Shown here: positions 1-64,000 of the stretch, one piece after another
How positions within the stretch are numbered: the stretch's first letter is position 1
Layout of the letters: each line of letters begins with the position of its first letter
Source of the DNA: [Leptolyngbya] sp. PCC 7376
GTDB lineage: Bacteria > Cyanobacteriota > Cyanobacteriia > Cyanobacteriales > MRBY01
DNA length: 64,000 bases
Assembly (NCBI RefSeq): GCF_000316605.1
Contig: NC_019683.1
Span: 976,036 to 1,040,035 of the forward strand
Direction: 5' to 3'
Translations under genes and position numbers: made by a program
The notes under the pieces: model-generated
Database searches by the model: none
What the model was told of the DNA's origin: nothing
Seen by the model: only the letters and a program-made list of their open reading frames with translations

Positions 1-2
1 CA

Positions 3-740
3 GGCGGCTTAATGGGCTTGATTAAGGGCAATATCAAAGAAATTATTTTGGGATGGGGGCCACTGCCAGCATTTTTGGTGGGGTCAATTACCTTACTTGC
101 CGCCTCAACTTTTTTGAAGTTTTTTATGCCACCGTTACAACCACCAGCGGAGGATCAAGAGCACTCGACACCGCCGATACCTTGGGATGGTATTGTCCGC
201 ACCGCTCTCATTTCCCTTGTTTTGGCATGGGGTACAAAAATTTTCATGGGTAATTTAAGTGGTGTCTTTGGAGCAGGGGCCTTCGGTTCAGACGCCAATT
301 GGATGCCACTTTTAAACCTACTCCTCGCTTTAGCAGCTATTCCTATCGCCATGCTATGGAGACGGTGGCGAGATTATCCGTTATTGGCGATCGCCTTAAG
401 TAGTTTGAGTTTAATGCTCATCATCCTGCTAGCCTCACCGGGGTTGGCATGGCTCTATATCTTTGTGGCGGGCTTATGGATTTGCGCCTTTGCGACAGTA
501 CGCAATGGTACATTGCCATACATTTTCGCGACAGTGCCAGGTCGCTGGGCAGGCTTCGGGATCGGAATTTATTTTGGAGTCTCGGGCATCGCTAATCGAT
601 TATTCCCTAGTATTTTTTCACCAGAAAACCAAGCCTTTCAGGGCATTGCTGGGGTCTGTGCCTTGGCGATCGCCGCAGGACTCGCACTACTGCCATTTTT
701 ACCGAAACAATCTGAAGATCTAGGCAACGAGATCAAGTAG
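3..740 (+). CDS. MFS-type membrane transporter, C-terminal part (5' end outside window)
   Basis: The frame is open to the left edge, so the true start lies outside the window; the first internal ATG is at 12. About 245 residues are visible, with at least six hydrophobic stretches (for example TALISLVLAWG, LLNLLLALAAIPIAMLW, LYIFVAGLWICAFATV) separated by short basic loops such as WRRWRD, and a polar C-terminal tail. This looks like the C-terminal half of a major facilitator superfamily transporter in the inner membrane. I see no residue that reveals a substrate. The gene is convergent with purQ and the two coding ends overlap by 21 bp, leaving no room for a separate terminator. The family call rests on the membrane pattern and could be wrong; that it is a real gene is fairly sure. 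Confidence 0.6.
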   Translation, partial: GGLMGLIKGNIKEIILGWGPLPAFLVGSITLLAASTFLKFFMPPLQPPAEDQEHSTPPIPWDGIVRTALISLVLAWGTKIFMGNLSGVFGAGAFGSDANWMPLLNLLLALAAIPIAMLWRRWRDYPLLAIALSSLSLMLIILLASPGLAWLYIFVAGLWICAFATVRNGTLPYIFATVPGRWAGFGIGIYFGVSGIANRLFPSIFSPENQAFQGIAGVCALAIAAGLALLPFLPKQSEDLGNEIK

Positions 741-1409
741 ACCTTCAAATAAACCTTTGCCGTCCGCATTACCCAAATTGGTATCAGCTGCGCGTTCAGG
801 GTGGGGCATCATGCCGAGCACATTCCCTTTCGCGTTAACGATGCCTGCAATGTTATTGAGGGAGCCATTCGGATTTGCCGCTTCATTGACATTCCCTTGG
901 GTGTTGCAATACCGGAAAATCACCTGTCCATTGTCTTCAATACTTTGCAAGGTTTCTGCGTCAGCATGGTAACGGCCTTCACCATGGGCAATGGGAATGG
1001 TAATGACTTGCTCTTGCTGATAACCTCGCGTCCAAGACAGATCACTGCGCCCCACTTTAAGGGGAACGCGATCGCAGATGAAATGAAGGTCACGATTTCG
1101 GACGAGAGCACCAGGTAATAACCCTACTTCCGTTAACACCTGAAAACCGTTACAAACACCCAACACATATTTTCCTTGGTTGGCGTGCTCAATCACGCTT
1201 TTAATCACAGGTGAAAACCGGGCGATCGCCCCACATCGGAGATAATCCCCATAACTAAACCCACCGGGGATCGCGATCACATCTAAGTCTGAAATATCCG
1301 TTTCCTGATGCCAAACCATGCGGGTCGGTTGCCCAAACACACCGTCTGTGACCATCGCCATATCGCGATCGCAGTTTGAGCCGGGGAAAACAATTACACC
1401 AAATTTCAT
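720..1409 (-). CDS. purQ: Phosphoribosylformylglycinamidine synthase subunit PurQ
   Basis: Glutaminase subunit of FGAM synthase, step four of de novo purine synthesis. It frees ammonia from glutamine for PurL, in a complex that also needs PurS. The 229-residue class I glutamine amidotransferase starts MKFGVIVFPGSNCDRD. It carries the nucleophile elbow GVCNGFQ (Cys86), an oxyanion-loop region IPGGFSYGDYLRCGA and the His-x-Glu pair in MPHPERA near the C-terminus. Length is normal for the stand-alone form. purS lies immediately upstream on the same strand with a 59-bp gap, the usual purS-purQ order. The 3' end overlaps the convergent transporter gene. Confidence 0.96.
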   Translation of the reverse strand: MKFGVIVFPGSNCDRDMAMVTDGVFGQPTRMVWHQETDISDLDVIAIPGGFSYGDYLRCGAIARFSPVIKSVIEHANQGKYVLGVCNGFQVLTEVGLLPGALVRNRDLHFICDRVPLKVGRSDLSWTRGYQQEQVITIPIAHGEGRYHADAETLQSIEDNGQVIFRYCNTQGNVNEAANPNGSLNNIAGIVNAKGNVLGMMPHPERAADTNLGNADGKGLFEGLLDLVA

Positions 1410-1468
1410 AGTTCAGTTATCTAAATAGCAATAGGTTCGACACTCTCTCTTTGGTAGGCGATCGCCTA

Positions 1469-1723
1469 TTAACTTACAGATGTTAGATCGAAACGATAAT
1501 TTTCAATAACAGGATTTGTAAGGAGCTGATCACACATTTGATCAACTTTTTGCTTTGCGTCAGCCTCATCAGCCGCCTCTAAATTTAGTTCAATATATTT
1601 ACCAATCCGTACCTCAGAAACCCCTTCATAGCCCAATTGACCTAAACCAGATTCCACAGCTGTGCCTGCCGGATCGAGAACAGAAGGACGAAGCGTAACG
1701 TAGATTTGAGCGTGGTACTGCAT
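1469..1723 (-). CDS. purS: Phosphoribosylformylglycinamidine synthase subunit PurS
   Basis: Small structural subunit that links PurQ to PurL in the FGAM synthase complex. The frame is open further upstream to 1804, but I choose the ATG at 1723 because the family begins at MQYHAQIYVTLRPSVLDPAG. That gives 84 residues, the normal PurS length; the longer version would overlap the permease gene by a few bases. The conserved core LRPSVLDPAGTAVESGLGQLG is followed by VRIGKYIEL and the acidic helix. purQ follows directly on the same strand. The 73-bp gap to the upstream permease suggests purS has its own promoter or is read through from that gene. Confidence 0.93.
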   Translation of the reverse strand: MQYHAQIYVTLRPSVLDPAGTAVESGLGQLGYEGVSEVRIGKYIELNLEAADEADAKQKVDQMCDQLLTNPVIENYRFDLTSVS

Positions 1724-1796
1724 AGCAATTTGACTGTTGAAAACGGTATTTATTGTACGTCGCGGGGGCATTGATAAAAAAATCAATTCCGAGACA

Positions 1797-2822
1797 TTAA
1801 GCAAAATAGCTATAACCCAACGCCAGAATGAAAGTGAGTTGCCCTGCCAACATGAAGAAATACAAAATGAAGCGGGGTTTAAAAATTGAGAGCATTAAAC
1901 CCACGGCTTTGATGTCGATCATCGGCCCAAAAATCAAAAAGGCCAGCAATGATCCGGTTGTAAAAGTTGAGGCAAATGACAGTGCAAAAAACGAGTCTAC
2001 TGTTGAACAAATAGAAACAATGGCTGCCAACAGCATCATGGCAATAATCGACGTGATGGTACCTTGCCCAAGGCTTAAGACAACTTCCCGTGGGACAAAT
2101 ACTTGAATCAGAGCGGCGATCGCACTCCCAAAAATCAAGACAGCGCCCAATTCCCGCAATTCTTGGGAAATATTTGTGATCAAAGCCCGAAATTTTTGCT
2201 TAAAACCTTTGGGTTGTGCCAGGTCGAGTGCCTCAGGCATCTGGGTTGCCACAGTCTCCAAAGGAACGTTGCTCCCTTGATTTCCTCCAAGAAAGAATGT
2301 ACCCGATTGCAACAATGGACTAGCGGCGGACTGCTCTTGGGGTTGAGCTGTTTGTTGGAGATACTTTAAGCGCTTGGCGAGGCGGGGATGCAATAAAACT
2401 TTTGGGTCAGATTGCACGCTAAAAACTGTGCCCACAATGGTGGCGATCGCCAACGAGCCAAGAATACGGAATAACACAATCTCTGGTTGTCCTCGAAAAG
2501 CAATCCAAGTAGACCAAATCACCACAGGATTCAGGGTTGGCGCAGCGAGTAAAAAACCAACAGCAACAGAAGTCGGAATCCCCTGCATGAGAAAACGCCT
2601 TGCTACAGGGACATTTCCACATTCACAGACGGGGAAGAAAAAGCCGATGCAACTCCCCATGAAAGCGCCCAACAGTGGATTTTTGGGGAGGACTTTAATT
2701 AATTTGCGCTCATCGACCCAGACCAACAGCACACTCGATAGAACAACTCCTAATAGCAGAAAAGGCATTGCCTCCACCAACAGGCTGACAAATAACGTAA
2801 AGGCATTGTGAAATTGGGTCAT
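1797..2822 (-). CDS. UPF0718 / ArsP_1-type permease
   Basis: A 341-residue polytopic membrane protein of the DUF318/ArsP_1 permease family. Hydrophobic segments occur near residues 10-30, 45-65, 85-105 and 115-135, followed by a polar insert of about 70 residues (160-215), then four more helices. The family-typical cysteine motif PVCECGNVPVARR sits at the end of helix 2, and a second set CSTVDSFFALSF sits in the C-terminal half. Related ArsP proteins export trivalent organoarsenicals, but many members have no known substrate. The histidine kinase gene ends 15 bp upstream on the same strand, so the two are probably co-transcribed and the kinase may control or sense the transported substrate. 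Confidence 0.8.
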   Translation of the reverse strand: MTQFHNAFTLFVSLLVEAMPFLLLGVVLSSVLLVWVDERKLIKVLPKNPLLGAFMGSCIGFFFPVCECGNVPVARRFLMQGIPTSVAVGFLLAAPTLNPVVIWSTWIAFRGQPEIVLFRILGSLAIATIVGTVFSVQSDPKVLLHPRLAKRLKYLQQTAQPQEQSAASPLLQSGTFFLGGNQGSNVPLETVATQMPEALDLAQPKGFKQKFRALITNISQELRELGAVLIFGSAIAALIQVFVPREVVLSLGQGTITSIIAMMLLAAIVSICSTVDSFFALSFASTFTTGSLLAFLIFGPMIDIKAVGLMLSIFKPRFILYFFMLAGQLTFILALGYSYFA

Positions 2823-2837
2823 GGAGAAACGTTAGGA

Positions 2838-3989
2838 CTAGCCAATGACAGCAGAAGAATCTGTCTCATCGGTGTCGCCTTGCAAAGGTAAAGAAATCGT
2901 GAGCAGCGTACCCTCGTTAACGGTACTATCAATCGTCATCGTCCCATTATAAATTTTTACAATACGTTCGGCGATCGCCAGACCGAGACCAGTGCCTTGC
3001 TGCTCATATTGCAGACGGTTAAATTGCATATAAGCTCCCACATGCGCAATCTCTTCCTCTGTCATCCCACGACCCCAATCACGAATCTCTAGCACCCAGC
3101 GATCGCCATCCACTTGTGTACGCACCTTTACCAGCTTTCCTGTTTCTCCATCCAGCATCTCTGGCTGCGAAAACTTGAATGCATTATCGAGTAGCTCCTC
3201 TAATAAAACAGATAACCATTTTTCAGAAATTGCAATCACTGCATCACACAGCTCACACCGCAAATCCTCACCCCTTTGATAGCGAAGCGCACATTTTTTC
3301 CCTAAAAAATGGATCAAAACTTGGCTAGTCCCCATCGCACCACGAGGCCATTTTTCTCGCTCCCTAGGCTCATCAGCAACCAAATCAAGCCGAAAATACA
3401 TTAGAAATTTCTGGATCAACCGATGGAGTCGATCCGCAGACAGTCGGATATTGTGGGTGATTTCAACGATTTCATCTTGCTCTAAAGTCTGCCAATATTC
3501 ACTCAACAATTCCGCTGATGTAATCATGCCTTGCAATGGCGTTCTCAGCTCATGGGGTAGAGCTACTGTTAAATTTCGACGCAATTCATCTAAACGCCGA
3601 GAACTATGCTCTTCAAGAGTTTGGTGTCGCTTCAGACGACAGAGGATCGTTTCGACCAATTCATGATCATCACAAGGCATTGAAATATAATCATCCGCCC
3701 CCAAATTCATAGCGAATCGTCGTGCGGATTCTGTCATTGCTGAAGACAGGAAAATGAAAGGAATTGTCGCTGTCGATATTTGAGTGCGCAATGTACGCAA
3801 AAAACTCAAACCACCTCCCTCTAAAGCTTCAGCATTACAAATAACCAAACTGGGTAATTCTTGCTGAATTCGCATCAAGGCAATGCTGGCACTGTCGGCT
3901 GTTAAGACTTGAAAATCTTCCACTGTCAGAAGTCTTTCAAGCCGCTCTAAATTTTTGAGATGATTATCAACAACCAAAATCTTTGTCAC
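2838..3989 (-). CDS. Hybrid sensor kinase: degenerate receiver + HisKA + HATPase
   Basis: 383 residues without membrane segments, so cytoplasmic. Residues 1-120 fold like a response-regulator receiver, but the phospho-accepting Asp is Asn52 (LVICNAEA), the usual acidic pair near the N-terminus is reduced to a single Asp (VVDN), and the conserved Lys is Met104 (YISMPC). Phosphorylation by the usual mechanism is therefore unlikely. HisKA follows with the phospho-accepting His146 in LPHELRTPLQG. The ATPase domain has an N box (EELLDNAFKFSQ), G1 (DWGRGMT) and G2 (GTGLGLAIAE). The kinase half looks intact, so the front domain is probably a protein-interaction or ligand module. It lies 15 bp upstream of the permease in an apparent two-gene operon. 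Confidence 0.88.
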   Translation of the reverse strand: MTKILVVDNHLKNLERLERLLTVEDFQVLTADSASIALMRIQQELPSLVICNAEALEGGGLSFLRTLRTQISTATIPFIFLSSAMTESARRFAMNLGADDYISMPCDDHELVETILCRLKRHQTLEEHSSRRLDELRRNLTVALPHELRTPLQGMITSAELLSEYWQTLEQDEIVEITHNIRLSADRLHRLIQKFLMYFRLDLVADEPREREKWPRGAMGTSQVLIHFLGKKCALRYQRGEDLRCELCDAVIAISEKWLSVLLEELLDNAFKFSQPEMLDGETGKLVKVRTQVDGDRWVLEIRDWGRGMTEEEIAHVGAYMQFNRLQYEQQGTGLGLAIAERIVKIYNGTMTIDSTVNEGTLLTISLPLQGDTDETDSSAVIG

Positions 3990-4278
3990 AGAGTGCTTTC
4001 TCCACTAACCCATTGACCGTAAGTAGGCAGCACAGGGAAATCAGGCTAAACAACGAATGATTTCATACTCGTAAAGTTGATATTGCGGGAATCAACCAAG
4101 ATATTAATCCAATAAAACTCAATACATCACATCAAAATAGTATGCCAAGAAAAATTTTAACGTAGCGAAAAATCTCAAAGAGTAGTAATACAAAAAAACA
4201 AAAATTCATCGTAGTACAAATGCTTATCAAACAGCCAAGAACTTAACACAAGAGTTTGATTTTTCAGAGCATTTTTTT

Positions 4279-4308
4279 GCGATAACGCTAGCTAGCCAGC
4301 ATTATCGC
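4279..4308. other. 11-bp-arm hairpin
   Basis: Arms gcgataacgct and agcattatcgc pair with one mismatch around an 8-nt loop. A T7 run lies 5' of it on the plus strand and no T-run follows on either strand in the sense needed for termination, so it is not a standard terminator. Function unknown. Confidence 0.4.
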
Positions 4309-4472
4309 AGCGCACAAAACATAATGCTGTGATCCCATCCAGAACAGCAAGATTAATTCCAATAGCGACTTTATATAAGCAAGCAGAGATAGAGAAATAA
4401 TTTAATGCTTGGAAAAGAATTTGTGGCAATATATCACCATCAATTTTATGAATTTTATGAGTTCTTCTCCTA

Positions 4473-4512
4473 ATATCTTCTGTTAAGGCGATATATCTTC
4501 TGTTAAGGCGAT
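4473..4512. repeat. 20-bp exact tandem repeat, two copies
   Basis: The unit atatcttctgttaaggcgat occurs twice head to tail; the second copy runs on into a HIP1 site. It is probably a slippage or HIP1-associated duplication. Confidence 0.85.
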
Positions 4513-4700
4513 CGCCAGTCTTATTTATTCACGATAAACTAACTATTCTTTGAAATCTTGATTGGTCATGGTATTTTAGAAAGGTTGTGAATTTTTTGCT
4601 AGAAACCACAAGATAGCTCTCATACAGCCAATCGTCGTTTCAAACAGATTTTCAGCCTACAGGACGTCCAAACTTTGACCTCCCTCTTGTAGGCAACAAT

Positions 4701-4739
4701 CTCAAAAAGAGCCGTAGTAAGCGGTTTGAGGTCTTTTTT
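4701..4739 (+). terminator. Possible attenuator/terminator in the rpsD leader
   Basis: ctcaaa pairs with tttgag and an inner ccg with cgg, followed by a T6 run, 34 bp before the rpsD start. It could be a leader attenuator or the terminator of a short upstream transcript. The stem is weak and has an internal bulge. Confidence 0.35.
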
Positions 4740-4773
4740 GACATCAAGTAAACATTAAGGAGAAGAAAACCTT

Positions 4774-5382
4774 ATGGCTCGTTATCGTGGAGCACGTCTA
4801 CGCATTACACGTAGATTAGGAGAATTACCGGGTTTAACCCGTAAGAGCGCACGTCGGGAATATCCACCCGGACAGCATGGCCAAGGTCGCCGCAAGCGTT
4901 CTGAATATGCGATTCGTCTAGAAGAAAAGCAGAAATTGCGTTTCAACTATGGTGTTTCTGAGAAGCAGCTCATTCGTTATGTCCGTAAAGCTCGTCGTGC
5001 AACGGGTTCTACCGGTCAGGCGATTTTGCAACAGCTAGAAATGCGTCTCGACAATACAATCTTCCGTTTAGGTATGGCTGGTACGATTCCAGCGGCCCGC
5101 CAACTTGTTAACCATGGTCACATCATGGTCAATGGTCGTCGTGTTGACATTCCGAGTTACCAGTGTCGTCCTGGTGACTTGATTACTGTTCGCGATCGTG
5201 ATCGCTCCCGTAAGCTCGTTGAAGCAAACATGGAGTTCCCTGGTTTAGCGAACGTTCCTAGCCACCTTGAGTTTGATAAGGCTAATTTGACTGGTAAAGT
5301 CAATGGCATTATTGAGCGGGAATGGGTTGCGCTACAAGTCAACGAACTACTCGTGGTTGAGTATTACTCCCGTATGGCGTAA
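4774..5382 (+). CDS. rpsD: 30S ribosomal protein S4
   Basis: A primary rRNA-binding protein that nucleates assembly of the 30S body and helps control decoding fidelity. 202 residues, normal for cyanobacteria. It begins [20 protein letters not shown]. The S4 RNA-binding domain spans roughly residues 90-155 ([21 protein letters not shown] and [17 protein letters not shown]), and the protein ends in the usual EYYSRMA. The start is preceded by aaggagaag at good spacing. In cyanobacteria rpsD usually stands apart from the main ribosomal operon, as it does here. A strong terminator follows at 5438. Confidence 0.98.
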
Positions 5383-5437
5383 ATCTCTATTCTCGAAAGG
5401 GAAAAAGATTACGACAATAGATACAATTTTGATCATT

Positions 5438-5469
5438 AGGGGAACAATTTATGTTGTTCCTCTTTTTTG
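5438..5469 (+). terminator. Rho-independent terminator of rpsD
   Basis: Ten-base stem aggggaacaa / ttgttcctct with one G-T pair, a 6-nt loop and a T6 tail, 55 bp after the rpsD stop codon. Confidence 0.85.
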
Positions 5470-5529
5470 TTACGGAATTGCGTCGATCTATTTTGAAAAA
5501 TGACTGGGTAAAATAAGGGTCTAAGGATA

Positions 5530-6699
5530 TTGCAACGTATTGGCACAGAAATGAGTAGGTCACGAGATTTCGTTAAGGAGATTCAAGCAGCTCTAGAGGA
5601 TGATAATCTTCCTTGCGTGAAATCCCTACTCAAAAAATGGCAAGAGTCGGAACCTGAGGATCCTTGGTTGCAGTTCTATATTGCTCGCTGGTATGAGCTT
5701 ACTGACAAGATTAAGGATGCGGAAAAGCGTTATCGGAAAATACTACGCATTAATCATAGTCCGAAGATTATGCTTGCTGCCCGACAGGCTCTTCTACAGA
5801 TAGAGGAACAAGAATACCAACAGCGACAAGAAGCGATCGCCGCAGAGAAGGAAGCTTTAGGCGGGGATGAGTATGGCCTATTTGTATTGGAGCCTGTTCA
5901 AAAGTCAGAAAAAAAAGCAGCAGCACAGCATTTTGCGAAAGTGATGGAGACAGATCCTTATTCAGCACAAATGCAAATCCCATTAAAATCTTGGCGTTTA
6001 TTCCGCACGGGTCAGTTAGGAGATTTGCGCTTTTATGCGAACGCACTCCAGCAGGGGAATATTCCCGGTTTTTGTCTGTCGATGGAACAACTTAAAGAGA
6101 TTCAAGTTTTGCAAGTTCAATCCATCCAACAGCTAGAGCCAGACTTAGTGATTGAATGTCTAGATACAGCTCAACAGCTTGTCATGATTACGTTTGAGTG
6201 GTCTGAGATCCATCAGTATGTCGAAGGAAGATTGCCATTATTTGAGGAGTCCCTTGAAAAAAATGCTCGCGGCAAAACCTATTACAAAACCAAAGTGATG
6301 GATTATGCTTACTTCCTCGATCTCCATGTGGGCGATCGCCAAACAATTTTGCGATTAAGCGATCAACATTACCAATTCAGGGAAGGGATTTCTTTCTTTT
6401 CAGAGACTCAAATTCACCAGCAAATTGAGCAACAGAGCGTCCGACAAAGTTGGAATAATCTCAGCACACAACTCATCGAACACCTTGGTCATGCAACTCA
6501 ATGTGACGACTTCAAAAGTTTTGCGACCCATGCCGCTGACTTCCCTGAGCTAATCCGTAAAATTAATCCTCAAACTTACCTCTTCCGCCAAGAGGAGCAC
6601 AAAGACACTCACTGGGATCCAGCTTGGCAGCTCTACAGTGCGATCGCCTTTGCGAAGACCGTTCAAGAAGAAACAGCGATCGTCTCAGAGACAAATTAA
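5530..6699 (+). CDS. Conserved hypothetical protein with TPR-like N-terminus
   Basis: Up to 389 residues, soluble, with no signal peptide. Residues 10-95 look like two or three helix pairs of tetratricopeptide type (SLLKKWQESEPEDPWLQFYIA, then RWYELTDKIKDAEKRYRKIL). A charged coiled segment follows (EEQEYQQRQEAIAAEKEAL), then a cyanobacterial-looking region of about 270 residues that I do not recognise and that has no catalytic motif I can name. The longest frame starts with TTG at 5530; the ATG at 5551 (MSRSRDFVKEI) is at least as likely, and neither has a strong ribosome binding site. Codon use and HIP1 sites match the host genes. It may be a protein-interaction scaffold; function unknown. 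Confidence 0.7.
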   Translation: MQRIGTEMSRSRDFVKEIQAALEDDNLPCVKSLLKKWQESEPEDPWLQFYIARWYELTDKIKDAEKRYRKILRINHSPKIMLAARQALLQIEEQEYQQRQEAIAAEKEALGGDEYGLFVLEPVQKSEKKAAAQHFAKVMETDPYSAQMQIPLKSWRLFRTGQLGDLRFYANALQQGNIPGFCLSMEQLKEIQVLQVQSIQQLEPDLVIECLDTAQQLVMITFEWSEIHQYVEGRLPLFEESLEKNARGKTYYKTKVMDYAYFLDLHVGDRQTILRLSDQHYQFREGISFFSETQIHQQIEQQSVRQSWNNLSTQLIEHLGHATQCDDFKSFATHAADFPELIRKINPQTYLFRQEEHKDTHWDPAWQLYSAIAFAKTVQEETAIVSETN

Positions 6700-6762
6700 A
6701 ACTCTATTTTCACCCAATAACAGCGAATTAATGAGGCGATCGCCACCCCTATATTTTTTCAC

Positions 6763-6787
6763 AAAAAAAGGAGGCATTACACCTCCT
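6763..6787 (-). terminator. Rho-independent terminator of dnaK
   Basis: On the minus strand aggagg pairs with cctcct around a 7-nt loop, followed by a run of seven T. It lies 58 bp beyond the dnaK stop. On the plus strand it lacks a T-run. Confidence 0.8.
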
Positions 6788-6844
6788 ATAATCACGAACT
6801 ATTTATTTACATCAGAGACTTAAACAGCCTTAGAGAAGTTCCGA

Positions 6845-8794
6845 CTACTTAGTCTCAGAGAACTCAGCATCGATCACATCGTCGCCACCATCATCATTAT
6901 TATTATTATCACTGCCACCACCATCACTAGGAGGTGCACCAGCACCAGCCGCAGCATTGGGGTCAAAACCAGCAGCAGAAGGATCGCCACCAGCCTCTTG
7001 ATAGATGTTGGTACTAATGGTGTAAAGCAACTGTTGTAGTTCAGGCATGACCGTAGAAATCTTCTCGTCATCTTCCTGAGCCACAGCTTCTTTCAGATCC
7101 TTAATCATCTGATCAGCCTTACTCTTGTCATCAGTAGGAACCTTATCGCCTAGCTCTTCAAGTTGCTTTTCAGCTTGGTAAACCAAAGAATCAGCCTGGT
7201 TCTTACGGTCAATCTTTTCACGACGTTCCTTATCAGCAGAAGCATTCGCCTCAGCTTCCTGAACCATACGATCTACCTCATCATCAGGCAGAGTCGAAGC
7301 ACCAGTGATACTAATAGACTGTTCCTTACCAGTACCCTTATCTTTCGCTGTAACGTTCAAAATACCGTTAGCGTCGATATCAAAGGTTACTTCAATTTGA
7401 GGTACGCCACGAGGAGCCGCGGGAATACCATCGAGACGGAAGGTTCCAAGACTCTTATTGTCCTTAGACATTTCGCGCTCACCCTGTAGAACATGGATTT
7501 CTACATTGGTCTGACCATCAACCGCGGTCGAGAACACTTCAGATTTCTTCGTAGGAATTGTAGTGTTTCTGGGGATAATCTTGGTCATTACACCACCAAG
7601 GGTTTCCACACCGAGGGAGAGAGGCGTGACGTCAAGGAGAAGAATGTCCTTAACTTCACCAGCAAGTACACCACCTTGAATTGCAGCACCAATCGCTACA
7701 ACTTCGTCAGGGTTTACGGTTTGGTTAGGCTTCTTGCCGAGAACGCGCTCAACAACATCTTGAACGGAAGGAATACGAGTAGAACCACCAACAAGTACAA
7801 CTTCGTCAATAGCAGACTTATCGATCTTGGCGTCACGAATCGCATTCTCAACAGGGATGCGGCAACGATCAATTAGGTCAGCACAAATCTCTTCAAACTT
7901 TGCACGAGTCAAGCTTGTATCGAGATGCTTAGGGCCATCTTGAGTTGCAGTGATGAAAGGCAAGTTGATGTCTGCCTGAGTAACGTTAGACAATTCAATC
8001 TTTGCTTTCTCAGCAGCTTCCGTAAGACGTTGGAGAGCTTGCTTATCTTTGCGAAGATCAATGCCTTCAGTTTTCTCGAAACCTTCTGCGAGGAAGTCAA
8101 CGATCTTCTTATCGAAGTCATCACCACCAAGGTGAGTATCACCAGAGGTAGAGAGTACTTCAAATACGCCGTCGCCGACTTCAAGGATGGAGACGTCGAA
8201 AGTACCACCACCAAGGTCAAATACGAGGATTGTTTCGTTACTCTTTTTATCAAGTCCGTAGGCGAGGGATGCTGCGGTAGGCTCGTTAATAATCCGGAGA
8301 ACTTCTACACCAGCAATTTTGCCTGCGTCTTTGGTTGCTTGACGTTGGGAGTCATTGAAGTATGCAGGAACGGTAATAACGGCTTGGGTTACGGTTTCAC
8401 CAAGGTAAGTACTTGCATCATCAATAAGCTTGCGGAGTACTTGGGCAGCAATTTCTTCTGGAGCAAATTTCTTGTCTTTAGCATTACAGTCAATTTTTAC
8501 GTTGCTGTTGCTATCTTTTTCTACGGTGTAAGCAACTTCAGTGGATTCGTTGCTGACTTCGCTGTACTTACGTCCAATAAAGCGCTTCACAGAGTAGAAG
8601 GTGTTGCCAGGGTTCATTACGGCTTGACGCTTGGCAATTTGCCCGACGAGTAAGTCGCCGTTTTTCGCGTAGGCAACGACAGAAGGAGTTGTTCTGAAAC
8701 CTTCTGCATTGGCAATTACGGTGGGCTTTCCACCTTCCATTACAGAAACGCAGGAGTTTGTAGTTCCTAGGTCAATACCGACGACTTTTCCCAT
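6845..8794 (-). CDS. dnaK: Molecular chaperone DnaK (Hsp70), DnaK2-type
   Basis: ATP-dependent Hsp70 chaperone that works with DnaJ and GrpE in folding and stress recovery. 649 residues. The nucleotide-binding domain begins [21 protein letters not shown] and carries phosphate loops [14 protein letters not shown] and [13 protein letters not shown]. The interdomain linker [15 protein letters not shown] precedes the substrate-binding domain. The C-terminal tail is rich in Gly, Asn and Asp and ends [12 protein letters not shown], the EEVD-like tail of the main housekeeping/heat-shock DnaK of cyanobacteria, commonly called DnaK2. It is monocistronic here, with its own terminator at 6763. The upstream region has two dyads at 8856 and 8927, but I see no CIRCE element. 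Confidence 0.97.
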
Positions 8795-8855
8795 GGCAGT
8801 GTGACTCCAAAGATGAGCAGTTTAATAAAAATGTTTGTTGGAAGTTTGAACTAAA

Positions 8856-8940
8856 GTTCACGTGGGGTGAACCTGTTCTTTGAGTTACATCTATATTGCG
8901 CTTTGGACTACTTGTTTTAGTAGTGTAGGTTCCCGAACCT
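8856..8940. promoter_or_regulatory. Two dyad sites upstream of dnaK
   Basis: gttcac-N5-gtgaac at 8856-8872 and aggttc-cc-gaacct at 8927-8940 lie 62-146 bp upstream of the dnaK start. They share a GTTC/GAAC core. Neither resembles CIRCE (TTAGCACTC-N9-GAGTGCTAA). They could be regulator sites or parts of the leader; this is inference from symmetry only. Confidence 0.35.
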
Positions 8941-8999
8941 TGGGGGGCGGTTTCAGCAGGAAAGCTTATCGGACAAGAGGCGATCGCCCTATCTAGATA

Positions 9000-9017
9000 A
9001 CGTGAGTTCGAGATAAG
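9000..9017 (+). repeat. Solitary IS982 terminal inverted repeat
   Basis: acgtgagttcgagataag matches the end found on all IS982 copies in this window, but no transposase follows. It abuts the small element at 9016 and marks the left edge of the IS-rich region. Confidence 0.75.
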
Positions 9018-9149
9018 AGGATGTCTGAAAAGGGTCTGACCGTAACTTTTGTCGAAATGAGTTGCACGTAAAAATAAGTACTTCAGGCGATCAACCTGGC
9101 GGAATTTACGCAGTATTTATCGAATATAAAGACTTTTCAGACATCCTCT
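9016..9149. mobile_element. 134-bp MITE of the IS5 element family
   Basis: Perfect 17-bp terminal inverted repeats, agaggatgtctgaaaag at 9016-9032 and its complement at 9133-9149, enclose about 100 bp with no reading frame. The same 17 bp form the outer end of the IS5-type element at 13465 and, inverted, at 20559, so this is a non-autonomous derivative that could be moved by that transposase. Confidence 0.75.
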
Positions 9150-9208
9150 AAGAAAGAAAAGGAGAAAGTGCATATTGTGGAAGTTGATAACCAGTCCACT
9201 AGAGAGTT
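9150..9208 (+). pseudogene. 5' scrap of an IS982 transposase gene
   Basis: aaggagaaagtgcatattgt and the bases after it match the start region of the IS982 variant whose N-terminal part lies at 17123-17620. The rest of the gene is missing because an IS5-type element begins at 9209. Confidence 0.55.
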
Positions 9209-9949
9209 GACCTCTTGCAAAAGGTTATGGCAGTTCAAAGTTGTAAAGACCCGCAATGAGATTGAGTCTTAATCTCCATCTCCGACGGCGGTTACGATAT
9301 CGACTGGATAAGAGGCGGAATCTTTTGAGCATTCTGAATACCATCTCAATGATGATTCTTTGAGCTGCTAAGAGCTGATTCTCCTGTTTCTGTTCCGCAG
9401 TCAACTCTCCTCCTCTAGGCTTCTTGTGAGAAGTGTGACTCCGCTGATGTCGCTTGTGTAGACCTTGATATCCGGCGTCGGCAAGGCAGAGTTGTCCCTG
9501 CTGAAAATGGACTCCACTCTTTTTGAATAGTTTGAAGTCATGGGTGCTACCTTTCTCACAGTCACAACAGATAATCTGTGCCCACTGCCAAGCAATAACT
9601 ATTTGAGCTTTAAGGGAATGATGCTTCTTTTTCCCTGAGTAGTAAAGACGTTGTTTTTTAGGCTTTTCAATCGCCTGTTCTGTGGCATCCATCACCACTA
9701 CTGTTAGAGATAACTCTTCTGAACCATGGAGCTGTTTTATGCCGGGTAAGTGGCAATCGGTTTCTTTGATGAGTGTATTCTCTGTTTTTTGCACCATGCG
9801 ACAAACTGTTGATTTATGAATGCCCCATGATTGAGCGATAGGAAAATAAGTGCGATATTCCCTCAGATATTCCAAGGTGAGGAGTAACTGATTTTCCAGG
9901 GATAAAACACTGGGACGACCGGGTTTTTGCTTTGCTTTAGCTTCTGCTA
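9209..9949 (-). pseudogene. IS5-family (ISL2-like) transposase, 5' truncated
   Basis: The minus-strand frame runs from 9949 to a stop at 9225. It holds an HTH (YFPIAQSWGIHKSTVCRMVQKT) and a DDE nuclease domain (VVVMDATEQ, LADAGYQGL, ...RIIIEMVFRMLKRFRLLSSRYRNR). The N-terminal ~40 residues seen in the second copy (17106) are lost because an IS630 element joins at 9949. The element end gacctcttgcaaaagg at 9209 is intact. The internal frame from 9875 is uninterrupted, so the nuclease part could still be translated, but it lacks its own start region. Confidence 0.75.
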
Positions 9950-10389
9950 TAGCAGCGAAGGAGAAGGTTAGGACATAGAACAGAAGGCTATTCTGATGGC
10001 ATCGAACAAATCCTCAGTCTTCTTGATGAGCTTACTTACCTCCTTCTTTAACCTCCCCCAAAACTTCTCTATCTTGTTCAGGTGTGGTGAGTAGGGTGGC
10101 AAAAATATCACTTCACATCCTGCCTTCGCCACCAATGTTTGTATTCTTTCCTTTGGATGAACACTGGCATTATCCAGAATAATAATTTGACCCGGAATCA
10201 ACTCTGGCACTAAGCAATCCTCTACCCATTGGCAAACTAAGGCGCTGTTGGCATAGCCCTCAAATACCATCGGTGCTATCTGCTCTCCCTCTCGCCATCC
10301 TCCAATCACGCTAACTCGTTCTGTACGATGACCTAACTTCTCTGCGATAAACCTCTCTGACTTATGGCAGTAGCCATACCCATAATCTA
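9950..10389 (-). pseudogene. IS630-family transposase remnant (C-terminal half)
   Basis: Encodes LDYGYGYCHKSERF, then VSVIGGWREG, then IILDNASVHPKE and LPPYSPHLNKIEKFWGRLK, the DDE catalytic half of an IS630 transposase. Its outer end tagcagcgaagg joins the IS5-type gene at a TA. On the other side it is cut at 10389 where IS982 begins. Fuller copies are at 15175-16119 and 17904-18850. Confidence 0.8.
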
Positions 10390-11352
10390 ACGTGAGTTCG
10401 GGATAAGGAAATGAGGTTCTAATCAAGCTGAAGAGAGGGTTTCTTAGGCTGATGACAGTAGGCAATGAGACCGCAAAGCAAGTTGACACAAAAGTTCGCT
10501 GGACTGCGATGGCGAGAGTGTTCAATCTGAGAAATATTCTTCAGTTGGTCAATGACGGTCTCAATTAAAGCTCGCTTACGAGCGATGAATGTATCTTGCC
10601 AGAGCATCAAGCGATTCTCCATATTGCGGCGAGGTTTAGCAATTAACATCACATCATGTTCTTCTTTGAGATGTTGTGCCAGAGCTTGGGACACATAGCC
10701 CTTATCTCCAAAAACTTTGCCGAATAAATTCCGTAACAGTTCAACGACAGGCTTTCTGTCATCAATATTGCCAGGAGTGATTTGTACATGAAGTAATTCT
10801 CCTCGGTCATTAATGACCAGATGGAGTTTGAAGCCAAAGAACCACCCAACAGAGGTTTTGCCTCTAGCGGCATGACCGTTAAAGACTCGATGTTGGGCAA
10901 TACGGCGATTGTGACAAACTTTGATACTGGTGGCATCAATGAAACTAATGCCTGTGCAATCTCCATAACAGTCACATAAATAGGCACATAGAGGCACTAA
11001 GCTGGAGGGCATCCATGCCACAAAGCGTTGATAACTCACTGCTTTGGGAAAGGCTTTTTGCCAATAGTGTCGCACCATCAGGAGATAGAAATGCTTGAAA
11101 TTACGATAGTGAGATTGATGAAATGCAATCAGTATCGTCATCACCTCACTCAAGCTTAGGCTTCTAGAACGGTGACGATACCTTTTGCAAGAGCTAAGTA
11201 ATTCTTGATGCCACTGAGGTTCAAAGACCTGGCAGAAATCGTCAACGTCACAAAATAAAGCGTCTAAACTAAGCATAGGAGAAAGCTGTGGATTGGTTTC
11301 AACTGCCACGATATGAGCTTTCTTCTTTTCTTTCCTTATCCAGAACTCACTT
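10390..11352 (-). mobile_element. IS982-family element, left-arm copy A
   Basis: Bounded by acgtgagttcgggataagg at 10390 and its imperfect complement ending near 11352. It carries one intact transposase. It sits upstream of parA and forms the outer border of the inverted repeat. Confidence 0.88.
10419..11309 (-). CDS. IS982 family transposase (copy A)
   Basis: 296 residues, a full-length IS982 transposase. The N-terminal part is a helical region (LSLSEVMTILIAFHQSHYRNFKHFY). The DDE nuclease domain includes GISFIDATSIKVCHN (first Asp), the conserved GWFFGFKLHLVINDRGEL, VFGDKGYVSQ (second Asp) and [25 protein letters not shown] (Glu). No stop or frameshift, so probably active. It differs from its mirror copy at 22715 by only a residue or two. 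Confidence 0.9.
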   Translation of the reverse strand: MAVETNPQLSPMLSLDALFCDVDDFCQVFEPQWHQELLSSCKRYRHRSRSLSLSEVMTILIAFHQSHYRNFKHFYLLMVRHYWQKAFPKAVSYQRFVAWMPSSLVPLCAYLCDCYGDCTGISFIDATSIKVCHNRRIAQHRVFNGHAARGKTSVGWFFGFKLHLVINDRGELLHVQITPGNIDDRKPVVELLRNLFGKVFGDKGYVSQALAQHLKEEHDVMLIAKPRRNMENRLMLWQDTFIARKRALIETVIDQLKNISQIEHSRHRSPANFCVNLLCGLIAYCHQPKKPSLQLD

Positions 11353-11377
11353 TATCTTGAAAACCAGATAACCAGAA

Positions 11378-11923
11378 ATGCAGATTATTGCTGTCACTGG
11401 ATACAAAGGCGGTGTAGGAAAATCAACTTCCGCTATTCACATAGCCGCATACCTTGCCCGAAATCATAAAACCATACTCATAGATGGTGACCTAAATCGG
11501 ACTGATGTTAATTGGAGTCAGAGAGGCGAGATGCCTTTTACTGTTGCAGATGAGCGTCAAGCTATGCGCGTCATGTCCTGTCATGATTATGCAGTGATTG
11601 ATACCCCAGCTCGACCCAACAGCGATGACTTACAGGAACTAGCGAAGGGTTGTGACTTGCTCATCCTGCCAACAACTCCAGACGTTGTGAGCCTAGAGCC
11701 AATGCTAGCGATCGCCAATGATATCGGAGACGCAAAGTATTGAGCATTGTTAACTATCGTGCTGCCTTATCCGAGCAAAGAAGGTGAAACCATGCGCAAT
11801 GAATTGACTAGCAATGGCGTACCCACATTCCAAAGCATGATTAGGCGCAGCTCTACATTTCAGAAAGCAGCTCTAGTTGGTAAACCAGTAAACCAGATGT
11901 CTGGTAGAGATAAAGTCCCTTAG
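11378..11923 (+). pseudogene. parA: ParA-type partition ATPase, split by an in-frame TGA (left arm)
   Basis: Starts MQIIAVTGYKGGVGKSTSAIH with the deviant Walker A motif KGGVGKST of ParA/MinD ATPases, then LIDGDLNRTDVNWSQRG, then YAVIDTPARPNSDDLQELA. The frame hits TGA at 11741 (codon 122). It continues in the same frame as ALLTIVLPYPSKEGETMR and FQSMIRRSSTFQKAALVG to a stop at 11921, giving the usual ~180 residues for small plasmid ParA proteins. A single CGA-to-TGA change explains the break. The same stop is in the mirror copy, so it predates the duplication. It most likely makes a truncated, inactive ATPase. The partner gene follows at 11971. Confidence 0.82.
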
Positions 11924-11970
11924 AATGATTTTGAGGCACTAGGTAAGGAAATTTTTGAGGTACTAAAAAA

Positions 11971-12216
11971 ATGAGCGGCAAATTTGGAGACATCATCGGT
12001 AAGGCAAAGCAAACCAGTAAACCAGTAAACCAGACAACTGGTAAGCCAGAAAAACAGATTTCGACAAAATCTACTGAAGCAGAAAAAATGGTCAATCTTT
12101 GTGTGAAAGTTCCTAAGTCACTGCGCCAGCATTGGGCGGCTGAGGCGAAACGTCAAGGCATCACAATGACTGAAGTGATCACAGAAGCTCTTAACCAGAA
12201 ATTTGGTAAACCATAA
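11971..12216 (+). CDS. Small ribbon-helix-helix partition/DNA-binding protein (left arm)
   Basis: 81 residues. The N-terminal 40 are a basic, flexible tail containing a repeated K-P-V-N-Q / G-K-P-E-K-Q pattern that arises from the DNA iterons running through these codons. Residues 41-81 (NLCVKVPKSLRQHWAAEAKRQ, then GITMTEVITEALNQKF) fit a ribbon-helix-helix fold: a beta strand followed by two helices. Position after parA and size match ParG-like centromere-binding partners of small plasmids. The mirror copy at 21808-22053 is identical in translation. It is intact although parA is broken. Confidence 0.65.
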   Translation: MSGKFGDIIGKAKQTSKPVNQTTGKPEKQISTKSTEAEKMVNLCVKVPKSLRQHWAAEAKRQGITMTEVITEALNQKFGKP

Positions 12217-12257
12217 AACCAGAAAACAGTAACTGGAACATAATAAAAATCTACGTA

Positions 12258-13267
12258 ACGTGAGTTCGGGATAAGGGCAACAGGAAAAAAGTCATTCCTA
12301 ATCTACGTGAGTTCTGGATAAGGAATGATAGGTCTAATCAAGCTGTAAAGAAGGTTTTTTGGGTTGATGGCAGTAAGCAATCAGCCCACACAGCAAGTTC
12401 ACACAAAAAGTTTGTGGGACTGCGATGTCGGGAATGTTCAATCTGTGAGATGTTCTTCAGTTGGTCAATAACTGTCTCAATCAAAGCCCGCTTACGAGCA
12501 AAAAGTTTATCTTGATAAACCATCAAATGATGCTTCATATTTCGACGAGGTTTAGCCATTAGGGTCACCTCATGTTCCTCTTGAAGATGCTGGGCTAAAG
12601 ATTGTGAGACATAGCCTTTATCGGCAAAGACTTTACCCCATAAGTCTTGCCATAACTCCACTACAGGTTGGCGGTCATCGGTATTTCCAGGCGTCACTTG
12701 GACGTTGAGTAATTCTCCTCGCTCATTGATGACCAGGTGTAGTTTGAAGCCGAAGAACCATCCCACCGAAGTCTTGCCCCTTGCCGCGCAACCTTCAAAA
12801 CACGGTGTTGAGAGATACGGCGATTATGGCAAACCTTGATGCTGGTGGCATCAATGAAGCTAATACCAGTGCATTGTCCGAAGCATCGTCGCAGATATGT
12901 ACAGAGAGGAATCAAGCTCGAAGGTATCCATGTCACAAAGCGTTGATAGCTCACAGCTAGAGGAAACTCTTGTTGCCAATCGCATTTCACCTTGATGAGA
13001 TAGAAATGCTTGAAATTTCGATAGTGAGATTGATGGAAAGCAATGAGAATAGTCATCACCTCACTCAGACTGAGGCTTCTCTGACGGTGACGGTACTTTT
13101 TGCCAGAGCTGAGTAACGCTTCATGCCATAAGGGTTCAAAGATTTGACAGAAATCATCAACATGGCAAAACAGAGCCTCTAGACTGGACATGGGAGAAAG
13201 CCGTGGATTCGTTACAACTTCCACGATATGGGCTTTCTCCTTTTCTTTCCTTATCCAGAACTCACGT
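12258..13267 (-). mobile_element. IS982-family element, left-arm copy B, with a second outer end
   Basis: The element proper runs from 12305 to 13267 between acgtgagttctggataagg ends. A second complete end, acgtgagttcgggataagg, lies 47 bp outside at 12258. The transposase is broken. The same double-end arrangement is seen at 38838-39894 and in the mirror arm (21719 and 21766). Confidence 0.75.
12338..13224 (-). pseudogene. IS982 transposase (copy B), frameshifted
   Basis: Compared with the intact relative at 38881, it has a one-base loss near 12797 (the frame changes from HRVFEGCAARG to HRVLKVARQG) and a one-base gain in an A-run near 12412 that alters the C-terminus. Catalytic motifs are split between two frames, so it is inactive. 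Confidence 0.85.
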
Positions 13268-13464
13268 TAATCTGGGTTTGAGGCTTCTTTATTCTTTATT
13301 GAGCAGCGATTATTTTATGCAATATTCTACTGATTGAGCTCGATCAATACGATATTTTCAATTAGAATGCTTTGTTGCGAATCAGTGCATAGATAAAATT
13401 CCAAACAAACTCTTGATTTATAGGAGTTTCAGGCTAACTCGTCGGAATTTCATCCTAATTCCTT

Positions 13465-13690
13465 AGAGGATGTCTGAAAAGATTAGTGGGGAGAGAAAAA
13501 GTTAGAGATTTAGTCTGAAAGAGTACTCAAATCCCTAACCGAAAAAGATGCCTCTATCCTATCCAACAGACCTTACCGATGAACAATGGTCTCTTATCGA
13601 AACCTTATTACCTCCAGCGAAATCCGGCGGTCGTCCTCGTTCTATTAATCTACGCTGTGTTCTCAATGCCATACTCTACGTTTTGAGGGG
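13465..13690 (+). pseudogene. IS5-family transposase, N-terminal part (split by ISAs1)
   Basis: After the 17-bp end agaggatgtctgaaaag, an ATG at 13548 opens MPLSYPTDLTDEQWSLIETL, then PPAKSGGRPRSINLRCVLNA and ILYVLRG, the N-terminal region of an IS5-group transposase. The frame is interrupted at 13690 by the ISAs1-type element and resumes at 14887 with [21 protein letters not shown]. Confidence 0.8.
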
Positions 13691-14874
13691 CAGGGCTGTT
13701 TCATTCTTGAGAGAAAGAAGCTAAGCAGTACACAACGATAGTAAAAACGGTAATCGGTGAGAAATCAGAGCTATGGCTTCCGTTATGGATGAATAGCCGT
13801 TCAATCTCAATAGCGAGATTACCCAACTACGGAAGATGGCAAAGTTCTCTGGAGCATGGCCATCTTTTTGTTGTGCTTTGTCTTCCCCAAGAAGTGCATC
13901 CTTTACCCAATGTAGGTTGTTCTCGATTTGCCAATGCTGTCGAATTACTCGACTCAGCTTTAGTCCTTGTGGTGGTAATGAAGTGATGTAGAACATCTGA
14001 TTTTCATAGTCTTGGCTCTGCCTCTGTCCCCACCGAGTCATGCGGACAACGGATTGTATATCCTTCCATTCTGGCGTTAGTGAAGTCGGCACAGACCAGA
14101 CTTCTACTCGTCTTCTTTCAGAACGACCATGACCAACATTTTGGGATTCATGTTGAGCGATTGGCTTTTGTTCCTGACAGTAGTTTGTTAAAGCTTGATA
14201 CAGCTTTTTCTGGTTGCCTTTGACTGTCACTAGGTAGTCATGTCCGCGTTGTCTGAGTAACTGGATTGTTTTTTTGAGTGTGTAAGGCATCTAAAGTCAC
14301 AGTGACTGATGGTAAATCTAACTCTGTCAGTAATTGCCGGATTACTGAGATCTCACTCTCTTTCTTATTCCGACTCATTTTCATGCCCAAAACAACTTGT
14401 CGCTGCTGACAGAATAAAGACACTGCTGTGACAAAATCTTGACTCTTGTTGTCATAGTTTTTGCACGGTGTTTTTGAGGGATTTACCGTCCCCAGCCACA
14501 ATGTCTCCCTTTCTCACATATTGTCTTGCCCATTGGTTAAAGACTTGTGTCACTTGCTGGAAATCTAATTCCATCATCACTCGCCGTACCGTTGAGTAGG
14601 AGGGGACACGAGCTTCAGGAATCTGTAAGGTGCTAATCAGCTCCCGGCGATGTCGCTCAATAAATCGCCCAATACCTCGATATCCCCATTCACCACTCAT
14701 ACCTGCCATGATGATTATCAGTAATATCAAAGATAATGAGTGTCTTCGTCCGGAAGCCTGTCTCGGGTCTTCAATACGACTCAGTGCATCGAGTAAGCTT
14801 TCGCTCATTTTTCATCGTTGAACGCCTATCTCCTCTTATTCTCTCTATTTTCTCGACAGAATGAAACAACCCTG
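13691..14874 (-). mobile_element. ISAs1-family element inside the IS5 gene
   Basis: Ends cagggctgtttcattct and agaatgaaacaaccctg are inverted. They are flanked by a direct repeat of about 11 bp (gttttgagggg at 13680 and 14876) taken from the IS5 gene. Removing the element and one repeat restores the IS5 frame ...[13 protein letters not shown].... Confidence 0.85.
13721..14808 (-). pseudogene. ISAs1 family transposase, two frameshifts
   Basis: Three consecutive frames together give a full ISAs1 transposase: MSESLLDALSRIEDPRQASG, then YSTVRRVMMELDF and GDGKSLKN, then VLGMKMSRNKKESEISVI and LDALHT, then QLLRQRGHDYLVTVKGNQK and RQHWQIENNLHWVKDALLGE. The breaks lie near 14460 and at an A7 run near 14272. 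The mirror copy shares both and has a further break, so neither is likely to be active. Confidence 0.85.
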
Positions 14875-14886
14875 CGTTTTGAGGGG

Positions 14887-15174
14887 TGGTATCGCATGGC
14901 GGTTGTTGCCTCATGATTTTCCTAAGTGGCAAACGGTTTACCACTACTTTCGCCAATGGCGTAACGACGGCACTTGGCAAAGGATTAACCCTCAGCTTCA
15001 TCAGTGGGAGAGAACGATGAGTCATGACCTCCCTCTTCTCCAAGCTATGGGGTGGTGGATTCTCAATCGGTGGATACCGCAACAATGATTCACCAAGATG
15101 TCGGTGTGGATGGCAACAAACGCATCAAAGGTCGTAAACGCCATGTGATGGTTGATAGCTTGGGCATCCCTCTA
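14887..15174 (+). pseudogene. IS5-family transposase, middle part (cut by IS630)
   Basis: Continues the gene begun at 13548: [21 protein letters not shown], then [16 protein letters not shown]. The frame then slips after WIPQQ, but the downstream text still encodes VGVDGNKRIKGRKRHVMVDS in another frame. It is cut at a TA by IS630 (15175), and the C-terminal third is missing. Confidence 0.75.
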
Positions 15175-16119
15175 TAGCAGCGAAGGAGAAGGTTAGGACA
15201 TAGAACAGAAGGCTATTCTGATGGCATCGAACAAATCCTCAGTCTTCTTGATGAGCTTACTTACCTCCTTCTTTAACCTCCCCCAAAACTTCTCTATCTT
15301 GTTCAGGTGTGGTGAGTAGGGTGGCAAAATATCACTTCACATCCTGCCTTCGCCACCAATGTTTGTATTCTTTCCTTTGGATTGAACACTGGCATTATCC
15401 AGAATAATAATTTGACCCGGAATCAACTCTGGCACTAAGCAATCCTCTACCCATTGGCAAACTAAGGCGCTGTTGGCATAGCCCTCAAATACCATCGGTG
15501 CTATCTGCTCTCCCTCTCGCCATCCTCCAATCACGCTAACTCGTTCTATACGATGACCTAACTTCTCTGCGATAAACCTCTCTGACTTATGGCAGTAGCC
15601 ATACCCATAATCTAAGGTATTATCAAATCCACTTTCATCGATATATACGAGTCGTTCTTGGACATACTGCTTCAGTTGTGCCACAAATGCTTTTTCTAAT
15701 TCTTTATCTCTCTCTTGATATCGATAGGTCTTTTTTTCGAGTAAATTCAATTTCCGTAGAGCTTCACGTCTGGATGCATCACTAATAGACTCTGGCCATT
15801 TCTCCGCCATTTCCTTCTGGGTTAGATGCCCATATTCCTCTGCAAAAGCACGAAAAGCATCTAGATCATTAATCTTCGGTTGAGGGCCTCGACGGTAATC
15901 TGTCTTCGGAGCGACTGAACCGATTTTCTCTCGTTGTTTCAGCCACAGGTCTAGCGTATTTCGGCTAATACCAAAGAAGCGACAGATATCACTTTTTCGT
16001 TCACCTTTATCGAAGGCGGCAACAGCTTTTAGGCGTAAATCAAGACTATGGGGAGCAGGCATGGCATCTATGTTTATTGCTTCTATCCTATTCTGTCTTA
16101 ACCCACTCCTTGCCTGCTA
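15175..16119 (-). mobile_element. IS630-family element, left-arm copy
   Basis: 945 bp with imperfect inverted ends tagcagcgaaggagaagg and ccttgcctgcta, flanked by TA on both sides as expected for the family. Its outer end coincides with the inner border of the left arm. The 3' part of the transposase gene has indels. Confidence 0.8.
15337..16062 (-). pseudogene. IS630 transposase, C-terminal frameshifts
   Basis: The N-terminal HTH MPAPHSLDLRLKAVAAFDKG and DICRFFGISRNTLDLWLKQR is intact, and the catalytic domain includes LVYIDESGFDN and IILDNASV. After NASV the frame is lost (one extra base near 15382, another loss near 15328), so the final Glu region KIEKFWGRLK lies in another frame. Probably inactive. 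Confidence 0.8.
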
Positions 16120-16123
16120 TACA

Positions 16124-16216
16124 ATGTCCCGCAGCATTGGTACGAAAAATCCCAACCGGAGCAGCAGTCGCAAGGGTCGCATAGCGTTGTTCACTATTTC
16201 GTAAATGGTTTGTAGG
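16124..16216 (-). pseudogene. Scrap of a PAS-domain sensor protein
   Basis: The minus strand reads NHLRNSEQRYATLATAAPVG, then IFRTNAAGHC in one frame. This is the typical start of a PAS domain in cyanobacterial sensor kinases (LR-SE-RY-L...P-GIF-D--G). It is bounded by IS630 on one side and an IS5-type element on the other. It is the only non-mobile chromosomal text I can recognise in the centre of the palindrome. Confidence 0.6.
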
Positions 16217-16218
16217 TT

Positions 16219-17122
16219 TGACCTCGTGCAAAAGGTTATGGCAATTCAAAATTGTAGAGACCAGCGATGAGATTGAGTCTTAATCCCCATCTCCGACGGC
16301 GGTTACGATATCGACTGGATAATATACGAAATCTTTTGAGCATTCTGAATACCATCTCAATGATGATTCTTTGAGCTGCTAAGAGCTGATTCTCCTGTTT
16401 CTGTTCCGCAGTCAACTCTCCTCCTTTAGGCTTCTTGTGAGGAGTGTGACTCCGCTGATGCCGCTTGTGTAGACCTTGATATCCGGCGTCGGCAAGGCAG
16501 AGTTGTCCCTGCTGAAAATGCACTCTACTCTTTTTGAGTAGTTTGAAGTCATGGGTGCTACCTTTCTCACAGTCACAACAGATAATCTGTGCCCACTGCC
16601 AAGCAATAACTATTTGAGCTTTAAGGGAATGATGCTTCTTTCTCCCTGAGTAGTAAAGACGTTGTTTTTTTAGGCTTTTCAATCGCCTGTTCTGTGGCAT
16701 CCATCGCCACTACTGTTAGAGATAACTCTTCTGAACCATGGAGCTGTTTCATGCCGGGTCAGTGGCAATCGGTTTCTTTGATGAGTGTATTCTCTGTTTT
16801 TTGCACCATGCGACAAACTGTTGATTCATGAATGCCCCATGATTGAGCGATAGGAAAATAAGTGCGATATTCCCTCAGATATTCCAAGGTGAGGAGTAAC
16901 TGATTTTCCAGGGATAAAATACTGGGACGACCAGGTTTTTGCTTTGCTTTAGCTTCTGCTAGGACCTCTACCAGACGATTGAAGGTCTGAAGTTTAACTC
17001 CACAGGCTCTCCTGAATTGTTCTGGAGATAAATGTTGGAGCTGTTCGTAAGTTGGCATTTTTATCGCTATGACTCTGATACTTTCCTCTTTTTTACCTAC
17101 TCTCACCCCTTTTGCAAGAGGT
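16219..17122 (-). mobile_element. IS5-family (ISL2-like) element, complete but decayed
   Basis: Ends gacctcgtgcaaaagg (16219) and the inverted ccttttgcaagaggtc ending at 17122 enclose a transposase of about 290 codons. It is the fuller relative of the truncated copy at 9209. It is inserted in the IS982 remnant that continues at 17123. Confidence 0.8.
16236..17106 (-). pseudogene. IS5-family (ISL2-like) transposase with stop and frameshift
   Basis: The N-terminal half reads KMPTYEQLQHLSPEQFRRAC, then ENQLLLTLEYLREYRTYFPI and ends ...ETDCH at a TGA where the other copy has Leu. A one-base insertion in a T-run near 16670 then separates VVAMDATEQ from QRLYYSGRKKHH. Two independent breaks mean it is inactive. 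Confidence 0.8.
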
Positions 17123-17620
17123 CAAAAGAACCAACCCACAGAGGTTTCACCTCGAGCGGCATGGCCATCAAAACGCGATGTTGAGAGATGCGGCGATTGT
17201 GACAAACCTTGATACTGGTGGCATCAATGAAACTAATACCTGTGCATTGACCATAACAGTGCTGTAGGTAGACACATAGAGGTACTAACGTCGAAGGCAT
17301 CCACTCCACAAAACGTTGGTCACTCACGGCTCTGGGAAAGGCTCCTCGCCAGTGATGACGCACATTGATGAGATAGAAATACTTGAAATTACGATAGTGA
17401 GATTGATGAAATGCAATCAATATCGTCATTATCTCGCTTAAACTCAAGCTTCTTGAGCGACGTCGCCGCCGTTGTTTCGAGGCCAGCAGCTGTTGTTGCC
17501 ATTGAGGTTCGAAGACTTGGCAGACATCATCAACAGCACAAAACAAAGGTTCTAGACTGGTCATGGGAGAAGGTAGTGAACTGCTTATCGACTTCCACAA
17601 TATGCACTTTCTCCTTTTTC
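17123..17620 (-). pseudogene. IS982 transposase variant C, N-terminal part
   Basis: Encodes PMTSLEPLFCAVDDVCQVFE, then LSLSEIMTILIAFHQSHYRN and GISFIDATSIKVCHN. The catalytic second half is missing because an IS5 element joins at 17122. It is clearly more diverged from copies A and B than they are from each other. Confidence 0.75.
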
Positions 17621-17622
17621 TT

Positions 17623-17901
17623 GGGAGTGTCAAGAATTTTGTGTAAGCAAAGAAAATTAGTGAAGAAAATACTCTGGATTATCAATGGCAAAATAGCTTA
17701 AGCCCCTTTTCCAATGGGGTATTGTATTGGTATCGTCCATCTCTTCATCAAATGCTTCAGGGCTAAATACAGCAATTTCAGGGCAGCATCTGCATGGGGG
17801 AACATGCCCTTGGTTTTTCACACCTTGCCCAAAGAGCGATTGACCGCCTCAATGGCATTGGTGGTGTAAATGATGCGGCGGATGGGAGCTGGATAATCAA
17901 A
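17623..17901 (-). pseudogene. IS256-family (mutator) transposase C-terminal scrap
   Basis: The minus strand reads APIRRIIYTTNAIEAVNRSL, a stop, then KTKGMFPHADAALKLLYLA and LKHLMKRWTIPIQ, the hallmark C-terminus of IS256-type transposases, ending at 17698. The element end gggagtgtcaagaattttgt is at 17623. The 5' part was lost at the IS630 junction (TA at 17902). Confidence 0.75.
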
Positions 17902-17903
17902 TA

Positions 17904-18850
17904 TAGCAGGCAAGGAGTGGGTTAAGACAGAATAGGATAGAAGCAATAAACATAGATGCCATGCCTGCTCCCCATAGTCTTGATTTACGCCTAAAAAGCT
18001 GTTGCCGCCTTCGATAAAGGTGAACGAAAAAAGTGATATCTGTCGCTTCTTTGGTATTAGCCGAAAATACGCTAGACCTGTGGCTGAAACAACGAGAGAA
18101 AATCGGTTCAGTCGCTACCGAAGACAGATTACCGTCGAGGCCCTCAACCGAAGATTAATGATCTAGATGCTTTTCGTGCTTTTGCAGAGGAATATGGGCA
18201 TCTAACCCAGAAGGAAATGGCGGAGAAATGGCCAGAGTCTATTAGTGATGCATCCAGACGTGAAGCTCTACGGAAATTGAATTTACTCGAAAAGACCTAT
18301 CGATATCAAGAGAGAGAGATAAAGAATTAGAAAAAGCATTTGTGGCACAACTGAAGCAGTATGGCCAAGAACGACTCGTATATATCGATGAAAGTGGATT
18401 TGATAATACCTTAGATTATGGGTATGGCTACTGCCATAAGTCAGAGAGGTTTATCGCAGAGAAGTTAGGTCATCGTACAGAACGAGTTAGCGTGATTGGA
18501 GGATGGCGAGAGGGAGAGCAGATAGCACCGATGGTATTTGAGGGCTATGCCAACAGCGCCTTAGTTTGCCAATGGGTAGAGGATTGCTTAGTGCCAGAGT
18601 TGATTCCGGGTCAAATTATTATTCTGGATAATGCCAGTGTTCATCCAGAGGAAAGAATACAAACATTGGTGGCGAAGGCAGGATGTGAAGTGATATTTTG
18701 CCACCCTACTCACCACACCTGAACAAGATAGAGAAGTTTTGGGGGAGGTTAAAGAAGGAGGTAAGTAAGCTCATCAAGAAGACTGAGGATTTGTTCGATG
18801 CCATCAGAATAGCCTTCTGTTCTATGTCCTAACCTTCTCCTTCGCTGCTA
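17904..18850 (+). mobile_element. IS630-family element, right-arm copy (decayed)
   Basis: Mirror of 15175-16119. The transposase gene (17963 to about 18830) has several frameshifts, the first after DLRLKS and others near 18050, 18115, 18295 and 18700. Only the central DDE portion (18342-18722, LVYIDESGFDN through IILDNASVHPEE) stays in one frame. Confidence 0.8.
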
Positions 18851-19138
18851 TAGAGGGATGCCCAAGCTATCAACCATCACATGGCGTTTACGACCTTTGA
18901 TGCGTTTGTTGCCATCCACACCGACATCTTGGTGAATCATTGTTGCGGTATCCACCGATTGAGAATCCACCACCCCATAGCTTGGAGAAGAGGGAGGTCA
19001 TGACTCATCGTTCTCTCCCACTGATGAAGCTGAGGGTTAATCCTTTGCCAAGTGCCGTCGTTACGCCATTGGCGAAAGTAGTGGTAAACCGTTTGCCACT
19101 TAGGAAAATCATGAGGCAACAACCGCCATGCGATACCA
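18851..19138 (-). pseudogene. IS5-family transposase, middle part (right arm)
   Basis: Mirror of 14887-15174, with the same translated text and the same cut at the IS630 TA. Confidence 0.75.
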
Positions 19139-19150
19139 CCCCTCAAAACG

Positions 19151-20333
19151 CAGGGTTGTTTCATTCTGTCGAGAAAATAGAGAGAATAAGAGGAGATAGG
19201 CGTTCAACGATGAAAAATGAGCGAAAGCTTACTCGATGCACTGAGTCGTATTGAAGACCCGAGACAGGCTTCCGGACGAAGACACTCATTATCTTTGATA
19301 TTACTGATAATCATCATGGCAGGTATGAGTGGTGAATGGGGATATCGAGGTATTGGGCGATTTATTGAGCGACATCGCCGGGAGCTGATTAGCACCTTAC
19401 AGATTCCTGAAGCTCGTGTCCCCTCCTACTCAACGGTACGGCGAGTGATGATGGAATTAGATTTCCAGCAAGTGACACAAGTCTTTAACCAATGGGCAAG
19501 ACAATATGTGAGAAAGGGAGACATTGTGGCTGGGGACGGTAAATCCCTCAAAAACACCGTGCAAAAACTATGACAACAAGAGTCAAGATTTTGTCACAGC
19601 AGTGTCTTTATTCTGTCAGCAGCGACAAGTTGTTTTGGGCATGAAAATGAGTCGGAATAAGAAAGAGAGTGAGATCTCAGTAATCCGGCAATTACTGACA
19701 GAGTTAGATTTACCATCAGTCACTGTGACTTTAGATGCCTTACACACTCAAAAAAACAATCCAGTTACTCAGACAACGCGGACATGACTACCTAGTGACA
19801 GTCAAAGGCAACCAGAAAAAGCTGTATCAAGCTTTAACAAACTACTGTCAGGAACAAAAGCCAATCGCTCAACATGAATCCCAAAATGTTGGTCATGGTC
19901 GTTCTGAAAAAAGCGAGTAGAAGTCTGGTCTGTGCCGACTTCACTAACGCCAGAATGGAAGGATATACAATCCGTTGTCCGCATGACTCGGTGGGGACAG
20001 AGGCAGAGCCAAGACTATGAAAATCAGATGTTCTACATCACTTCATTACCACCACAAGGACTAAAGCTGAGTCGAGTAATTCGACAGCATTGGCAAATCG
20101 AGAACAACCTACATTGGGTAAAGGATGCACTTCTTGGGGAAGACAAAGCACAACAAAAAGATGGCCATGCTCCAGAGAACTTTGCCATCTTCCGTAGTTG
20201 GGTAATCTCGCTATTGAGATTGAACGGCTATTCATCCATAACGGAAGCCATAGCTCTGATTTCTCACCGATTACCGTTTTTACTATCGTTGTGTACTGCT
20301 TAGCTTCTTTCTCTCAAGAATGAAACAGCCCTG
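19151..20333 (+). mobile_element. ISAs1-family element, right-arm copy (transposase broken)
   Basis: Mirror of 13691-14874, inserted at the same place in the IS5 gene. The transposase spans 19217-20303 and shares the two frameshifts of the left copy. It has an extra base near 19912, where GRSERRRVEV becomes GRSEKSE and stops. Confidence 0.85.
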
Positions 20334-20559
20334 CCCCTCAAAACGTAGAGTATGGCATTGAGAACACAGCGTAGATTAATAGAACGAGGACGACCGCCGG
20401 ATTTCGCTGGAGGTAATAAGGTTTCGATAAGAGACCATTGTTCATCGGTAAGGTCTGTTGGATAGGATAGAGGCATCTTTTTCGGTTAGGGATTTGAGTA
20501 CTCTTTCAGACTAAATCTCTAACTTTTTCTCTCCCCACTAATCTTTTCAGACATCCTCT
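20334..20559 (-). pseudogene. IS5-family transposase, N-terminal part (right arm)
   Basis: Mirror of 13465-13690, ending in the 17-bp inverted repeat cttttcagacatcctct. The start codon is on the complement of 20474-20476. Confidence 0.8.
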
Positions 20560-20756
20560 AAGGAATTAGGATGAAATTCCGACGAGTTAGCCTGAAACTC
20601 CTATAAATCAAGAGTTTGTTTGGAATTTTATCTATGCACTGATTCGCAACAAAGCATTCTAATTGAAAATATCGTATTGATCGAGCTCAATCAGTAGAAT
20701 ATTGCATAAAATAATCGCTGCTCAATAAAGAATAAAGAAGCCTCAAACCCAGATTA

Positions 20757-21769
20757 ACGTGAGTTCTGGATAAGGAAAGAAAAGGAGAAAGCCCATATCG
20801 TGGAAGTTGTAACGAATCCACGGCTTTCTCCCATGTCCAGTCTAGAGGCTCTGTTTTGCCATGTTGATGATTTCTGTCGAATCTTTGAACCCTTATGGCA
20901 TCAAGCGTTACTCAGCTCTGGCAAAAAATACCGTCGCCGTCAGAGAAGCCTCAGTCTGAGTGAGGTGATGACTATTCTCATTGCTTTCCATCAATCTCAC
21001 TATCGAAATTTCAAGCATTTCTATCTCATCAAGGTGAAATGCGATTGGCAACAAGAGTTTCCTCTAGCTGTGAGCTATCAACGCTTTGTGACATGGATAC
21101 TTTCGAGCTTGATTCCTCTCTGTACATATCTGCGACGATGCTTCGGACAATACACTGGTATTAGCTTCATTGATGCCACCAGCATCAAGGTTTGCCATAA
21201 TCGCCGTATCTCTCAACACCGTGTTTTTGAAGGTTGCGCGGCAAGGGGCAAGACTTCGGTGGGATGGTTCTTCGGCTTCAAACTACACCTGGTCATCAAT
21301 GAGCGAGGAGAATTACTCAACGTCTAAGTGACGCCTGGAAATACCGATGACCGCCAACCTATAGTGGAGTTATGGCAAGACTTATGGGGTAAAGTCTTTG
21401 CCGATAAAGGCTATGTCTCACAATCTTTAGCCCAGCATCTTCAAGAGGAACATGAGGTGACCCTAATGGCTAAACCTCGTCGAAATATGAAGCATCATTT
21501 GATGGTTTATCAAGATAAACTTTTTGCTCGTAAGCGGGCTTTGATTGAGACAGTTATTGACCAACTGAAGAACATCTCACAGATTGAACATTCCCGACAT
21601 CGCAGTCCCACAAACTTTTGTGTGAACTTGCTGTGTGGGCTGATTGCTTACTGCCATCAACCCAAAAAACCTTCTTTACAGCTTGATTAGACCTATCATT
21701 CCTTATCCAGAACTCACGTAGATTAGGAATGACTTTTTTCCTGTTGCCCTTATCCCGAACTCACGTTAC
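20757..21769 (+). mobile_element. IS982-family element, right-arm copy B, with a second outer end
   Basis: Mirror of 12258-13267. The element proper is 20757-21719 and a second end lies just outside, finishing near 21766. Confidence 0.75.
20800..21690 (+). pseudogene. IS982 transposase (copy B), nonsense mutation
   Basis: Reads as a full 296-codon IS982 transposase except for TAA at 21325-21327, where the intact relative at 38881 has CAA (NVQVTPGN). It lacks the two frameshifts of the left-arm copy, so the two B copies were inactivated independently after duplication. Confidence 0.88.
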
Positions 21770-21807
21770 GTAGATTTTTATTATGTTCCAGTTACTGTTT
21801 TCTGGTT

Positions 21808-22053
21808 TTATGGTTTACCAAATTTCTGGTTAAGAGCTTCTGTGATCACTTCAGTCATTGTGATGCCTTGACGTTTCGCCTCAGCCGCCCAATGCTGGCG
21901 CAGTGACTTAGGAACTTTCACACAAAGATTGACCATTTTTTCTGCTTCAGTAGATTTTGTCGAAATCTGTTTTTCTGGCTTACCAGTTGTCTGGTTTACT
22001 GGTTTACTGGTTTGCTTTGCCTTACCGATGATGTCTCCAAATTTGCCGCTCAT
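21808..22053 (-). CDS. Small ribbon-helix-helix partition/DNA-binding protein (right arm)
   Basis: Identical in translation to the 81-residue protein at 11971: a basic repetitive tail followed by a ribbon-helix-helix region (LCVKVPKSLRQHWAAEAK). It lies downstream of the right-arm parA pseudogene. Confidence 0.65.
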   Translation of the reverse strand: MSGKFGDIIGKAKQTSKPVNQTTGKPEKQISTKSTEAEKMVNLCVKVPKSLRQHWAAEAKRQGITMTEVITEALNQKFGKP

Positions 22054-22100
22054 TTTTTTAGTACCTCAAAAATTTCCTTACCTAGTGCCTCAAAATCATT

Positions 22101-22646
22101 CTAAGGGACTTTATCTCTACCAGACATCTGGTTTACTGGTTTACCAACTAGAGCTGCTTTCTGAAATGTAGAGCTGCGCCTAATCATGCTTTGGAATGTG
22201 GGTACGCCATTGCTAGTCAATTCATTGCGCATGGTTTCACCTTCTTTGCTCGGATAAGGCAGCACGATAGTTAACAATGCTCAATACTTTGCGTCTCCGA
22301 TATCATTGGCGATCGCTAGCATTGGCTCTAGGCTCACAACGTCTGGAGTTGTTGGCAGGATGAGCAAGTCACAACCCTTCGCTAGTTCCTGTAAGTCATC
22401 GCTGTTGGGTCGAGCTGGGGTATCAATCACTGCATAATCATGACAGGACATGACGCGCATAGCTTGACGCTCATCTGCAACAGTAAAAGGCATCTCGCCT
22501 CTCTGACTCCAATTAACAGCAGTCCGATTTAGGTCACCATCTATGAGTATGGTTTTATGATTTCGGGCAAGGTATGCGGCTATGTGAATAGCGGAAGTTG
22601 ATTTTCCTACACCGCCTTTGTATCCAGTGACAGCAATAATCTGCAT
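22101..22646 (-). pseudogene. parA: ParA-type partition ATPase, split by the same TGA (right arm)
   Basis: Mirror copy of 11378-11923. It keeps the Walker motif KGGVGKST and stops at 22281-22283 after GDAKY, with the same downstream in-frame continuation. One residue differs from the left arm (Ala for Asp in LNRTAVNW). Confidence 0.82.
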
Positions 22647-22671
22647 TTCTGGTTATCTGGTTTTCAAGATA

Positions 22672-23634
22672 AAGTGAGTTCTGGATAAGGAAAGAAAAGA
22701 AGAAAGCTCATATCGTGGCAGTTGAAACCAATCCACAGCTTTCTCCTATGCTTAGTTTAGACGCTTTATTTTGTGACGTTGACGATTTCTGCCAGGTCTT
22801 TGAACCTCAGTGGCATCAAGAATTACTTAGCTCTTGCAAAAGGTATCGTCACCGTTCTAGAAGCCTAAGCTTGAGTGAGGTGATGACGATACTGATTGCA
22901 TTTCATCAATCTCACTATCGTAATTTCAAGCATTTCTATCTCCTGATGGTGCGACACTATTGGCAAAAAGCCTTTCCCAAAGCAGTGAGTTATCAACGCT
23001 TTGTGGCATGGATGCCCTCCAGCTTAGTGCCTCTATGTGCCTATTTATGTGACTGTTATGGAGATTGCACAGGCATTAGTTTCATTGATGCCACCAGTAT
23101 CAAAGTTTGTCACAATCGCCGTATTGCCCAACATCGAGTCTTTAACGGTCATGCCGCTAGAGGTAAAACCTCTGTTGGGTGGTTCTTTGGCTTCAAACTC
23201 CATCTGGTCATTAATGACCGAGGAGAATTACTTCATGTACAAATCACTCCTGGCAATATTGATGACAGAAAGCCTGTCGTTGAACTGTTACGGAATTTAT
23301 TCGGCAAAGTTTTTGGAGATAAGGGCTATGTGTCCCAAGCTCTGGCACAACATCTCAAAGAAGAACATGATGTGATGTTAATTGCTAAGCCTCGCCGCAA
23401 TATGGAGAATCACTTGATGCTCTGGCAAGATACATTCATCGCTCGTAAACGAGCTTTGATTGAAACCGTGATTGACCAACTGAAGAACATTTCTCAGATT
23501 GAGCACTCTAGACATCGTAGTCCAGCGAACTTCTGTGTCAATTTGCTGTGTGGCTTGATTGCCTATTGTCATCAGCCTAAGAAACCCTCTCTTCAGCTTG
23601 ATTAGAACCTCATTTCCTTATCCCGAACTCACGT
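22672..23634 (+). mobile_element. IS982-family element, right-arm copy A
   Basis: Mirror of 10390-11352, with inverted ends near 22672 (gtgagttctggataagg) and at 23634 (cttatcccgaactcacgt). It lies between parA and further ctggtttt iterons at 23683-23710. This suggests it landed in the original parA upstream region and that the right flank is the older arrangement. Confidence 0.88.
22715..23605 (+). CDS. IS982 family transposase (copy A, right arm)
   Basis: 296 residues, intact, with the same catalytic landmarks as the copy at 10419: SFIDATSIKVCHN, GWFFGFKLHLVINDRGEL, GDKGYVSQ and [12 protein letters not shown]. It differs at residue level from its mirror only at isolated sites (for example NHL for NRL in the NMEN(R/H)LML segment). 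Probably active. Confidence 0.9.
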   Translation: MAVETNPQLSPMLSLDALFCDVDDFCQVFEPQWHQELLSSCKRYRHRSRSLSLSEVMTILIAFHQSHYRNFKHFYLLMVRHYWQKAFPKAVSYQRFVAWMPSSLVPLCAYLCDCYGDCTGISFIDATSIKVCHNRRIAQHRVFNGHAARGKTSVGWFFGFKLHLVINDRGELLHVQITPGNIDDRKPVVELLRNLFGKVFGDKGYVSQALAQHLKEEHDVMLIAKPRRNMENHLMLWQDTFIARKRALIETVIDQLKNISQIEHSRHRSPANFCVNLLCGLIAYCHQPKKPSLQLD

Positions 23635-23875
23635 TAGATAGCTTGATTCTATATCTGTGAGAGCAAAAAGAACAATATCAACTATCTGGTTTTCTGTAAA
23701 TCTGGTTTTATGGTATTCTGTACGCAACGAGGGCAAAACGCTATAACACCCTGAACGTTATAGAAAAGACAGATAAAGGATTGTGCCCAATGATTAACGC
23801 TTTGATTCTTGCGACATTTGCTTTCATCAATGTATTGGTGAGTCACTAAGTTTTTGGAAATGAAGAAAATCAAGT
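23635..23875. other. Spacer between palindrome and PatG-like gene
   Basis: About 240 bp. It holds two ctggtttt-type repeats (23683-23710) matching the parA iterons. A 19-codon frame at 23790-23849 (MINALILATFAFINVLVSH) has a hydrophobic product but no clear ribosome binding site. I see nothing else. Confidence 0.4.
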
Positions 23876-26812
23876 TTAGGCTTGTTTGCCGGGGATTGAC
23901 CAACGTTTTAGTTTGCCAACTGTTACAGGAATGTTGTCGGATACGTCTAAAGTGAAGCGGAAAACTTGCCGTGATCGCCGCCCGTGTTCTGGGTCAAAGA
24001 AGGTGAGTAGTACATCCCAACAATCACTATTGAGACGACAGTAAGGACTTTTTTCTACATCAATGGTGTCGAGTTTGCGGCCAGAGGCGATCGCCTCTGT
24101 AAAAGCACTAGTAGCTTGGAAAGTATTAGTCACCGCAAAATTTAAGGCGCGATCGCGGGAGGTTTGCCCAACGTTATGTAGATCGTAGTAAACCCGATTT
24201 AAGAATGCGGTGAGTCCTTCCCGTAGAGTTTCTGGGTTAACTGTCGCTTCCCCAGTATCTGCCGTTTCATCAAGAACTGTAGCGATCGCATTGTCTACTA
24301 AGCTCGGTATTGTCCAGCCATACATTCCCCGTGGATTGAGGACATTAACGACAGGTATCATTTCTCCAGAAAAAAGTTCTGCGGTGCGATGGGTTCGTCT
24401 TGCAGGAATACTAATACGCTCAATAAATTCTGGGCTATCAATGGGTTCATTTTGGCCAGCCAACATCAATAAGAACATTTCATAGGTGTCGTCGGCAAAG
24501 GGGCCCTTAGGTTCAAGCACATAAATCGTATTTTGGTCTAAACTCAGCGTCCAAATTAGTGAGTGGGCTGCATCGGGATTCTGATCGAGATGTTCGATCA
24601 TCTGTTGTATGTCATAGGGGTTGCCCGGAACCATTACTCCATTCACTTCGGTGGGTGCCATCGTTTGTTTGAATGTATCTCGGCGGGCTTCGTCACCAAA
24701 GTCATACCCTAGAGTGCCCAGAGCATAAACATGACCAGAGAATGCTGTGCTTGGTTTTACGTTGGTGGGTTGCAGATGGTTGGGTGCTGCTGGTGTTGAG
24801 TTGATATCAGGGGATGTAGTGAGAGGAGCTATTTCAGTGGGTTGATGCAGTGAGGGAATGGCCGAGGCGATCGCCCCATCTTGGTGCTCTGTGCGAGTAA
24901 CGCGATCGCCTGCAAAAGAAATAGTGACTCCAGAATCAAACAGTAACTTCATTGCACTCGGTAAATTCACAGTGCCTTGTAGATAGAGGTCTGGCTCTTC
25001 AACTGTTTCAGGATTACAAGGAATAGCTGTATTGAGTAATGCTGCTCGCACTGCCTCTGCATCAATCGGTTTATCCCGCTGCAATTGCAAACTCATTAAT
25101 AAACCACTTAACCCTGTCATCACTGGAGCCGCCACACTAGCTCCCTGGAGGCGAATCGGTGCTTCATTGGCGGGTTGTGCCCCTAGGATGTCGCTACCCG
25201 GAACCATAATTCCTTCTAGAGCACTATTCCCATCACTTGTCCCATGACTATATTTATAGGGAAGACCATCAGATGTTAGAGCACCCACTGATAGAACTCC
25301 CGGTAAAAATGCAGCCATACTGACCGATTCATCTTGGTTGTTACCTGTGGGACTAATCACAAGAACATTTTTTTGCTGACATTTCTCTAGGGCGTTGAGT
25401 AATAAGTCTTTTCCTTCTTCGCTAGAGGTGGGATTATAGGCAGAGCAGTGGACAATATTTGCGTCTAAATCTAGAGCCTGTTCTAGAGCATGGGCTAAGT
25501 TGGCTGGAGTAATAAATTCTTCATCACCAGCAACAGTCAGAGGCACATTAATCACACGGCAGTTCGGTGCTAAACCCGGAGCAGAGGTATTGGGTTGACC
25601 CACGATAGTACTGGTGGCGTGGCAAGCATCGTTATCGCGATAAATACGGCTCAGAGTTTGCTCTGAAAATGTGCTGGTGATCGCCTCGGCTTTAGCTTCT
25701 TGATCAAGGCTTTCATCACTACTAATCGCCTGAAATTTTTGATAATCCTCCATTGCAATGGGTGCTGTGGATTCTTCTCCATTAGGAAAAACTTTTGAGA
25801 TGTCTGCCCCTTCAAAACAAGATAGAGAATGATCTGGATCTCCACCCAGAATTGCAATGGTTATCCGAGGATCGCCAAGGGTTTGGTTCCGTAGCTCCGC
25901 AAGACCCGAAATTCGATCATCAAGATCATGGGGATATAGTGCAGTCGTTTGCTCTGGGACAGTCTCTCTATCAGTCTGTTCAGAAATTGTAATTTCAGAT
26001 ATTGGCGTATTGTCTTCTTTTTCAGATTGTTCTATGGCTTCTTCTACTGGGGTTGTCTCTACTTCTTCTTCTGTTTCATCTTCATGGGAGGCGATCGCCC
26101 CATCCACTGCTGAGTTTTCTGCTAGAACCTCTGAGATACTCTCATTCACTTCAAGCGTTTCAGGTAAAGACAGTTCCGGTCTCTCTGCTGTAACTTCTTC
26201 GCTGTCATCGCCCTCCGTAGAGAGAAAACCTGTCGCCCAGAGTAAATTGAGAAATTGGTAAGCCGTTTCAGGGCCAAGCTGAGGTGGTGGCGTGAGCTGT
26301 TGTAAAGATTGGGGTTGAGCTAGTTGAGCCACAAGAGCACTGGCTCGCCAATCCTGAAGTTCAACTCGATATTTCGAGTGAGGGGATTCCAATACCATTT
26401 TCCCAGAATAGGGAGACTGGGAGACAGATGGCAATAGACTCACTTTGGCCTGACCCCAATTAGGAGAGTTTAGGTCAAGGGCTGCATCTTTTTCTGTCGG
26501 GATGGCGATCGCCAAAGGTAATACAGCGTAATTTAGATATCCTTGCTCATCTAATTGTTGTAGTGTGGCGTCAAACTGTTCTCTAACGTTCTCTTCTTCA
26601 CTATTTTCTAGGGATTGCAATAGTTTATCGTGAGTGAAATGCCCTGCTTGGAGTTGGGCGATCGCCTCTCCAATACCATTAATAATTGGTAAAGCAAAGT
26701 CTGGAGCCGTTGACGGAGAAACCCCCAAAACATAACTATCATCAGTGGTATCAACCTGAACTTTTGGGTTGAGAGAAAGAGTAAAAGGATAGTTGGTCAT
26801 GAAAGTTTGCAC
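23876..26812 (-). CDS. PatG-like cyanobactin protein with degenerate subtilisin triad
   Basis: 978 residues from GTG at 26812; ATG at 26800 (MTNYPFTLSLN) is an equally good start. Residues 1-200 form an alpha/beta domain (VLGVSPSTAP...) resembling the N-terminal part of SagB/PatG-type proteins, but no FMN oxidase core follows. Residues 205-300 are an acidic linker. Residues 315-620 align without gaps with the PatA subtilisin domain, yet catalytic Asp is Gly323 (IAILGGDPD) and catalytic His is Asp395 (NDACHATS). Ser559 (QGASVAAP) and the oxyanion Asn491 remain. The C-terminal ~270 residues share the PatA/PatG accessory domain (ALGTLGYDFGDEARRDTFKQ; CRLNSDCWDVLLTFFDPE). Last gene of the cluster. 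The family call is firm; loss of proteolysis is inferred. Confidence 0.88.
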   Translation of the reverse strand: MQTFMTNYPFTLSLNPKVQVDTTDDSYVLGVSPSTAPDFALPIINGIGEAIAQLQAGHFTHDKLLQSLENSEEENVREQFDATLQQLDEQGYLNYAVLPLAIAIPTEKDAALDLNSPNWGQAKVSLLPSVSQSPYSGKMVLESPHSKYRVELQDWRASALVAQLAQPQSLQQLTPPPQLGPETAYQFLNLLWATGFLSTEGDDSEEVTAERPELSLPETLEVNESISEVLAENSAVDGAIASHEDETEEEVETTPVEEAIEQSEKEDNTPISEITISEQTDRETVPEQTTALYPHDLDDRISGLAELRNQTLGDPRITIAILGGDPDHSLSCFEGADISKVFPNGEESTAPIAMEDYQKFQAISSDESLDQEAKAEAITSTFSEQTLSRIYRDNDACHATSTIVGQPNTSAPGLAPNCRVINVPLTVAGDEEFITPANLAHALEQALDLDANIVHCSAYNPTSSEEGKDLLLNALEKCQQKNVLVISPTGNNQDESVSMAAFLPGVLSVGALTSDGLPYKYSHGTSDGNSALEGIMVPGSDILGAQPANEAPIRLQGASVAAPVMTGLSGLLMSLQLQRDKPIDAEAVRAALLNTAIPCNPETVEEPDLYLQGTVNLPSAMKLLFDSGVTISFAGDRVTRTEHQDGAIASAIPSLHQPTEIAPLTTSPDINSTPAAPNHLQPTNVKPSTAFSGHVYALGTLGYDFGDEARRDTFKQTMAPTEVNGVMVPGNPYDIQQMIEHLDQNPDAAHSLIWTLSLDQNTIYVLEPKGPFADDTYEMFLLMLAGQNEPIDSPEFIERISIPARRTHRTAELFSGEMIPVVNVLNPRGMYGWTIPSLVDNAIATVLDETADTGEATVNPETLREGLTAFLNRVYYDLHNVGQTSRDRALNFAVTNTFQATSAFTEAIASGRKLDTIDVEKSPYCRLNSDCWDVLLTFFDPEHGRRSRQVFRFTLDVSDNIPVTVGKLKRWSIPGKQA

Positions 26813-26902
26813 AAAATAAAATTAAATAAATGACAACAACGGCAATTACTATCAACAGTTAAGTTTGATCACGAACAAGAGGCTATGATTCAGTTCTTTT
26901 GG

Positions 26903-27085
26903 TTAAAACATCGGATAACCATTTGTGAATCCGAGCAATGTTCTCAAGTAATTAGAAGAGGTTATCATTGCTCCATTTACATCAACAGCACCTTCAGGAA
27001 AGTCATTCAGTAGATCATCCTTGATACCACTGGTAATACGAACAACAGGCTTTGTCGTTTGAGGTTGCAGATTTTTCCTTTTCAT
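26903..27085 (-). CDS. Cyanobactin-like precursor peptide 2
   Basis: 60 residues, too short for most gene callers unless the frame is extended upstream. I choose ATG 27085 because gggagaaatcc sits directly before it, as in its sister gene. The leader MKRKNLQPQTTKPVVRITSG resembles PatE-family leaders (M-KKN--PQ---PV-R-T-G), and DDLLNDFPEGAVDVNG sits where the LAELSEE recognition motif would be. From residue 39 the sequence departs completely from its sister and ends NYLRTLLGFTNGYPMF. There is no AYDG-like follower, so the core would be at the very C-terminus. The sister lies 144 bp upstream and the PatG-like gene 90 bp downstream. Confidence 0.8.
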   Translation of the reverse strand: MKRKNLQPQTTKPVVRITSGIKDDLLNDFPEGAVDVNGAMITSSNYLRTLLGFTNGYPMF

Positions 27086-27229
27086 TGGATTTCTCCCGTA
27101 ATTGTTTAACTCGTTAATAGTGATCGCCACTCAATATTGAAATCAAGTACTAAAGAGTTAAGAAGCTCTCTAGTACTCACGAAAGTCGCTTTTTCACTCA
27201 TTTTTAGAGTGTTTTAAGATAGACCATAC

Positions 27230-27412
27230 TTACCACATAAAATCGCCTTTCAAAGCATGGTCCTTAAGCCAGCTCCATACATTAGAAGGAGCGACCTCTC
27301 CATTTACATCGATAGCACTTTCAGGATACTCATTAAGCAAATCATCTTTGAGTCCGGTAGTAATACGAGTAACGGGCTTGGCAGCATGGGGGTGTAGATT
27401 TCTCTTTTTCAT
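27230..27412 (-). CDS. Cyanobactin-like precursor peptide 1
   Basis: 60 residues from ATG 27412, preceded by aaggagaaatcca. The frame is open further upstream to 27514, but the alignment with precursor 2 begins at this Met. Leader MKKRNLHPHAAKPVTRITTG, then LKDDLLNEYPESAIDVNG, then the core region ending NVWSWLKDHALKGDFMW. By eye the two precursors share 25 of the first 38 residues but only 3 of the last 22 (Ser43, Gly56, Met59). Both end G-x-x-M-aromatic. This conserved-leader, variable-core pattern is that of a RiPP precursor family. The prenyl/methyltransferase gene ends 114 bp upstream. Confidence 0.82.
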   Translation of the reverse strand: MKKRNLHPHAAKPVTRITTGLKDDLLNEYPESAIDVNGEVAPSNVWSWLKDHALKGDFMW

Positions 27413-27526
27413 TGGATTTCTCCTTTTATTTATAGTTCTTTGATGGCGGTCGCTTTGGGTTGGGGGCGACTGCCATAGACCCCAGTAAACTAGCAAAAAA
27501 TATATAAAAAACACAAAAATAGTGAT

Positions 27527-29293
27527 TTAGGATAGAGAATAATAGAGATTTATTTTGTTAATAGAATAATTCTCGAACTCCGCTATAGGTATACAGACAG
27601 CTACTTTTTTTAAAGGTTGATGCCGATAGTAAGATTGAACCTTCTCTACCATCTCATTGCCAATGAAATGTAGAAAATGTTTTGAATTAAAGGGATAAAA
27701 ATATAGAATATTGCTTTTGTTTGATGGACTAAAACCAATCTGAAATTGCATACACATCTCCAACAGAGATAAAGCTTTAGCTGGTAGCATATTCCCTAAA
27801 ATTTCTCGATGTGAACCCAGAAAATTTTCGCGATGCAACGTTGGATAAAGTTTTACTTCAGTTCTGTTATTGAAGTGAAAGTCAAATTCCAGAAGGAGAT
27901 TGTCATTAAGAATTAGCGAACGAATTTCATCTTTACTAGAAAAATCACCATATAAATCTAAAGCAGCCTTGACTTTTTCTGGATAATCTCTCAACCAAAC
28001 AAATAACTTTAAACGAGACTCTGAAACTTCAGGCTTTGCATCAACTCCTACTAGAACTCTAAATAGTCGCTTGAAGTTGAAATCTTGTCCAAGAAACTGC
28101 TGTAATGGCTGGTAGTCTAGTTTGATTCCTGCTCGGCTTTCTACCTTCCCAAAGAAATTCAGAATGTCTGTAAGAGCTATATAAAAATTCTTTGTATCAT
28201 TTAAGTGATTGTGATAGACCAGGTTAAAACGACCTGCATGGAGCTTATCACTATCAATTTTACAAGAGCAATCCATATTGCATTTCTCTTGAGATTTCAG
28301 GAATGTCTCAAACTCATTAAGAGGGTAAAAATTCTCTACATTGAAAGCAGCTTTATGTTCATGAAAACACCGGAGATTTTTCTTGATATTATTCTCTTTA
28401 CTCCCATCAATATTCTGAATTATGTTGTAAGCAATATCTTTCTTTATTTTCTGTACATTCGGATTTTGACCATGGTTTAAAGCGGAGTTATTAGAAAAGC
28501 TACTACTTAAGTGAAAGTGTTGGATTTGATGCTGTTGTGCCTTGATTGCTTTTACTTCACCATAGATCAGAGGAGCATCAGGGAATGTCAACTTTGTACT
28601 ATCTAGACGAAATCTTTGAGCAGGCATTTCATTAGCCATATTGCCATTAGATTGAATACTTTGAAATCCTGCTTGGGCGATATAGTCAACCATCATCTTA
28701 AGCGTTGTAGCATGACTAAGATGTGGTGTAGCTTGCTGAGCTTTATAAAGGCCACTTTTTTCGGTAGGAGATAAAGGAGGCTCTTTTAAAAACAGATCCG
28801 TGATGTATAAGATTCCGTTAGGACGCAGTACACGTTTAACTTCTGCCAGCACTTGAGGAATCTGATTGCTGTATTTAATGCTGTCGTTAAAAAACACCAC
28901 ATTAAAAACCCCATCCGGGAATGGCAGATGGTGAAAATCCCCTGGTTGTATTGTGAGGCGATCGCCAAGATTGGCTAGTTGAATTCGACTTTGGGCTTCT
29001 GTCGCTTCCACATCAGAAACAGTCATCCCTTCAATTTTTGTGCCCGGATAAGCTTGAGCAATATGAATGGCAGGAACACCAGCCCCACATCCCGCATCCA
29101 AAATATAGTGACCAGGTTGTATCCCAATGCGACGGGCAAGGGCAAGATTGTGCTCCCTCGCGATAGGTTCAGGTACTAGCCGACTGAAATTAAGATCATT
29201 ACTGTTGTACAAACTGCGAACATCTTCTACCCCAGATGTTTGAGTTGCCTGAGTTTGGAGTGGTTGTACCGAATTGGTCAAATGATTGCGCAT
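27527..29293 (-). CDS. Bifunctional methyltransferase-prenyltransferase of linear cyanobactin type
   Basis: 588 residues from ATG 29293; a TTG five codons upstream is possible. The N-terminal part (to ~265) is a class I SAM methyltransferase: motif I ILDAGCGAGVPA, then IEGMTVSD, FPDGVFNVVFFNDS, and EVKRVLRPNGILYITD. The C-terminal part (from ~305) matches the PatF/LynF/TruF peptide prenyltransferase family: NLVYHNHLNDTKNFYIALTD, then KVESRAGIKLDY and ESRLKLFVWLRDYPEKVKAA, with a late YFYPFNSKHF. This two-domain layout is known from the aeruginosamide/viridisamide pathways (AgeMTPT), where it caps linear peptides with a prenyl group and a methyl ester. Here I infer the same role on the products of the two adjacent precursor genes. 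About 200 bp upstream of precursor 1's start on the same strand. Confidence 0.87.
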   Translation of the reverse strand: MRNHLTNSVQPLQTQATQTSGVEDVRSLYNSNDLNFSRLVPEPIAREHNLALARRIGIQPGHYILDAGCGAGVPAIHIAQAYPGTKIEGMTVSDVEATEAQSRIQLANLGDRLTIQPGDFHHLPFPDGVFNVVFFNDSIKYSNQIPQVLAEVKRVLRPNGILYITDLFLKEPPLSPTEKSGLYKAQQATPHLSHATTLKMMVDYIAQAGFQSIQSNGNMANEMPAQRFRLDSTKLTFPDAPLIYGEVKAIKAQQHQIQHFHLSSSFSNNSALNHGQNPNVQKIKKDIAYNIIQNIDGSKENNIKKNLRCFHEHKAAFNVENFYPLNEFETFLKSQEKCNMDCSCKIDSDKLHAGRFNLVYHNHLNDTKNFYIALTDILNFFGKVESRAGIKLDYQPLQQFLGQDFNFKRLFRVLVGVDAKPEVSESRLKLFVWLRDYPEKVKAALDLYGDFSSKDEIRSLILNDNLLLEFDFHFNNRTEVKLYPTLHRENFLGSHREILGNMLPAKALSLLEMCMQFQIGFSPSNKSNILYFYPFNSKHFLHFIGNEMVEKVQSYYRHQPLKKVAVCIPIAEFENYSINKINLYYSLS

Positions 29294-29357
29294 ATTTTCT
29301 AGCAACAATAACTAGTTAATAAAAATAATCTCGAGTCATAGAGAGAAAAATGGCTGA

Positions 29358-31550
29358 TTAAGACCAGATTCGGCCGCGCCGGAATTTCTTTGGCTGTTCT
29401 TTTTTTCCTGCCTGTTCTTTGGCAACTTCTTTCCACCAATAGGCGTAATCTTCTAAACCGACAGAATTAGTCCGAGGTTGAGCCACTGGTATATGTTTAG
29501 AATTCAGGCGACTCTTTGTGAGTTTTAATTCATCTGTCGTGACCCATGTAACGCCATGTAGTTCAGCATTATTGCCGTTACTGGTTTTATCTTTGGCGAT
29601 CGCCCCTTCCCCTTCATCTAAAGGCCAATATCCCGCTAAACCTGCTTCTTTGCCAGTACAACACTTATTCATTCGAGCTTGGATTTCTTCTGGGGTGCGC
29701 ACATGATCCCAAATACGCAGTTCCGTCATTTCTCCTTGAAAGGCTTGATTTACATCAAAACTGCCACCATAACTATCGGGGTCTTGGCCGAGAATAACAG
29801 CACTTGTTTGGTCGAGGACTAAACCCTTCGCAAGAACAGGGTCGAATACTGATTGTCCATCGATATACAAATGCATCTGACCTGTGGCACTCTCCCAAGT
29901 CACAGCGCAATGTTGCCACTGACCCTTTGTAAAGCTTGCTGATCCTGCTTGGTGTTGGGAATCATGGATATAAAGTTCTATATTTTTGCAATTAAAAACA
30001 ACTAATTCATTGGCACGACTAGGAGAAGATAAAGCAAAAGGAACACCTGCATTCCGGCCATTTGAAGCAACTTTGAGCCAAAATTCTACAGTTAAAGCAT
30101 GAGTGGGACTTGGTGAAAAAGGTTTAACAAGAAAGTAATCTGAAGGGCTTTTTGCATTGACAAATTTCAAGGCAGAACGAGTTTGAGCCATGGAAGAATC
30201 CTCTTGTTTTGCTGGTGAAATATATTTTTGAAAGGGAGCTTCGACTGTTTTCCAACTGCCGCTATGAATTGTGCCGTTATTACCGTTCCCAGTTTTGTCA
30301 TAGGCAATGCTGCCACCACCTTCTTCTAATGGCCAGTAACCCACTAGACCCGTTTCATTACCTGCAAGGCATTTGGTCATATTTTGGGTGATTTCTTGGG
30401 GCGATCGCGCGTAATTCCAAAGCCGTACTTCTGCTATTTGACCTGCAAAAAAGTTTTTGCTGTCTTCTCCATCCAAGTCGCCGCCAATATAGAGTGGCGT
30501 TTTATCAACGACTAATGCAGCACCAGTTGGACATTCGACTTTTAGTTGACCATTGATATAGGTTTTAGCTGTTTTCCCATCGTTAGTTATTGCAACATGA
30601 GTCCATTGTCCATACTGAAAAAGATTGTGGGGAGGATCTACATGGCGGTTTGTATCTTTCGTGGTGTGAAAAATATGAAAAACCCGTTTATCAGTTAACC
30701 AAATATTGTGGCTTCGTCCTGGTTTTCCTGCTACACCAAACCAACCTTTTACTGCTCCAGCAGTCTTGAACCAAGCTTCTGTAGTGTATGTTGAGACCTG
30801 CAAACTGGCATTGTCGGGTATGGAAACATAATCATTTATGCCATTGAACATCAGTGAACTAATTTTAGCCATAGAAGAATCCTCTTGTTTTACTGATGGA
30901 ATATATGGTTTAAAGGGGACATTAACTTGTTGCCAATTTGCGTTATGAATAGTGCCTTTATTGCCGTTACCAGTTTTATCGTGAGCAGTTTTTCCACTTC
31001 CTTCATCTAATGGCCAATAGCTGACTAAATTTGTCTCTTGCCCACTCAACTGGGTATTCATATTTTGTTTGATTTCACTTGCTGTGCGAATACGATTCCA
31101 AATACGTATCTCAGCAAGAAAACCATTGAAAAATAATTGATTTCCTAAGTGGCAACCGATATAAAAATTGGCATTAGTCTGAAGATTTTTGCAGGTACGA
31201 GATGCAACAGATTTTCCATCACAAAAGATCTCTTGATGTTGGCGATCGCGATCATAAACACAGCTCCAATGGTGCCAAACGCTATCTGTATAGGTCTGAC
31301 TTGTGTCCAAATCATCGAAATAAAAGCCTAAGGTAAACACATTGTTTTGTCTAAATCCAATATGTAGACACTGATGATGCCCAGTATTTCCTTGTTGGAG
31401 AGCGACATGAAATTTTTGTTTGCCGATGCGTTTGGCCCAAAATTCGATGGTGAAACTTGTACTATTGAGATCAATGTGATGACCACAATCAATAAACAAA
31501 TTTTGACCATTAAACTTTAATAGACTTAATTTGGAAGACGCTGTGGCCAT
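29358..31550 (-). CDS. Triple LamG-domain protein in the cyanobactin operon
   Basis: 730 residues made of three concanavalin-like LamG_3 jelly-roll domains of about 227 residues, starting at Met1, Met227 and Met454. Each repeat ends with a WPL-EG-G--A-DKTGNGN module (SYWPLDEGSGKTAHDKTGNG in the first). The linkers both contain KQEDSSMA, so each repeat seems to keep the original Met-Ala start of a once single-domain gene. Such domains usually bind carbohydrate or protein surfaces. There is no signal peptide. A basic tail follows (KKEQPKKFRRGRIWS). It lies between the patB-position gene and the prenyl/methyltransferase on the same strand. LamG proteins are not a standard cyanobactin enzyme; role unknown. 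Confidence 0.8.
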   Translation of the reverse strand: MATASSKLSLLKFNGQNLFIDCGHHIDLNSTSFTIEFWAKRIGKQKFHVALQQGNTGHHQCLHIGFRQNNVFTLGFYFDDLDTSQTYTDSVWHHWSCVYDRDRQHQEIFCDGKSVASRTCKNLQTNANFYIGCHLGNQLFFNGFLAEIRIWNRIRTASEIKQNMNTQLSGQETNLVSYWPLDEGSGKTAHDKTGNGNKGTIHNANWQQVNVPFKPYIPSVKQEDSSMAKISSLMFNGINDYVSIPDNASLQVSTYTTEAWFKTAGAVKGWFGVAGKPGRSHNIWLTDKRVFHIFHTTKDTNRHVDPPHNLFQYGQWTHVAITNDGKTAKTYINGQLKVECPTGAALVVDKTPLYIGGDLDGEDSKNFFAGQIAEVRLWNYARSPQEITQNMTKCLAGNETGLVGYWPLEEGGGSIAYDKTGNGNNGTIHSGSWKTVEAPFQKYISPAKQEDSSMAQTRSALKFVNAKSPSDYFLVKPFSPSPTHALTVEFWLKVASNGRNAGVPFALSSPSRANELVVFNCKNIELYIHDSQHQAGSASFTKGQWQHCAVTWESATGQMHLYIDGQSVFDPVLAKGLVLDQTSAVILGQDPDSYGGSFDVNQAFQGEMTELRIWDHVRTPEEIQARMNKCCTGKEAGLAGYWPLDEGEGAIAKDKTSNGNNAELHGVTWVTTDELKLTKSRLNSKHIPVAQPRTNSVGLEDYAYWWKEVAKEQAGKKEQPKKFRRGRIWS

Positions 31551-31649
31551 AAAGCAAACTCCGAAGAAAATAAGGTATGAGTCGCGTTAAAAATTAATTA
31601 GGCGATCGTCATCCCAGCACGAAGACAAGAAAAGGTGACACATCACAAA

Positions 31650-31862
31650 TTAACGGCTATATCTGGAGGCATTGTAAGGAAAATACATCGCATGTTGATG
31701 ACCAGGTGAAAATGCCGCAGGATCGTTGTAATTTGCGCCATGGAGCAAATCCATCCGAATATTCACCAAATCCTCAGTACGACCATGTTCTACATCTACT
31801 GCCAAAGCAGGCTCAATGAAATGGGGTCTTTTGACAGGAGGAGAGAGTTTAGGAAGTTTCAT
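31650..31862 (-). CDS. 70-residue peptide in the patB position
   Basis: Start MKLPKLSPPVKRPHFIEPAL; the frame allows a Met seven codons earlier (31883) but the alignment-like start is at 31862. The middle is VDVEHGRTEDLVNIRMDLL and the end is GANYNDPAAFSPGHQHAMYF followed by PYNASRYSR. It lies 39 bp after patA, exactly where cyanobactin clusters carry the short conserved genes patB/patC of unknown function, and the size fits. The P-rich, K-R-P start also faintly recalls the two precursors' leaders, so a third precursor is possible. I favour PatB-like on position and on the absence of a clear leader/core boundary. Confidence 0.6.
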   Translation of the reverse strand: MKLPKLSPPVKRPHFIEPALAVDVEHGRTEDLVNIRMDLLHGANYNDPAAFSPGHQHAMYFPYNASRYSR

Positions 31863-31901
31863 GATAGTTACTGAGGATTGCACGACTCGTTGTTTATCGT
31901 C

Positions 31902-33839
31902 TTAGTAGGGAGATGACCAGGACTTTACTTCACCTAGAGTGACCGGAATCATATCGCTTACATCAATAGTGAACCGGAAAATTTTCTTGGCACGGCGGCT
32001 ATTTTCAGGGTCAAAAAATTTGAGTTTCACATCCCAACAATCGCTATCCATCCGACAAAAAGGACTTTTCTCCACAGAAATGCTATCGAGTTCCATACCC
32101 TGAGCTACTGCTTGGCTAAAGGTTGAGGCAGCTTGGAAAGCATTGGTCACGGCAAAATTTAAGGCGCGATCTTGAGAAGTGGTGCCGAGATTACGGAGAT
32201 CATAATAAACACGATTCAAGAAGCTGCCGAGGGTACGACGCATAACTTCTTCATCGGCCTCACCTTCACTGGCTGTAACGGTTTCTAGGGCTGCATTGAC
32301 TAAAGTATTAACTTTCCAGCCATAAAGCCCTCGTGTACTTTGGGGTTCAATAATCGGCACAACCTGGCCAGAAAAAAGCTTAACTGTGCGCCCAGTTAAC
32401 ACACCGGGAATGCTGACACGCTCAATATAATTTTCATCATCTTCTGCCTGAATTTGACCAGCAAGCAACTCTTGTAGAGCAATGTAGGCTTCACGGGCAA
32501 AAGGGCCTTTGGGTTCGATGGCGTAGACAGGGGTCAGTTCGATATTTAGTGTCCAGATTAACGACCTAGCTTCCGAAATATCATTGGCTAAATAATCCAC
32601 CATCTGGCGGGCATCATAGGGATTTGCCGGAACCATTGTGCCTCCAATGTCGTAGGCAGGCATGAGCTGCTTGAAGGTATCTCGACGGGCTTCAGAACCA
32701 AAGTCATAACCGAGGGTTCCTAGGGCGTAGGCAAGTTGTTTTTGATCGAGATCACTAGGTGCCTGACTGGGGGTTACTTGGTTGGTCATATTATTGGGTG
32801 TTGATGTGTTTATAGGTGGTGGAGAGGCAAAAGAAGCTGGTATCGCCTCATTTGGGGCAAGGATTTCTTGCTGTGGTGTGGTGATCGCCTCAGGTTCACT
32901 TTCGACTGTGGTTGTGGCATCCGGTGGATGAGAGGTCAAACCGCCATCACAACCGCAGGATGCTTCCACACTAGAGGCTGTGATAGTTTCCAATTCTTGA
33001 GACATCTTTGCTCCTGTTAATAAAGTAAAAGCGCCAGAAAGATTGAGCCTTCCGGCAAGGCAACGGCGATCGCCTTCCGGGATATCATCACCACAAGGCA
33101 ACACGCTTTGCAGAAGAATCTGGCGTATCCGTTGAGGGTTTGGCTCTTCTCCATTCCGCACTTGCTCGCTGAGTAATAAAGCAGCTGTACCAGACACAAT
33201 AGGGGTGGCAAAACTCGTACCATTGAGTTTGTCTGTGCTGCCTCCTGGACTTGCTCCTAGAACATCTAGGCCAGGTGCGAGAATACCTTGATTCTGATAA
33301 ATATCACCCCAGTTACTGAAATCTAGAGGTGTTCCATTGGCATCCATTGCCCCTACGGCTAAGACATTCGACAAAGCTGCAGGTACATGGAGACAGTCAC
33401 AACCATCATTACCAGCTGCGGCAACAAGCAAAACATTCTTTTCTTCGCAGAGACGTACGGCATTTTCTAGCCAGCCTTCCGCCTCACCCATATCTGTTAG
33501 CTGTCCACCACTAAAGTTAATGATGTTAGCCCCTGCATTTACAGCTGTCTCAATGCCCCTAGCCAGATCAAGTTGGCTGACACTACAGCGATCATCAGCA
33601 AATACGGGCACAATTAGTCCATGACAATAAGGTGCAATTCCTTTGACACTGGTATTTGGCTGACCAAAAATAACACTAGCAACGTGAGTTCCATGCTTAG
33701 ACATGTCGCCATCACTACGTGTCTTACCAGAAACTAGACTTGGCAGTGCAGTGAGATTTGCCCCTTTGAAACAAGGGTGTTTTAGATCTACAGGGCCATC
33801 AAGAACAGCAATACAGATACGGTTATCACTTTGAGCCAT
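31902..33839 (-). CDS. patA: PatA-like cyanobactin maturation protease (subtilisin)
   Basis: 645 residues, first gene of the operon. The N-terminal S8 subtilisin domain (8-235) has a full triad: Asp14 in AVLDGPVD, His49 in KHGTHVAS and Ser209 in NGTSFATP, with oxyanion Asn144 in AAAGNDG. A Cys-containing linker (EASCGCDGG) and a Pro/Thr-rich spacer follow. The C-terminal ~280 residues are the accessory domain shared with PatG (ALGTLGYDFGSEARRDTFKQ; CRMDSDCWDVKLKFFDPE). In known pathways PatA cuts the leader from the modified precursor, exposing the core N-terminus. There is no signal peptide, so it acts in the cytoplasm. The intact triad contrasts with the PatG-like partner at 23876. Confidence 0.9.
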   Translation of the reverse strand: MAQSDNRICIAVLDGPVDLKHPCFKGANLTALPSLVSGKTRSDGDMSKHGTHVASVIFGQPNTSVKGIAPYCHGLIVPVFADDRCSVSQLDLARGIETAVNAGANIINFSGGQLTDMGEAEGWLENAVRLCEEKNVLLVAAAGNDGCDCLHVPAALSNVLAVGAMDANGTPLDFSNWGDIYQNQGILAPGLDVLGASPGGSTDKLNGTSFATPIVSGTAALLLSEQVRNGEEPNPQRIRQILLQSVLPCGDDIPEGDRRCLAGRLNLSGAFTLLTGAKMSQELETITASSVEASCGCDGGLTSHPPDATTTVESEPEAITTPQQEILAPNEAIPASFASPPPINTSTPNNMTNQVTPSQAPSDLDQKQLAYALGTLGYDFGSEARRDTFKQLMPAYDIGGTMVPANPYDARQMVDYLANDISEARSLIWTLNIELTPVYAIEPKGPFAREAYIALQELLAGQIQAEDDENYIERVSIPGVLTGRTVKLFSGQVVPIIEPQSTRGLYGWKVNTLVNAALETVTASEGEADEEVMRRTLGSFLNRVYYDLRNLGTTSQDRALNFAVTNAFQAASTFSQAVAQGMELDSISVEKSPFCRMDSDCWDVKLKFFDPENSRRAKKIFRFTIDVSDMIPVTLGEVKSWSSPY

Positions 33840-34337
33840 TGTTTCGCCAACGTGAAGTAAATGCTTCTATTAAGGCTAACTATAGTGTTGCTATGACTAG
33901 TTAATTCATGAAGTTTATGAAACTCTATGATCTAGGTATTTGACTGAATGTCCAGAAAATCAATCAAGATTTGAGCTTTACAGGATTCAATGTGTCGTAC
34001 TTTTGTCAGGAACTCACTGAATGCCAGAAAATACTTTATGTTCTTGGTTTAACGACTATATATATGTCCCAAGGGTATTAGTCTAAATAAGCTTATGGCA
34101 GAGTTTTTTAATATTATCCTTGCAGAATTAGATGTTCTCACTTGATTGCCAGTCTTGGCGGCGATTGGAAAGCCTCAAGAGAGGCTAGCTGTACTCGATA
34201 AGCTTGATCAATATTTTAAAAAGAAATAGAAGGCGATCGCCCCTATTCATCTATAATACTTGTCTTAATAAATAGGCTTAACTCGATTCTAAGACAGGTA
34301 GCTGATTGATCTCATTTTCCAAATCAAAAAAAGACGA
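33840..34337. other. 498-bp spacer upstream of the cyanobactin operon
   Basis: AT-rich, presumably holding the operon promoter for patA (minus strand). A 16-codon frame at 34095 (MAEFFNIILAELDVLT) and a nearby run AAIGKPQERLAVLDKLDQYF (about 34157-34216) look like remnants of one decayed small gene. A 36-bp dyad-containing repeat lies at 34261-34296. Confidence 0.4.
34261..34296. repeat. Direct repeat copy 1 with TGTCTTA/TAAGACA ends
   Basis: The sequence opens tgtcttaataaataggctta and closes tctaagaca, so its ends are inverted repeats of each other. A near-identical 35-bp copy in the same orientation is at 34989-35023. The pair brackets two small genes. Confidence 0.65.
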
Positions 34338-34511
34338 TTATGCAGCTGATTTTTTAAGGCGTTTACAGATTCTCATGACCTGCATCGCTGACCATTGCTT
34401 TCCCCGTTTTGTGGGAATATTCTGCTGGTTTAAATAGTCTGCAACCTTTTGATATGACTTCCCAGATTTACGATGTCTGCGAATAATCTCAATAGATGTT
34501 ACATAATACAA
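34338..34511 (-). CDS. 57-residue recombinase-domain fragment
   Basis: From TTG 34511 the minus strand encodes LYYVTSIEIIRRHRKSGKSY, then QKVADYLNQQNIPTKRGKQW and SAMQVMRICKRLKKSAA. The pattern I--RR-SG-SY--IA--LN--GI-TKRG--W is the 'recombinase' segment of large serine recombinases that follows the resolvase catalytic domain. No catalytic domain is present. It may be a small stand-alone DNA-binding protein or a remnant. The start is uncertain. Confidence 0.45.
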   Translation of the reverse strand: MYYVTSIEIIRRHRKSGKSYQKVADYLNQQNIPTKRGKQWSAMQVMRICKRLKKSAA

Positions 34512-34622
34512 ATTGTAACTACTTGCTAGTAAAGAGACTCATGAATTTAAGGATGCTTGTTTTGTAACATTAGTGTTGCTATACTGTTAGGGAACAAAGC
34601 CACAAGAACTGTGCCCTAACGC

Positions 34623-34937
34623 ATGAGTACGAGTTTTGAAAACTTGCGGTTACAGGTTGCAGAGTTGGGCGATACCAAGCTTGAGGCATTGGCGATCACC
34701 GTTGAGAAAGAATTAAGCCGCCGTCGTGATGATCAGAAGTTAGCCAGTGTGAATGGTTGCTATGAACTGAAGGGCATTAAGTCGGGTAAGAAGATTCACT
34801 ATTATTGGTATCTGCGTTATCGGCAGAACGGAAAGCTTAAGTCTAAGTACCTTGGCAAAGGTCTAGAGGCTGAGACAGCTCCATCGCCACAGTTGCGAGA
34901 TAAAGGTGCTAATCATTTGAGTGAGGCTACCAAGTAA
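34623..34937 (+). CDS. Hypothetical 104-residue basic protein
   Basis: An N-terminal helical region (ENLRLQVAELGDTKLEALAI, VEKELSRRRDD) is followed by an aromatic and basic core (ELKGIKSGKKIHYYWYLRYR, KLKSKYLGKG) that recalls short beta-hairpin DNA- or RNA-binding modules fused to site-specific recombinases, and a polar tail. The family was not recognised. It lies between two direct repeats (34261 and 34989), divergent from the recombinase-like fragment, and has HIP1-free, AT-richer text than core genes. Confidence 0.55.
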   Translation: MSTSFENLRLQVAELGDTKLEALAITVEKELSRRRDDQKLASVNGCYELKGIKSGKKIHYYWYLRYRQNGKLKSKYLGKGLEAETAPSPQLRDKGANHLSEATK

Positions 34938-34988
34938 GAAGTTTTTTGATAGTGCGGAGTATCTGTCAAGAGGTTTCTACTATGAACC

Positions 34989-35023
34989 TGTCTTTCAAAT
35001 AGGCTTAAGTCGAATCTAAGACA
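34989..35023. repeat. Direct repeat copy 2 with TGTCTT/AAGACA ends
   Basis: The central aaataggcttaa and terminal tctaagaca match copy 1 at 34261, with four or five differences and one gap. It lies 158 bp before hsdM. Confidence 0.65.
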
Positions 35024-35180
35024 TCCATGTTTCTGGATGGTCTTGATAAACTGCCACAACCCTTAAGGCTTTGGGCAAAGGTAGCATGGCAGAAAGAAGG
35101 GCGATCGCCTTCCTATTTCTCTGTATTGGTGGTGTCTGAATCAATCCAGTAAGATTCTTAGGTTCCCTATTCCCCCGGCT

Positions 35181-36612
35181 ATGTTTGAGCAGACGTTTAA
35201 AAATATTGATGATGTGCTTCGCAAAGAGGCGGGCTGTGCAACGGAGTTGGATTATGCGGAACAGATTTCGTGGATTCTCTTTCTGAAATATCTGGATGAT
35301 CTTGAAGGCGATCGCCAGAATAAAGCGCTTTTAACAGGGGGAAAATACGAGCCGTTATTGGATGAGGCTTATCGCTGGAAAAGTTGGGCTTATCCAAAGG
35401 ATGAAAAGGGTGAACTGATTAAAACGGCGGCAGTAGGAGATGATCTGATCGCGTTTGTGAGCGGGGAGCTTTTTCCCTATTTGGCGAGTTTTAAAGGCTA
35501 TGCGGAAAAGGGAACGTTTGGGGCGAAGATTGGGGAGATTTTTTCGGGGTTAACGAACAAGTTTCAGAGTGGTTACAATCTGCGGGAAGTTCTGGAAAGT
35601 ATTGATGGACTTCAGTTTCAGACGCAGCAGCAAAAGCATGAGCTTTCGGATTTATATGAGACTCGCATCAAAAATATGGGTAATGCGGGGCGCAATGGTG
35701 GGGAATATTACACGCCGCGTCCGTTGATTCGGGCAATGATTCAGGTGATAAAACCGCAGCTTGGGGAGACGATTTATGATGGAGCGTGCGGTTCGGCGAG
35801 GTTCCTCTGTGAGGCTTATGAATATCTGCGTCCGTTGGTGAAGAGTGCGACGAATTTGGAGAGGCTACAAACTCAGACGCTTTATGAGTCTGGCTTACAT
35901 CATCGGCATCATGAATATGATTTTGCATGGGATTGAAGCGCCGAATATTATCCAGACGAATACGCTGACGGAGGATATTCAGGGGATTCAGGAGAAGGAT
36001 CGCCATGATGTGATTTTGGCTAATCCACCTTTTGGGGGCAAGGAACGAAAGGAGATTAAGCAAAATTTCACGATTCAGACGGGGGAAACGGCGTTTCTTT
36101 TTCTTCAGCATTTTATTAAGAGTCTCAGGGCTGGGGGTCGGGGGGTGATCGTCATCAAAAACACGTTTTTGTCGAATGCGGATAATGCGTCGCGGGCGTT
36201 GCGGCAGGAACTTACGTCGTCTTGTAATCTCCATACGGTGTTGGATTGTCCGGGGGGAACGTTCCTTGGGGCTGAGGTAAAAACGGTGGTGCTGTTTTTT
36301 GAGAAGGGGAAACCGACGGAAAGGGTTTGGTTTTATCAGCTTGATCCGGGACGGAATATGGGGAAAACGAATCCGCTGAATGATGATGATCTAAAGGAGT
36401 TTGTGGCGTTTCAATCGTCTTTCAAGGAGTCGGAACGGTCTTGGTTTGTGGAGATGAAGGATGTGGATCAGGACTCGTTTGATCTGTCGGTAAAGAATCC
36501 GAATGCGCCGGAAGAGGAACCGTTACGGGAACCGGATGTGATCTTAAAAGAGATTGCTGATCTGGATCGGGAAAGTGCAAAGATTTTAGCGGTTATTGGG
36601 GAAATGTTGTGA
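35181..36612 (+). pseudogene. hsdM: Type I restriction-modification methyltransferase HsdM, frameshifted
   Basis: The first frame (35181-35936) carries the HsdM N-terminal domain (MFEQTFKNIDDVLRKEAGC...), GRNGGEYYTPRPLIRAM and the SAM-binding motif DGACGSARFL, where DPACGTAGFL is usual. The second frame, joined near 35890, carries AYIIGIMNMILHGIEAPNI, the catalytic NPPF motif (ILANPPFGGKERKEI) and the C-terminal helices. Between TLY and SLAYIIG the family has a few more residues (G-E---), so roughly 10-13 bases are missing. As written no full-length methyltransferase can be made. hsdS overlaps its stop by 4 bp, the usual operon arrangement. Confidence 0.85.
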
Positions 36613-36786
36613 TGAATTGGGAAGTCAAAAAAATTAGCGAAGTTTGTAAAATAAAGCCTCAAAAGAAAGAATCGAAACAAAATCTTTCTGATGCATCTCT
36701 AGTCTCATTTGTTCCAATGAATAAACTTGGCATTCTTTCAAAAGATCTGATTCTAGAGGAAGAAAAAAGGTTAGAAGATGTTTATA

Positions 36787-37825
36787 TAGCAATTTCTAGT
36801 CGAGTGAGGTGCAATAGCAGCAATGTGTAAACCAGCATCGAATATCATCAAGGGTAATCTTGGAAAAAGCTACCTCAATTGCCTTGTCTAGAGCTAGATA
36901 AGTTCTTGCCCCGATACTTTTCAAGGTACTTTTCAACTTTGACCAGCAATTTTCAATGGGTGAAAAATCTGGAGAATAGGGAGGAAGGTAAATCAACTTA
37001 GCTCCCACGGCCTCAATCATTGTGCGTACTGACTCTCCTAAATGAATCGAACAGTTATCCATCACCACACATGCTCCCGCCCATAAGTTTGGTATTAACT
37101 TCTGGCTGATGAATGCTTCAAAGGTTAATCCATCCGTACTCCCCAGCAGATGATAATTAGCGACCATTCCCTTGAAGCCTAATGCTCCAATCAAAGAAAC
37201 ATTCTTGCCTCGTTTACTGGATTTCGGACTATAAGCTCGTTTCCCTTTCTCAGAACGTGCCCTCAGTCTTGTCATGGCTAAGTTCACGCCCGATTCATCG
37301 ATAAAAATCAAGTTTTTCGCTAGAGTCGCTTGCATTTTCTGCCAAAAATCATATCTGGCTTGTTGCACTCGTTTTGTCGCCTTAAGGTCTGGATAGAATG
37401 TTTTTTTTGAGGCTATATCCCATTCTTCTTAAGGTGCGATGCATGGTGCTATTGGCCACACGGAGACCAGTGCGTTTCTCCATCTCATCACATAGTTCCG
37501 CTAGCGTCGCATCGTTTTTCTTGGTGAGCAACTGGCGCAATATTGTTTGATGCTCTTCGTTTAATTTGGGAGGTGTTTGTTGGCTTCGTTTTTTCGGAGC
37601 AATCGACCCTGTCAGTCGTTTTTGGTCGAGGAGCTTTTGTACAAAACTTTTCGCCACTCCAAATTGTCGGGCAAGACTACTTTGACTCACACCACCCCTT
37701 TCGTAGGCATCCACTATTTTCTGTCTTAAGTCTAATGAGTAGGCTTTCGGCAAGATGCTACTTTCTTCCTCACCAGTCAACTCACCTATACTACTTCATA
37801 CACCTTGCTAGGCTGAAATTTGCTG
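36787..37825 (-). mobile_element. IS630-family element in hsdS, TA duplication intact
   Basis: 1039 bp, different from the IS630 type in the palindrome. Ends tagcaatttctag and its imperfect complement in gctgaaatttgctg, with TA on both sides (36785-36786 and 37826-37827). Clean excision would restore hsdS. Confidence 0.88.
36796..37780 (-). CDS. IS630 transposase encoded in two frames across an A8 run
   Basis: ORF A (37780-37382) holds the HTH half: KAYSLDLRQKIVDAYERGGV, then SQSSLARQFGVAKSFVQKLL. ORF B (to 36796) holds the DDE half: KNLIFIDESGVNLAMTR, CVVMDNCSIHLGE, LPPYSPDFSPIENCWSKLK. The frames meet at AAAAAAAA near 37402-37409. Reading across it in the other frame gives LKKTFYPDLKATKRVQQARY, as expected for a fused protein. 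Two-ORF IS630 elements often use slippage here, so this may be programmed rather than a mutation; a one-base insertion is the alternative. Confidence 0.75.
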
Positions 37826-38837
37826 TAAAGGCTATGTTTATTTTGCTGACAATGATGTTTTACTTGCAAAAATAACTCCATGCTTTGAAAACGGTAAACT
37901 AGGTATTGCGAGAAATCTAAAAAATGGCGTTGGGTTTGGGTCTAGTGAATATGTCGTTTTTCGTTCAAAGGGTGAGATAGATCCAGAATATCTATTTTAT
38001 TTTCTCTCACAGGATTGTTTTCGTATTGAAGGCGCACGCGTAATGTCTGGAGCTGTAGGACATAAGCGAGTTCCAAAAGAATTTATCGAAAACTATTTAA
38101 TTCCTGTTCCACCACTTGAAGAGCAGAAGCAGATTGTCAATATTTTAGATGAGGTTTTTGAGGTGATCGCCCTTGTAGAAGACAACACCAAAAGAAATCT
38201 AGCTAATGCCGATGAACTCTTCGAGAGCTATCTAAACAAAATTTTCACAGAGAAAGAGGATGAATGGATTGAAGAAAAATTAGGCACAATCGCTGATTTT
38301 AGAAATGGTCTTAACTTCACAAAAAGCAGCAGAGGTGAAGTCATTAAAATTGTTGGGGTAAAAGATTTTCAAAATCACTTTTTTATTCAGGATAATCAAT
38401 TGGAATCGGTGACAATAGATTCTACTATTAAAGAAATAGATATTCTTAAGGAAGGAGATATTTTGACTGTTCGTTCTAATGGAAATAAAGAGCTAATTGG
38501 ACGTTGTATACTTGCAAATAAGCTCACAGAGAAAACATCTCATTCTTGGTTTACAATTAGAATTAAAATCACGAAAGATAATGTTTTCCCACAATTTTCA
38601 GTCTATTTTTTGAAATCCAGTAAGTTGCGAAAAAAATTGACTGAAAGTGGTGGTGGAATTAACATTAGTAGCCTAAATCAAAAAAGCTTATCATTGCTGG
38701 AATTAACTTTTCCTTCTTTAGAAAAACAAAAAGTAATTGTCGAACAAATAAAGCAGTTATCGATTGAGACGCAAAAGCTCGAAAGTATCTATCAGCGCAA
38801 ATTAGAAGTCCTTGCCGAGTTAAAACAATCTATCCTA

Positions 38838-39894
38838 ACGTGAGTTCTGGATAAGGAAAGAAAAGGAGAAAGTCCATATCGTGGAAGTTGTAACGAATCC
38901 ACGGCTTTCTCCCATGTCCAGTCTAGAGGCTCTGTTTTGCCATGTTAATGATTTCTGCCAAGTCTTTGAACCCTTATGGCATCAAGCGTTACTCAGCTCT
39001 GGCAAAAAATACCGTCGCCGTCAGAGAAGCCTCAGTCTGAGTGAGGTGATGACTATTCTCATTGCTTTCCATCAATCTCACTATCGAAATTTCAAGCATT
39101 TCTATCTCATCAAGGTGAAATGCGATTGGCAACAAGAGTTTCCTCTAGCTGTGAGCTATCAACGCTTTGTGACATGGATACTTTCGAGCTTGATTCCTCT
39201 CTGTACATATCTGCGACGATGCTTCGGACAATACACTGGTATTAGCTTCATTGATGCCACCAGCATCAAGGTTTGCCATAATCGCCGTATCTCTCAACAC
39301 CGTGTTTTTGAAGGTTGCGCGGCAAGGGGCAAGACTTCGGTGGGATGGTTCTTCGGCTTCAAACTACACCTGGTCATCAATGAGCGAGGAGAATTACTCA
39401 ACGTCCAAGTGACGCCCGGAAATACCGATGACCGCCAACCTATAGTGGAGTTATGGCAAGACTTATGGGGTAAAGTCTTTGCCGATAAAGGCTATGTCTC
39501 ACAATCTTTAGCCCAGCATCTTCAAGAGGAACATGAGGTGACCCTAATGGCTGAACCTCGTCGAAATATGAAGCATCATTTGATGGTTTATCAAGATAAA
39601 CTTTTTGCTCGTAAGCGGGCTTTGATTGAGACAGTTATTGACCAACTGAAGAACATCTCACAGATTGAACATTCCCGACATCGCAGTCCCACAAACTTTT
39701 GTGTGAACTTGCTGTGTGGGCTGATTGCTTACTGCCATCAACCCAAAAAACCTTCTTTACAGCTTGATTAGACCTATCATTCCTTATCCAGAACTCACGT
39801 TACATAGATAAAATTCCAAACAAACTCTTGATTTATAGGAGTTTCAGTCTAACTTGTCGGAATTTCATCCTAATTCCTTAACCCGAACTCACGT
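38838..39894 (+). mobile_element. IS982 element plus 94-bp tail, moved as one unit
   Basis: A 7-bp direct repeat tatccta (38831-38837 and 39895-39901) brackets not just IS982 (38838-39800) but also a 94-bp tail that finishes in a second IS982-type end (ttaacccgaactcacgt at 39878-39894). The tail matches, with a few changes, the sequence at 13388-13464 and its mirror copy. So the transposase used the outer end and carried neighbouring DNA. Confidence 0.82.
38881..39771 (+). CDS. IS982 family transposase (B-type, intact)
   Basis: 296 residues with no stop or frameshift. Landmarks SFIDATSIKVCHN, TSVGWFFGFKLHLVINERGE, FADKGYVSQ and [14 protein letters not shown] are all present. It is the intact parent type of the two broken B copies (12338 and 20800), so it can supply transposase to them. 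It starts with GTG at 38881 in the context atatcgtggaagtt. Confidence 0.9.
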   Translation: MEVVTNPRLSPMSSLEALFCHVNDFCQVFEPLWHQALLSSGKKYRRRQRSLSLSEVMTILIAFHQSHYRNFKHFYLIKVKCDWQQEFPLAVSYQRFVTWILSSLIPLCTYLRRCFGQYTGISFIDATSIKVCHNRRISQHRVFEGCAARGKTSVGWFFGFKLHLVINERGELLNVQVTPGNTDDRQPIVELWQDLWGKVFADKGYVSQSLAQHLQEEHEVTLMAEPRRNMKHHLMVYQDKLFARKRALIETVIDQLKNISQIEHSRHRSPTNFCVNLLCGLIAYCHQPKKPSLQLD

Positions 39895-39975
39895 TATCCT
39901 ACAAAAATCCTTCACCGGACAATTCACCCAGTAGATCAAGCTAAAATGTACAAAATAGACAAAACGTAAATTGTC

Positions 39976-40275
39976 ATGCAGACCTACACCCTCACCGAAG
40001 TCCGCAACCAGCACGGCAAAATCTTTGACCGCGCCAAACTTGAACCCGTCCTAATCACCAAACAGAAACGCCCCAGCCACGTCATCCTGTCCGCCGAAGC
40101 CTACCAAAAACTAATCGAACACATCCAAACCCTCACCGGAGAAGATCAACCCCCCAATCCAGTGTCAGCAGACAACAAACCCCGTATCCCCGGACTTCTT
40201 CAGGGCAAGCTAAGCGACACATTTTTTGAACCCCTACCCGAATCAGAACTACAACAATGGGAAATCGCTATCTAA
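39976..40275 (+). CDS. Phd/YefM-type antitoxin
   Basis: 99 residues. The N-terminal MQTYTLTEVRNQHGKIFDRA, then PVLITKQKRPSHVILSAEAY is the Phd/YefM DNA-binding fold, in which a beta strand and helix contact the operator. The Pro-rich C-terminal segment would neutralise the toxin. The stop overlaps the toxin gene by 19 bp, giving translational coupling. It is expected to repress its own promoter together with the toxin. The pair sits between hsdS and hsdR, where it could stabilise the locus. Confidence 0.85.
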   Translation: MQTYTLTEVRNQHGKIFDRAKLEPVLITKQKRPSHVILSAEAYQKLIEHIQTLTGEDQPPNPVSADNKPRIPGLLQGKLSDTFFEPLPESELQQWEIAI

Positions 40276-40661
40276 TCGACACCCATATCCTGTTGTGGTG
40301 GATTTTCAACGACCCAAAACTAGATCAAACCAGCCAAACCACCATCAAAGATCCGCAAAACCAAATATTAGTTAGCAGTGCATCCGCATGGGAAATCGCC
40401 ACAAAGTACCGCATCAGCAAACTCCCAGAAGCAAAAGAATTGCTGGAAAACTACCAACAAATTCTGATGCAAGCCCAGTTTCTCGAACTGAGTATTACGA
40501 CAGCCCACGCCCTGAGAGCTGGATTATTACCCATTGAGCATCGAGACCCCTTCGACCGGATGATCATGGCACAGAGTGAACTCGAACAAATCCCAGTCAT
40601 CACCCATGACCCTGCCTTCCAAACAGAATTCATCACCATCATCCCCGCCTCCAGACAATGA
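40257..40661 (+). CDS. PIN-domain toxin (VapC-like ribonuclease)
   Basis: 134 residues. PIN-domain acidic residues are visible: Asp in YLIDTHILLWW, Glu in SASAWEIATKYR, and the Asp cluster in HRDPFDRMIMAQ. Such toxins cleave RNA when the antitoxin is lost. It partners the overlapping Phd-like protein, an association common in cyanobacteria. Its stop codon overlaps the ATG of hsdR (ATGA at 40658), so the toxin-antitoxin pair is translationally linked into the restriction operon. Confidence 0.87.
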   Translation: MGNRYLIDTHILLWWIFNDPKLDQTSQTTIKDPQNQILVSSASAWEIATKYRISKLPEAKELLENYQQILMQAQFLELSITTAHALRAGLLPIEHRDPFDRMIMAQSELEQIPVITHDPAFQTEFITIIPASRQ

Positions 40662-42769
40662 ATGAATCAGAAACCAGAGCCGAACTGATTGCCCTGCCCT
40701 TAAAGCAGCAGGCTGGGGAGAGATGAAAGACAGTCGTATCAAGAGAGAAGTTATCGCCCCCGGTCGGTTAGTCGGTTCTGGCAAGCGCAGCCGTTCTAAA
40801 TATTGTGACTATGTACTGGTCTATAAAAATCAAAAATTAGCTGCCCTCGAAGCAAAAAAACGAGATTTACACCCCACCGAAGAACTCGGACAAGCAAAAG
40901 ATTACGCAGAACGATTAAAAACCCCCTTTGCCCTCTGCACCAACGGCGAAAAAATCTATCAAGTCGATATGCGAACAGGGGAAGAAAAATATATAGACCA
41001 ATACCCCAGCCCAGCCGAACTCTGGGGACTGACCTACCCCACCGAAAACCATTGGCGAAACCGATTTTCAGAGATTCCCTTTGAAGACAAAGGCGGCACA
41101 TGGGAAGCCCGCTACTACCAACACAATGCCATCGAAGCCGTCCTAGCAGCCATTAGCCATGGCGAAAACCGGATGTTGCTGACCCTTGCCACTGGCACTG
41201 GCAAAACCTTTATTGCCTTTCAACTCGCATGGAAACTATTCCAGAGCAAATGGAACATCAGCGGTGAACCGACCCACCGACCCCGAATATTATTTCTCGC
41301 TGACCGAAATATCCTCGCCAACCAAGCCTTTAACTCTTTCGGAGCCTTCCCAGAAGATGCCCTCGTTCGCATCGAACCCAAAGAAATCAAGAAAAAAGGC
41401 AAAGTCCCAAAAAATGGCAGTCTATTTTTCACCATCTTCCAAACCTTTATGAGCGAGAAAAGTGAAGCAGAAACAGCCCACTTTTATGACTATGCTCCCG
41501 ACTTCTTTGACTTTGTGATCATCGATGAATGTCACCGAGGCGGCGCTAACGACGAAAGCACATGGCGTAAAATCCTCGAATACTTTTCTTCGGCCGTTCA
41601 ACTAGGCTTAACCGCCACTCCCAAACGAGATCTCAATGGCGACACCTACAAATACTTTGGCGAACCCCTCTACTACCTATTCCCTCAAAGAAGGCATTAA
41701 CGATGGCTACCTGACTCCCTTCAAAGTCGTGCAGTTCACCACAACCCTCGACGAATACCAATACGACCCTGATGATGATTTGCTCGAAGGCGAGATCGAT
41801 ACAGACAAAGTTTATGAAGAAAAAGACTTTAACCGCATCATCGAGATGGAAGAGCGGGAAAAACAACGAGTACAGCTTTTCATGGAAGCCATTAACCAGA
41901 ATGAAAAAACCTTAGTTTTCTGCGCCACCCAAGACCATGCCCTAGTGGTACGGGATCTGATTAACCAGATGAAAATCAGCACCGACCCAAACTACTGTGT
42001 GAGAGTCACTGCAAACGATGGCAGCATTGGCGAAACAAACCTTAAAACCTTTCAGGACAACGAAAAAACGATTCCCACCATCCTCACCACCTCCAGAAAA
42101 CTCTCTACCGGGGTAGATGCTCGCAACGTCCGAAATATTGTGCTGATGCGTCCCATTAAATCGATGATCGAATTTAAACAAATCATCGGTCGCGGTACAA
42201 GACTTTTCGATAACAAAGACTATTTCACCATTTACGATTTCGTGAAAGCCTACGAACATTTTCAAGATGAGGAATGGGACGGCGAACCCCAAGAACCCGT
42301 AGTTGTTGACCCAAAATCTGGCAATGGATCAGATCGAGCAAAAGACAGGCCTGATAATCCTTATACAGTTGAACCCAAAGGAACAAACCGTAAAGTCAAA
42401 ATCAAATTAGCTGACGGGAAAGAACGAGAACTCGAACAGACCCAAACCACCACTTTTTGGAGTGCAGACGGTAAACCCATTTCTGCTGAAGAATTTATCA
42501 AAAAACTGTTTGGTGATATTCCCGACCTATTCCAAGATGAAACCGAATTACGCACCCTTTGGAGCCGTCCTGATACCCGTAAATCGTTACTCACCGGACT
42601 CACAGAAAAAGGCTATGGCGATGCAGAACTGAAGGTGATCGCCCGGATTATCAATGCCGAAAAAAGCGATATCTATGACGTGCTCACCTACATTGCCTAT
42701 GCAGCCAAACCGATCACCAGAGAAGATCGGGTTATCAAGCATAAGGATTTGATTTTTTGGCGTTGGTGA
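40658..42769 (+). pseudogene. hsdR: Type I restriction subunit HsdR, frameshifted and truncated
   Basis: DNA translocase/endonuclease subunit. The start MNESETRAELIAL overlaps the toxin stop; a frameshift near 40695 moves to ALKAAGWGEMKDSRIKREV. The nuclease domain (CDYVLVYKNQKLAALEAKK), the helicase Walker A (LATGTGKTFIAF) and the DEAH-like box (VIIDECHRGG) are intact. A second one-base insertion near 41676 turns EPLYTYSLKEG into EPLYYLFPQ. The second helicase half (ILTTSRKLSTGVDARNVRNI, IIGRGTRLF) continues to 42769, where it ends abruptly (KHKDLIFWRW) next to an IS1 element. The usual C-terminal domain of 100 or more residues is absent. The nuclease is inactive as written. Confidence 0.88.
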
Positions 42770-42774
42770 ATTGA

Positions 42775-43506
42775 GGTATGAATCTATGAGGGTCGAGGGA
42801 TAGGAACATCCCAGAACTTGAGATAGTGAATCAGCAATCGAATCGAATGCTCTAACATTTCCACAGACTTTGAATAACATAAGGTCTTTCGATGGAGTCG
42901 AGCGAGATAATGCCGCAATCGAGTGTTCTCTCCTTCGACGCGAGTCATATAGGTCTTACTGACAATCTGGTCCCCATCGGGTACAAAGATGGGATAAACT
43001 TTCCAGCCATCTGTGACGTAAAAGAAGCATCTCCAGAGACTAACGATTGCCCATAGTGGCTTGAATGTCTCTGCACTTCTGTCACCAATAGTCCAAGCAA
43101 GAATACCTGGTTGAAAGTGGTCTACGGCAGTCCAGAGCCAGACCTTATTTTTTTAGCACCGACGAATGTTTGAAGTTCATCGAGTTCGCCAACCTGAGGC
43201 ACCTGCTCAGGTGCATAAGCATCAGGTAGCAATTCAGCGACTTCTTTGACCCAAGTGATTACGGTAGTGTGGTGCACTCCTTTCACCCGTTCAATGGCTC
43301 GAAAGCCCATACCGTTGGCATACATTTTGAGGCCTTCACGTTTGAAGGACTTTGAGTAGCCGAGCTGGCTGTAGCGGTCGATAAACTGACGACCGCAATC
43401 TACACAGATGTGATTCTGTTTGCCTTTTTTCTTTCCGTTCTTACGGATATGAGCAGATTGGCATTCTGGACATTCCATTGGGTCTGCATCCTCAAATTCA
43501 TACTCC
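42775..43506 (-). mobile_element. IS1-family element
   Basis: 732 bp with imperfect inverted ends ggtatgaatctatgagg (42775) and cctcaaattcatactcc (to 43506). The transposase is encoded in two overlapping frames. It abuts the truncated hsdR on one side and an IS982 remnant on the other. Confidence 0.85.
42784..43478 (-). CDS. IS1 transposase InsA/InsB by -1 frameshift
   Basis: Frame A (43478-43122) has the zinc-ribbon MECPECQSAHIRKNG, CVDCGRQFIDRYSQ and the HTH VKGVHHTTVITWVKEV. At GCTAAAAAAATAAGG (near 43143) a shift of -1 continues as KKNKVWLWTAVDHFQPGILA, then the catalytic part ending HYLKFWDVPIPRPS at 42784. The A7 slippery run matches the programmed frameshift known for IS1, so the transposase can probably be made. 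Confidence 0.8.
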
Positions 43507-43520
43507 TATTCTGCAACGCC

Positions 43521-44131
43521 CTTATCCGAACTCACGTTATTTATGTGACTGTTATGGAGATTGCACAGGCATTAGTTTCATTGATGCCACCAGTATCAAA
43601 GTTTGTCACAATCGCCGTATTGTCCGACATCGAGTCTTTAACGGTCATGCCGCTAGAGGGAAAACCTCTATTGGGTGGTTCTTTGGCTTCAAACTCCATC
43701 TGGTCATTAATGATCGGGGAGAATTACTTCATGTACAAATCACTCCTGGCAATATTGATGACAGAAAGCCTGTCGTCGAACTGTTACGGAATTTATTCAG
43801 CAAAGTCTTTGGAGATAAGGGCTATGTGTCCCAAGCTCTGGCACAACATCTCAAAGAAGAACATGATGTGATGTTAATTGCTAAGCCTCGCCGCAATATG
43901 AAGAATCGCTTGATGCTCTGGCAAGATACATTCATCGCTCATAAACGAGCTTTGATTGAAACAGTGATTGACCAACTGAAGAACATTTCTCAGATTGAGC
44001 ATTCTCGCCATCGTAGTCCAGCGAACTTCTGCGTCAATTTGCTCTGTGGCTTGATTGCCTCTTGTCATCAGCCTAAGATACCTTCTCTCCAACTCAATTA
44101 GAGTCTCTTTTCCTTATCCAGAACTCACGTC
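43521..44131 (+). pseudogene. IS982 remnant (A-type, C-terminal two thirds)
   Basis: An IS982 end (cttatccgaactcacgt, 43521-43537) is fused directly to the middle of an A-type transposase (LCDCYGDCTGISFIDATSIK ...). It runs to LQLN at 44101 and the normal right end at 44131. The first ~115 codons are missing. This is an internal deletion derivative that keeps both ends. Confidence 0.8.
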
Positions 44132-44216
44132 AGGTTAGATAATTAAATCTATTGCTAGGCGATCGCCCCTTGAATATCTCAATCGACTCAAACTTTTGTG
44201 AGGTTATGCAGCGAAA

Positions 44217-45098
44217 TCAGAATCCAGAACACTCTGCTGAGTCATTCTTTTTACGAGATGCAGCGCCAAACATGCCGAGAATGGCAGGGAGAATCATGGC
44301 AGGAGTCGGCACCTCATTCGGATGATCTGAAAAAGATTCGTAATGGCCAGCAAGCATATCGTTATTACATTCCATCGCGAGATGATACAGGGCTTTCCCT
44401 GTTGGGAGTAATCCTTTATCAAAGGTAAATGCGATCAGCTCTGAGCCAGCATTCCCAAAAAAGTCAAAATCTAGTCCCAAGCTATTCACATTGGAGATAA
44501 ATTCGATATCGCCAATTTTCGTCCCTAAACTAATTGATGTAGGTGTAGCTTGATCTAAATCGAAATAGGAATCGTCATAGACCAGATCCCCAATTTTCGG
44601 TGTAACTCCATTCCCTAAGACACTGTCGTTATATTCCTGCAAAGAATTCCAACCAGAATTAATGTCTGACACGGATGTTGCTGTCACGTTGCTATAAATA
44701 CCGAGCTCAGAAACACCGGAATCATTATTCGCAGCAAAATGAATGCCAAATAATTCGCCGTTCGTTTCATCTAAACTTTTGCCAGTGAAATTCAACAGAA
44801 TGTCAGCAAAATGAACTTTGCCATCTTCTGCCGAAAGGGAATCAACACCATTTTCTAAATTGACATTGGAGCTAATGGCCACGGTAACGGTGTCATCAAC
44901 CACTCTATAGGCGGTGCCAAAAATTTCATAGAGTCCATTTCCATTGGCGTCGAATGGTGTGGAGTCGTTATAGGTATCAATCGAATAATTCCAGCCATTA
45001 TGCACAACAAATGCATCGGCTGGTCTTTCCACGGCAAAGCCTCCAGTGATCGCCCCAACGGTCATCAAGCCCAATCCCAATCCTTTTCGGAGTTTCAT
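44217..45098 (-). CDS. PTPA-CTERM secreted protein, paralog 1
   Basis: 293 residues. Signal sequence MKLRKGLGLGLMTVGAITGG...ADA, then a ~240-residue domain starting FVVHNGWNYSIDTYNDS. It ends in a sorting signal: VPTPAMILPAILGMFGAASR, then a basic/polar tail. PTPA-CTERM/PEP-CTERM signals direct processing by a cyanobacterial exosortase at the cell envelope. The body matches paralogs 2 and 3 (NGWNYSIDTYND versus DGWNYEIDTFND; LFGIHFAANNDSGVSELGIY). A 17-bp tandem repeat precedes it (45153-45186). This copy lacks the dyad pair seen upstream of the others. Function unknown; possibly surface or extracellular matrix. Confidence 0.82.
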   Translation of the reverse strand: MKLRKGLGLGLMTVGAITGGFAVERPADAFVVHNGWNYSIDTYNDSTPFDANGNGLYEIFGTAYRVVDDTVTVAISSNVNLENGVDSLSAEDGKVHFADILLNFTGKSLDETNGELFGIHFAANNDSGVSELGIYSNVTATSVSDINSGWNSLQEYNDSVLGNGVTPKIGDLVYDDSYFDLDQATPTSISLGTKIGDIEFISNVNSLGLDFDFFGNAGSELIAFTFDKGLLPTGKALYHLAMECNNDMLAGHYESFSDHPNEVPTPAMILPAILGMFGAASRKKNDSAECSGF

Positions 45099-45152
45099 AT
45101 CTACCCAATCCTTAAGCTCTAACTACATGTTTCTGTAGTAGATGCAGTCGAG

Positions 45153-45186
45153 TTATCCAAAGCGACACTTTATCCAAAGCGACACT
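45153..45186. repeat. 17-bp tandem repeat upstream of paralog 1
   Basis: ttatccaaagcgacact occurs twice in tandem, 55-88 bp upstream of the start at 45098. It may be a slippage duplication. Confidence 0.85.
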
Positions 45187-45350
45187 CGATTCGTCAACAC
45201 CTTAACATCAGTTTTTTGAGATTGTGCTGGATTATTAAGAGACAAGAAAATAGGCGATCGCCGGTCAAGACAACAAAGTATCTATGAGGCGATCGCCTAA
45301 CGCAATCAAGGATATTTTAAGAAAAGACAGATTATGAGGAGAATGCAATG

Positions 45351-46241
45351 CTATGCGAGTTCATCTTCCGCATCTTTCTTGCGGGATGCAGCGCCAAACA
45401 TACCAAGAATCGTCGGCAGAATTACAGCAGGAGTCGGAACAGCTTCTCCTTCAAAAGCACCACCAATCACATCGTTATTACACTCAAATCCAAGGTGATA
45501 TAGACCTTTGCCTCTGGGGAAGAAGCCTGACTCAAACGTAAAGGCGATCGTATGAACACCTTCTTTTCTTGATGGATGGAAATAACCGAAATCTAAACCT
45601 AAACTTGCGACTTCTTCAACATCGAGCATGTCAATATCGCCCACTTTTGTACCAGAAGCAATAGAGTTTAGAGGCTGAGCCAATTCGCCACCAAAATATG
45701 CATCGTCATTCTTGAAGATCGAGCCATCGCCAATGCTAGCGGTAACACCTTTATTACTTAGTTTTTTATTATATTTTTTGAGATTCTTCTGATGATAATT
45801 GCCAGCTGCCATTTGAGCCGTTACGTCGCTATACACGCCAACAGGAACGAGAGAGTCACTATTTGGTGCAAAACGAATACCGAAGAGATCTGCATTTTCA
45901 CTGGCTGTTTGTAGGTCATCACCAGAGAAATTAAAAATGAGATCACCAAAATCTAATCTTCCATCATCTGAAGCACCGTTTGAGCGCCCATCTTCTAGAT
46001 CCATATTGGAGTTAATAGCGATTGTTGTAATGCCATTAGCAACTTTATAGGCCATGCCATAGATTTCATAGCCACTATTACCATGGCGATTAAAGCCTAA
46101 GCCATCATTGAAAGTATCTATTTCATAATTCCAGCCATCTTTAACAACGAAGGCATCCGCTGGTTTCACATCAGCAAGAAAACTACCGGCGATCGCCCCA
46201 GTAACAACTAAACCCAAACCCAATACTTTTTTGACGTTCAT
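45351..46241 (-). CDS. PTPA-CTERM secreted protein, paralog 2
   Basis: I choose ATG 46241 (MNVKKVLGLGLVVTGAIAGS) rather than the longer frame to 46319: this gives 296 residues, places the signal peptide at the N-terminus and equals paralog 3. The mature part starts FVVKDGWNYEIDTFND. The sorting signal is VPTPAVILPTILGMFGAASR with the tail KKDAEDELA. It is closest to paralog 3 (SNADLFGIRFAPNSDS, DAYFGG versus DDYFGG, IASGTKVGDI, LGLDFGYFH). The upstream region is also shared with paralog 3, including two CCGT-N6-ACGG dyads and a TATAGT box. Confidence 0.83.
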   Translation of the reverse strand: MNVKKVLGLGLVVTGAIAGSFLADVKPADAFVVKDGWNYEIDTFNDGLGFNRHGNSGYEIYGMAYKVANGITTIAINSNMDLEDGRSNGASDDGRLDFGDLIFNFSGDDLQTASENADLFGIRFAPNSDSLVPVGVYSDVTAQMAAGNYHQKNLKKYNKKLSNKGVTASIGDGSIFKNDDAYFGGELAQPLNSIASGTKVGDIDMLDVEEVASLGLDFGYFHPSRKEGVHTIAFTFESGFFPRGKGLYHLGFECNNDVIGGAFEGEAVPTPAVILPTILGMFGAASRKKDAEDELA

Positions 46242-46347
46242 CTTTTTACCCAATCTCAAGAATTTATCTATGTTTTCTCTGAAGTCGATACAGCCTAAAT
46301 CTTTCCCAGATGAGAACACTATAAGGAAACCCTAAGGATACTCACAT

Positions 46348-46453
46348 CCGTATTTAAACGGAGGTTTTCAGAGATTCATGGAAGCTTTAAAGGACAAAAA
46401 TAAGACCTCTCTTTTTTCAGATCAGACTTTATAAAATATCCGTTTTAATACGG
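46348..46453 (-). promoter_or_regulatory. Pair of CCGT-N6-ACGG dyads upstream of paralog 2
   Basis: ccgtatttaaacgg (46348-46361) and ccgttttaatacgg (46440-46453), 92 bp apart, begin 107 bp upstream of the start codon. A probable operator for a dimeric regulator; inferred from symmetry and conservation with paralog 3. Confidence 0.5.
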
Positions 46454-46589
46454 TGATAAATTCTTTTTCTTATCCTTATTTTCTATATCCACATAAGTGT
46501 TTCCTTTTGCATTTCTCTGTAAGAATCAAATGGTCAACAAAGCAGATCGAGCAAAATGGCGATCGCCACATAGATAAATAAAGAAAAAG

Positions 46590-46644
46590 CGACCCCAGAA
46601 GTTTTTCACTCGATGCAATACGAGGAAAATAACTTTTGGGGTCG
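46590..46644 (-). terminator. Long-stem terminator of paralog 3
   Basis: On the minus strand cgacccca and tggggtcg pair, extended inward by aagtt/aactt with small bulges. A T-rich stretch (ctttttctttatt) follows. It lies 79 bp after the stop of paralog 3. Confidence 0.7.
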
Positions 46645-46722
46645 TTAGAGAGTTCATTGGCGATCGCCCAACGCCATCAAAACTCTCTTATATAAAAGTC
46701 AATTGATAAAGAAGACTCAAAG

Positions 46723-47613
46723 TTAAGCGAGTTGCTCATCGTCAGAGTTTTTCTTGCGGGATGCAGCGCCAAACATACCAAGAATGGCGGGGAGAATAGC
46801 AGCAGGTGTTGGAACAGCTTCTCCTTCAAACTCTCCTCCAATCACATCGTTATTGCACTCAAACCCTAGATGGTAAAGAGCGGATCCTGCAGGTAGCAAA
46901 CCATAGTCAAAGCTAAAGGCAATTGTTTGATTCCCTTGCTTAGCGCCATGGAAATAGCCGAAATCCAGACCCAAACTGGCAATCTCTTCGGGGGAGAGCA
47001 TCTCAATATCACCAATTTTATTGCCAGAAGCAATAGAGTTTAATGGCTGACCAGATGCCCCACCAAAGTAATCATCGATGTTGTTAAAGACACTGCCATC
47101 ACCAATACTGGGGTTAATGTCGTACGGTGCTAAAACATCGTTATATGCTTGTAGGCTATCCCACTGAAAATTTCCCGGTGCTAACTGAGCCGTAACATCC
47201 TCATAGACACCAATCTCCGCAACACCAGAATCACTGTTGGGAGCAAATCGAATACCGAACAAGTCAGCATTTGCACTTGCTGTCTGTAGATCATCTCCAC
47301 TGAAATTGATCAGCAGATCACCAAAATCAAGTCTGCCATCTTCTGAGCCGCTTGATGCGTATCCATCTTCTAGAACCATATTGGAGTTTATGGCAATTGT
47401 GGCAATACCATTGGAGACTTTGTAAGCCATACCATAAAGTTCATAAGCACTACTACCATCAGTTCTTACTGGAGTCGCATCATTGTAAACATCGATTTCA
47501 TAATTCCAGCCATCTTTGATTACAAATGCTTCTGCTGGTTTCACTACGATTAAACTACTGGCGATCGCCCCTGTGGCAACTAAACCTAAACCTAATAATT
47601 TTTTGATACTCAT
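46723..47613 (-). CDS. PTPA-CTERM secreted protein, paralog 3
   Basis: 296 residues: signal peptide MSIKKLLGLGLVATGAIASS...AEA, body FVIKDGWNYEIDVYNDATPV, and sorting signal VPTPAAILPAILGMFGAASR with tail KKNSDDEQLA. The domain has the same landmarks as its neighbours, including YELYGMAYKVSNGIATIAIN and ADLFGIRFAPNSDSGV. Acidic loops (ASGSEDGRLDFGD) might bind calcium, which is speculation. The three genes are separate transcription units judging by their spacers. No exosortase gene is in this window. Confidence 0.83.
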   Translation of the reverse strand: MSIKKLLGLGLVATGAIASSLIVVKPAEAFVIKDGWNYEIDVYNDATPVRTDGSSAYELYGMAYKVSNGIATIAINSNMVLEDGYASSGSEDGRLDFGDLLINFSGDDLQTASANADLFGIRFAPNSDSGVAEIGVYEDVTAQLAPGNFQWDSLQAYNDVLAPYDINPSIGDGSVFNNIDDYFGGASGQPLNSIASGNKIGDIEMLSPEEIASLGLDFGYFHGAKQGNQTIAFSFDYGLLPAGSALYHLGFECNNDVIGGEFEGEAVPTPAAILPAILGMFGAASRKKNSDDEQLA

Positions 47614-47964
47614 TTTTTACCTAATCCTAAGACCAAATTCAGTTCATTCTTTGAGGTCGATACAGCCTGAAAATCTCGAAGACAACAACACTATAAGGAA
47701 GTTCTCAGGATACTCACATCCGTAATTAAACTGATATTTTCGAAGGTTTACTAAAGCTTTAAATAGATAAAATACAGACATTCTTTTGTCGTTCTAGACT
47801 TAACAAACTATTCGTTTAAATACGGAGAGAAGTCTATTTTTTGTACTCAATCTCTTTTTGCCACTTAAGTGATCACAGTAATCTTTGAGTTCAATGAAAA
47901 ACAAATTAGTAAAACATTGAAATAAAGCAATCTCTTTCTCTTAGGATTCACATATATAGAAAGA
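47614..47964. other. Spacer between ispE and paralog 3
   Basis: 351 bp with the paralog 3 promoter region (dyads, and TATAGT on the minus strand at 47690-47695). No gene seen. Confidence 0.6.
47720..47825 (-). promoter_or_regulatory. Pair of CCGT-N6-ACGG-like dyads upstream of paralog 3
   Basis: ccgtaattaaactg (47720-47733) and tcgtttaaatacgg (47812-47825): same 92-bp spacing and same 107-bp distance to the start codon as in paralog 2, with slightly degenerate half-sites. Confidence 0.45.
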
Positions 47965-48915
47965 TTATTCGATGAGTGTTGCATTAATGCCATGACAAGA
48001 GATGTGAGTCACCCAGAGATCTAAATCGGCATCATTAAGTTCTGCGGCGACTGCTGTTTTGAGATTATTGGCTTCTGTGACGGAATTACAGAGAGCAAAC
48101 ACACTAGGGCCAGAGCCAGACATCATTGTGCCGATCGCTCCATGTTTTGCGAAACAATCGCGTAATTTTTTGACCTGGGGAAATTCGGGCAAGACAACTT
48201 TTTCGAGGTCATTGTAGAGTTCAGCGGCGATCGCCTCGATATTTTTCTGTTGAATCGCCTGAATTAGTCCGCCGGAATGGATTTGCTTCATGCGTGCCTG
48301 CCAACTGTCGTCGTCGGGTAGATAGCCTTCTTCAAATTGCTTGCGGTAGGTTTGGTAAGCCCATGGAGTTGAAACGGCAATATTGCTATATTTCGCGAGC
48401 ACAACTGGAATGCCGTCTAAATCAGGCAACGGGTCGAGAATTTCACCACGCCCCGTGGCGATCGCCGTGCCTCCACCAATACAAAACGGCACATCAGATC
48501 CCAGTTCAGCAGCCAATTCTTGTAAATCAGGCTGGGTCAATCCCAATTGCCAGAGCAAATTCAATCCGACCAATACCGCTGCACCGTTCCCCGATCCTCC
48601 GGCTAAACCTGCCGCTACTGGAATATTTTTTTCGATAGTGATATCGACGCCACCAAACTTGTCATAGGCCTTCGGAAAACGACTCATCATCAGTTGAGCA
48701 GCACGATAGGCGATATTACTTTCATTGAGGGGCACTTGGGGATGTTGGCAATATAAATTGATGCCGCTACCACGCTGGGATTTGACTTCAATGCGATCAC
48801 GGAGACCAATTGTCTGCATTACCATCACGAGCTCATGGAAGCCGTCCGGGCGATCGCCCAAGATTTCGAGATAGAGATTAATTTTCGCGGGGGCAGTCAA
48901 AATGTAACCGGACAT
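47965..48915 (-). CDS. ispE: 4-diphosphocytidyl-2-C-methyl-D-erythritol kinase
   Basis: Phosphorylates CDP-methylerythritol in the MEP pathway to isoprenoids (carotenoids, phytol and also prenyl donors such as DMAPP). 316 residues of the GHMP kinase family: the N-terminal [20 protein letters not shown], the ATP-binding glycine loop [20 protein letters not shown], and the C-terminal motif [14 protein letters not shown]. Length is normal. It is monocistronic by layout; the TPR-CHAT gene ends 77 bp upstream on the same strand. Confidence 0.96.
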
Positions 48916-48992
48916 CGCACATCACCAAGCAGTAAACCGCCCACCATTATCCGTTTTCGTCCCTCTTTTGGGAAATCACAATTATTCGGTAG

Positions 48993-51900
48993 TTACTGCC
49001 AATCCCCTTGGAAAATAAACGCTGCCCAATAAAACGGATGTTGCCATTCCGTTTCGGTGCGCATCTCCCGTTGGGTTTGTTGGAGAGCCGCCGCCGGGGC
49101 AAGATTTTCTTTGAGTAATAGACGATAAAAACGCGTCATAAATTCGGCAGTAGCAGCATCATCCACCTGCCACAAACTCACAATCAAACGAGGTACACCC
49201 GCATACATAAAGCCACGACTCAGGCCGACCAAACCTTCTCCTTTGACTTGATCGCCTAATCCCGTTTGGCAAGCACTCAGTACCACTAAGCTGGCATTCA
49301 GTTTGAGATTAAAGACATCATTCAGCCGCAAAAAACCATTTTGGGGATTTTCATTTTGGTCAACTAGCGAAAAGACAATACCGGATAATTCGGGCTCCAC
49401 AGTATTCAAAAAGCCGTGGGTCGCAATGTGAATTAAGTCATAATCCTCCAGACGATCGCCTGTCATCAGATCTCGATTCGCATCAAAATCAAAGGCTTGT
49501 AAGGTATCTCCAGACTGTTGGGCGAGCAAATTTAAAATACTTTGGGCTTCGGTGCGTGTACCGAGCAATCGATCCCAATTCACATCATCAAAGCCCTTTG
49601 CAGACCGTTTTAGGGCAAGGGAATCGAGGGTCTGACCAGAGGCAAATGTTGGATCTGGATCAGAAGTTGGATTGTCACAAATTGGTGCTCCACCATCCAG
49701 GCGACAATCTTGGTTATTAAATACCGGATCCGCAATCATCGCGAGGGAAGCATCTGATTGAATCGGTGTATTTTCATTCACCCGCAAACTTTCCAGCGCA
49801 GACACGGAAGGTACATTGACGATTTCGTGGCGATCGCCAAGGGGATTATATTCCTGACCACTGAGACTGAGCACACTGAAGGGAATAAAGTGCAAATCTT
49901 CGTCCGCGACAATTACCAATCGTTTTTTATCCAGCTCATCAAGGGCAGGAGCAAGCACCAATTCACTGAGGGTTTGGATCGCATTCAGGCGTTGTTGCGT
50001 ACGAACACGTTCTAGGTGGGGCGGGAGATTGAGGCGAATGCTCGTAATATTTTGGCGCACCTGCTCAATCGCAGTTTGCAAGGTACCGAGATTAGCAAGC
50101 TCATAGCTGACAAAATCATCTTTACTAATCGCCCACAGGTAACTCTTGTTACGGTGGAGCGAATATTGAAACAGCACCGTATCATCATCCAGAATATTTT
50201 GCTGTAACTCTTCTACTGAAAGAGGTTCCGGGTATTTGAGATTGGCATATTTCGGACTAGCAAGTCGAATCTCAGTCTGGAGGTCTTTATAAATACTCGT
50301 GGTGATCGCCAAATTCTCATCTGCTTCTTTTTTCTCTGTGGATGTGCTCTTCGGATCATTCAAGATGGAGACTCGCGCTTTCTCCACCAAATCTAGCGTC
50401 GCCAATAACTCTTTCTCTTGTGCCAGCAAATCTGGGTCTACCCCCTCCCGAATATCAGCATTCGCTTCGGTCAGCAGATCGAGGAGGGTACGGGCACGGG
50501 ATTGTTCACTCGCCAAAAACGCTTTCTGCGCATAGCCTTGGTTCGGATTTTTGGCTTCCTGCTCCATCAGCAGCTCAATATACAGCTCGTAATAAAATTG
50601 AACCGTTGCAAAGTATGACTGCCGCAGCTCGGGACTAGCCACTTTCACCCTTAAATCTTCGACGATTTCAATGGCCGATTCAATGGCGGTGACAGCTATT
50701 TCCGTGTTGTTCTGCTGTCGTTCAAAATAGGCAATATTGTAAAACTGCAACGCTTGCCCAGGGCGATCGCCCATCGCTTGGGACAGAGTTAAAGATTCTT
50801 GAAAATAATCAATTGCCTTAGCCAACTCATCCTGTTCTGCATAGAGACGACCGAGACGATTTAAAACACTGGCTTCTCCGGGACGGTTACCTGTGTCCTG
50901 CGTAATGGGAAGCGCCTGCTCGTAATATTCCAGCGCCCGCTCTGGCCGACCAACGTCAAGAAAAATCAGTCCGATATCACTCAGCGTCGTGGCCTCTCCA
51001 AAGCGATCGCCAATTGCTTGCAAGAGCGGTAGCGCTTCGAGGAGATACTCCACAGCTTTTTCGTATTCACCACGATTACGATAAATGCCACCAATATTAC
51101 CGAGGGTACGCGCTTCCCCTAAACGCTCACCAGCTTCACGAGATAAGACAACAGAAGCCTCATAGTATTCCAGGGCAAGGTCTTCCTCACCCAGATCATC
51201 GTAGACAGTACCGAGATTATTAAGCGCAGTCGCTTCTCCGTTACGGTCATTAATTTCGCTATAAATCGCTAATGCTAGAGCATGATGATCTAGAGCTTTT
51301 TGGCGATCTCCCAACACGTCATAAATTGCCCCAACGCTGCTAAGGGTACGTGCTTCGCCGCTACGATTACCCACTTCCCGCAGAATAGGCAGCGATTCTT
51401 CGTAATATTCGAGGGCAATTTCTAGTTCTCCCAAAGCATGGTGCACAGCACCAATATTATTTAAGGCTGTCCCCTCCCATTGGCGATCGCCGATTTCTCG
51501 CATCAACGTTAAGGCTGTCGTATAAAACTCCAATGCTTTTTGCTTGTCGCCAGTACTGGAATATAAATGACCAATATTATTTAAAGCTGCGGCCTCACCA
51601 GGCGGATTTTCTGCTTCCTGATGCAAAGCCAGAGATGCTTCGTATCGCTCCAATGCAACATCCTTTTCGCCGAGTAAATCTGAGACGAGACCCAGTTTAT
51701 TAAGCGTACTGGCTTGCCACGCCACATTTTTCACCTGCTGGAAGAGTTCTAAGGCCGTCAGCCATTTCTCCTCAGCCTGCCGTAAGGAACTTTCCGATCC
51801 TTCCTCATATAAAGCAAGCGCCTCTGTAGACAACTTTTCTGCGTCTAAATAGGCAGTTTCAACATCAGACGCATCTCGAACAGTTAAATAGTAAACACCC

Positions 51901-52289
51901 AACTGATTTGGGTCATGGCTAGAGGGAACGATGTTAATCTTGCCGCCATTTGGATTGTCCAGGATCAAACCAGAGTGAGTGTCTTGATAGTTGTCATTTT
52001 CAGCAAGCTTATTCCACTCCTCATCAAACACATAGAGATAGCTATCAAAATCATCACTTCCCAAAAGAATGACTAAATTTTGATCTGGGACAGTATCCAC
52101 TGCATACGCATCAAGATAATGACCACTATCTAACTGTTCATCATCGGCCGTGAGTTCACCCTGCTCATTAAGAAGATAATCACGTTCTGTTTCTGCAAGG
52201 CTTGGAGCAGCAATCCATAATCCACCAGCAAAACTTAGGATGGCACAGGATTTTAAGACGGCAGCGAAAACTGAAGGGCGCATCAACAT
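48993..52289 (-). CDS. Secreted TPR-CHAT protease-like protein
   Basis: 1098 residues. A signal peptide (MLMRPSVFAAVLKSCAILSF...LAE) is followed by a PPC-like beta domain (about 40-160, LLGSDDFDSYLYVFDEEWNK). About ten tetratricopeptide repeats follow (180-560), many with the GEA-ALNNIG-VY--LG---A-EYYE pattern. The C-terminal CHAT domain (about 700-1098) carries a caspase-like His958 in HIATHGF and Cys1007 in LSACQTG. CHAT proteins are caspase-related peptidases, often activated by TPR sensors. The export signal puts this one in the periplasm or envelope. The repeats are near-identical at DNA level in places. Substrate unknown. Confidence 0.88.
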   Translation of the reverse strand: MLMRPSVFAAVLKSCAILSFAGGLWIAAPSLAETERDYLLNEQGELTADDEQLDSGHYLDAYAVDTVPDQNLVILLGSDDFDSYLYVFDEEWNKLAENDNYQDTHSGLILDNPNGGKINIVPSSHDPNQLGVYYLTVRDASDVETAYLDAEKLSTEALALYEEGSESSLRQAEEKWLTALELFQQVKNVAWQASTLNKLGLVSDLLGEKDVALERYEASLALHQEAENPPGEAAALNNIGHLYSSTGDKQKALEFYTTALTLMREIGDRQWEGTALNNIGAVHHALGELEIALEYYEESLPILREVGNRSGEARTLSSVGAIYDVLGDRQKALDHHALALAIYSEINDRNGEATALNNLGTVYDDLGEEDLALEYYEASVVLSREAGERLGEARTLGNIGGIYRNRGEYEKAVEYLLEALPLLQAIGDRFGEATTLSDIGLIFLDVGRPERALEYYEQALPITQDTGNRPGEASVLNRLGRLYAEQDELAKAIDYFQESLTLSQAMGDRPGQALQFYNIAYFERQQNNTEIAVTAIESAIEIVEDLRVKVASPELRQSYFATVQFYYELYIELLMEQEAKNPNQGYAQKAFLASEQSRARTLLDLLTEANADIREGVDPDLLAQEKELLATLDLVEKARVSILNDPKSTSTEKKEADENLAITTSIYKDLQTEIRLASPKYANLKYPEPLSVEELQQNILDDDTVLFQYSLHRNKSYLWAISKDDFVSYELANLGTLQTAIEQVRQNITSIRLNLPPHLERVRTQQRLNAIQTLSELVLAPALDELDKKRLVIVADEDLHFIPFSVLSLSGQEYNPLGDRHEIVNVPSVSALESLRVNENTPIQSDASLAMIADPVFNNQDCRLDGGAPICDNPTSDPDPTFASGQTLDSLALKRSAKGFDDVNWDRLLGTRTEAQSILNLLAQQSGDTLQAFDFDANRDLMTGDRLEDYDLIHIATHGFLNTVEPELSGIVFSLVDQNENPQNGFLRLNDVFNLKLNASLVVLSACQTGLGDQVKGEGLVGLSRGFMYAGVPRLIVSLWQVDDAATAEFMTRFYRLLLKENLAPAAALQQTQREMRTETEWQHPFYWAAFIFQGDWQ

Positions 52290-52418
52290 AGCTAGCGTAA
52301 AACTCGGACTATCTCCGATCCTAAAAACGTTTGGGAGAGCAGCGATTAACTCTGTACGAAAATTTATGTCTATCCTTTATCGTTGTTCTAAGGATAACGC
52401 TAGGAATCAGTGATATTG

Positions 52419-52658
52419 ATGCAGCAACAACCAGAGACTGAAAAGTTTGATGTGTGGGAATACAAACCATGGTGGTGCCAGCCTTGGTCAATTTTGCTCA
52501 CGGGTAATGGGGCGATCGCCGGAAGTTGGTTACTCTTCCATCGCTATTGGCTAACAAGCATTGTTGCCATTCCATTGGGGGCATGGATGATATTTTTCAT
52601 TCTGGTTTATCCCAAAATGATGGCGGAGATGAGCATTAATGAGCCCACTTCACACTAG
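52419..52658 (+). CDS. Small two-helix membrane protein (DUF6737-like)
   Basis: 79 residues from ATG 52419; a GTG three codons earlier is possible. A polar start (MQQQPETEKFDVWEYKPWWC) is followed by two hydrophobic helices around SILLTGNGAIAGSWLLF and YWLTSIVAIPLGAWMIFFIL and the tail YPKMMAEM. It matches a small conserved cyanobacterial membrane family with no assigned function. It is divergent from the TPR-CHAT gene. Confidence 0.7.
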   Translation: MQQQPETEKFDVWEYKPWWCQPWSILLTGNGAIAGSWLLFHRYWLTSIVAIPLGAWMIFFILVYPKMMAEMSINEPTSH

Positions 52659-52909
52659 GGAGGTTCACCATTAATGCAGATCGCGCAATATCAATATCAA
52701 GATTTCATATGACCCGAAATCACAAATTGCTATATTGAAGGGGATACGCTCCCAAACACTCTTGAAGTTTTAAAAAGTCAAGGATTTACCGCAATAAACA
52801 GTGGAAATGTAAATCCAATGATTAAAATGATATGAGTAAGCTGAATCACCTTTGTGACTCAGTAGATATTAAAAACGTTGCACTAAATTCAGTTTAGAGA
52901 TAAAGCATC

Positions 52910-53698
52910 ATGGGATTTTTAGATCGTCTTGGTCGTGTTGTTAAAGCGAACCTCAATGATATGGTCAGCAAGGCTGAAGACCCTGAGAAGGTTCTCGAGC
53001 AAGCCGTGCAAGACATGGGCGAAAATTTGGTGCAATTGCGCCAGTCCGTTGCCCGGGCGATCGCCGCACAGAAAAAGACAGAACAGCAATACAACAAAAA
53101 TCAAATTGAAGCGACCAATTGGCAAAAGCGTGCTGAACTGGCAATCGGAAAAGGTGATGAAGCCCTTGCCCGTGAAGCCCTAGTTCGTAAAAAGACCTTT
53201 GCCGACACTGCCGCAACCCTCCAACAGCAATTAGCTCAGCAGACTCAGCAGGTTGACACCCTTAAGGAAAACCTTATTGCCCTCGAAAGCAAAATCCAAG
53301 AGGCAAAAACAAAGAAAGATATGCTTAAGGCTCGGGCCAATGCAGCTAAGGCCAATGCCCAACTCCAAAACACCATGAACAACATCGACACCAGCAGTGC
53401 GATGGGTGCTTTCGAGCGAATGGAAGACAAGATTATGGAGCTAGAAGCCCAGTCCGAATCTATTAATGTTCTTGGGAGTTCCAACCTAGAGCAACAGTTT
53501 GCAGCCTTAGAAGCATCAAGTTCTGTGGATGATGAACTGGCAATGCTAAAAGCAGCTCAGAATCCAACCCCTGCCCTTACTGGCACAGAAACAGCCGATA
53601 CGCCCAGTGAACCACAGGATTCTACTGCTGCTGAAGCAGACTTTTCTGAGGTTGATGCGGAGCTAGAAGCACTCAGAGCTCAGATGAAAAATATTTAA
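52910..53698 (+). CDS. vipp1: Vipp1/IM30 membrane-remodelling protein (PspA family)
   Basis: An ESCRT-III-like protein needed to maintain thylakoid membranes. 262 residues. The amphipathic N-terminal helix MGFLDRLGRVVKANLNDMVS binds lipid. Long coiled helices follow (EKVLEQAVQDMGENLVQLRQ onward), with the conserved AREAL and AMGAFERMEDKI segments. An acidic linker (TGTETADTPSEPQ) leads to a C-terminal helix VDAELEALRAQMK. This extra C-terminal helix separates Vipp1 from bacterial PspA. A terminator-like hairpin lies at 53792. Confidence 0.93.
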   Translation: MGFLDRLGRVVKANLNDMVSKAEDPEKVLEQAVQDMGENLVQLRQSVARAIAAQKKTEQQYNKNQIEATNWQKRAELAIGKGDEALAREALVRKKTFADTAATLQQQLAQQTQQVDTLKENLIALESKIQEAKTKKDMLKARANAAKANAQLQNTMNNIDTSSAMGAFERMEDKIMELEAQSESINVLGSSNLEQQFAALEASSSVDDELAMLKAAQNPTPALTGTETADTPSEPQDSTAAEADFSEVDAELEALRAQMKNI

Positions 53699-53791
53699 AA
53701 ATATCACCGTAAAACAGAAGACGAATCAAACAAACTTTGGCTTTAAGCGTTTAGGTTTAATGCCTATTAGATTTTGTCAAAATCATGTGGG

Positions 53792-53828
53792 GTGGAGGTC
53801 ATCATTTAGTGCCTTACCTCACTTTTTT
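53792..53828 (+). terminator. Probable terminator of vipp1
   Basis: gtggaggt pairs with acctcac (one bulged G) around a 16-nt loop, then T6. It lies 94 bp after the stop codon. Confidence 0.55.
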
Positions 53829-53947
53829 ATATCTTGGATGCGCCACTGTATTGCTCTTCATAAAGCCCCTGTGTCAGCGATCACCGAAAACTGTTAACGT
53901 AGAAAATCGTTCGTTTTTATCGTACTAAGCAAAGGAGTTCACCGCTC

Positions 53948-54274
53948 GTGAGTGGCAGCGTTTTAGAAATCACCGATTCTCAGTTTGATCAGGAAGTCCT
54001 TGCTAGTGATCAAGATATTTTGGTCTATTTTTGGGCAAACTGGTGTGGTCCCTGTCGTCTGGTGTCCCCTTCTGTCAGCTGGGCGGCTCAAGAATATGGC
54101 GATCGCCTCAAGGTTGTGAAGCTAGAGATCGACCCGAATCCTGATGCTGTTGCGAAATGCCAAGTAGAAGGTGTCCCAGCACTACGTTTTTTTAAGGCAA
54201 AAGAAATCGTCGCGAGCCACGAAGGCGCGATTACGAAACAAGGGTTACAGACATTTGTCGAAGCACAACTTTAA
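53948..54274 (+). CDS. Thioredoxin
   Basis: 108-residue thioredoxin with active site WCGPC (Cys33, Cys36) and the cis-Pro loop GVPALRFF. It starts with GTG at 53948, preceded by aaaggag. The residue after the active site is Arg and the usual Met-Ala-P is LVSP, so it is not the canonical m-type; it resembles the variant cyanobacterial thioredoxins. The aminotransferase gene begins 15 bp downstream, so the two are probably co-transcribed. Confidence 0.9.
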   Translation: MSGSVLEITDSQFDQEVLASDQDILVYFWANWCGPCRLVSPSVSWAAQEYGDRLKVVKLEIDPNPDAVAKCQVEGVPALRFFKAKEIVASHEGAITKQGLQTFVEAQL

Positions 54275-54289
54275 TTTCTTATTGATTTT

Positions 54290-55459
54290 ATGTACTTTTC
54301 TCGGCGATTAGAGCAGCTCTCAGCCAATGTCTTTGCAGATATGGACAAGGCAAAGGCTGCTGCAGTCGCTACTGGTCAATCTTTAATTGATCTATCCCTT
54401 GGTTCCTCGGATTTACCGGCTTCTCCAATTGCCATCGACGCAATCCACAAAGCACTCGATGATCCGAGTACCCATGGCTATGTCCTCCACCGTAATACCC
54501 AAGCCTTTCGCGAGGCGATCGCCACCTGGTATACCGAGCGTTATGGCATTGTAGTTGATGCAGCAACAGAAGTTTTACCATTGATTGGCTCCCAAGAAGG
54601 CACGGCCCATTTGCCATTAGTGCTAATGGATGAAGATGATGTGGCACTGCTACCCGATCCTGGTTATCCGTCCTATACAGGTGGTGTGGCCTTAGCAAAT
54701 GGAAAAATCCACTATTTACCATTAACAGCAGAAAACCAGTTTTTACCCAATTTTGATGCGATTCCTTCGGACATTTTGCCCCGCACACGCTTAATGATCC
54801 TCAGTTATCCCCACAACCCAACCACTGGAATTGCAACCTTAGATTTTTTCACAAAAGCCGTTGCCTTTTGCCAAGAGAACGATATTGTCCTAGTACATGA
54901 TTTCCCTTACAACGATATGTATTTTGGGGAGGTAGAACCCCCTTCCGCGCTCCAGGCTGACCCACAAAAATCCTGCTCAATTGAATTTTTCACTTTCTCG
55001 AAATCCTTTAATATGGGCGGTTTTCGCATTGCTTTCGCTGTTGGAAATGCCGAGATTATTCAGGGTTTACGTCGATTAAAAGCGGTGGTTGATTTTAATC
55101 AATATGCAGGCACTCTCTCTGGGGCGATCGCCGCGTTACAACAAGACAAAGACACAATCACCAAAAATGTCACCGTCTACAAAGCCCGCCGAGATGCCTT
55201 GGTAGATGCTCTAAATAAAGTGGGTTGGGATGTCCCAAAACCAGACGCAACATTATATGTTTGGGCAAAGCTACCTGAGAGTTGGGAAGGAACCAGCATC
55301 GAATTTTGTACCGAGTTAGTCGCTAAAACAGGAGTGGCCCTCTCCCCTGGTTCTGGGTTTGGCAAGATGGGCGAAGGTTATGTGCGGTTTGCCTTGGTGC
55401 AGGAGCCAGAAATCCTGCGAAATGTGGTGCAAAAAATCGATACCTTTTTAACGGTTTAA
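54290..55459 (+). CDS. Class I/II PLP-dependent aminotransferase (diaminopimelate aminotransferase-like)
   Basis: 389 residues, fold type I. PLP-site landmarks: GSQEGTAHLPLVL, the Asn in SYPHNPTTGIA, the Asp-Tyr region VLVHDFPYNDMYF, the Schiff-base Lys in FFTFSKSFNMGGFRIAF, and the substrate-binding Arg in GYVRFALV. The start YFSRRLEQLSANVFADMDKA is typical of the cyanobacterial group annotated as LL-diaminopimelate or succinyl-diaminopimelate aminotransferases. The exact substrate is not decided by sequence. It lies between thioredoxin (15 bp) and the large fusion gene (9 bp) in an apparent operon. Confidence 0.87.
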   Translation: MYFSRRLEQLSANVFADMDKAKAAAVATGQSLIDLSLGSSDLPASPIAIDAIHKALDDPSTHGYVLHRNTQAFREAIATWYTERYGIVVDAATEVLPLIGSQEGTAHLPLVLMDEDDVALLPDPGYPSYTGGVALANGKIHYLPLTAENQFLPNFDAIPSDILPRTRLMILSYPHNPTTGIATLDFFTKAVAFCQENDIVLVHDFPYNDMYFGEVEPPSALQADPQKSCSIEFFTFSKSFNMGGFRIAFAVGNAEIIQGLRRLKAVVDFNQYAGTLSGAIAALQQDKDTITKNVTVYKARRDALVDALNKVGWDVPKPDATLYVWAKLPESWEGTSIEFCTELVAKTGVALSPGSGFGKMGEGYVRFALVQEPEILRNVVQKIDTFLTV

Positions 55460-55468
55460 CCAAACATC

Positions 55469-58228
55469 ATGATGACAATGACACAGGTTTGGGGTTGTCT
55501 GATTCTTCTAATCGCAGCGCCATGCTTAGGGGCATTTGTCGTTTTTCCGCAAGGGGGCGATCGCCGTCCGACTCGATTTAACGAGCGTGCGCAATTTATC
55601 ACTGAATTAGCCCTTGGAATGGGAATTATCATTCTGACACGGCAATTTTTCGCGATGACCTCGGCTTGGGAGCTTTTAGGATTATTGGCATTGGTGATGG
55701 GTCGTTACTGGCGGTGGCAGGAAACAGCAATGGTAGCGGTGCTCGGCGGATTATTGCTCCATGATTACCAAATCACTTTGCTGGTGGGATTTATTGGATT
55801 GGTGGGATTGACGTTCTTCCGACAAATCCGCCGAGGTATTTGGGAAATGATCACTCTCATTAGTTTGGCTCTGGTGATTCGCCACGGTGATCAGTCTGGG
55901 TATATTGTGGCGGCGATCGCCCTGAGTGGCACTTTGGCTTGGATTAGTAGCGTTGCACCGAATAATCGTGAAGTTTGGAGCTTTTTTAAACCAGAGGCAA
56001 AATTTGCCACATTAGATCAACCCCTCAATCGCAGTCAGGTCGGAGAAACGGCGGCAACTCTCAGCCAACTGAAACAGCGGGGTTATTCGGTACTTCCCGG
56101 TTGGCTCTTAGGGGCAGGGGATGATTTATTTGTTTTACTGCAATTTCTCAAGCCCGATGAAGATCGCCCGTTCATGGTGCGATTATCTAGCGAAAAACCG
56201 AGCCAACGGTTTCAAATTCCCATCGAGCAACTTGCCAGCGCCAAAGCCTTAGAGTCAGCTATTTTAAGTACTTTTTCCCGTGAAGAACTCGGCCAGCAAA
56301 GCATTTTAATTCAAGTGCAACCCCAAGTCATTTGGTCGGGAATTACCTACAGCCGTGCTCCTCTCGGTTATCGCCACAGCCAAGAACCATTAACGGAAGT
56401 ATTGGCAGATATGATTACGCCACTCATCGTCGGCGATCGCACACCCTTGCAGTATTACGGTTTAGAGGAACCAACCTTACAGGAAAAGATTTCACCTGCC
56501 CGCTTGCCGCCACTAACTTTAATGCAGGAGGCGGCAAAATTAAGTCGCTGCCTTGAGGAAGAATTTATCGCACCGCTGTCGATGGAATGGTGCTTCGATG
56601 GCAAACAAATCTGGATTTTAGGGGTACGTCCAATCCAGAGTCTCAAACAGCATTGGACGAGGGACTATCTACAAACCGTTGTGCCGCATCCACTCCAGCC
56701 TTTAAGCGCATCTCTGTTTAAACACACAGCAGAACAGGCGATCGCCGAGATTTTCCAAACGTTTACTGTTACGCCTCAACCCAAACCAAGCATTTCTCAA
56801 AGAAGTCTTCCCGCAGCACCACCAGATTTCGTCACTCATTACCGGGGCTATAGCTATTACAACCGAACTGTGGGCGATCGCTTGCTCCAAGAGCTGGATT
56901 TAGATTGGGAGACATTTCCCAAGATCACCAACGCACGCTTCCGCACAGTTTTAACGCACCCACGCTTGTTTTATCGATATCTCCGCTGGGATCAAGATTG
57001 GGCAAAAACTGTAGCACAAGATATCCAACGGCAGGTTGCCCCAACTTTAAAAACGATTCGCTTTTCCCGTAATGCGACAGAGAACCTCAGTCTCACAGAA
57101 CTTAATCAACATATAGAGCAATTACAAGCGTTAACTGGTTGCTTGCTTGCCCATTATGTTCGAGGCCATATTATTCTGCGTACCCGGCGATCGCTCCTCA
57201 AAGTGAAGCAACCATCCGCTGAGCCTCCAGAAGCTCAACAGGCACTCTTGCGCATTGCGAGGGATATTCAAAATTTATTGCCCCAAGGAGAAACCCAAAC
57301 CGCCAGTCGAGCAGAATTATTTGCCCAACTCGCCGATCAACCAGATGGCAAAAATATTTTTCAGCAAATCGAGCAGTGGCTGACAGAATATGGGCATCGA
57401 GGAGATTATCCTTGGGAACTTGCCCAGAAACGTTGGCAGGAAGACGCTGGAGGGATTCGTAAGCGGATTACAAAGCTACTCAATAATCAAACATCGTCTG
57501 CATCACCATCGCCATCTTTTGGCAAACAATCTTGGCGACAAGAGTCCCTCAGCCGTACAGAAAAACGATTAAAGACCATTGAAGACTTTATTTACCATTG
57601 CCTTGCGCAACTCCGATGGTCACTGTTGGCGATCGCCGATCATTGGGTAGCAGCGGAGAAACTAGACTGTGCTGCCGATATTTTCTGGCTCCGTTTAGCA
57701 GAAATCAATCAGCTCAGCACCTCCACAGACAGCGCAACATTAAGGCTACAAATTCAATACCGTCGGATGCTACAGGCAAAAACAAAGGATAAAGAAGAAC
57801 AGTCACCACCGCCACCAATTCTTGTTTATGGGCAACCTAAAAGACCAGAGGCGATCGCCGATCGATGTTTAAAGATGTCGGGAATATTAAAGGGACAAAG
57901 CGTTGGTACAGGCTCAATCATTGCTAAAGCAAAACGCTGCTCTCGTTGGCAACAGCCTCCCAGAATCAGCAACAATGATATTTTAATTGTCCCTTATCTC
58001 CACGAAAGGCTTTTCCCTTATCTCCCTGAACTTAAAGGCGTTATTACGACTCAAGGTAGCTTATTTTCCCAAGGGGCAAGGTTAGCCCGCGAGCAAAACT
58101 TACCCATGATCGTAAATGTGCCCAATGCCCTAGAGGTGATCCAAACAGGTCAATGGCTACGACTAGACGGCCATTCTGGTCAGGTGGAACTTTTACCGAG
58201 TGATTGTCTCTTTATCAATAACGGCTAG
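55469..58228 (+). CDS. PlsY-like membrane domain fused to degenerate PEP-synthase-like domains
   Basis: 919 residues. Residues 1-175 are five or so membrane helices (LILLIAAPCLGAFVVF, AMVAVLGGLLLHDYQITLLV) like a PlsY glycerol-3-phosphate acyltransferase; PlsY motifs are at best partial. Residues 180-420 resemble the ATP-grasp, PEP/pyruvate-binding part of PPDK/PEP synthase (GYSVLPGWLLGAGDD; MEWCFDGKQIWILGVRPIQS). A helical middle follows. The C-terminal ~100 residues are the swivelling phospho-His domain (KGQSVGTGSIIAKAK, GVITTQGSLFSQGARLAREQ), but the catalytic His is Gln. Phosphotransfer is therefore unlikely; a structural or regulatory role is my guess. The preceding aminotransferase ends 9 bp upstream. 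Confidence 0.75.
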   Translation: MMTMTQVWGCLILLIAAPCLGAFVVFPQGGDRRPTRFNERAQFITELALGMGIIILTRQFFAMTSAWELLGLLALVMGRYWRWQETAMVAVLGGLLLHDYQITLLVGFIGLVGLTFFRQIRRGIWEMITLISLALVIRHGDQSGYIVAAIALSGTLAWISSVAPNNREVWSFFKPEAKFATLDQPLNRSQVGETAATLSQLKQRGYSVLPGWLLGAGDDLFVLLQFLKPDEDRPFMVRLSSEKPSQRFQIPIEQLASAKALESAILSTFSREELGQQSILIQVQPQVIWSGITYSRAPLGYRHSQEPLTEVLADMITPLIVGDRTPLQYYGLEEPTLQEKISPARLPPLTLMQEAAKLSRCLEEEFIAPLSMEWCFDGKQIWILGVRPIQSLKQHWTRDYLQTVVPHPLQPLSASLFKHTAEQAIAEIFQTFTVTPQPKPSISQRSLPAAPPDFVTHYRGYSYYNRTVGDRLLQELDLDWETFPKITNARFRTVLTHPRLFYRYLRWDQDWAKTVAQDIQRQVAPTLKTIRFSRNATENLSLTELNQHIEQLQALTGCLLAHYVRGHIILRTRRSLLKVKQPSAEPPEAQQALLRIARDIQNLLPQGETQTASRAELFAQLADQPDGKNIFQQIEQWLTEYGHRGDYPWELAQKRWQEDAGGIRKRITKLLNNQTSSASPSPSFGKQSWRQESLSRTEKRLKTIEDFIYHCLAQLRWSLLAIADHWVAAEKLDCAADIFWLRLAEINQLSTSTDSATLRLQIQYRRMLQAKTKDKEEQSPPPPILVYGQPKRPEAIADRCLKMSGILKGQSVGTGSIIAKAKRCSRWQQPPRISNNDILIVPYLHERLFPYLPELKGVITTQGSLFSQGARLAREQNLPMIVNVPNALEVIQTGQWLRLDGHSGQVELLPSDCLFINNG

Positions 58229-58273
58229 GTTTCGCTAGCGGGTACAATCTCATCAATCTTTGTTTTTCTTTTC

Positions 58274-60061
58274 ATGCAGCAATCCCCTATCCTTCAGCGT
58301 TGGTTTCGCACCACTGAAAAATCTCCTCGTCTCCTTCATGTTTTGACCGCGATCACCCTCTGTTTTGTGGGGGGATTAGCATTTCTATGGCGATTGGGCA
58401 GTGTGGGTTTGGTGGACGAAACGGAGCCGATGTTTGCGGAGGCAGCTCGTCAAATGCTGGTCACAGGGGACTGGATTACGCCCTATTACAACGACGTCAC
58501 TCGCTTTGACAAACCACCTTTGGTCTACTGGCTAATGGCGATCGCCTACAAAATTGTGGGAGTGAATGCTTGGGGGGCGAGATTACCTTCTGCTCTCGCG
58601 GCGATCGCTCTAATGGCGATGATATTTTTGGTGCTGTATAAATATGGTTTTCCGACGGCAGCAACGGCCGCACAACCCGACGAATCGAAGACCAAACAAA
58701 AACTCTGGTTAGGAGCATTACTGGGAAGTAGCCTAATCGCCCTAAATCTCCAAACTATTGTCTGGGCAAGAACTGGGGTTTCTGATATGCTCCTCAACGG
58801 CTGTATGGGTAGCGGCTTAGTCTGTTTTTTTTGTGGCTATGGCAGTGGCGGTCGTCCCCTGAATCGGTGGCTTCCCAATATTTGGTACATTGCGGCTTAT
58901 GCATGTTTAGGGTTAGCTGTCCTCACCAAAGGGCCTGTAGGTTTGGCTCTACCGGGACTAACCATCATATTTTTTTTGCTGTATCTCGGTCGCTTTTGGT
59001 CAGTTTTTCTTGAAGCAAAGCCTTGGATTGGAGCCATCATTTTTTCTGTAATCACAGTGCCTTGGTATGTGTTGGTCATTCTCCGCAATGGTCAAACCTA
59101 CCTCGATACATTTTTTGGCTACCACAATTACGATCGGTTTACGGGTGTGGTAAATGGCCATGCAGCGCCACTATATTTCTACATCCCTGTGGTTTTAATT
59201 GGGTTTATCCCTTGGTCGCTTTATCTACCTGCGGCGATCGCCCGTCTCAAACTCCACAAAATCGGTGATTGGCGACAGCAACCCCGCCATGCTCATCTCG
59301 GCCTTTTCGCGATGGCGTGGTTTAGCACCATCTTCATCTTCTTCACCATTGCCGTCACCAAACTCCCCAGCTATACAATCCCTCTATTGCCAGCAGGAGC
59401 AATTTTAGTCGCCCTACTTTGGAGCCAGATGCTCCTAGAACCGGAACAAAAAAGTCAATGGTTCTGGTGGAGTGGCGCGGTTAACGTCTTGTTTTTAGGC
59501 TTCTTAGCAGGCTTTATGATTTATAGCCCTCAAGTTATTGGCTTCGATCCAGCAGCTCCCAATCTAGACAGCAGTTTTCGGGAATCGATCTTACCGATTG
59601 CAGGCGCTCTCATCTGGGCGATCGCCACAATTACAGCAGGGGTAAGTCTCTACCGTTCTCGTCTTGGTCTTCTAGTCAGCAATATTTGCGCCATGGTTTT
59701 ATTCATCACCTGTGTTTTACTACCCATGGGGACACTGCTCGATCAAGCTCGCCAAGCCGGACTCCGGGAAATCGCCAAAACAATCACTGAAGTCAGGCAG
59801 CCGGAGGAGAAAGTGGTTATGATTGGGTTTGAAAAGCCAAGCCTAGTCTTTTATACAGGGCAGCACATCGATTTTTTTGATAAACCATCAGAAGCAATTC
59901 GGTTCATCCAACAGAGTGGAGCATCAGATCAAGAAGAGACTATTTTAATCATTAGCCGAAATAAATATCTAACAAACTTACCATTCACCATTCTAAATTC
60001 TGAGATAATTCAGGAAAAATCCCCTTATAAGCTGATGCGTATCCCTCAGAAAATCTTTTAA
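58274..60061 (+). CDS. ArnT/PMT-like lipid-linked glycosyltransferase (GT83 type)
   Basis: 595 residues with about twelve membrane helices. The first periplasmic loop has the acidic motif VGLVDETEPMFAEAARQM, then DWITPYYNDVTRFDKPPLVY, characteristic of ArnT-type enzymes that transfer sugars from polyprenyl-phosphate donors. Further loops carry FFGYHNYDRFTGVVNGHAAP and VTKLPSYTIPLLPAGAI. The C-terminal soluble part is ~100 residues (VMIGFEKPSLVFYTGQHIDF). The acceptor is unknown. It lies 45 bp after the fusion gene on the same strand and may be the last gene of that operon. Confidence 0.85.
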   Translation: MQQSPILQRWFRTTEKSPRLLHVLTAITLCFVGGLAFLWRLGSVGLVDETEPMFAEAARQMLVTGDWITPYYNDVTRFDKPPLVYWLMAIAYKIVGVNAWGARLPSALAAIALMAMIFLVLYKYGFPTAATAAQPDESKTKQKLWLGALLGSSLIALNLQTIVWARTGVSDMLLNGCMGSGLVCFFCGYGSGGRPLNRWLPNIWYIAAYACLGLAVLTKGPVGLALPGLTIIFFLLYLGRFWSVFLEAKPWIGAIIFSVITVPWYVLVILRNGQTYLDTFFGYHNYDRFTGVVNGHAAPLYFYIPVVLIGFIPWSLYLPAAIARLKLHKIGDWRQQPRHAHLGLFAMAWFSTIFIFFTIAVTKLPSYTIPLLPAGAILVALLWSQMLLEPEQKSQWFWWSGAVNVLFLGFLAGFMIYSPQVIGFDPAAPNLDSSFRESILPIAGALIWAIATITAGVSLYRSRLGLLVSNICAMVLFITCVLLPMGTLLDQARQAGLREIAKTITEVRQPEEKVVMIGFEKPSLVFYTGQHIDFFDKPSEAIRFIQQSGASDQEETILIISRNKYLTNLPFTILNSEIIQEKSPYKLMRIPQKIF

Positions 60062-60216
60062 TATATGGTTTCTTTGCTGATTAATTGTTGTTCCAAACAC
60101 TAGACTAATCATAATCAAAACAAGAAACTCAAGATTTTCTTTATAATCATCCGAAAACTAAGCTCTTACAAAGTACTGTTCTCTACCTAATCGTCAATCA
60201 TCCTCTGTATAATCCT

Positions 60217-61113
60217 TTGTCTAAACTTGTTATCCATACAATTGGTTTAAGTGAAACTTTGAAGGAACAATTTTCTTCATCGCTGATTGATGATCGGTAC
60301 ATGGTGGATCACCATGAGAATAGTCGAGAAGCTTACGACATTATCGTTGAAAAGAAAGAGAATATTGATTGCCTCATTATCCAGTATGACTCTGAGCTAG
60401 ATCACACCCCAAATCAACTTTCAGAGTTGAGAATTTTGCTGCCAAGCCTAATATTTTTTACGCAATCACACCAAGCGATAGAACAGAAAGAAAAGGGCAA
60501 ATTTCTCTATCACAGTGCAGAACAATATATCTCGTTTGAGAATCTTCGGTCATTGACATCGTCTATCGATCAGGCGATCGCCCAATTCCTGAACTTAGCC
60601 CCAAGCTGCGCTCTGTCCGATAATCCCACCACACCAGAGGAGATCGACAGTAACAACCAACAGCAAAATTTTCTCCTCCTACAACAGCGCCGCCTGGCTG
60701 AGAAATTACGCGAACGATTAGGCTATCTCGGCGTTTATTACAAACGAAATCCACAGTATTTTTACCGTAATTTATCTGAGGAAGAACAGCGTAAATTCAA
60801 GCAGGATTTCATCGCAGATTACCGTGAAATTGTCCTCGATTATTTCAATGGTGCTCCTCCTACTAATCAGGCGATTGATCAGTTTGTCAACCAGGCTTTT
60901 TTTGCTGATGTTTCTGTCTCCTATATCCTTGAAACACACATGGCATTAATGGATGATTTTGCCCAACAACTGAAGCTTGAAGGACGTAGTGAAGAAATAC
61001 TTTTAGATTATCGCCTCACCTTAATTGATATTGTGGCGCACCTCTGTGAAATGTATCGCCGCTCAATCCCAAGGGAAGACCTACCTTTTGAACTCCTAAT
61101 GCGGATGGATTAG
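60217..61113 (+). CDS. kaiA: Circadian clock protein KaiA
   Basis: Stimulates KaiC autophosphorylation by binding its C-terminal tail. 298 residues, full length. Residues 1-135 form the pseudo-receiver (KLVIHTIGLSETLKEQFSSS). Residues ~155-298 form the dimerising KaiC-binding helical domain (LAEKLRERLGYLGVYYKRNP, YFYRNLSEEEQRKFKQDF, YREIVLDYF). The start is TTG at 60217; no in-frame ATG lies nearby and no strong ribosome binding site is visible, so the start is less certain than the gene. kaiB follows after 64 bp, close enough for co-transcription, though in several cyanobacteria kaiA has its own promoter. Confidence 0.96.
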   Translation: MSKLVIHTIGLSETLKEQFSSSLIDDRYMVDHHENSREAYDIIVEKKENIDCLIIQYDSELDHTPNQLSELRILLPSLIFFTQSHQAIEQKEKGKFLYHSAEQYISFENLRSLTSSIDQAIAQFLNLAPSCALSDNPTTPEEIDSNNQQQNFLLLQQRRLAEKLRERLGYLGVYYKRNPQYFYRNLSEEEQRKFKQDFIADYREIVLDYFNGAPPTNQAIDQFVNQAFFADVSVSYILETHMALMDDFAQQLKLEGRSEEILLDYRLTLIDIVAHLCEMYRRSIPREDLPFELLMRMD

Positions 61114-61177
61114 GATGGTTTGTATGATCTTCTAAATGCACTTCATTTCTCACTTTTTCTACCCCACATGACTTCTT

Positions 61178-61492
61178 ATGAATCCCCTAAAAAAAACTTA
61201 TGTTTTGAAGCTTTACGTGGCTGGTAACACTCCGAATTCAGTCCGTGCTTTAAAAACGCTCAAAAATATTTTAGAAATTGATTTCAAAGGCGTGTATGCG
61301 CTCAAAGTGATTGATGTTTTGCAAAATCCTCAGCTTGCAGAAGAAGACAAAATATTGGCAACACCGACCCTCTCAAAAGTTTTGCCGCCCCCTGTCCGGA
61401 AAATTATTGGTGATCTCTCAGACCGAGAGAAAGTCCTAATCGGCTTGGATTTGTTATATGAGGAGTTCTTAGAACGTGAAAATGATTTGTAA
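61178..61492 (+). CDS. kaiB: Circadian clock protein KaiB
   Basis: 104-residue fold-switching clock protein that binds the KaiC CI ring at night and sequesters KaiA. Thioredoxin-like start [39 protein letters not shown]; the switching half [20 protein letters not shown] with its prolines; and the acidic end [13 protein letters not shown]. Length is normal. Separated from kaiC by 231 bp. Confidence 0.97.
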
Positions 61493-61723
61493 TTCACACA
61501 ATCGTGGCGATCGCCCATCATCAGATTTTTGCTTGGTACCAACCCCAAGATATTGACGTCTCCTATCACATAGTCGAACAGCACAAACCCTCGACTATCA
61601 TGGCTTGAGCACTGAGTTTTATACCGATGCTCACCCTTGCCAGAGTATCGAATTTTTTTAAATCCCTTTTCACCCTTTTTTATTTCCTTTTAATCTCTTT
61701 TTTTATACCCCAGACGTTAAGCC
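61493..61723 (+). promoter_or_regulatory. kaiB-kaiC spacer with hairpin and pyrimidine-rich leader
   Basis: A perfect 8-bp stem atagtcga/tcgactat (61570-61577, 61591-61598) has a 13-nt loop and no T-run directly after. Further on, 61655-61705 is strongly T/C-rich (runs of 7, 6 and 7 T). There is also one HIP1 site. The spacer is longer than in many kaiBC operons and could tune kaiC relative to kaiB. Confidence 0.4.
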
Positions 61724-63274
61724 ATGAATCAGCCTACCTCTGCTAATAATGGAGCCATCAAAGGCGTACAGAAAATTCGTACCCTCATTGAAGGCCTCGA
61801 CGAAATCAGTCACGGTGGTTTACCTTCTGGGAGAACAACCCTTGTCAGTGGTACTTCCGGTACAGGAAAGACTCTCCTTGCCATTCAGTTTCTCTACCAC
61901 GGCATTAAACACTTCGACTACCCCGGACTCTTTGTTACCTTCGAGGAATCACCCCGCGACATTATTCAAAATGCGCACAGTTTCGGTTGGGATCTCCAGA
62001 GTTTAGTAGATGAGGGCAAACTCTTTATCCTTGATGCTTCCCCTGACCCCGATGGTCAAGAGGTAGTCGGTAACTTTGACCTGTCAGCATTGATCGAACG
62101 GATTCAATATGCCATTCGTAAATATGATGCCAAGCTAGTTTCTATTGACTCGGTAACAGCCGTTTTTCAGCAGTATGACGCAGCGCCAGTCGTACGTCGT
62201 GAAATTTTCCGATTAGTAGCTCGCCTCAAATATTTGGCAGTAACGTCCATCATGACCACAGAACGTCTTGATGAATATGGCCCTGTTGCACGTTTTGGCG
62301 TTGAGGAATTTGTGTCTGATAATGTCGTCATTTTGCGAAATGTTCTCGAAGGCGAGCGACGGCGACGCACAATCGAAATTCTCAAGCTACGCGGTACTAC
62401 CCACATGAAAGGAGAGTATCCGTTCACAATCACCAACGACGGCATTAATATCTTTCCGCTTGGTGCAATGCGCCTCACTCAACGGTCTTCCAATGCACGA
62501 ATTTCTTCCGGTGTGGAAACATTGGATGGCATGTGCGGCGGTGGTTTCTTCAAGGATTCAATTATTCTTGCAACGGGTGCAACGGGTACTGGAAAAACAC
62601 TCCTCGTTAGTAAATTCCTTGAGGAGGGTTGTCGGAAAGGAGAACGAGCAATTTTGTTTGCTTATGAAGAATCCCGCGCACAGCTCTCTCGAAATGCATC
62701 ATCTTGGGGAATTGACTTTGAAGAGATGGAACAGAAAGGTCTATTGAAGTTGCTCTGTTCTTACCCAGAGTCGGCTGGTTTAGAAGATCATCTACAGATG
62801 ATTAAGTCGGAGATTTCTGAATTTAAGCCTTCTCGAATTGCGATTGATTCTCTCTCAGCTTTAGCTAGAGGTGTGACGAATAATGCTTTCCGTCAGTTTG
62901 TGATCGGCGTAACAGGCTACGCAAAACAAGAGGAAATCACTGGTTTCTTCACGAATACAACTGATCAGTTTATGGGAGCGCACTCGATTACTGAATCCCA
63001 TATCTCGACAATTACCGACACGATTTTAATGCTGCAATATGTGGAGATTCGCGGCGAAATGTCCCGTGCGCTCAATGTCTTTAAGATGCGGGGATCATGG
63101 CATGACAAGGGTATTCGTGAGTACTCGATTAGTGAGGGTGGTGCTCAGATTAAGGATTCGTTCCGGAATTATGAGCGGATTATCAGTGGTTCTCCCACTA
63201 GGATTGCTGTGGATGAAAAGAGTGAGCTAACTCGGATTATGCGTGGTGTCCAAGATAAGACAATGGATGATTAA
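61724..63274 (+). CDS. kaiC: Circadian clock protein KaiC
   Basis: Double-domain RecA-like ATPase and autokinase at the core of the cyanobacterial oscillator. 516 residues. The CI domain has Walker A GTSGTGKTLL and catalytic Glu pair TFEESPRD; the CII domain has GATGTGKTLL and AYEESRAQL. The phosphorylation pair is the Ser-Thr in SHISTITDT, followed by MRGSWHDKGIREYSISEGG. The C-terminal A-loop and tail (RNYERIISGSPTRIAVDEKS, TRIMRGVQDK) bind KaiA. All features of an active KaiC are present. A terminator follows at 63304. Confidence 0.98.
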   Translation: MNQPTSANNGAIKGVQKIRTLIEGLDEISHGGLPSGRTTLVSGTSGTGKTLLAIQFLYHGIKHFDYPGLFVTFEESPRDIIQNAHSFGWDLQSLVDEGKLFILDASPDPDGQEVVGNFDLSALIERIQYAIRKYDAKLVSIDSVTAVFQQYDAAPVVRREIFRLVARLKYLAVTSIMTTERLDEYGPVARFGVEEFVSDNVVILRNVLEGERRRRTIEILKLRGTTHMKGEYPFTITNDGINIFPLGAMRLTQRSSNARISSGVETLDGMCGGGFFKDSIILATGATGTGKTLLVSKFLEEGCRKGERAILFAYEESRAQLSRNASSWGIDFEEMEQKGLLKLLCSYPESAGLEDHLQMIKSEISEFKPSRIAIDSLSALARGVTNNAFRQFVIGVTGYAKQEEITGFFTNTTDQFMGAHSITESHISTITDTILMLQYVEIRGEMSRALNVFKMRGSWHDKGIREYSISEGGAQIKDSFRNYERIISGSPTRIAVDEKSELTRIMRGVQDKTMDD

Positions 63275-63303
63275 GGAACGCACAATTTTTAAAATATGAA
63301 GAA

Positions 63304-63332
63304 AGAGAAGGTGCTTTAGTCTTCTCTTTTTT
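63304..63332 (+). terminator. Terminator of the kai operon
   Basis: agagaag / cttctct stem, 10-nt loop, then T5, 30 bp after the kaiC stop codon. Confidence 0.8.
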
Positions 63333-63435
63333 GTTGAAAGGAATGAATTATTTACATGGCGATCGCCCTTTTAGAGAGCTGTGTTTTGATAGGGAAAGAG
63401 GGATTTTTTATCCTATTCCCATCAGGTTAAACCTA

Positions 63436-64000
63436 ATGCATTATCCAGAACCTGTCCCCAAAGGCTTGAGTGTTAAACCTCTCGGTCAATATCGCATGGT
63501 GATTGACTATGAGCGGACGGGCATGGACGAGATGAATATCTTTCTAATGGTGTGGCTCTCTCTCTGGACTGTCGGCTGCCTCGGATTGCTAGTTGCCTAT
63601 ATCGAAGGATTACAAGGCACATCAGTAAACACGAGTGAACCGATTCCGCTGGTGATGGTGATCTTTTTTTGGGCAGCAGATCTTGTCGCTGCAATTGTGC
63701 TGATCAATGCCTTATTCAGCAAACAGTCTTTCCATCTGGATTATGCCGATCTCACCATTCATACGAAATTATGGCGTTGGCACCGGACAAGAAAAATCCC
63801 CAAAAGTAATATCCAGAGCGTAGTACAGATAAAAGATGGTGACAGAGGTAAAGACAGTTTTCCGAGTTGGGGTCTGCAATTAAAGGGGAAGTCTTCTATA
63901 ACGCTTATCTTTCGGCAACCTTATGAAAAAAGCGAGTGGTTAGGGCAAATGATTGCAGACTGGGCAAAGCTTCCGTTCACCCCTATACCACGCAAGGCTA
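63436..64000 (+). CDS. Membrane protein of unknown function (3' end outside window)
   Basis: The frame from ATG 63436 stays open to the right edge (188 codons seen). It starts MHYPEPVPKGLSVKPLGQYR. Two membrane helices lie around MNIFLMVWLSLWTVGCLGLL and IPLVMVIFFWAADLVAAIVL. A soluble beta-rich domain follows (DLTIHTKLWRWHRTRKIPKS, KSSITLIFRQPYEKSEWLGQ) resembling PH-like domains of bacterial membrane proteins. I do not recognise the family. It lies 160 bp after kaiC, beyond that gene's terminator. Confidence 0.7.
   Translation, partial: MHYPEPVPKGLSVKPLGQYRMVIDYERTGMDEMNIFLMVWLSLWTVGCLGLLVAYIEGLQGTSVNTSEPIPLVMVIFFWAADLVAAIVLINALFSKQSFHLDYADLTIHTKLWRWHRTRKIPKSNIQSVVQIKDGDRGKDSFPSWGLQLKGKSSITLIFRQPYEKSEWLGQMIADWAKLPFTPIPRKA

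Follow-up and report, generated by a model that had tools for sequence, protein, structure and literature searches.

A cyanobactin cluster of Leptolyngbya sp. PCC 7376 with a catalytically degenerate PatG: a possible route to linear, azole-free peptides

The minus-strand operon at positions 23876-33839 of the window (the whole stretch of 64,000 nucleotides that was analysed) is the cyanobactin cluster of Leptolyngbya sp. PCC 7376, and we give about an even chance to the reading, drawn from sequence comparison, that it encodes a linear, azole-free cyanobactin pathway in which PatG would serve as a non-catalytic adaptor. All seven genes have intact reading frames and follow the order PatA, PatB, PatC (a LamG protein), fused methyltransferase-prenyltransferase (MT-PT), two precursors and PatG. 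Their coordinates and NCBIfam/Pfam matches agree with the gene content that an original prediction, made from the letters of the DNA, had given to this operon. The features are as follows:

31902-33839, minus strand: PatA-type N-terminal protease (subtilisin and PatG_D/PatG_C DUF; TIGR03895, 933 bits, cut-off 421)
31650-31883, minus strand: PatB (TIGR04220, 112 bits, cut-off 55)
29358-31550, minus strand: PatC with three LamG (concanavalin-like) domains (PF13385, three stretches)
27527-29308, minus strand: fused MT-PT (methyltransferase at about residues 1-260, LynF/TruF/PatF prenyltransferase at about 309-592)
27230-27412, minus strand: precursor E1, 60 aa; leader 1-43; predicted 17-residue core NVWSWLKDHALKGDFMW running to the stop codon (PF19155, 32.8 bits)
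26903-27085, minus strand: precursor E2, 60 aa; leader 1-43; predicted 17-residue core SNYLRTLLGFTNGYPMF (PF19155, 33.6 bits)
23876-26812, minus strand: PatG-type protein with the FMN oxidase domain absent and a dead triad (TIGR03895, 672 bits)
26210-26812, minus strand: PatG residues 1-201, double peptide-clamp (RRE-like) region of the oxidase (ThcOx match; gap after 201)
24890-25960, minus strand: PatG residues 285-641, macrocyclase-like subtilisin domain (alignments, rate tests)
23879-24760, minus strand: PatG residues 685-978, C-terminal DUF (4uvq match, E 7.9e-128)

The cluster itself is already known, as an orphan cyanobactin cluster. Passages of the review PMC4663559 relate that a cluster with a bimodular MT-PT was reported from this strain in 2013, and that its authors recognized no cleavage sites in the precursors; the enzymes are discussed there with no product named, and a passage of PMC3877893 mentions the PatA sequence. 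The original prediction had counted a published pathway against itself, and for the cluster such a report exists. In the literature searched, we found no named product of this cluster and no report of its transcripts or of enzyme assays. Three points are new: PatG has lost the FMN oxidase domain and retained the leader-clamp region, its protease domain evolving fast and its C-terminal DUF at a normal rate; the leader length fits a PatA cleavage after Ser43, which would leave linear tails of 17 residues; and the cluster is a mosaic.

A PatA-type protease with an intact triad, precursors with a cyanobactin leader, PatB and PatC are all present, as in a cyanobactin cluster; an active PatG macrocyclase/protease is not, as the protein matches the family but its triad positions read Gly323, Asp395 and Ser559. 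Chance or misannotation was ruled out, since the family scores relied on exceed the curated cut-offs (25 for PF19155), except TIGR03678 on the precursors (19.1 bits for E1 and 25.8 for E2, cut-off 39.6) and HTH_57 on PatG (residues 7-112, 20.4 bits, cut-off 29.1). PatA, whose best PDB match is 4h6v (E 1.3e-140), retains all three triad residues (D, H, S) and is predicted to remove the precursor leader. The triple LamG protein, which had been regarded as a separate member of the operon, does contain three LamG domains but is a variant of PatC: the PatC domain TIGR04447, overlooked at first, lies at its C-terminus (residues 698-730, 56.6 bits, cut-off 30), ruling out a novel operon member. Such PatC-LamG fusions occur in 9 of the 60 loci read, which are a selection from the matches (L063, L065, L067, L071, L140, L141, L144, L145 and L146), and a literature search linking cyanobactin and LamG found nothing. 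In other systems, PatB and PatC are described as dispensable in a passage of PMC4663559.

A profile search for the YcaO domain (PF02624) gave nothing across the 5.13 Mb genome but was positive in five of 14 control genomes; the absence of PatD, first proposed for the operon, thereby extends genome-wide, and a YcaO/PatD encoded elsewhere that might act on the precursors was rejected. The loss of the PatG protease triad was equally borne out. Aligned to the PatG structures 4h6x, 4aks and 4akt, Asp is replaced by Gly323 and His by Asp395, and only Ser559 is kept; among 80 other PatA/PatG proteins, D, H, S is found in 75 and E, H, S in three, which all come from fused MT-PT clusters, and two are incomplete, the His being retained in all 80, the two incomplete ones included. 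The claim that PatG has no oxidase is right for the FMN domain, which is missing after about residue 201, where the first large gap of the alignment falls, but the N-terminal part of the oxidase remains, with ThcOx PF22767 at residues 137-200 (39.8 bits, cut-off 27.7) and similarity to CyaGox/ThcOx at 45-167. Neither precursor has a follower, as had been predicted; they end in GDFMW and GYPMF, whereas an acidic follower closes 52 of the 62 precursor-like ORFs from 40 related loci (two of the other ten look spurious). With no YcaO, no FMN oxidase domain, a dead triad and no followers, azole or azoline rings and PatG macrocyclization are unlikely, in line with the original prediction. The C-terminal thiazole route of the aeruginosamide/viridisamide type likewise finds no YcaO, no FMN oxidase domain and, in E1 and E2, no Cys.

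That the peptide is still macrocyclized, whether by PatA or by PatG despite its lost Asp and His, is highly improbable: PatG does keep its Ser and residues at the place of the macrocyclase insert, but there is no follower to cleave off, the general base His has become Asp, and no other PatG was found in the genome.

The three parts of PatG have evolved differently. The protease domain is accelerated, with 53-72 changes on its own branch versus 14-25 on the sister branch (chi2 14.1-32.2) in all 15 sister/outgroup pairings; the C-terminal DUF evolves at a normal rate (20-28 versus 17-28 changes, chi2 <=1.9), and the clamp region somewhat faster than in relatives (19-34 versus 14-19, chi2 0.0-6.5). 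In a structure model of the clamp region of middling confidence (pLDDT 66.7), ThcOx is the best fold match (E 2.5e-9, TM 0.47), followed by RREs with non-significant E-values; a full-length PatG fold was discarded at pLDDT 41. Passages of PMC5108345 describe ThcOx residues 7-86 and 87-194 as peptide clamps, the second of which is thought not to bind the leader. For the DUF, passages of PMC4259220 report a novel fold, its presence in all cyanobactin pathways characterized by 2014 and no binding of linear substrate in vitro. Among the papers listed for cyanobactin PatG and its catalytic triad, none concerns a dead PatG, judged by title and opening of the abstract.

The main rival to a linear pathway is early decay, in which a horizontally acquired cluster would have lost PatD, oxidase and macrocyclase while the remainder persists without making a peptide. 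We consider this rather unlikely. In its favour, neither PatA nor MT-PT was found in any of five further genomes of the genus; relaxed evolution of the PatG protease, the long prenyltransferase branch (0.83), and the several IS transposases and broken restriction genes nearby point the same way. However, all seven frames are intact, unlike those of the inactive pir cluster, for which a passage of PMC3428304 reports IS insertions and frameshifts. Neither the PatG DUF nor PatA is significantly accelerated (for PatA, own-only changes exceed sister-only ones in ten of ten comparisons, none significantly, with chi2 <=3.6). Moreover, the leaders of E1 and E2 have diverged under purifying selection (dN 0.19, dS 0.83 over 37 codons), although part of it may predate the losses.

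Cleavage by PatA after Ser43 is suggested by leader length, which is 43 aa here, 42 in three leaders of PatD type and 31 in three from PatD-less clusters (cut sites set by eye), together with the PatA-like motifs GEVAPS and GAMITS. These RSII-like motifs are weak, a point against the linear reading. Beyond the leader, the tails share three of 22 residues and are saturated. At 17 residues, the predicted cores far exceed known linear cyanobactins, which have 3 to 5 residues according to a passage of PMC4663559. That usual size would favour a core of only the last four to five residues (DFMW or YPMF after the shared Gly), as would the features common to both precursors, namely Gly at -5, Met at -2 and an aromatic residue at the end. 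Yet no PatA-like motif precedes that Gly, and the leader would reach 56 aa, whereas the six others measured have 31 or 42 aa; we therefore hold the short core to be improbable.

The fused MT-PT announced by the original prediction is confirmed by Pfam and NCBIfam, with methyltransferase matches such as PF08241 (residues 70-169) and TIGR04445 (residues 310-591, 341 bits, cut-off 140); 33 of 37 columns invariant in seven relatives are kept in the MT half, and ten of 11 columns conserved in 39 sequences in the PT half. To viridisamide-type MT-PTs, the MT half is 57-59% identical and the PT half only 35-36%. On the PT tree, the own PT is sister to the unfused PT of a PatD-less cluster, L062 (96/90); it shares an eight-row clade (100/100) with the viridisamide-type PT halves, of which it is not the sister. 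An AU test of a single fused clade gave p 0.0416 (delta lnL 13.5) for a group named after the tree had been seen. Methylation of the C-terminus by the MT half, part of the original proposal, is plausible from its identity; prenylation of the N-terminus, the other part, was overstated, having been borrowed from aeruginosamide/viridisamide, whereas unfused PTs of PatD-less clusters are the closest to the own PT, and the prenyl group may go to the N-terminus or a side chain. At the pocket position occupied by Phe in PagF and by Gly in PirF and LimF, which we take to govern donor size, Gln is found here, as it is in 8ye0 and two viridisamide-type MT-PTs; a C5 donor would be our guess from this Gln. 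Papers matched in searches for SmiF, DciF, OcyF, FjoF or 8YE0 were, among the matches listed, unrelated by title.

Among the 16 genomes above the TIGR04445 cut-off (out of 386 of the phylum), a PT in a frame of about 600 aa was found in the own genome only. Among the matches listed from 388 genomes of the order, only G402, G415, G578 and the own genome carry MT and PT within a single open frame; six more long frames matching MT contained no PT, and 14 and 61 genomes of two families yielded no further fusion. The three other fused clusters all have PatD, and the comparison called for by the original prediction (fused MT-PT present, PatD absent, PatG triad lost) gave no second case among the loci read.

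Compared with known systems, the cluster resembles several in part. The viridisamide/aeruginosamide-type loci L057 (G402), L058 (G415) and L059 (G578) share PatA, PatB, PatC, fused MT-PT and PatG, but differ by PatD, a second PT gene, cassettes with followers and a PatG of 1303-1316 residues with oxidase and an E-H-S triad. The closest PatA and PatG belong to loci labelled patellamide-type from gene content, L092 (G591), L135 (G848) and L136 (G909), with which the own PatG groups on both trees (PatA DUF 89-90% for L092 and L135, PatG DUF 73-77%, PatG protease 62-65%); these keep oxidase and triad, PatD is present in L092 and L135, L136 has a fragment of it where the contig ends, L092 precursors have followers, and no MT half was found in the three loci. 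In L060, L061 and L062, which we infer to be anacyclamide/prenylagaramide-like cyclic clusters, no PatD was found in the locus. PatG lacks the oxidase in L060 and L061, like our own, but at 749 and 705 aa it is short, its triad is intact and it retains nothing of the clamp; no PatG lay in the part of L062 that was read. Leaders are 31 aa (L061 and L062 measured), and the followers FAGDDAE/FAGDSDE have no counterpart here. Muscoride is a linear product made without PatG macrocyclization, as proposed here; a passage of PMC10885120 has the YcaO protein MusD remove a C-terminal recognition sequence, whereas our cluster has no YcaO and nothing to remove.

In the linear pathway that we favour, the leader would be bound by the clamp region that PatG kept after the oxidase loss, and PatA would cut after Ser43. 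The released tail would already end at the stop codon of the precursor, with no C-terminal trimming, and neither the PatG protease nor PatD would thus be required. The fused enzyme would O-methylate the free C-terminus and prenylate the N-terminus or a side chain, probably with a C5 unit; PatG, judging from its domain-specific rates, may be a non-catalytic adaptor whose working part is the C-terminal DUF. More tentatively, and as something possible rather than probable, these traits may define a branch in which PatG is a dead adaptor that keeps clamp and DUF and passes follower-less precursors on to PatA and a mosaic MT-PT; the products would be linear peptides of 17 residues with one prenyl group and a methylated C-terminus that the stop codon sets.

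If the linear pathway is real, the two known activities of PatG are separated from the role of its conserved C-terminal domain, which would gain a function independent of proteolysis and oxidation; a PatG without oxidase or triad whose DUF is still constrained makes the question of the DUF testable, as a natural test of the leftover parts. Beyond members of 3-5 residues that end in a thiazole, the linear cyanobactins would also come to include longer peptides free of rings, with a C-terminus that the stop codon directly sets.

In the complete genome (5,125,950 bp, one contig), PT, PatA and PatG were each found once and precursors twice, with no further copy outside the cluster, and Rfam returned nothing at gathering cut-offs on the window. 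Plasmid records contained no near DNA match, and their single protein match, to the MT half, is in Gloeothece verrucosa PCC 7822.

All the genes of the predicted minus-strand operon were recovered where expected, each backed by family models:

31902-33839, minus strand: PatA
31650-31883, minus strand: PatB
29358-31550, minus strand: PatC, with three LamG domains
27527-29308, minus strand: fused methyltransferase-prenyltransferase (MT-PT)
27230-27412, minus strand: precursor E1
26903-27085, minus strand: precursor E2
23876-26812, minus strand: PatG

The triple LamG protein is identified as PatC by a PatC_TenC_TruC domain at residues 698-730, and 9 of the 60 loci examined have such a PatC-LamG fusion. 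The genome is complete (5,125,950 bases, one contig) and contains one prenyltransferase, one PatA, one PatG and two precursors. As predicted, no YcaO/PatD was detected in this complete genome, the identical search being positive in 5 of 14 control genomes. Unlike the PCC 7376 operon, which lacks PatD, all three other fused MT-PT clusters found among the matches listed (genomes G402, G415 and G578) encode a PatD of approximately 776 residues and a full-size PatG (1303-1316 residues).

The cluster is already in print. According to a review (PMC4663559), a cluster of approximately 11.3 kb with a bimodular methyltransferase-prenyltransferase was described in Leptolyngbya sp. PCC 7376 by Leikoski and colleagues in 2013, alongside the M. 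aeruginosa PCC 9432 and O. nigro-viridis PCC 7112 clusters; its product was considered not predictable, as the precursors are without recognizable cleavage sites. Because of this publication, novelty is lower than first claimed. A viridisamide-like cluster from Planktothricoides sp. SR001 has likewise been published (PMC5460452). New here are the fate of PatG domain by domain, the placing of the cut site by leader length, and the mosaic origin, for which no earlier description was found in the papers listed, a set without the original 2013 report.

In PatG, the oxidase is absent beyond about residue 201. The peptide clamps of the oxidase ThcOx span residues 7-86 and 87-194, the site in the second being thought buried (PMC5108345). 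Since the break lies close to the end of this second clamp, and since a structure model of residues 1-205 (mean pLDDT 66.7) best matches ThcOx (E 2.5e-9, TM 0.47), the predicted loss concerns the catalytic oxidase domain, and the leader-clamp region is retained. RRE domains, 8t19 and 5v1v among them, rank next with non-significant E-values. The loss of the protease triad is also partial: in alignment with solved PatG domains, the catalytic Asp and His are replaced by Gly323 and Asp395 (the latter at the position that is Ala in 4akt), but Ser559 is still present. Among the 80 other PatA and PatG proteins of 60 loci, His is found without exception; 75 display Asp, His and Ser, and two are cut short, with one triad position missing each. 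The remaining three, all from fused MT-PT clusters (PatG of L057, L058 and L059), retain His and Ser with Glu replacing Asp, apparently a milder step of the same kind.

Relative-rate tests, in which three relatives each served as sister and the five outgroups were themselves related (so that comparisons are not independent), gave 53-72 own-only versus 14-25 sister-only changes in the PatG protease domain (chi2 14.1-32.2), 19-34 versus 14-19 in the clamp region (chi2 0.0-6.5) and 20-28 versus 17-28 in the C-terminal DUF (chi2 0.0-1.9). In a control pair of putatively patellamide-type loci (L092 versus L135), chi2 did not exceed 2.6 in the protease and clamp regions and ranged over 0.1-6.1 in the DUF. 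The PCC 7376 branch measured 0.51 versus a median of 0.07 in the protease tree, and 0.21 versus 0.12 in the DUF tree. By these rates, the PatG protease is under relaxed constraint and the DUF under normal constraint. For PatA, acceleration was not significant (chi2 at most 3.6), with own-only changes exceeding sister-only ones in 10 of 10 comparisons.

The cluster is of mosaic origin. PatG groups with L092, L135 and L136 in both the protease (100/100) and DUF (100/99) trees of nine rows each, the former grouping being less sure owing to the long PCC 7376 branch. The methyltransferase half shares 57-59% identity with MT-PTs of the viridisamide type. The prenyltransferase half shares one eight-row clade with the other fused enzymes (100/100), within which it is sister to L062 (96/90) and close to L061 and L060 (all putatively PatD-less cyclic loci), and the other fused enzymes are sister to L063 (98/97). 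Forcing all fused prenyltransferases together was 13.5 log units worse (AU p 0.0416), a weak result as the group was chosen after the tree was viewed. Since precursors adjoining these nearest prenyltransferases (L061, L062 and one of L060) contain Trp, the MT-PT may prenylate either the N-terminus, as originally proposed, or a side chain.

As predicted, E1 and E2 carry no acidic follower at their C-terminal end. In the first 40 loci, 52 of the 62 precursor-like ORFs have one; of the ten that lack it, two (in L064 and L079) look spurious, and four in L086 adjoin follower-bearing ones. The two leaders differ by dN 0.19 and dS 0.83 over 37 codons, and the tails share 3 of 22 residues. PatA-like enzymes cleave after G(L/V)E(A/P)S (PMC10885120), which GEVAPS in E1 and GAMITS in E2 weakly resemble. 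Cleavage after Ser43 would give a leader of 43 residues; with cut sites placed by eye, three PatD-type leaders measure 42 residues and three PatD-less ones 31. Together, leader length and motifs suggest 17-residue tails, NVWSWLKDHALKGDFMW and SNYLRTLLGFTNGYPMF.

PatA would thus free a tail whose C-terminus is already set by the stop codon, and the MT-PT would then methylate and prenylate it; PatG, judging from the parts retained, could act as an adaptor. In muscoride, a YcaO removes a C-terminal recognition sequence (PMC10885120), whereas these precursors have nothing to take off. The first RiPP for which O-methylation of the C-terminus was reported is aeruginosamide B (PMC11285071). The main chemistry proposed, linear, azole-free and without ring closure by PatG, is judged reasonable.

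The surroundings of the operon include:

10419-11309, minus strand: DDE-transposase-like gene
20800-21690, plus strand: DDE-transposase-like gene, split into two reading frames
22281-22646, minus strand: short ParA-like fragment (121 aa) beside the operon
22715-23605, plus strand: DDE-transposase-like gene
35181-38843 (plus) and 36796-37780 (minus): type I restriction locus adjoining PatA
38881-39771, plus strand: DDE-transposase-like gene
40723-41700: helicase/hsdR-like gene of the restriction locus
46723-47613, minus strand: DDE-transposase-like gene, 62-66% to the other four

The five transposase-like genes are related, two pairs reaching 97.8% and 99.2% DNA identity. In the restriction locus, hsdM forms two overlapping frames and the hsdS region is broken by a DDE_3 transposase. 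Elsewhere, methyltransferases fused to the PatA/PatG-type DUF occur in other cyanobactin clusters (L063:12760-14433, L073:8760-11159, L074:7655-9331 and 9520-11211), and one is carried by a Gloeothece verrucosa PCC 7822 plasmid; thus, the DUF also travels with methyltransferases. In L161:202-2634, protease, methyltransferase and DUF matches follow one another in one stretch.
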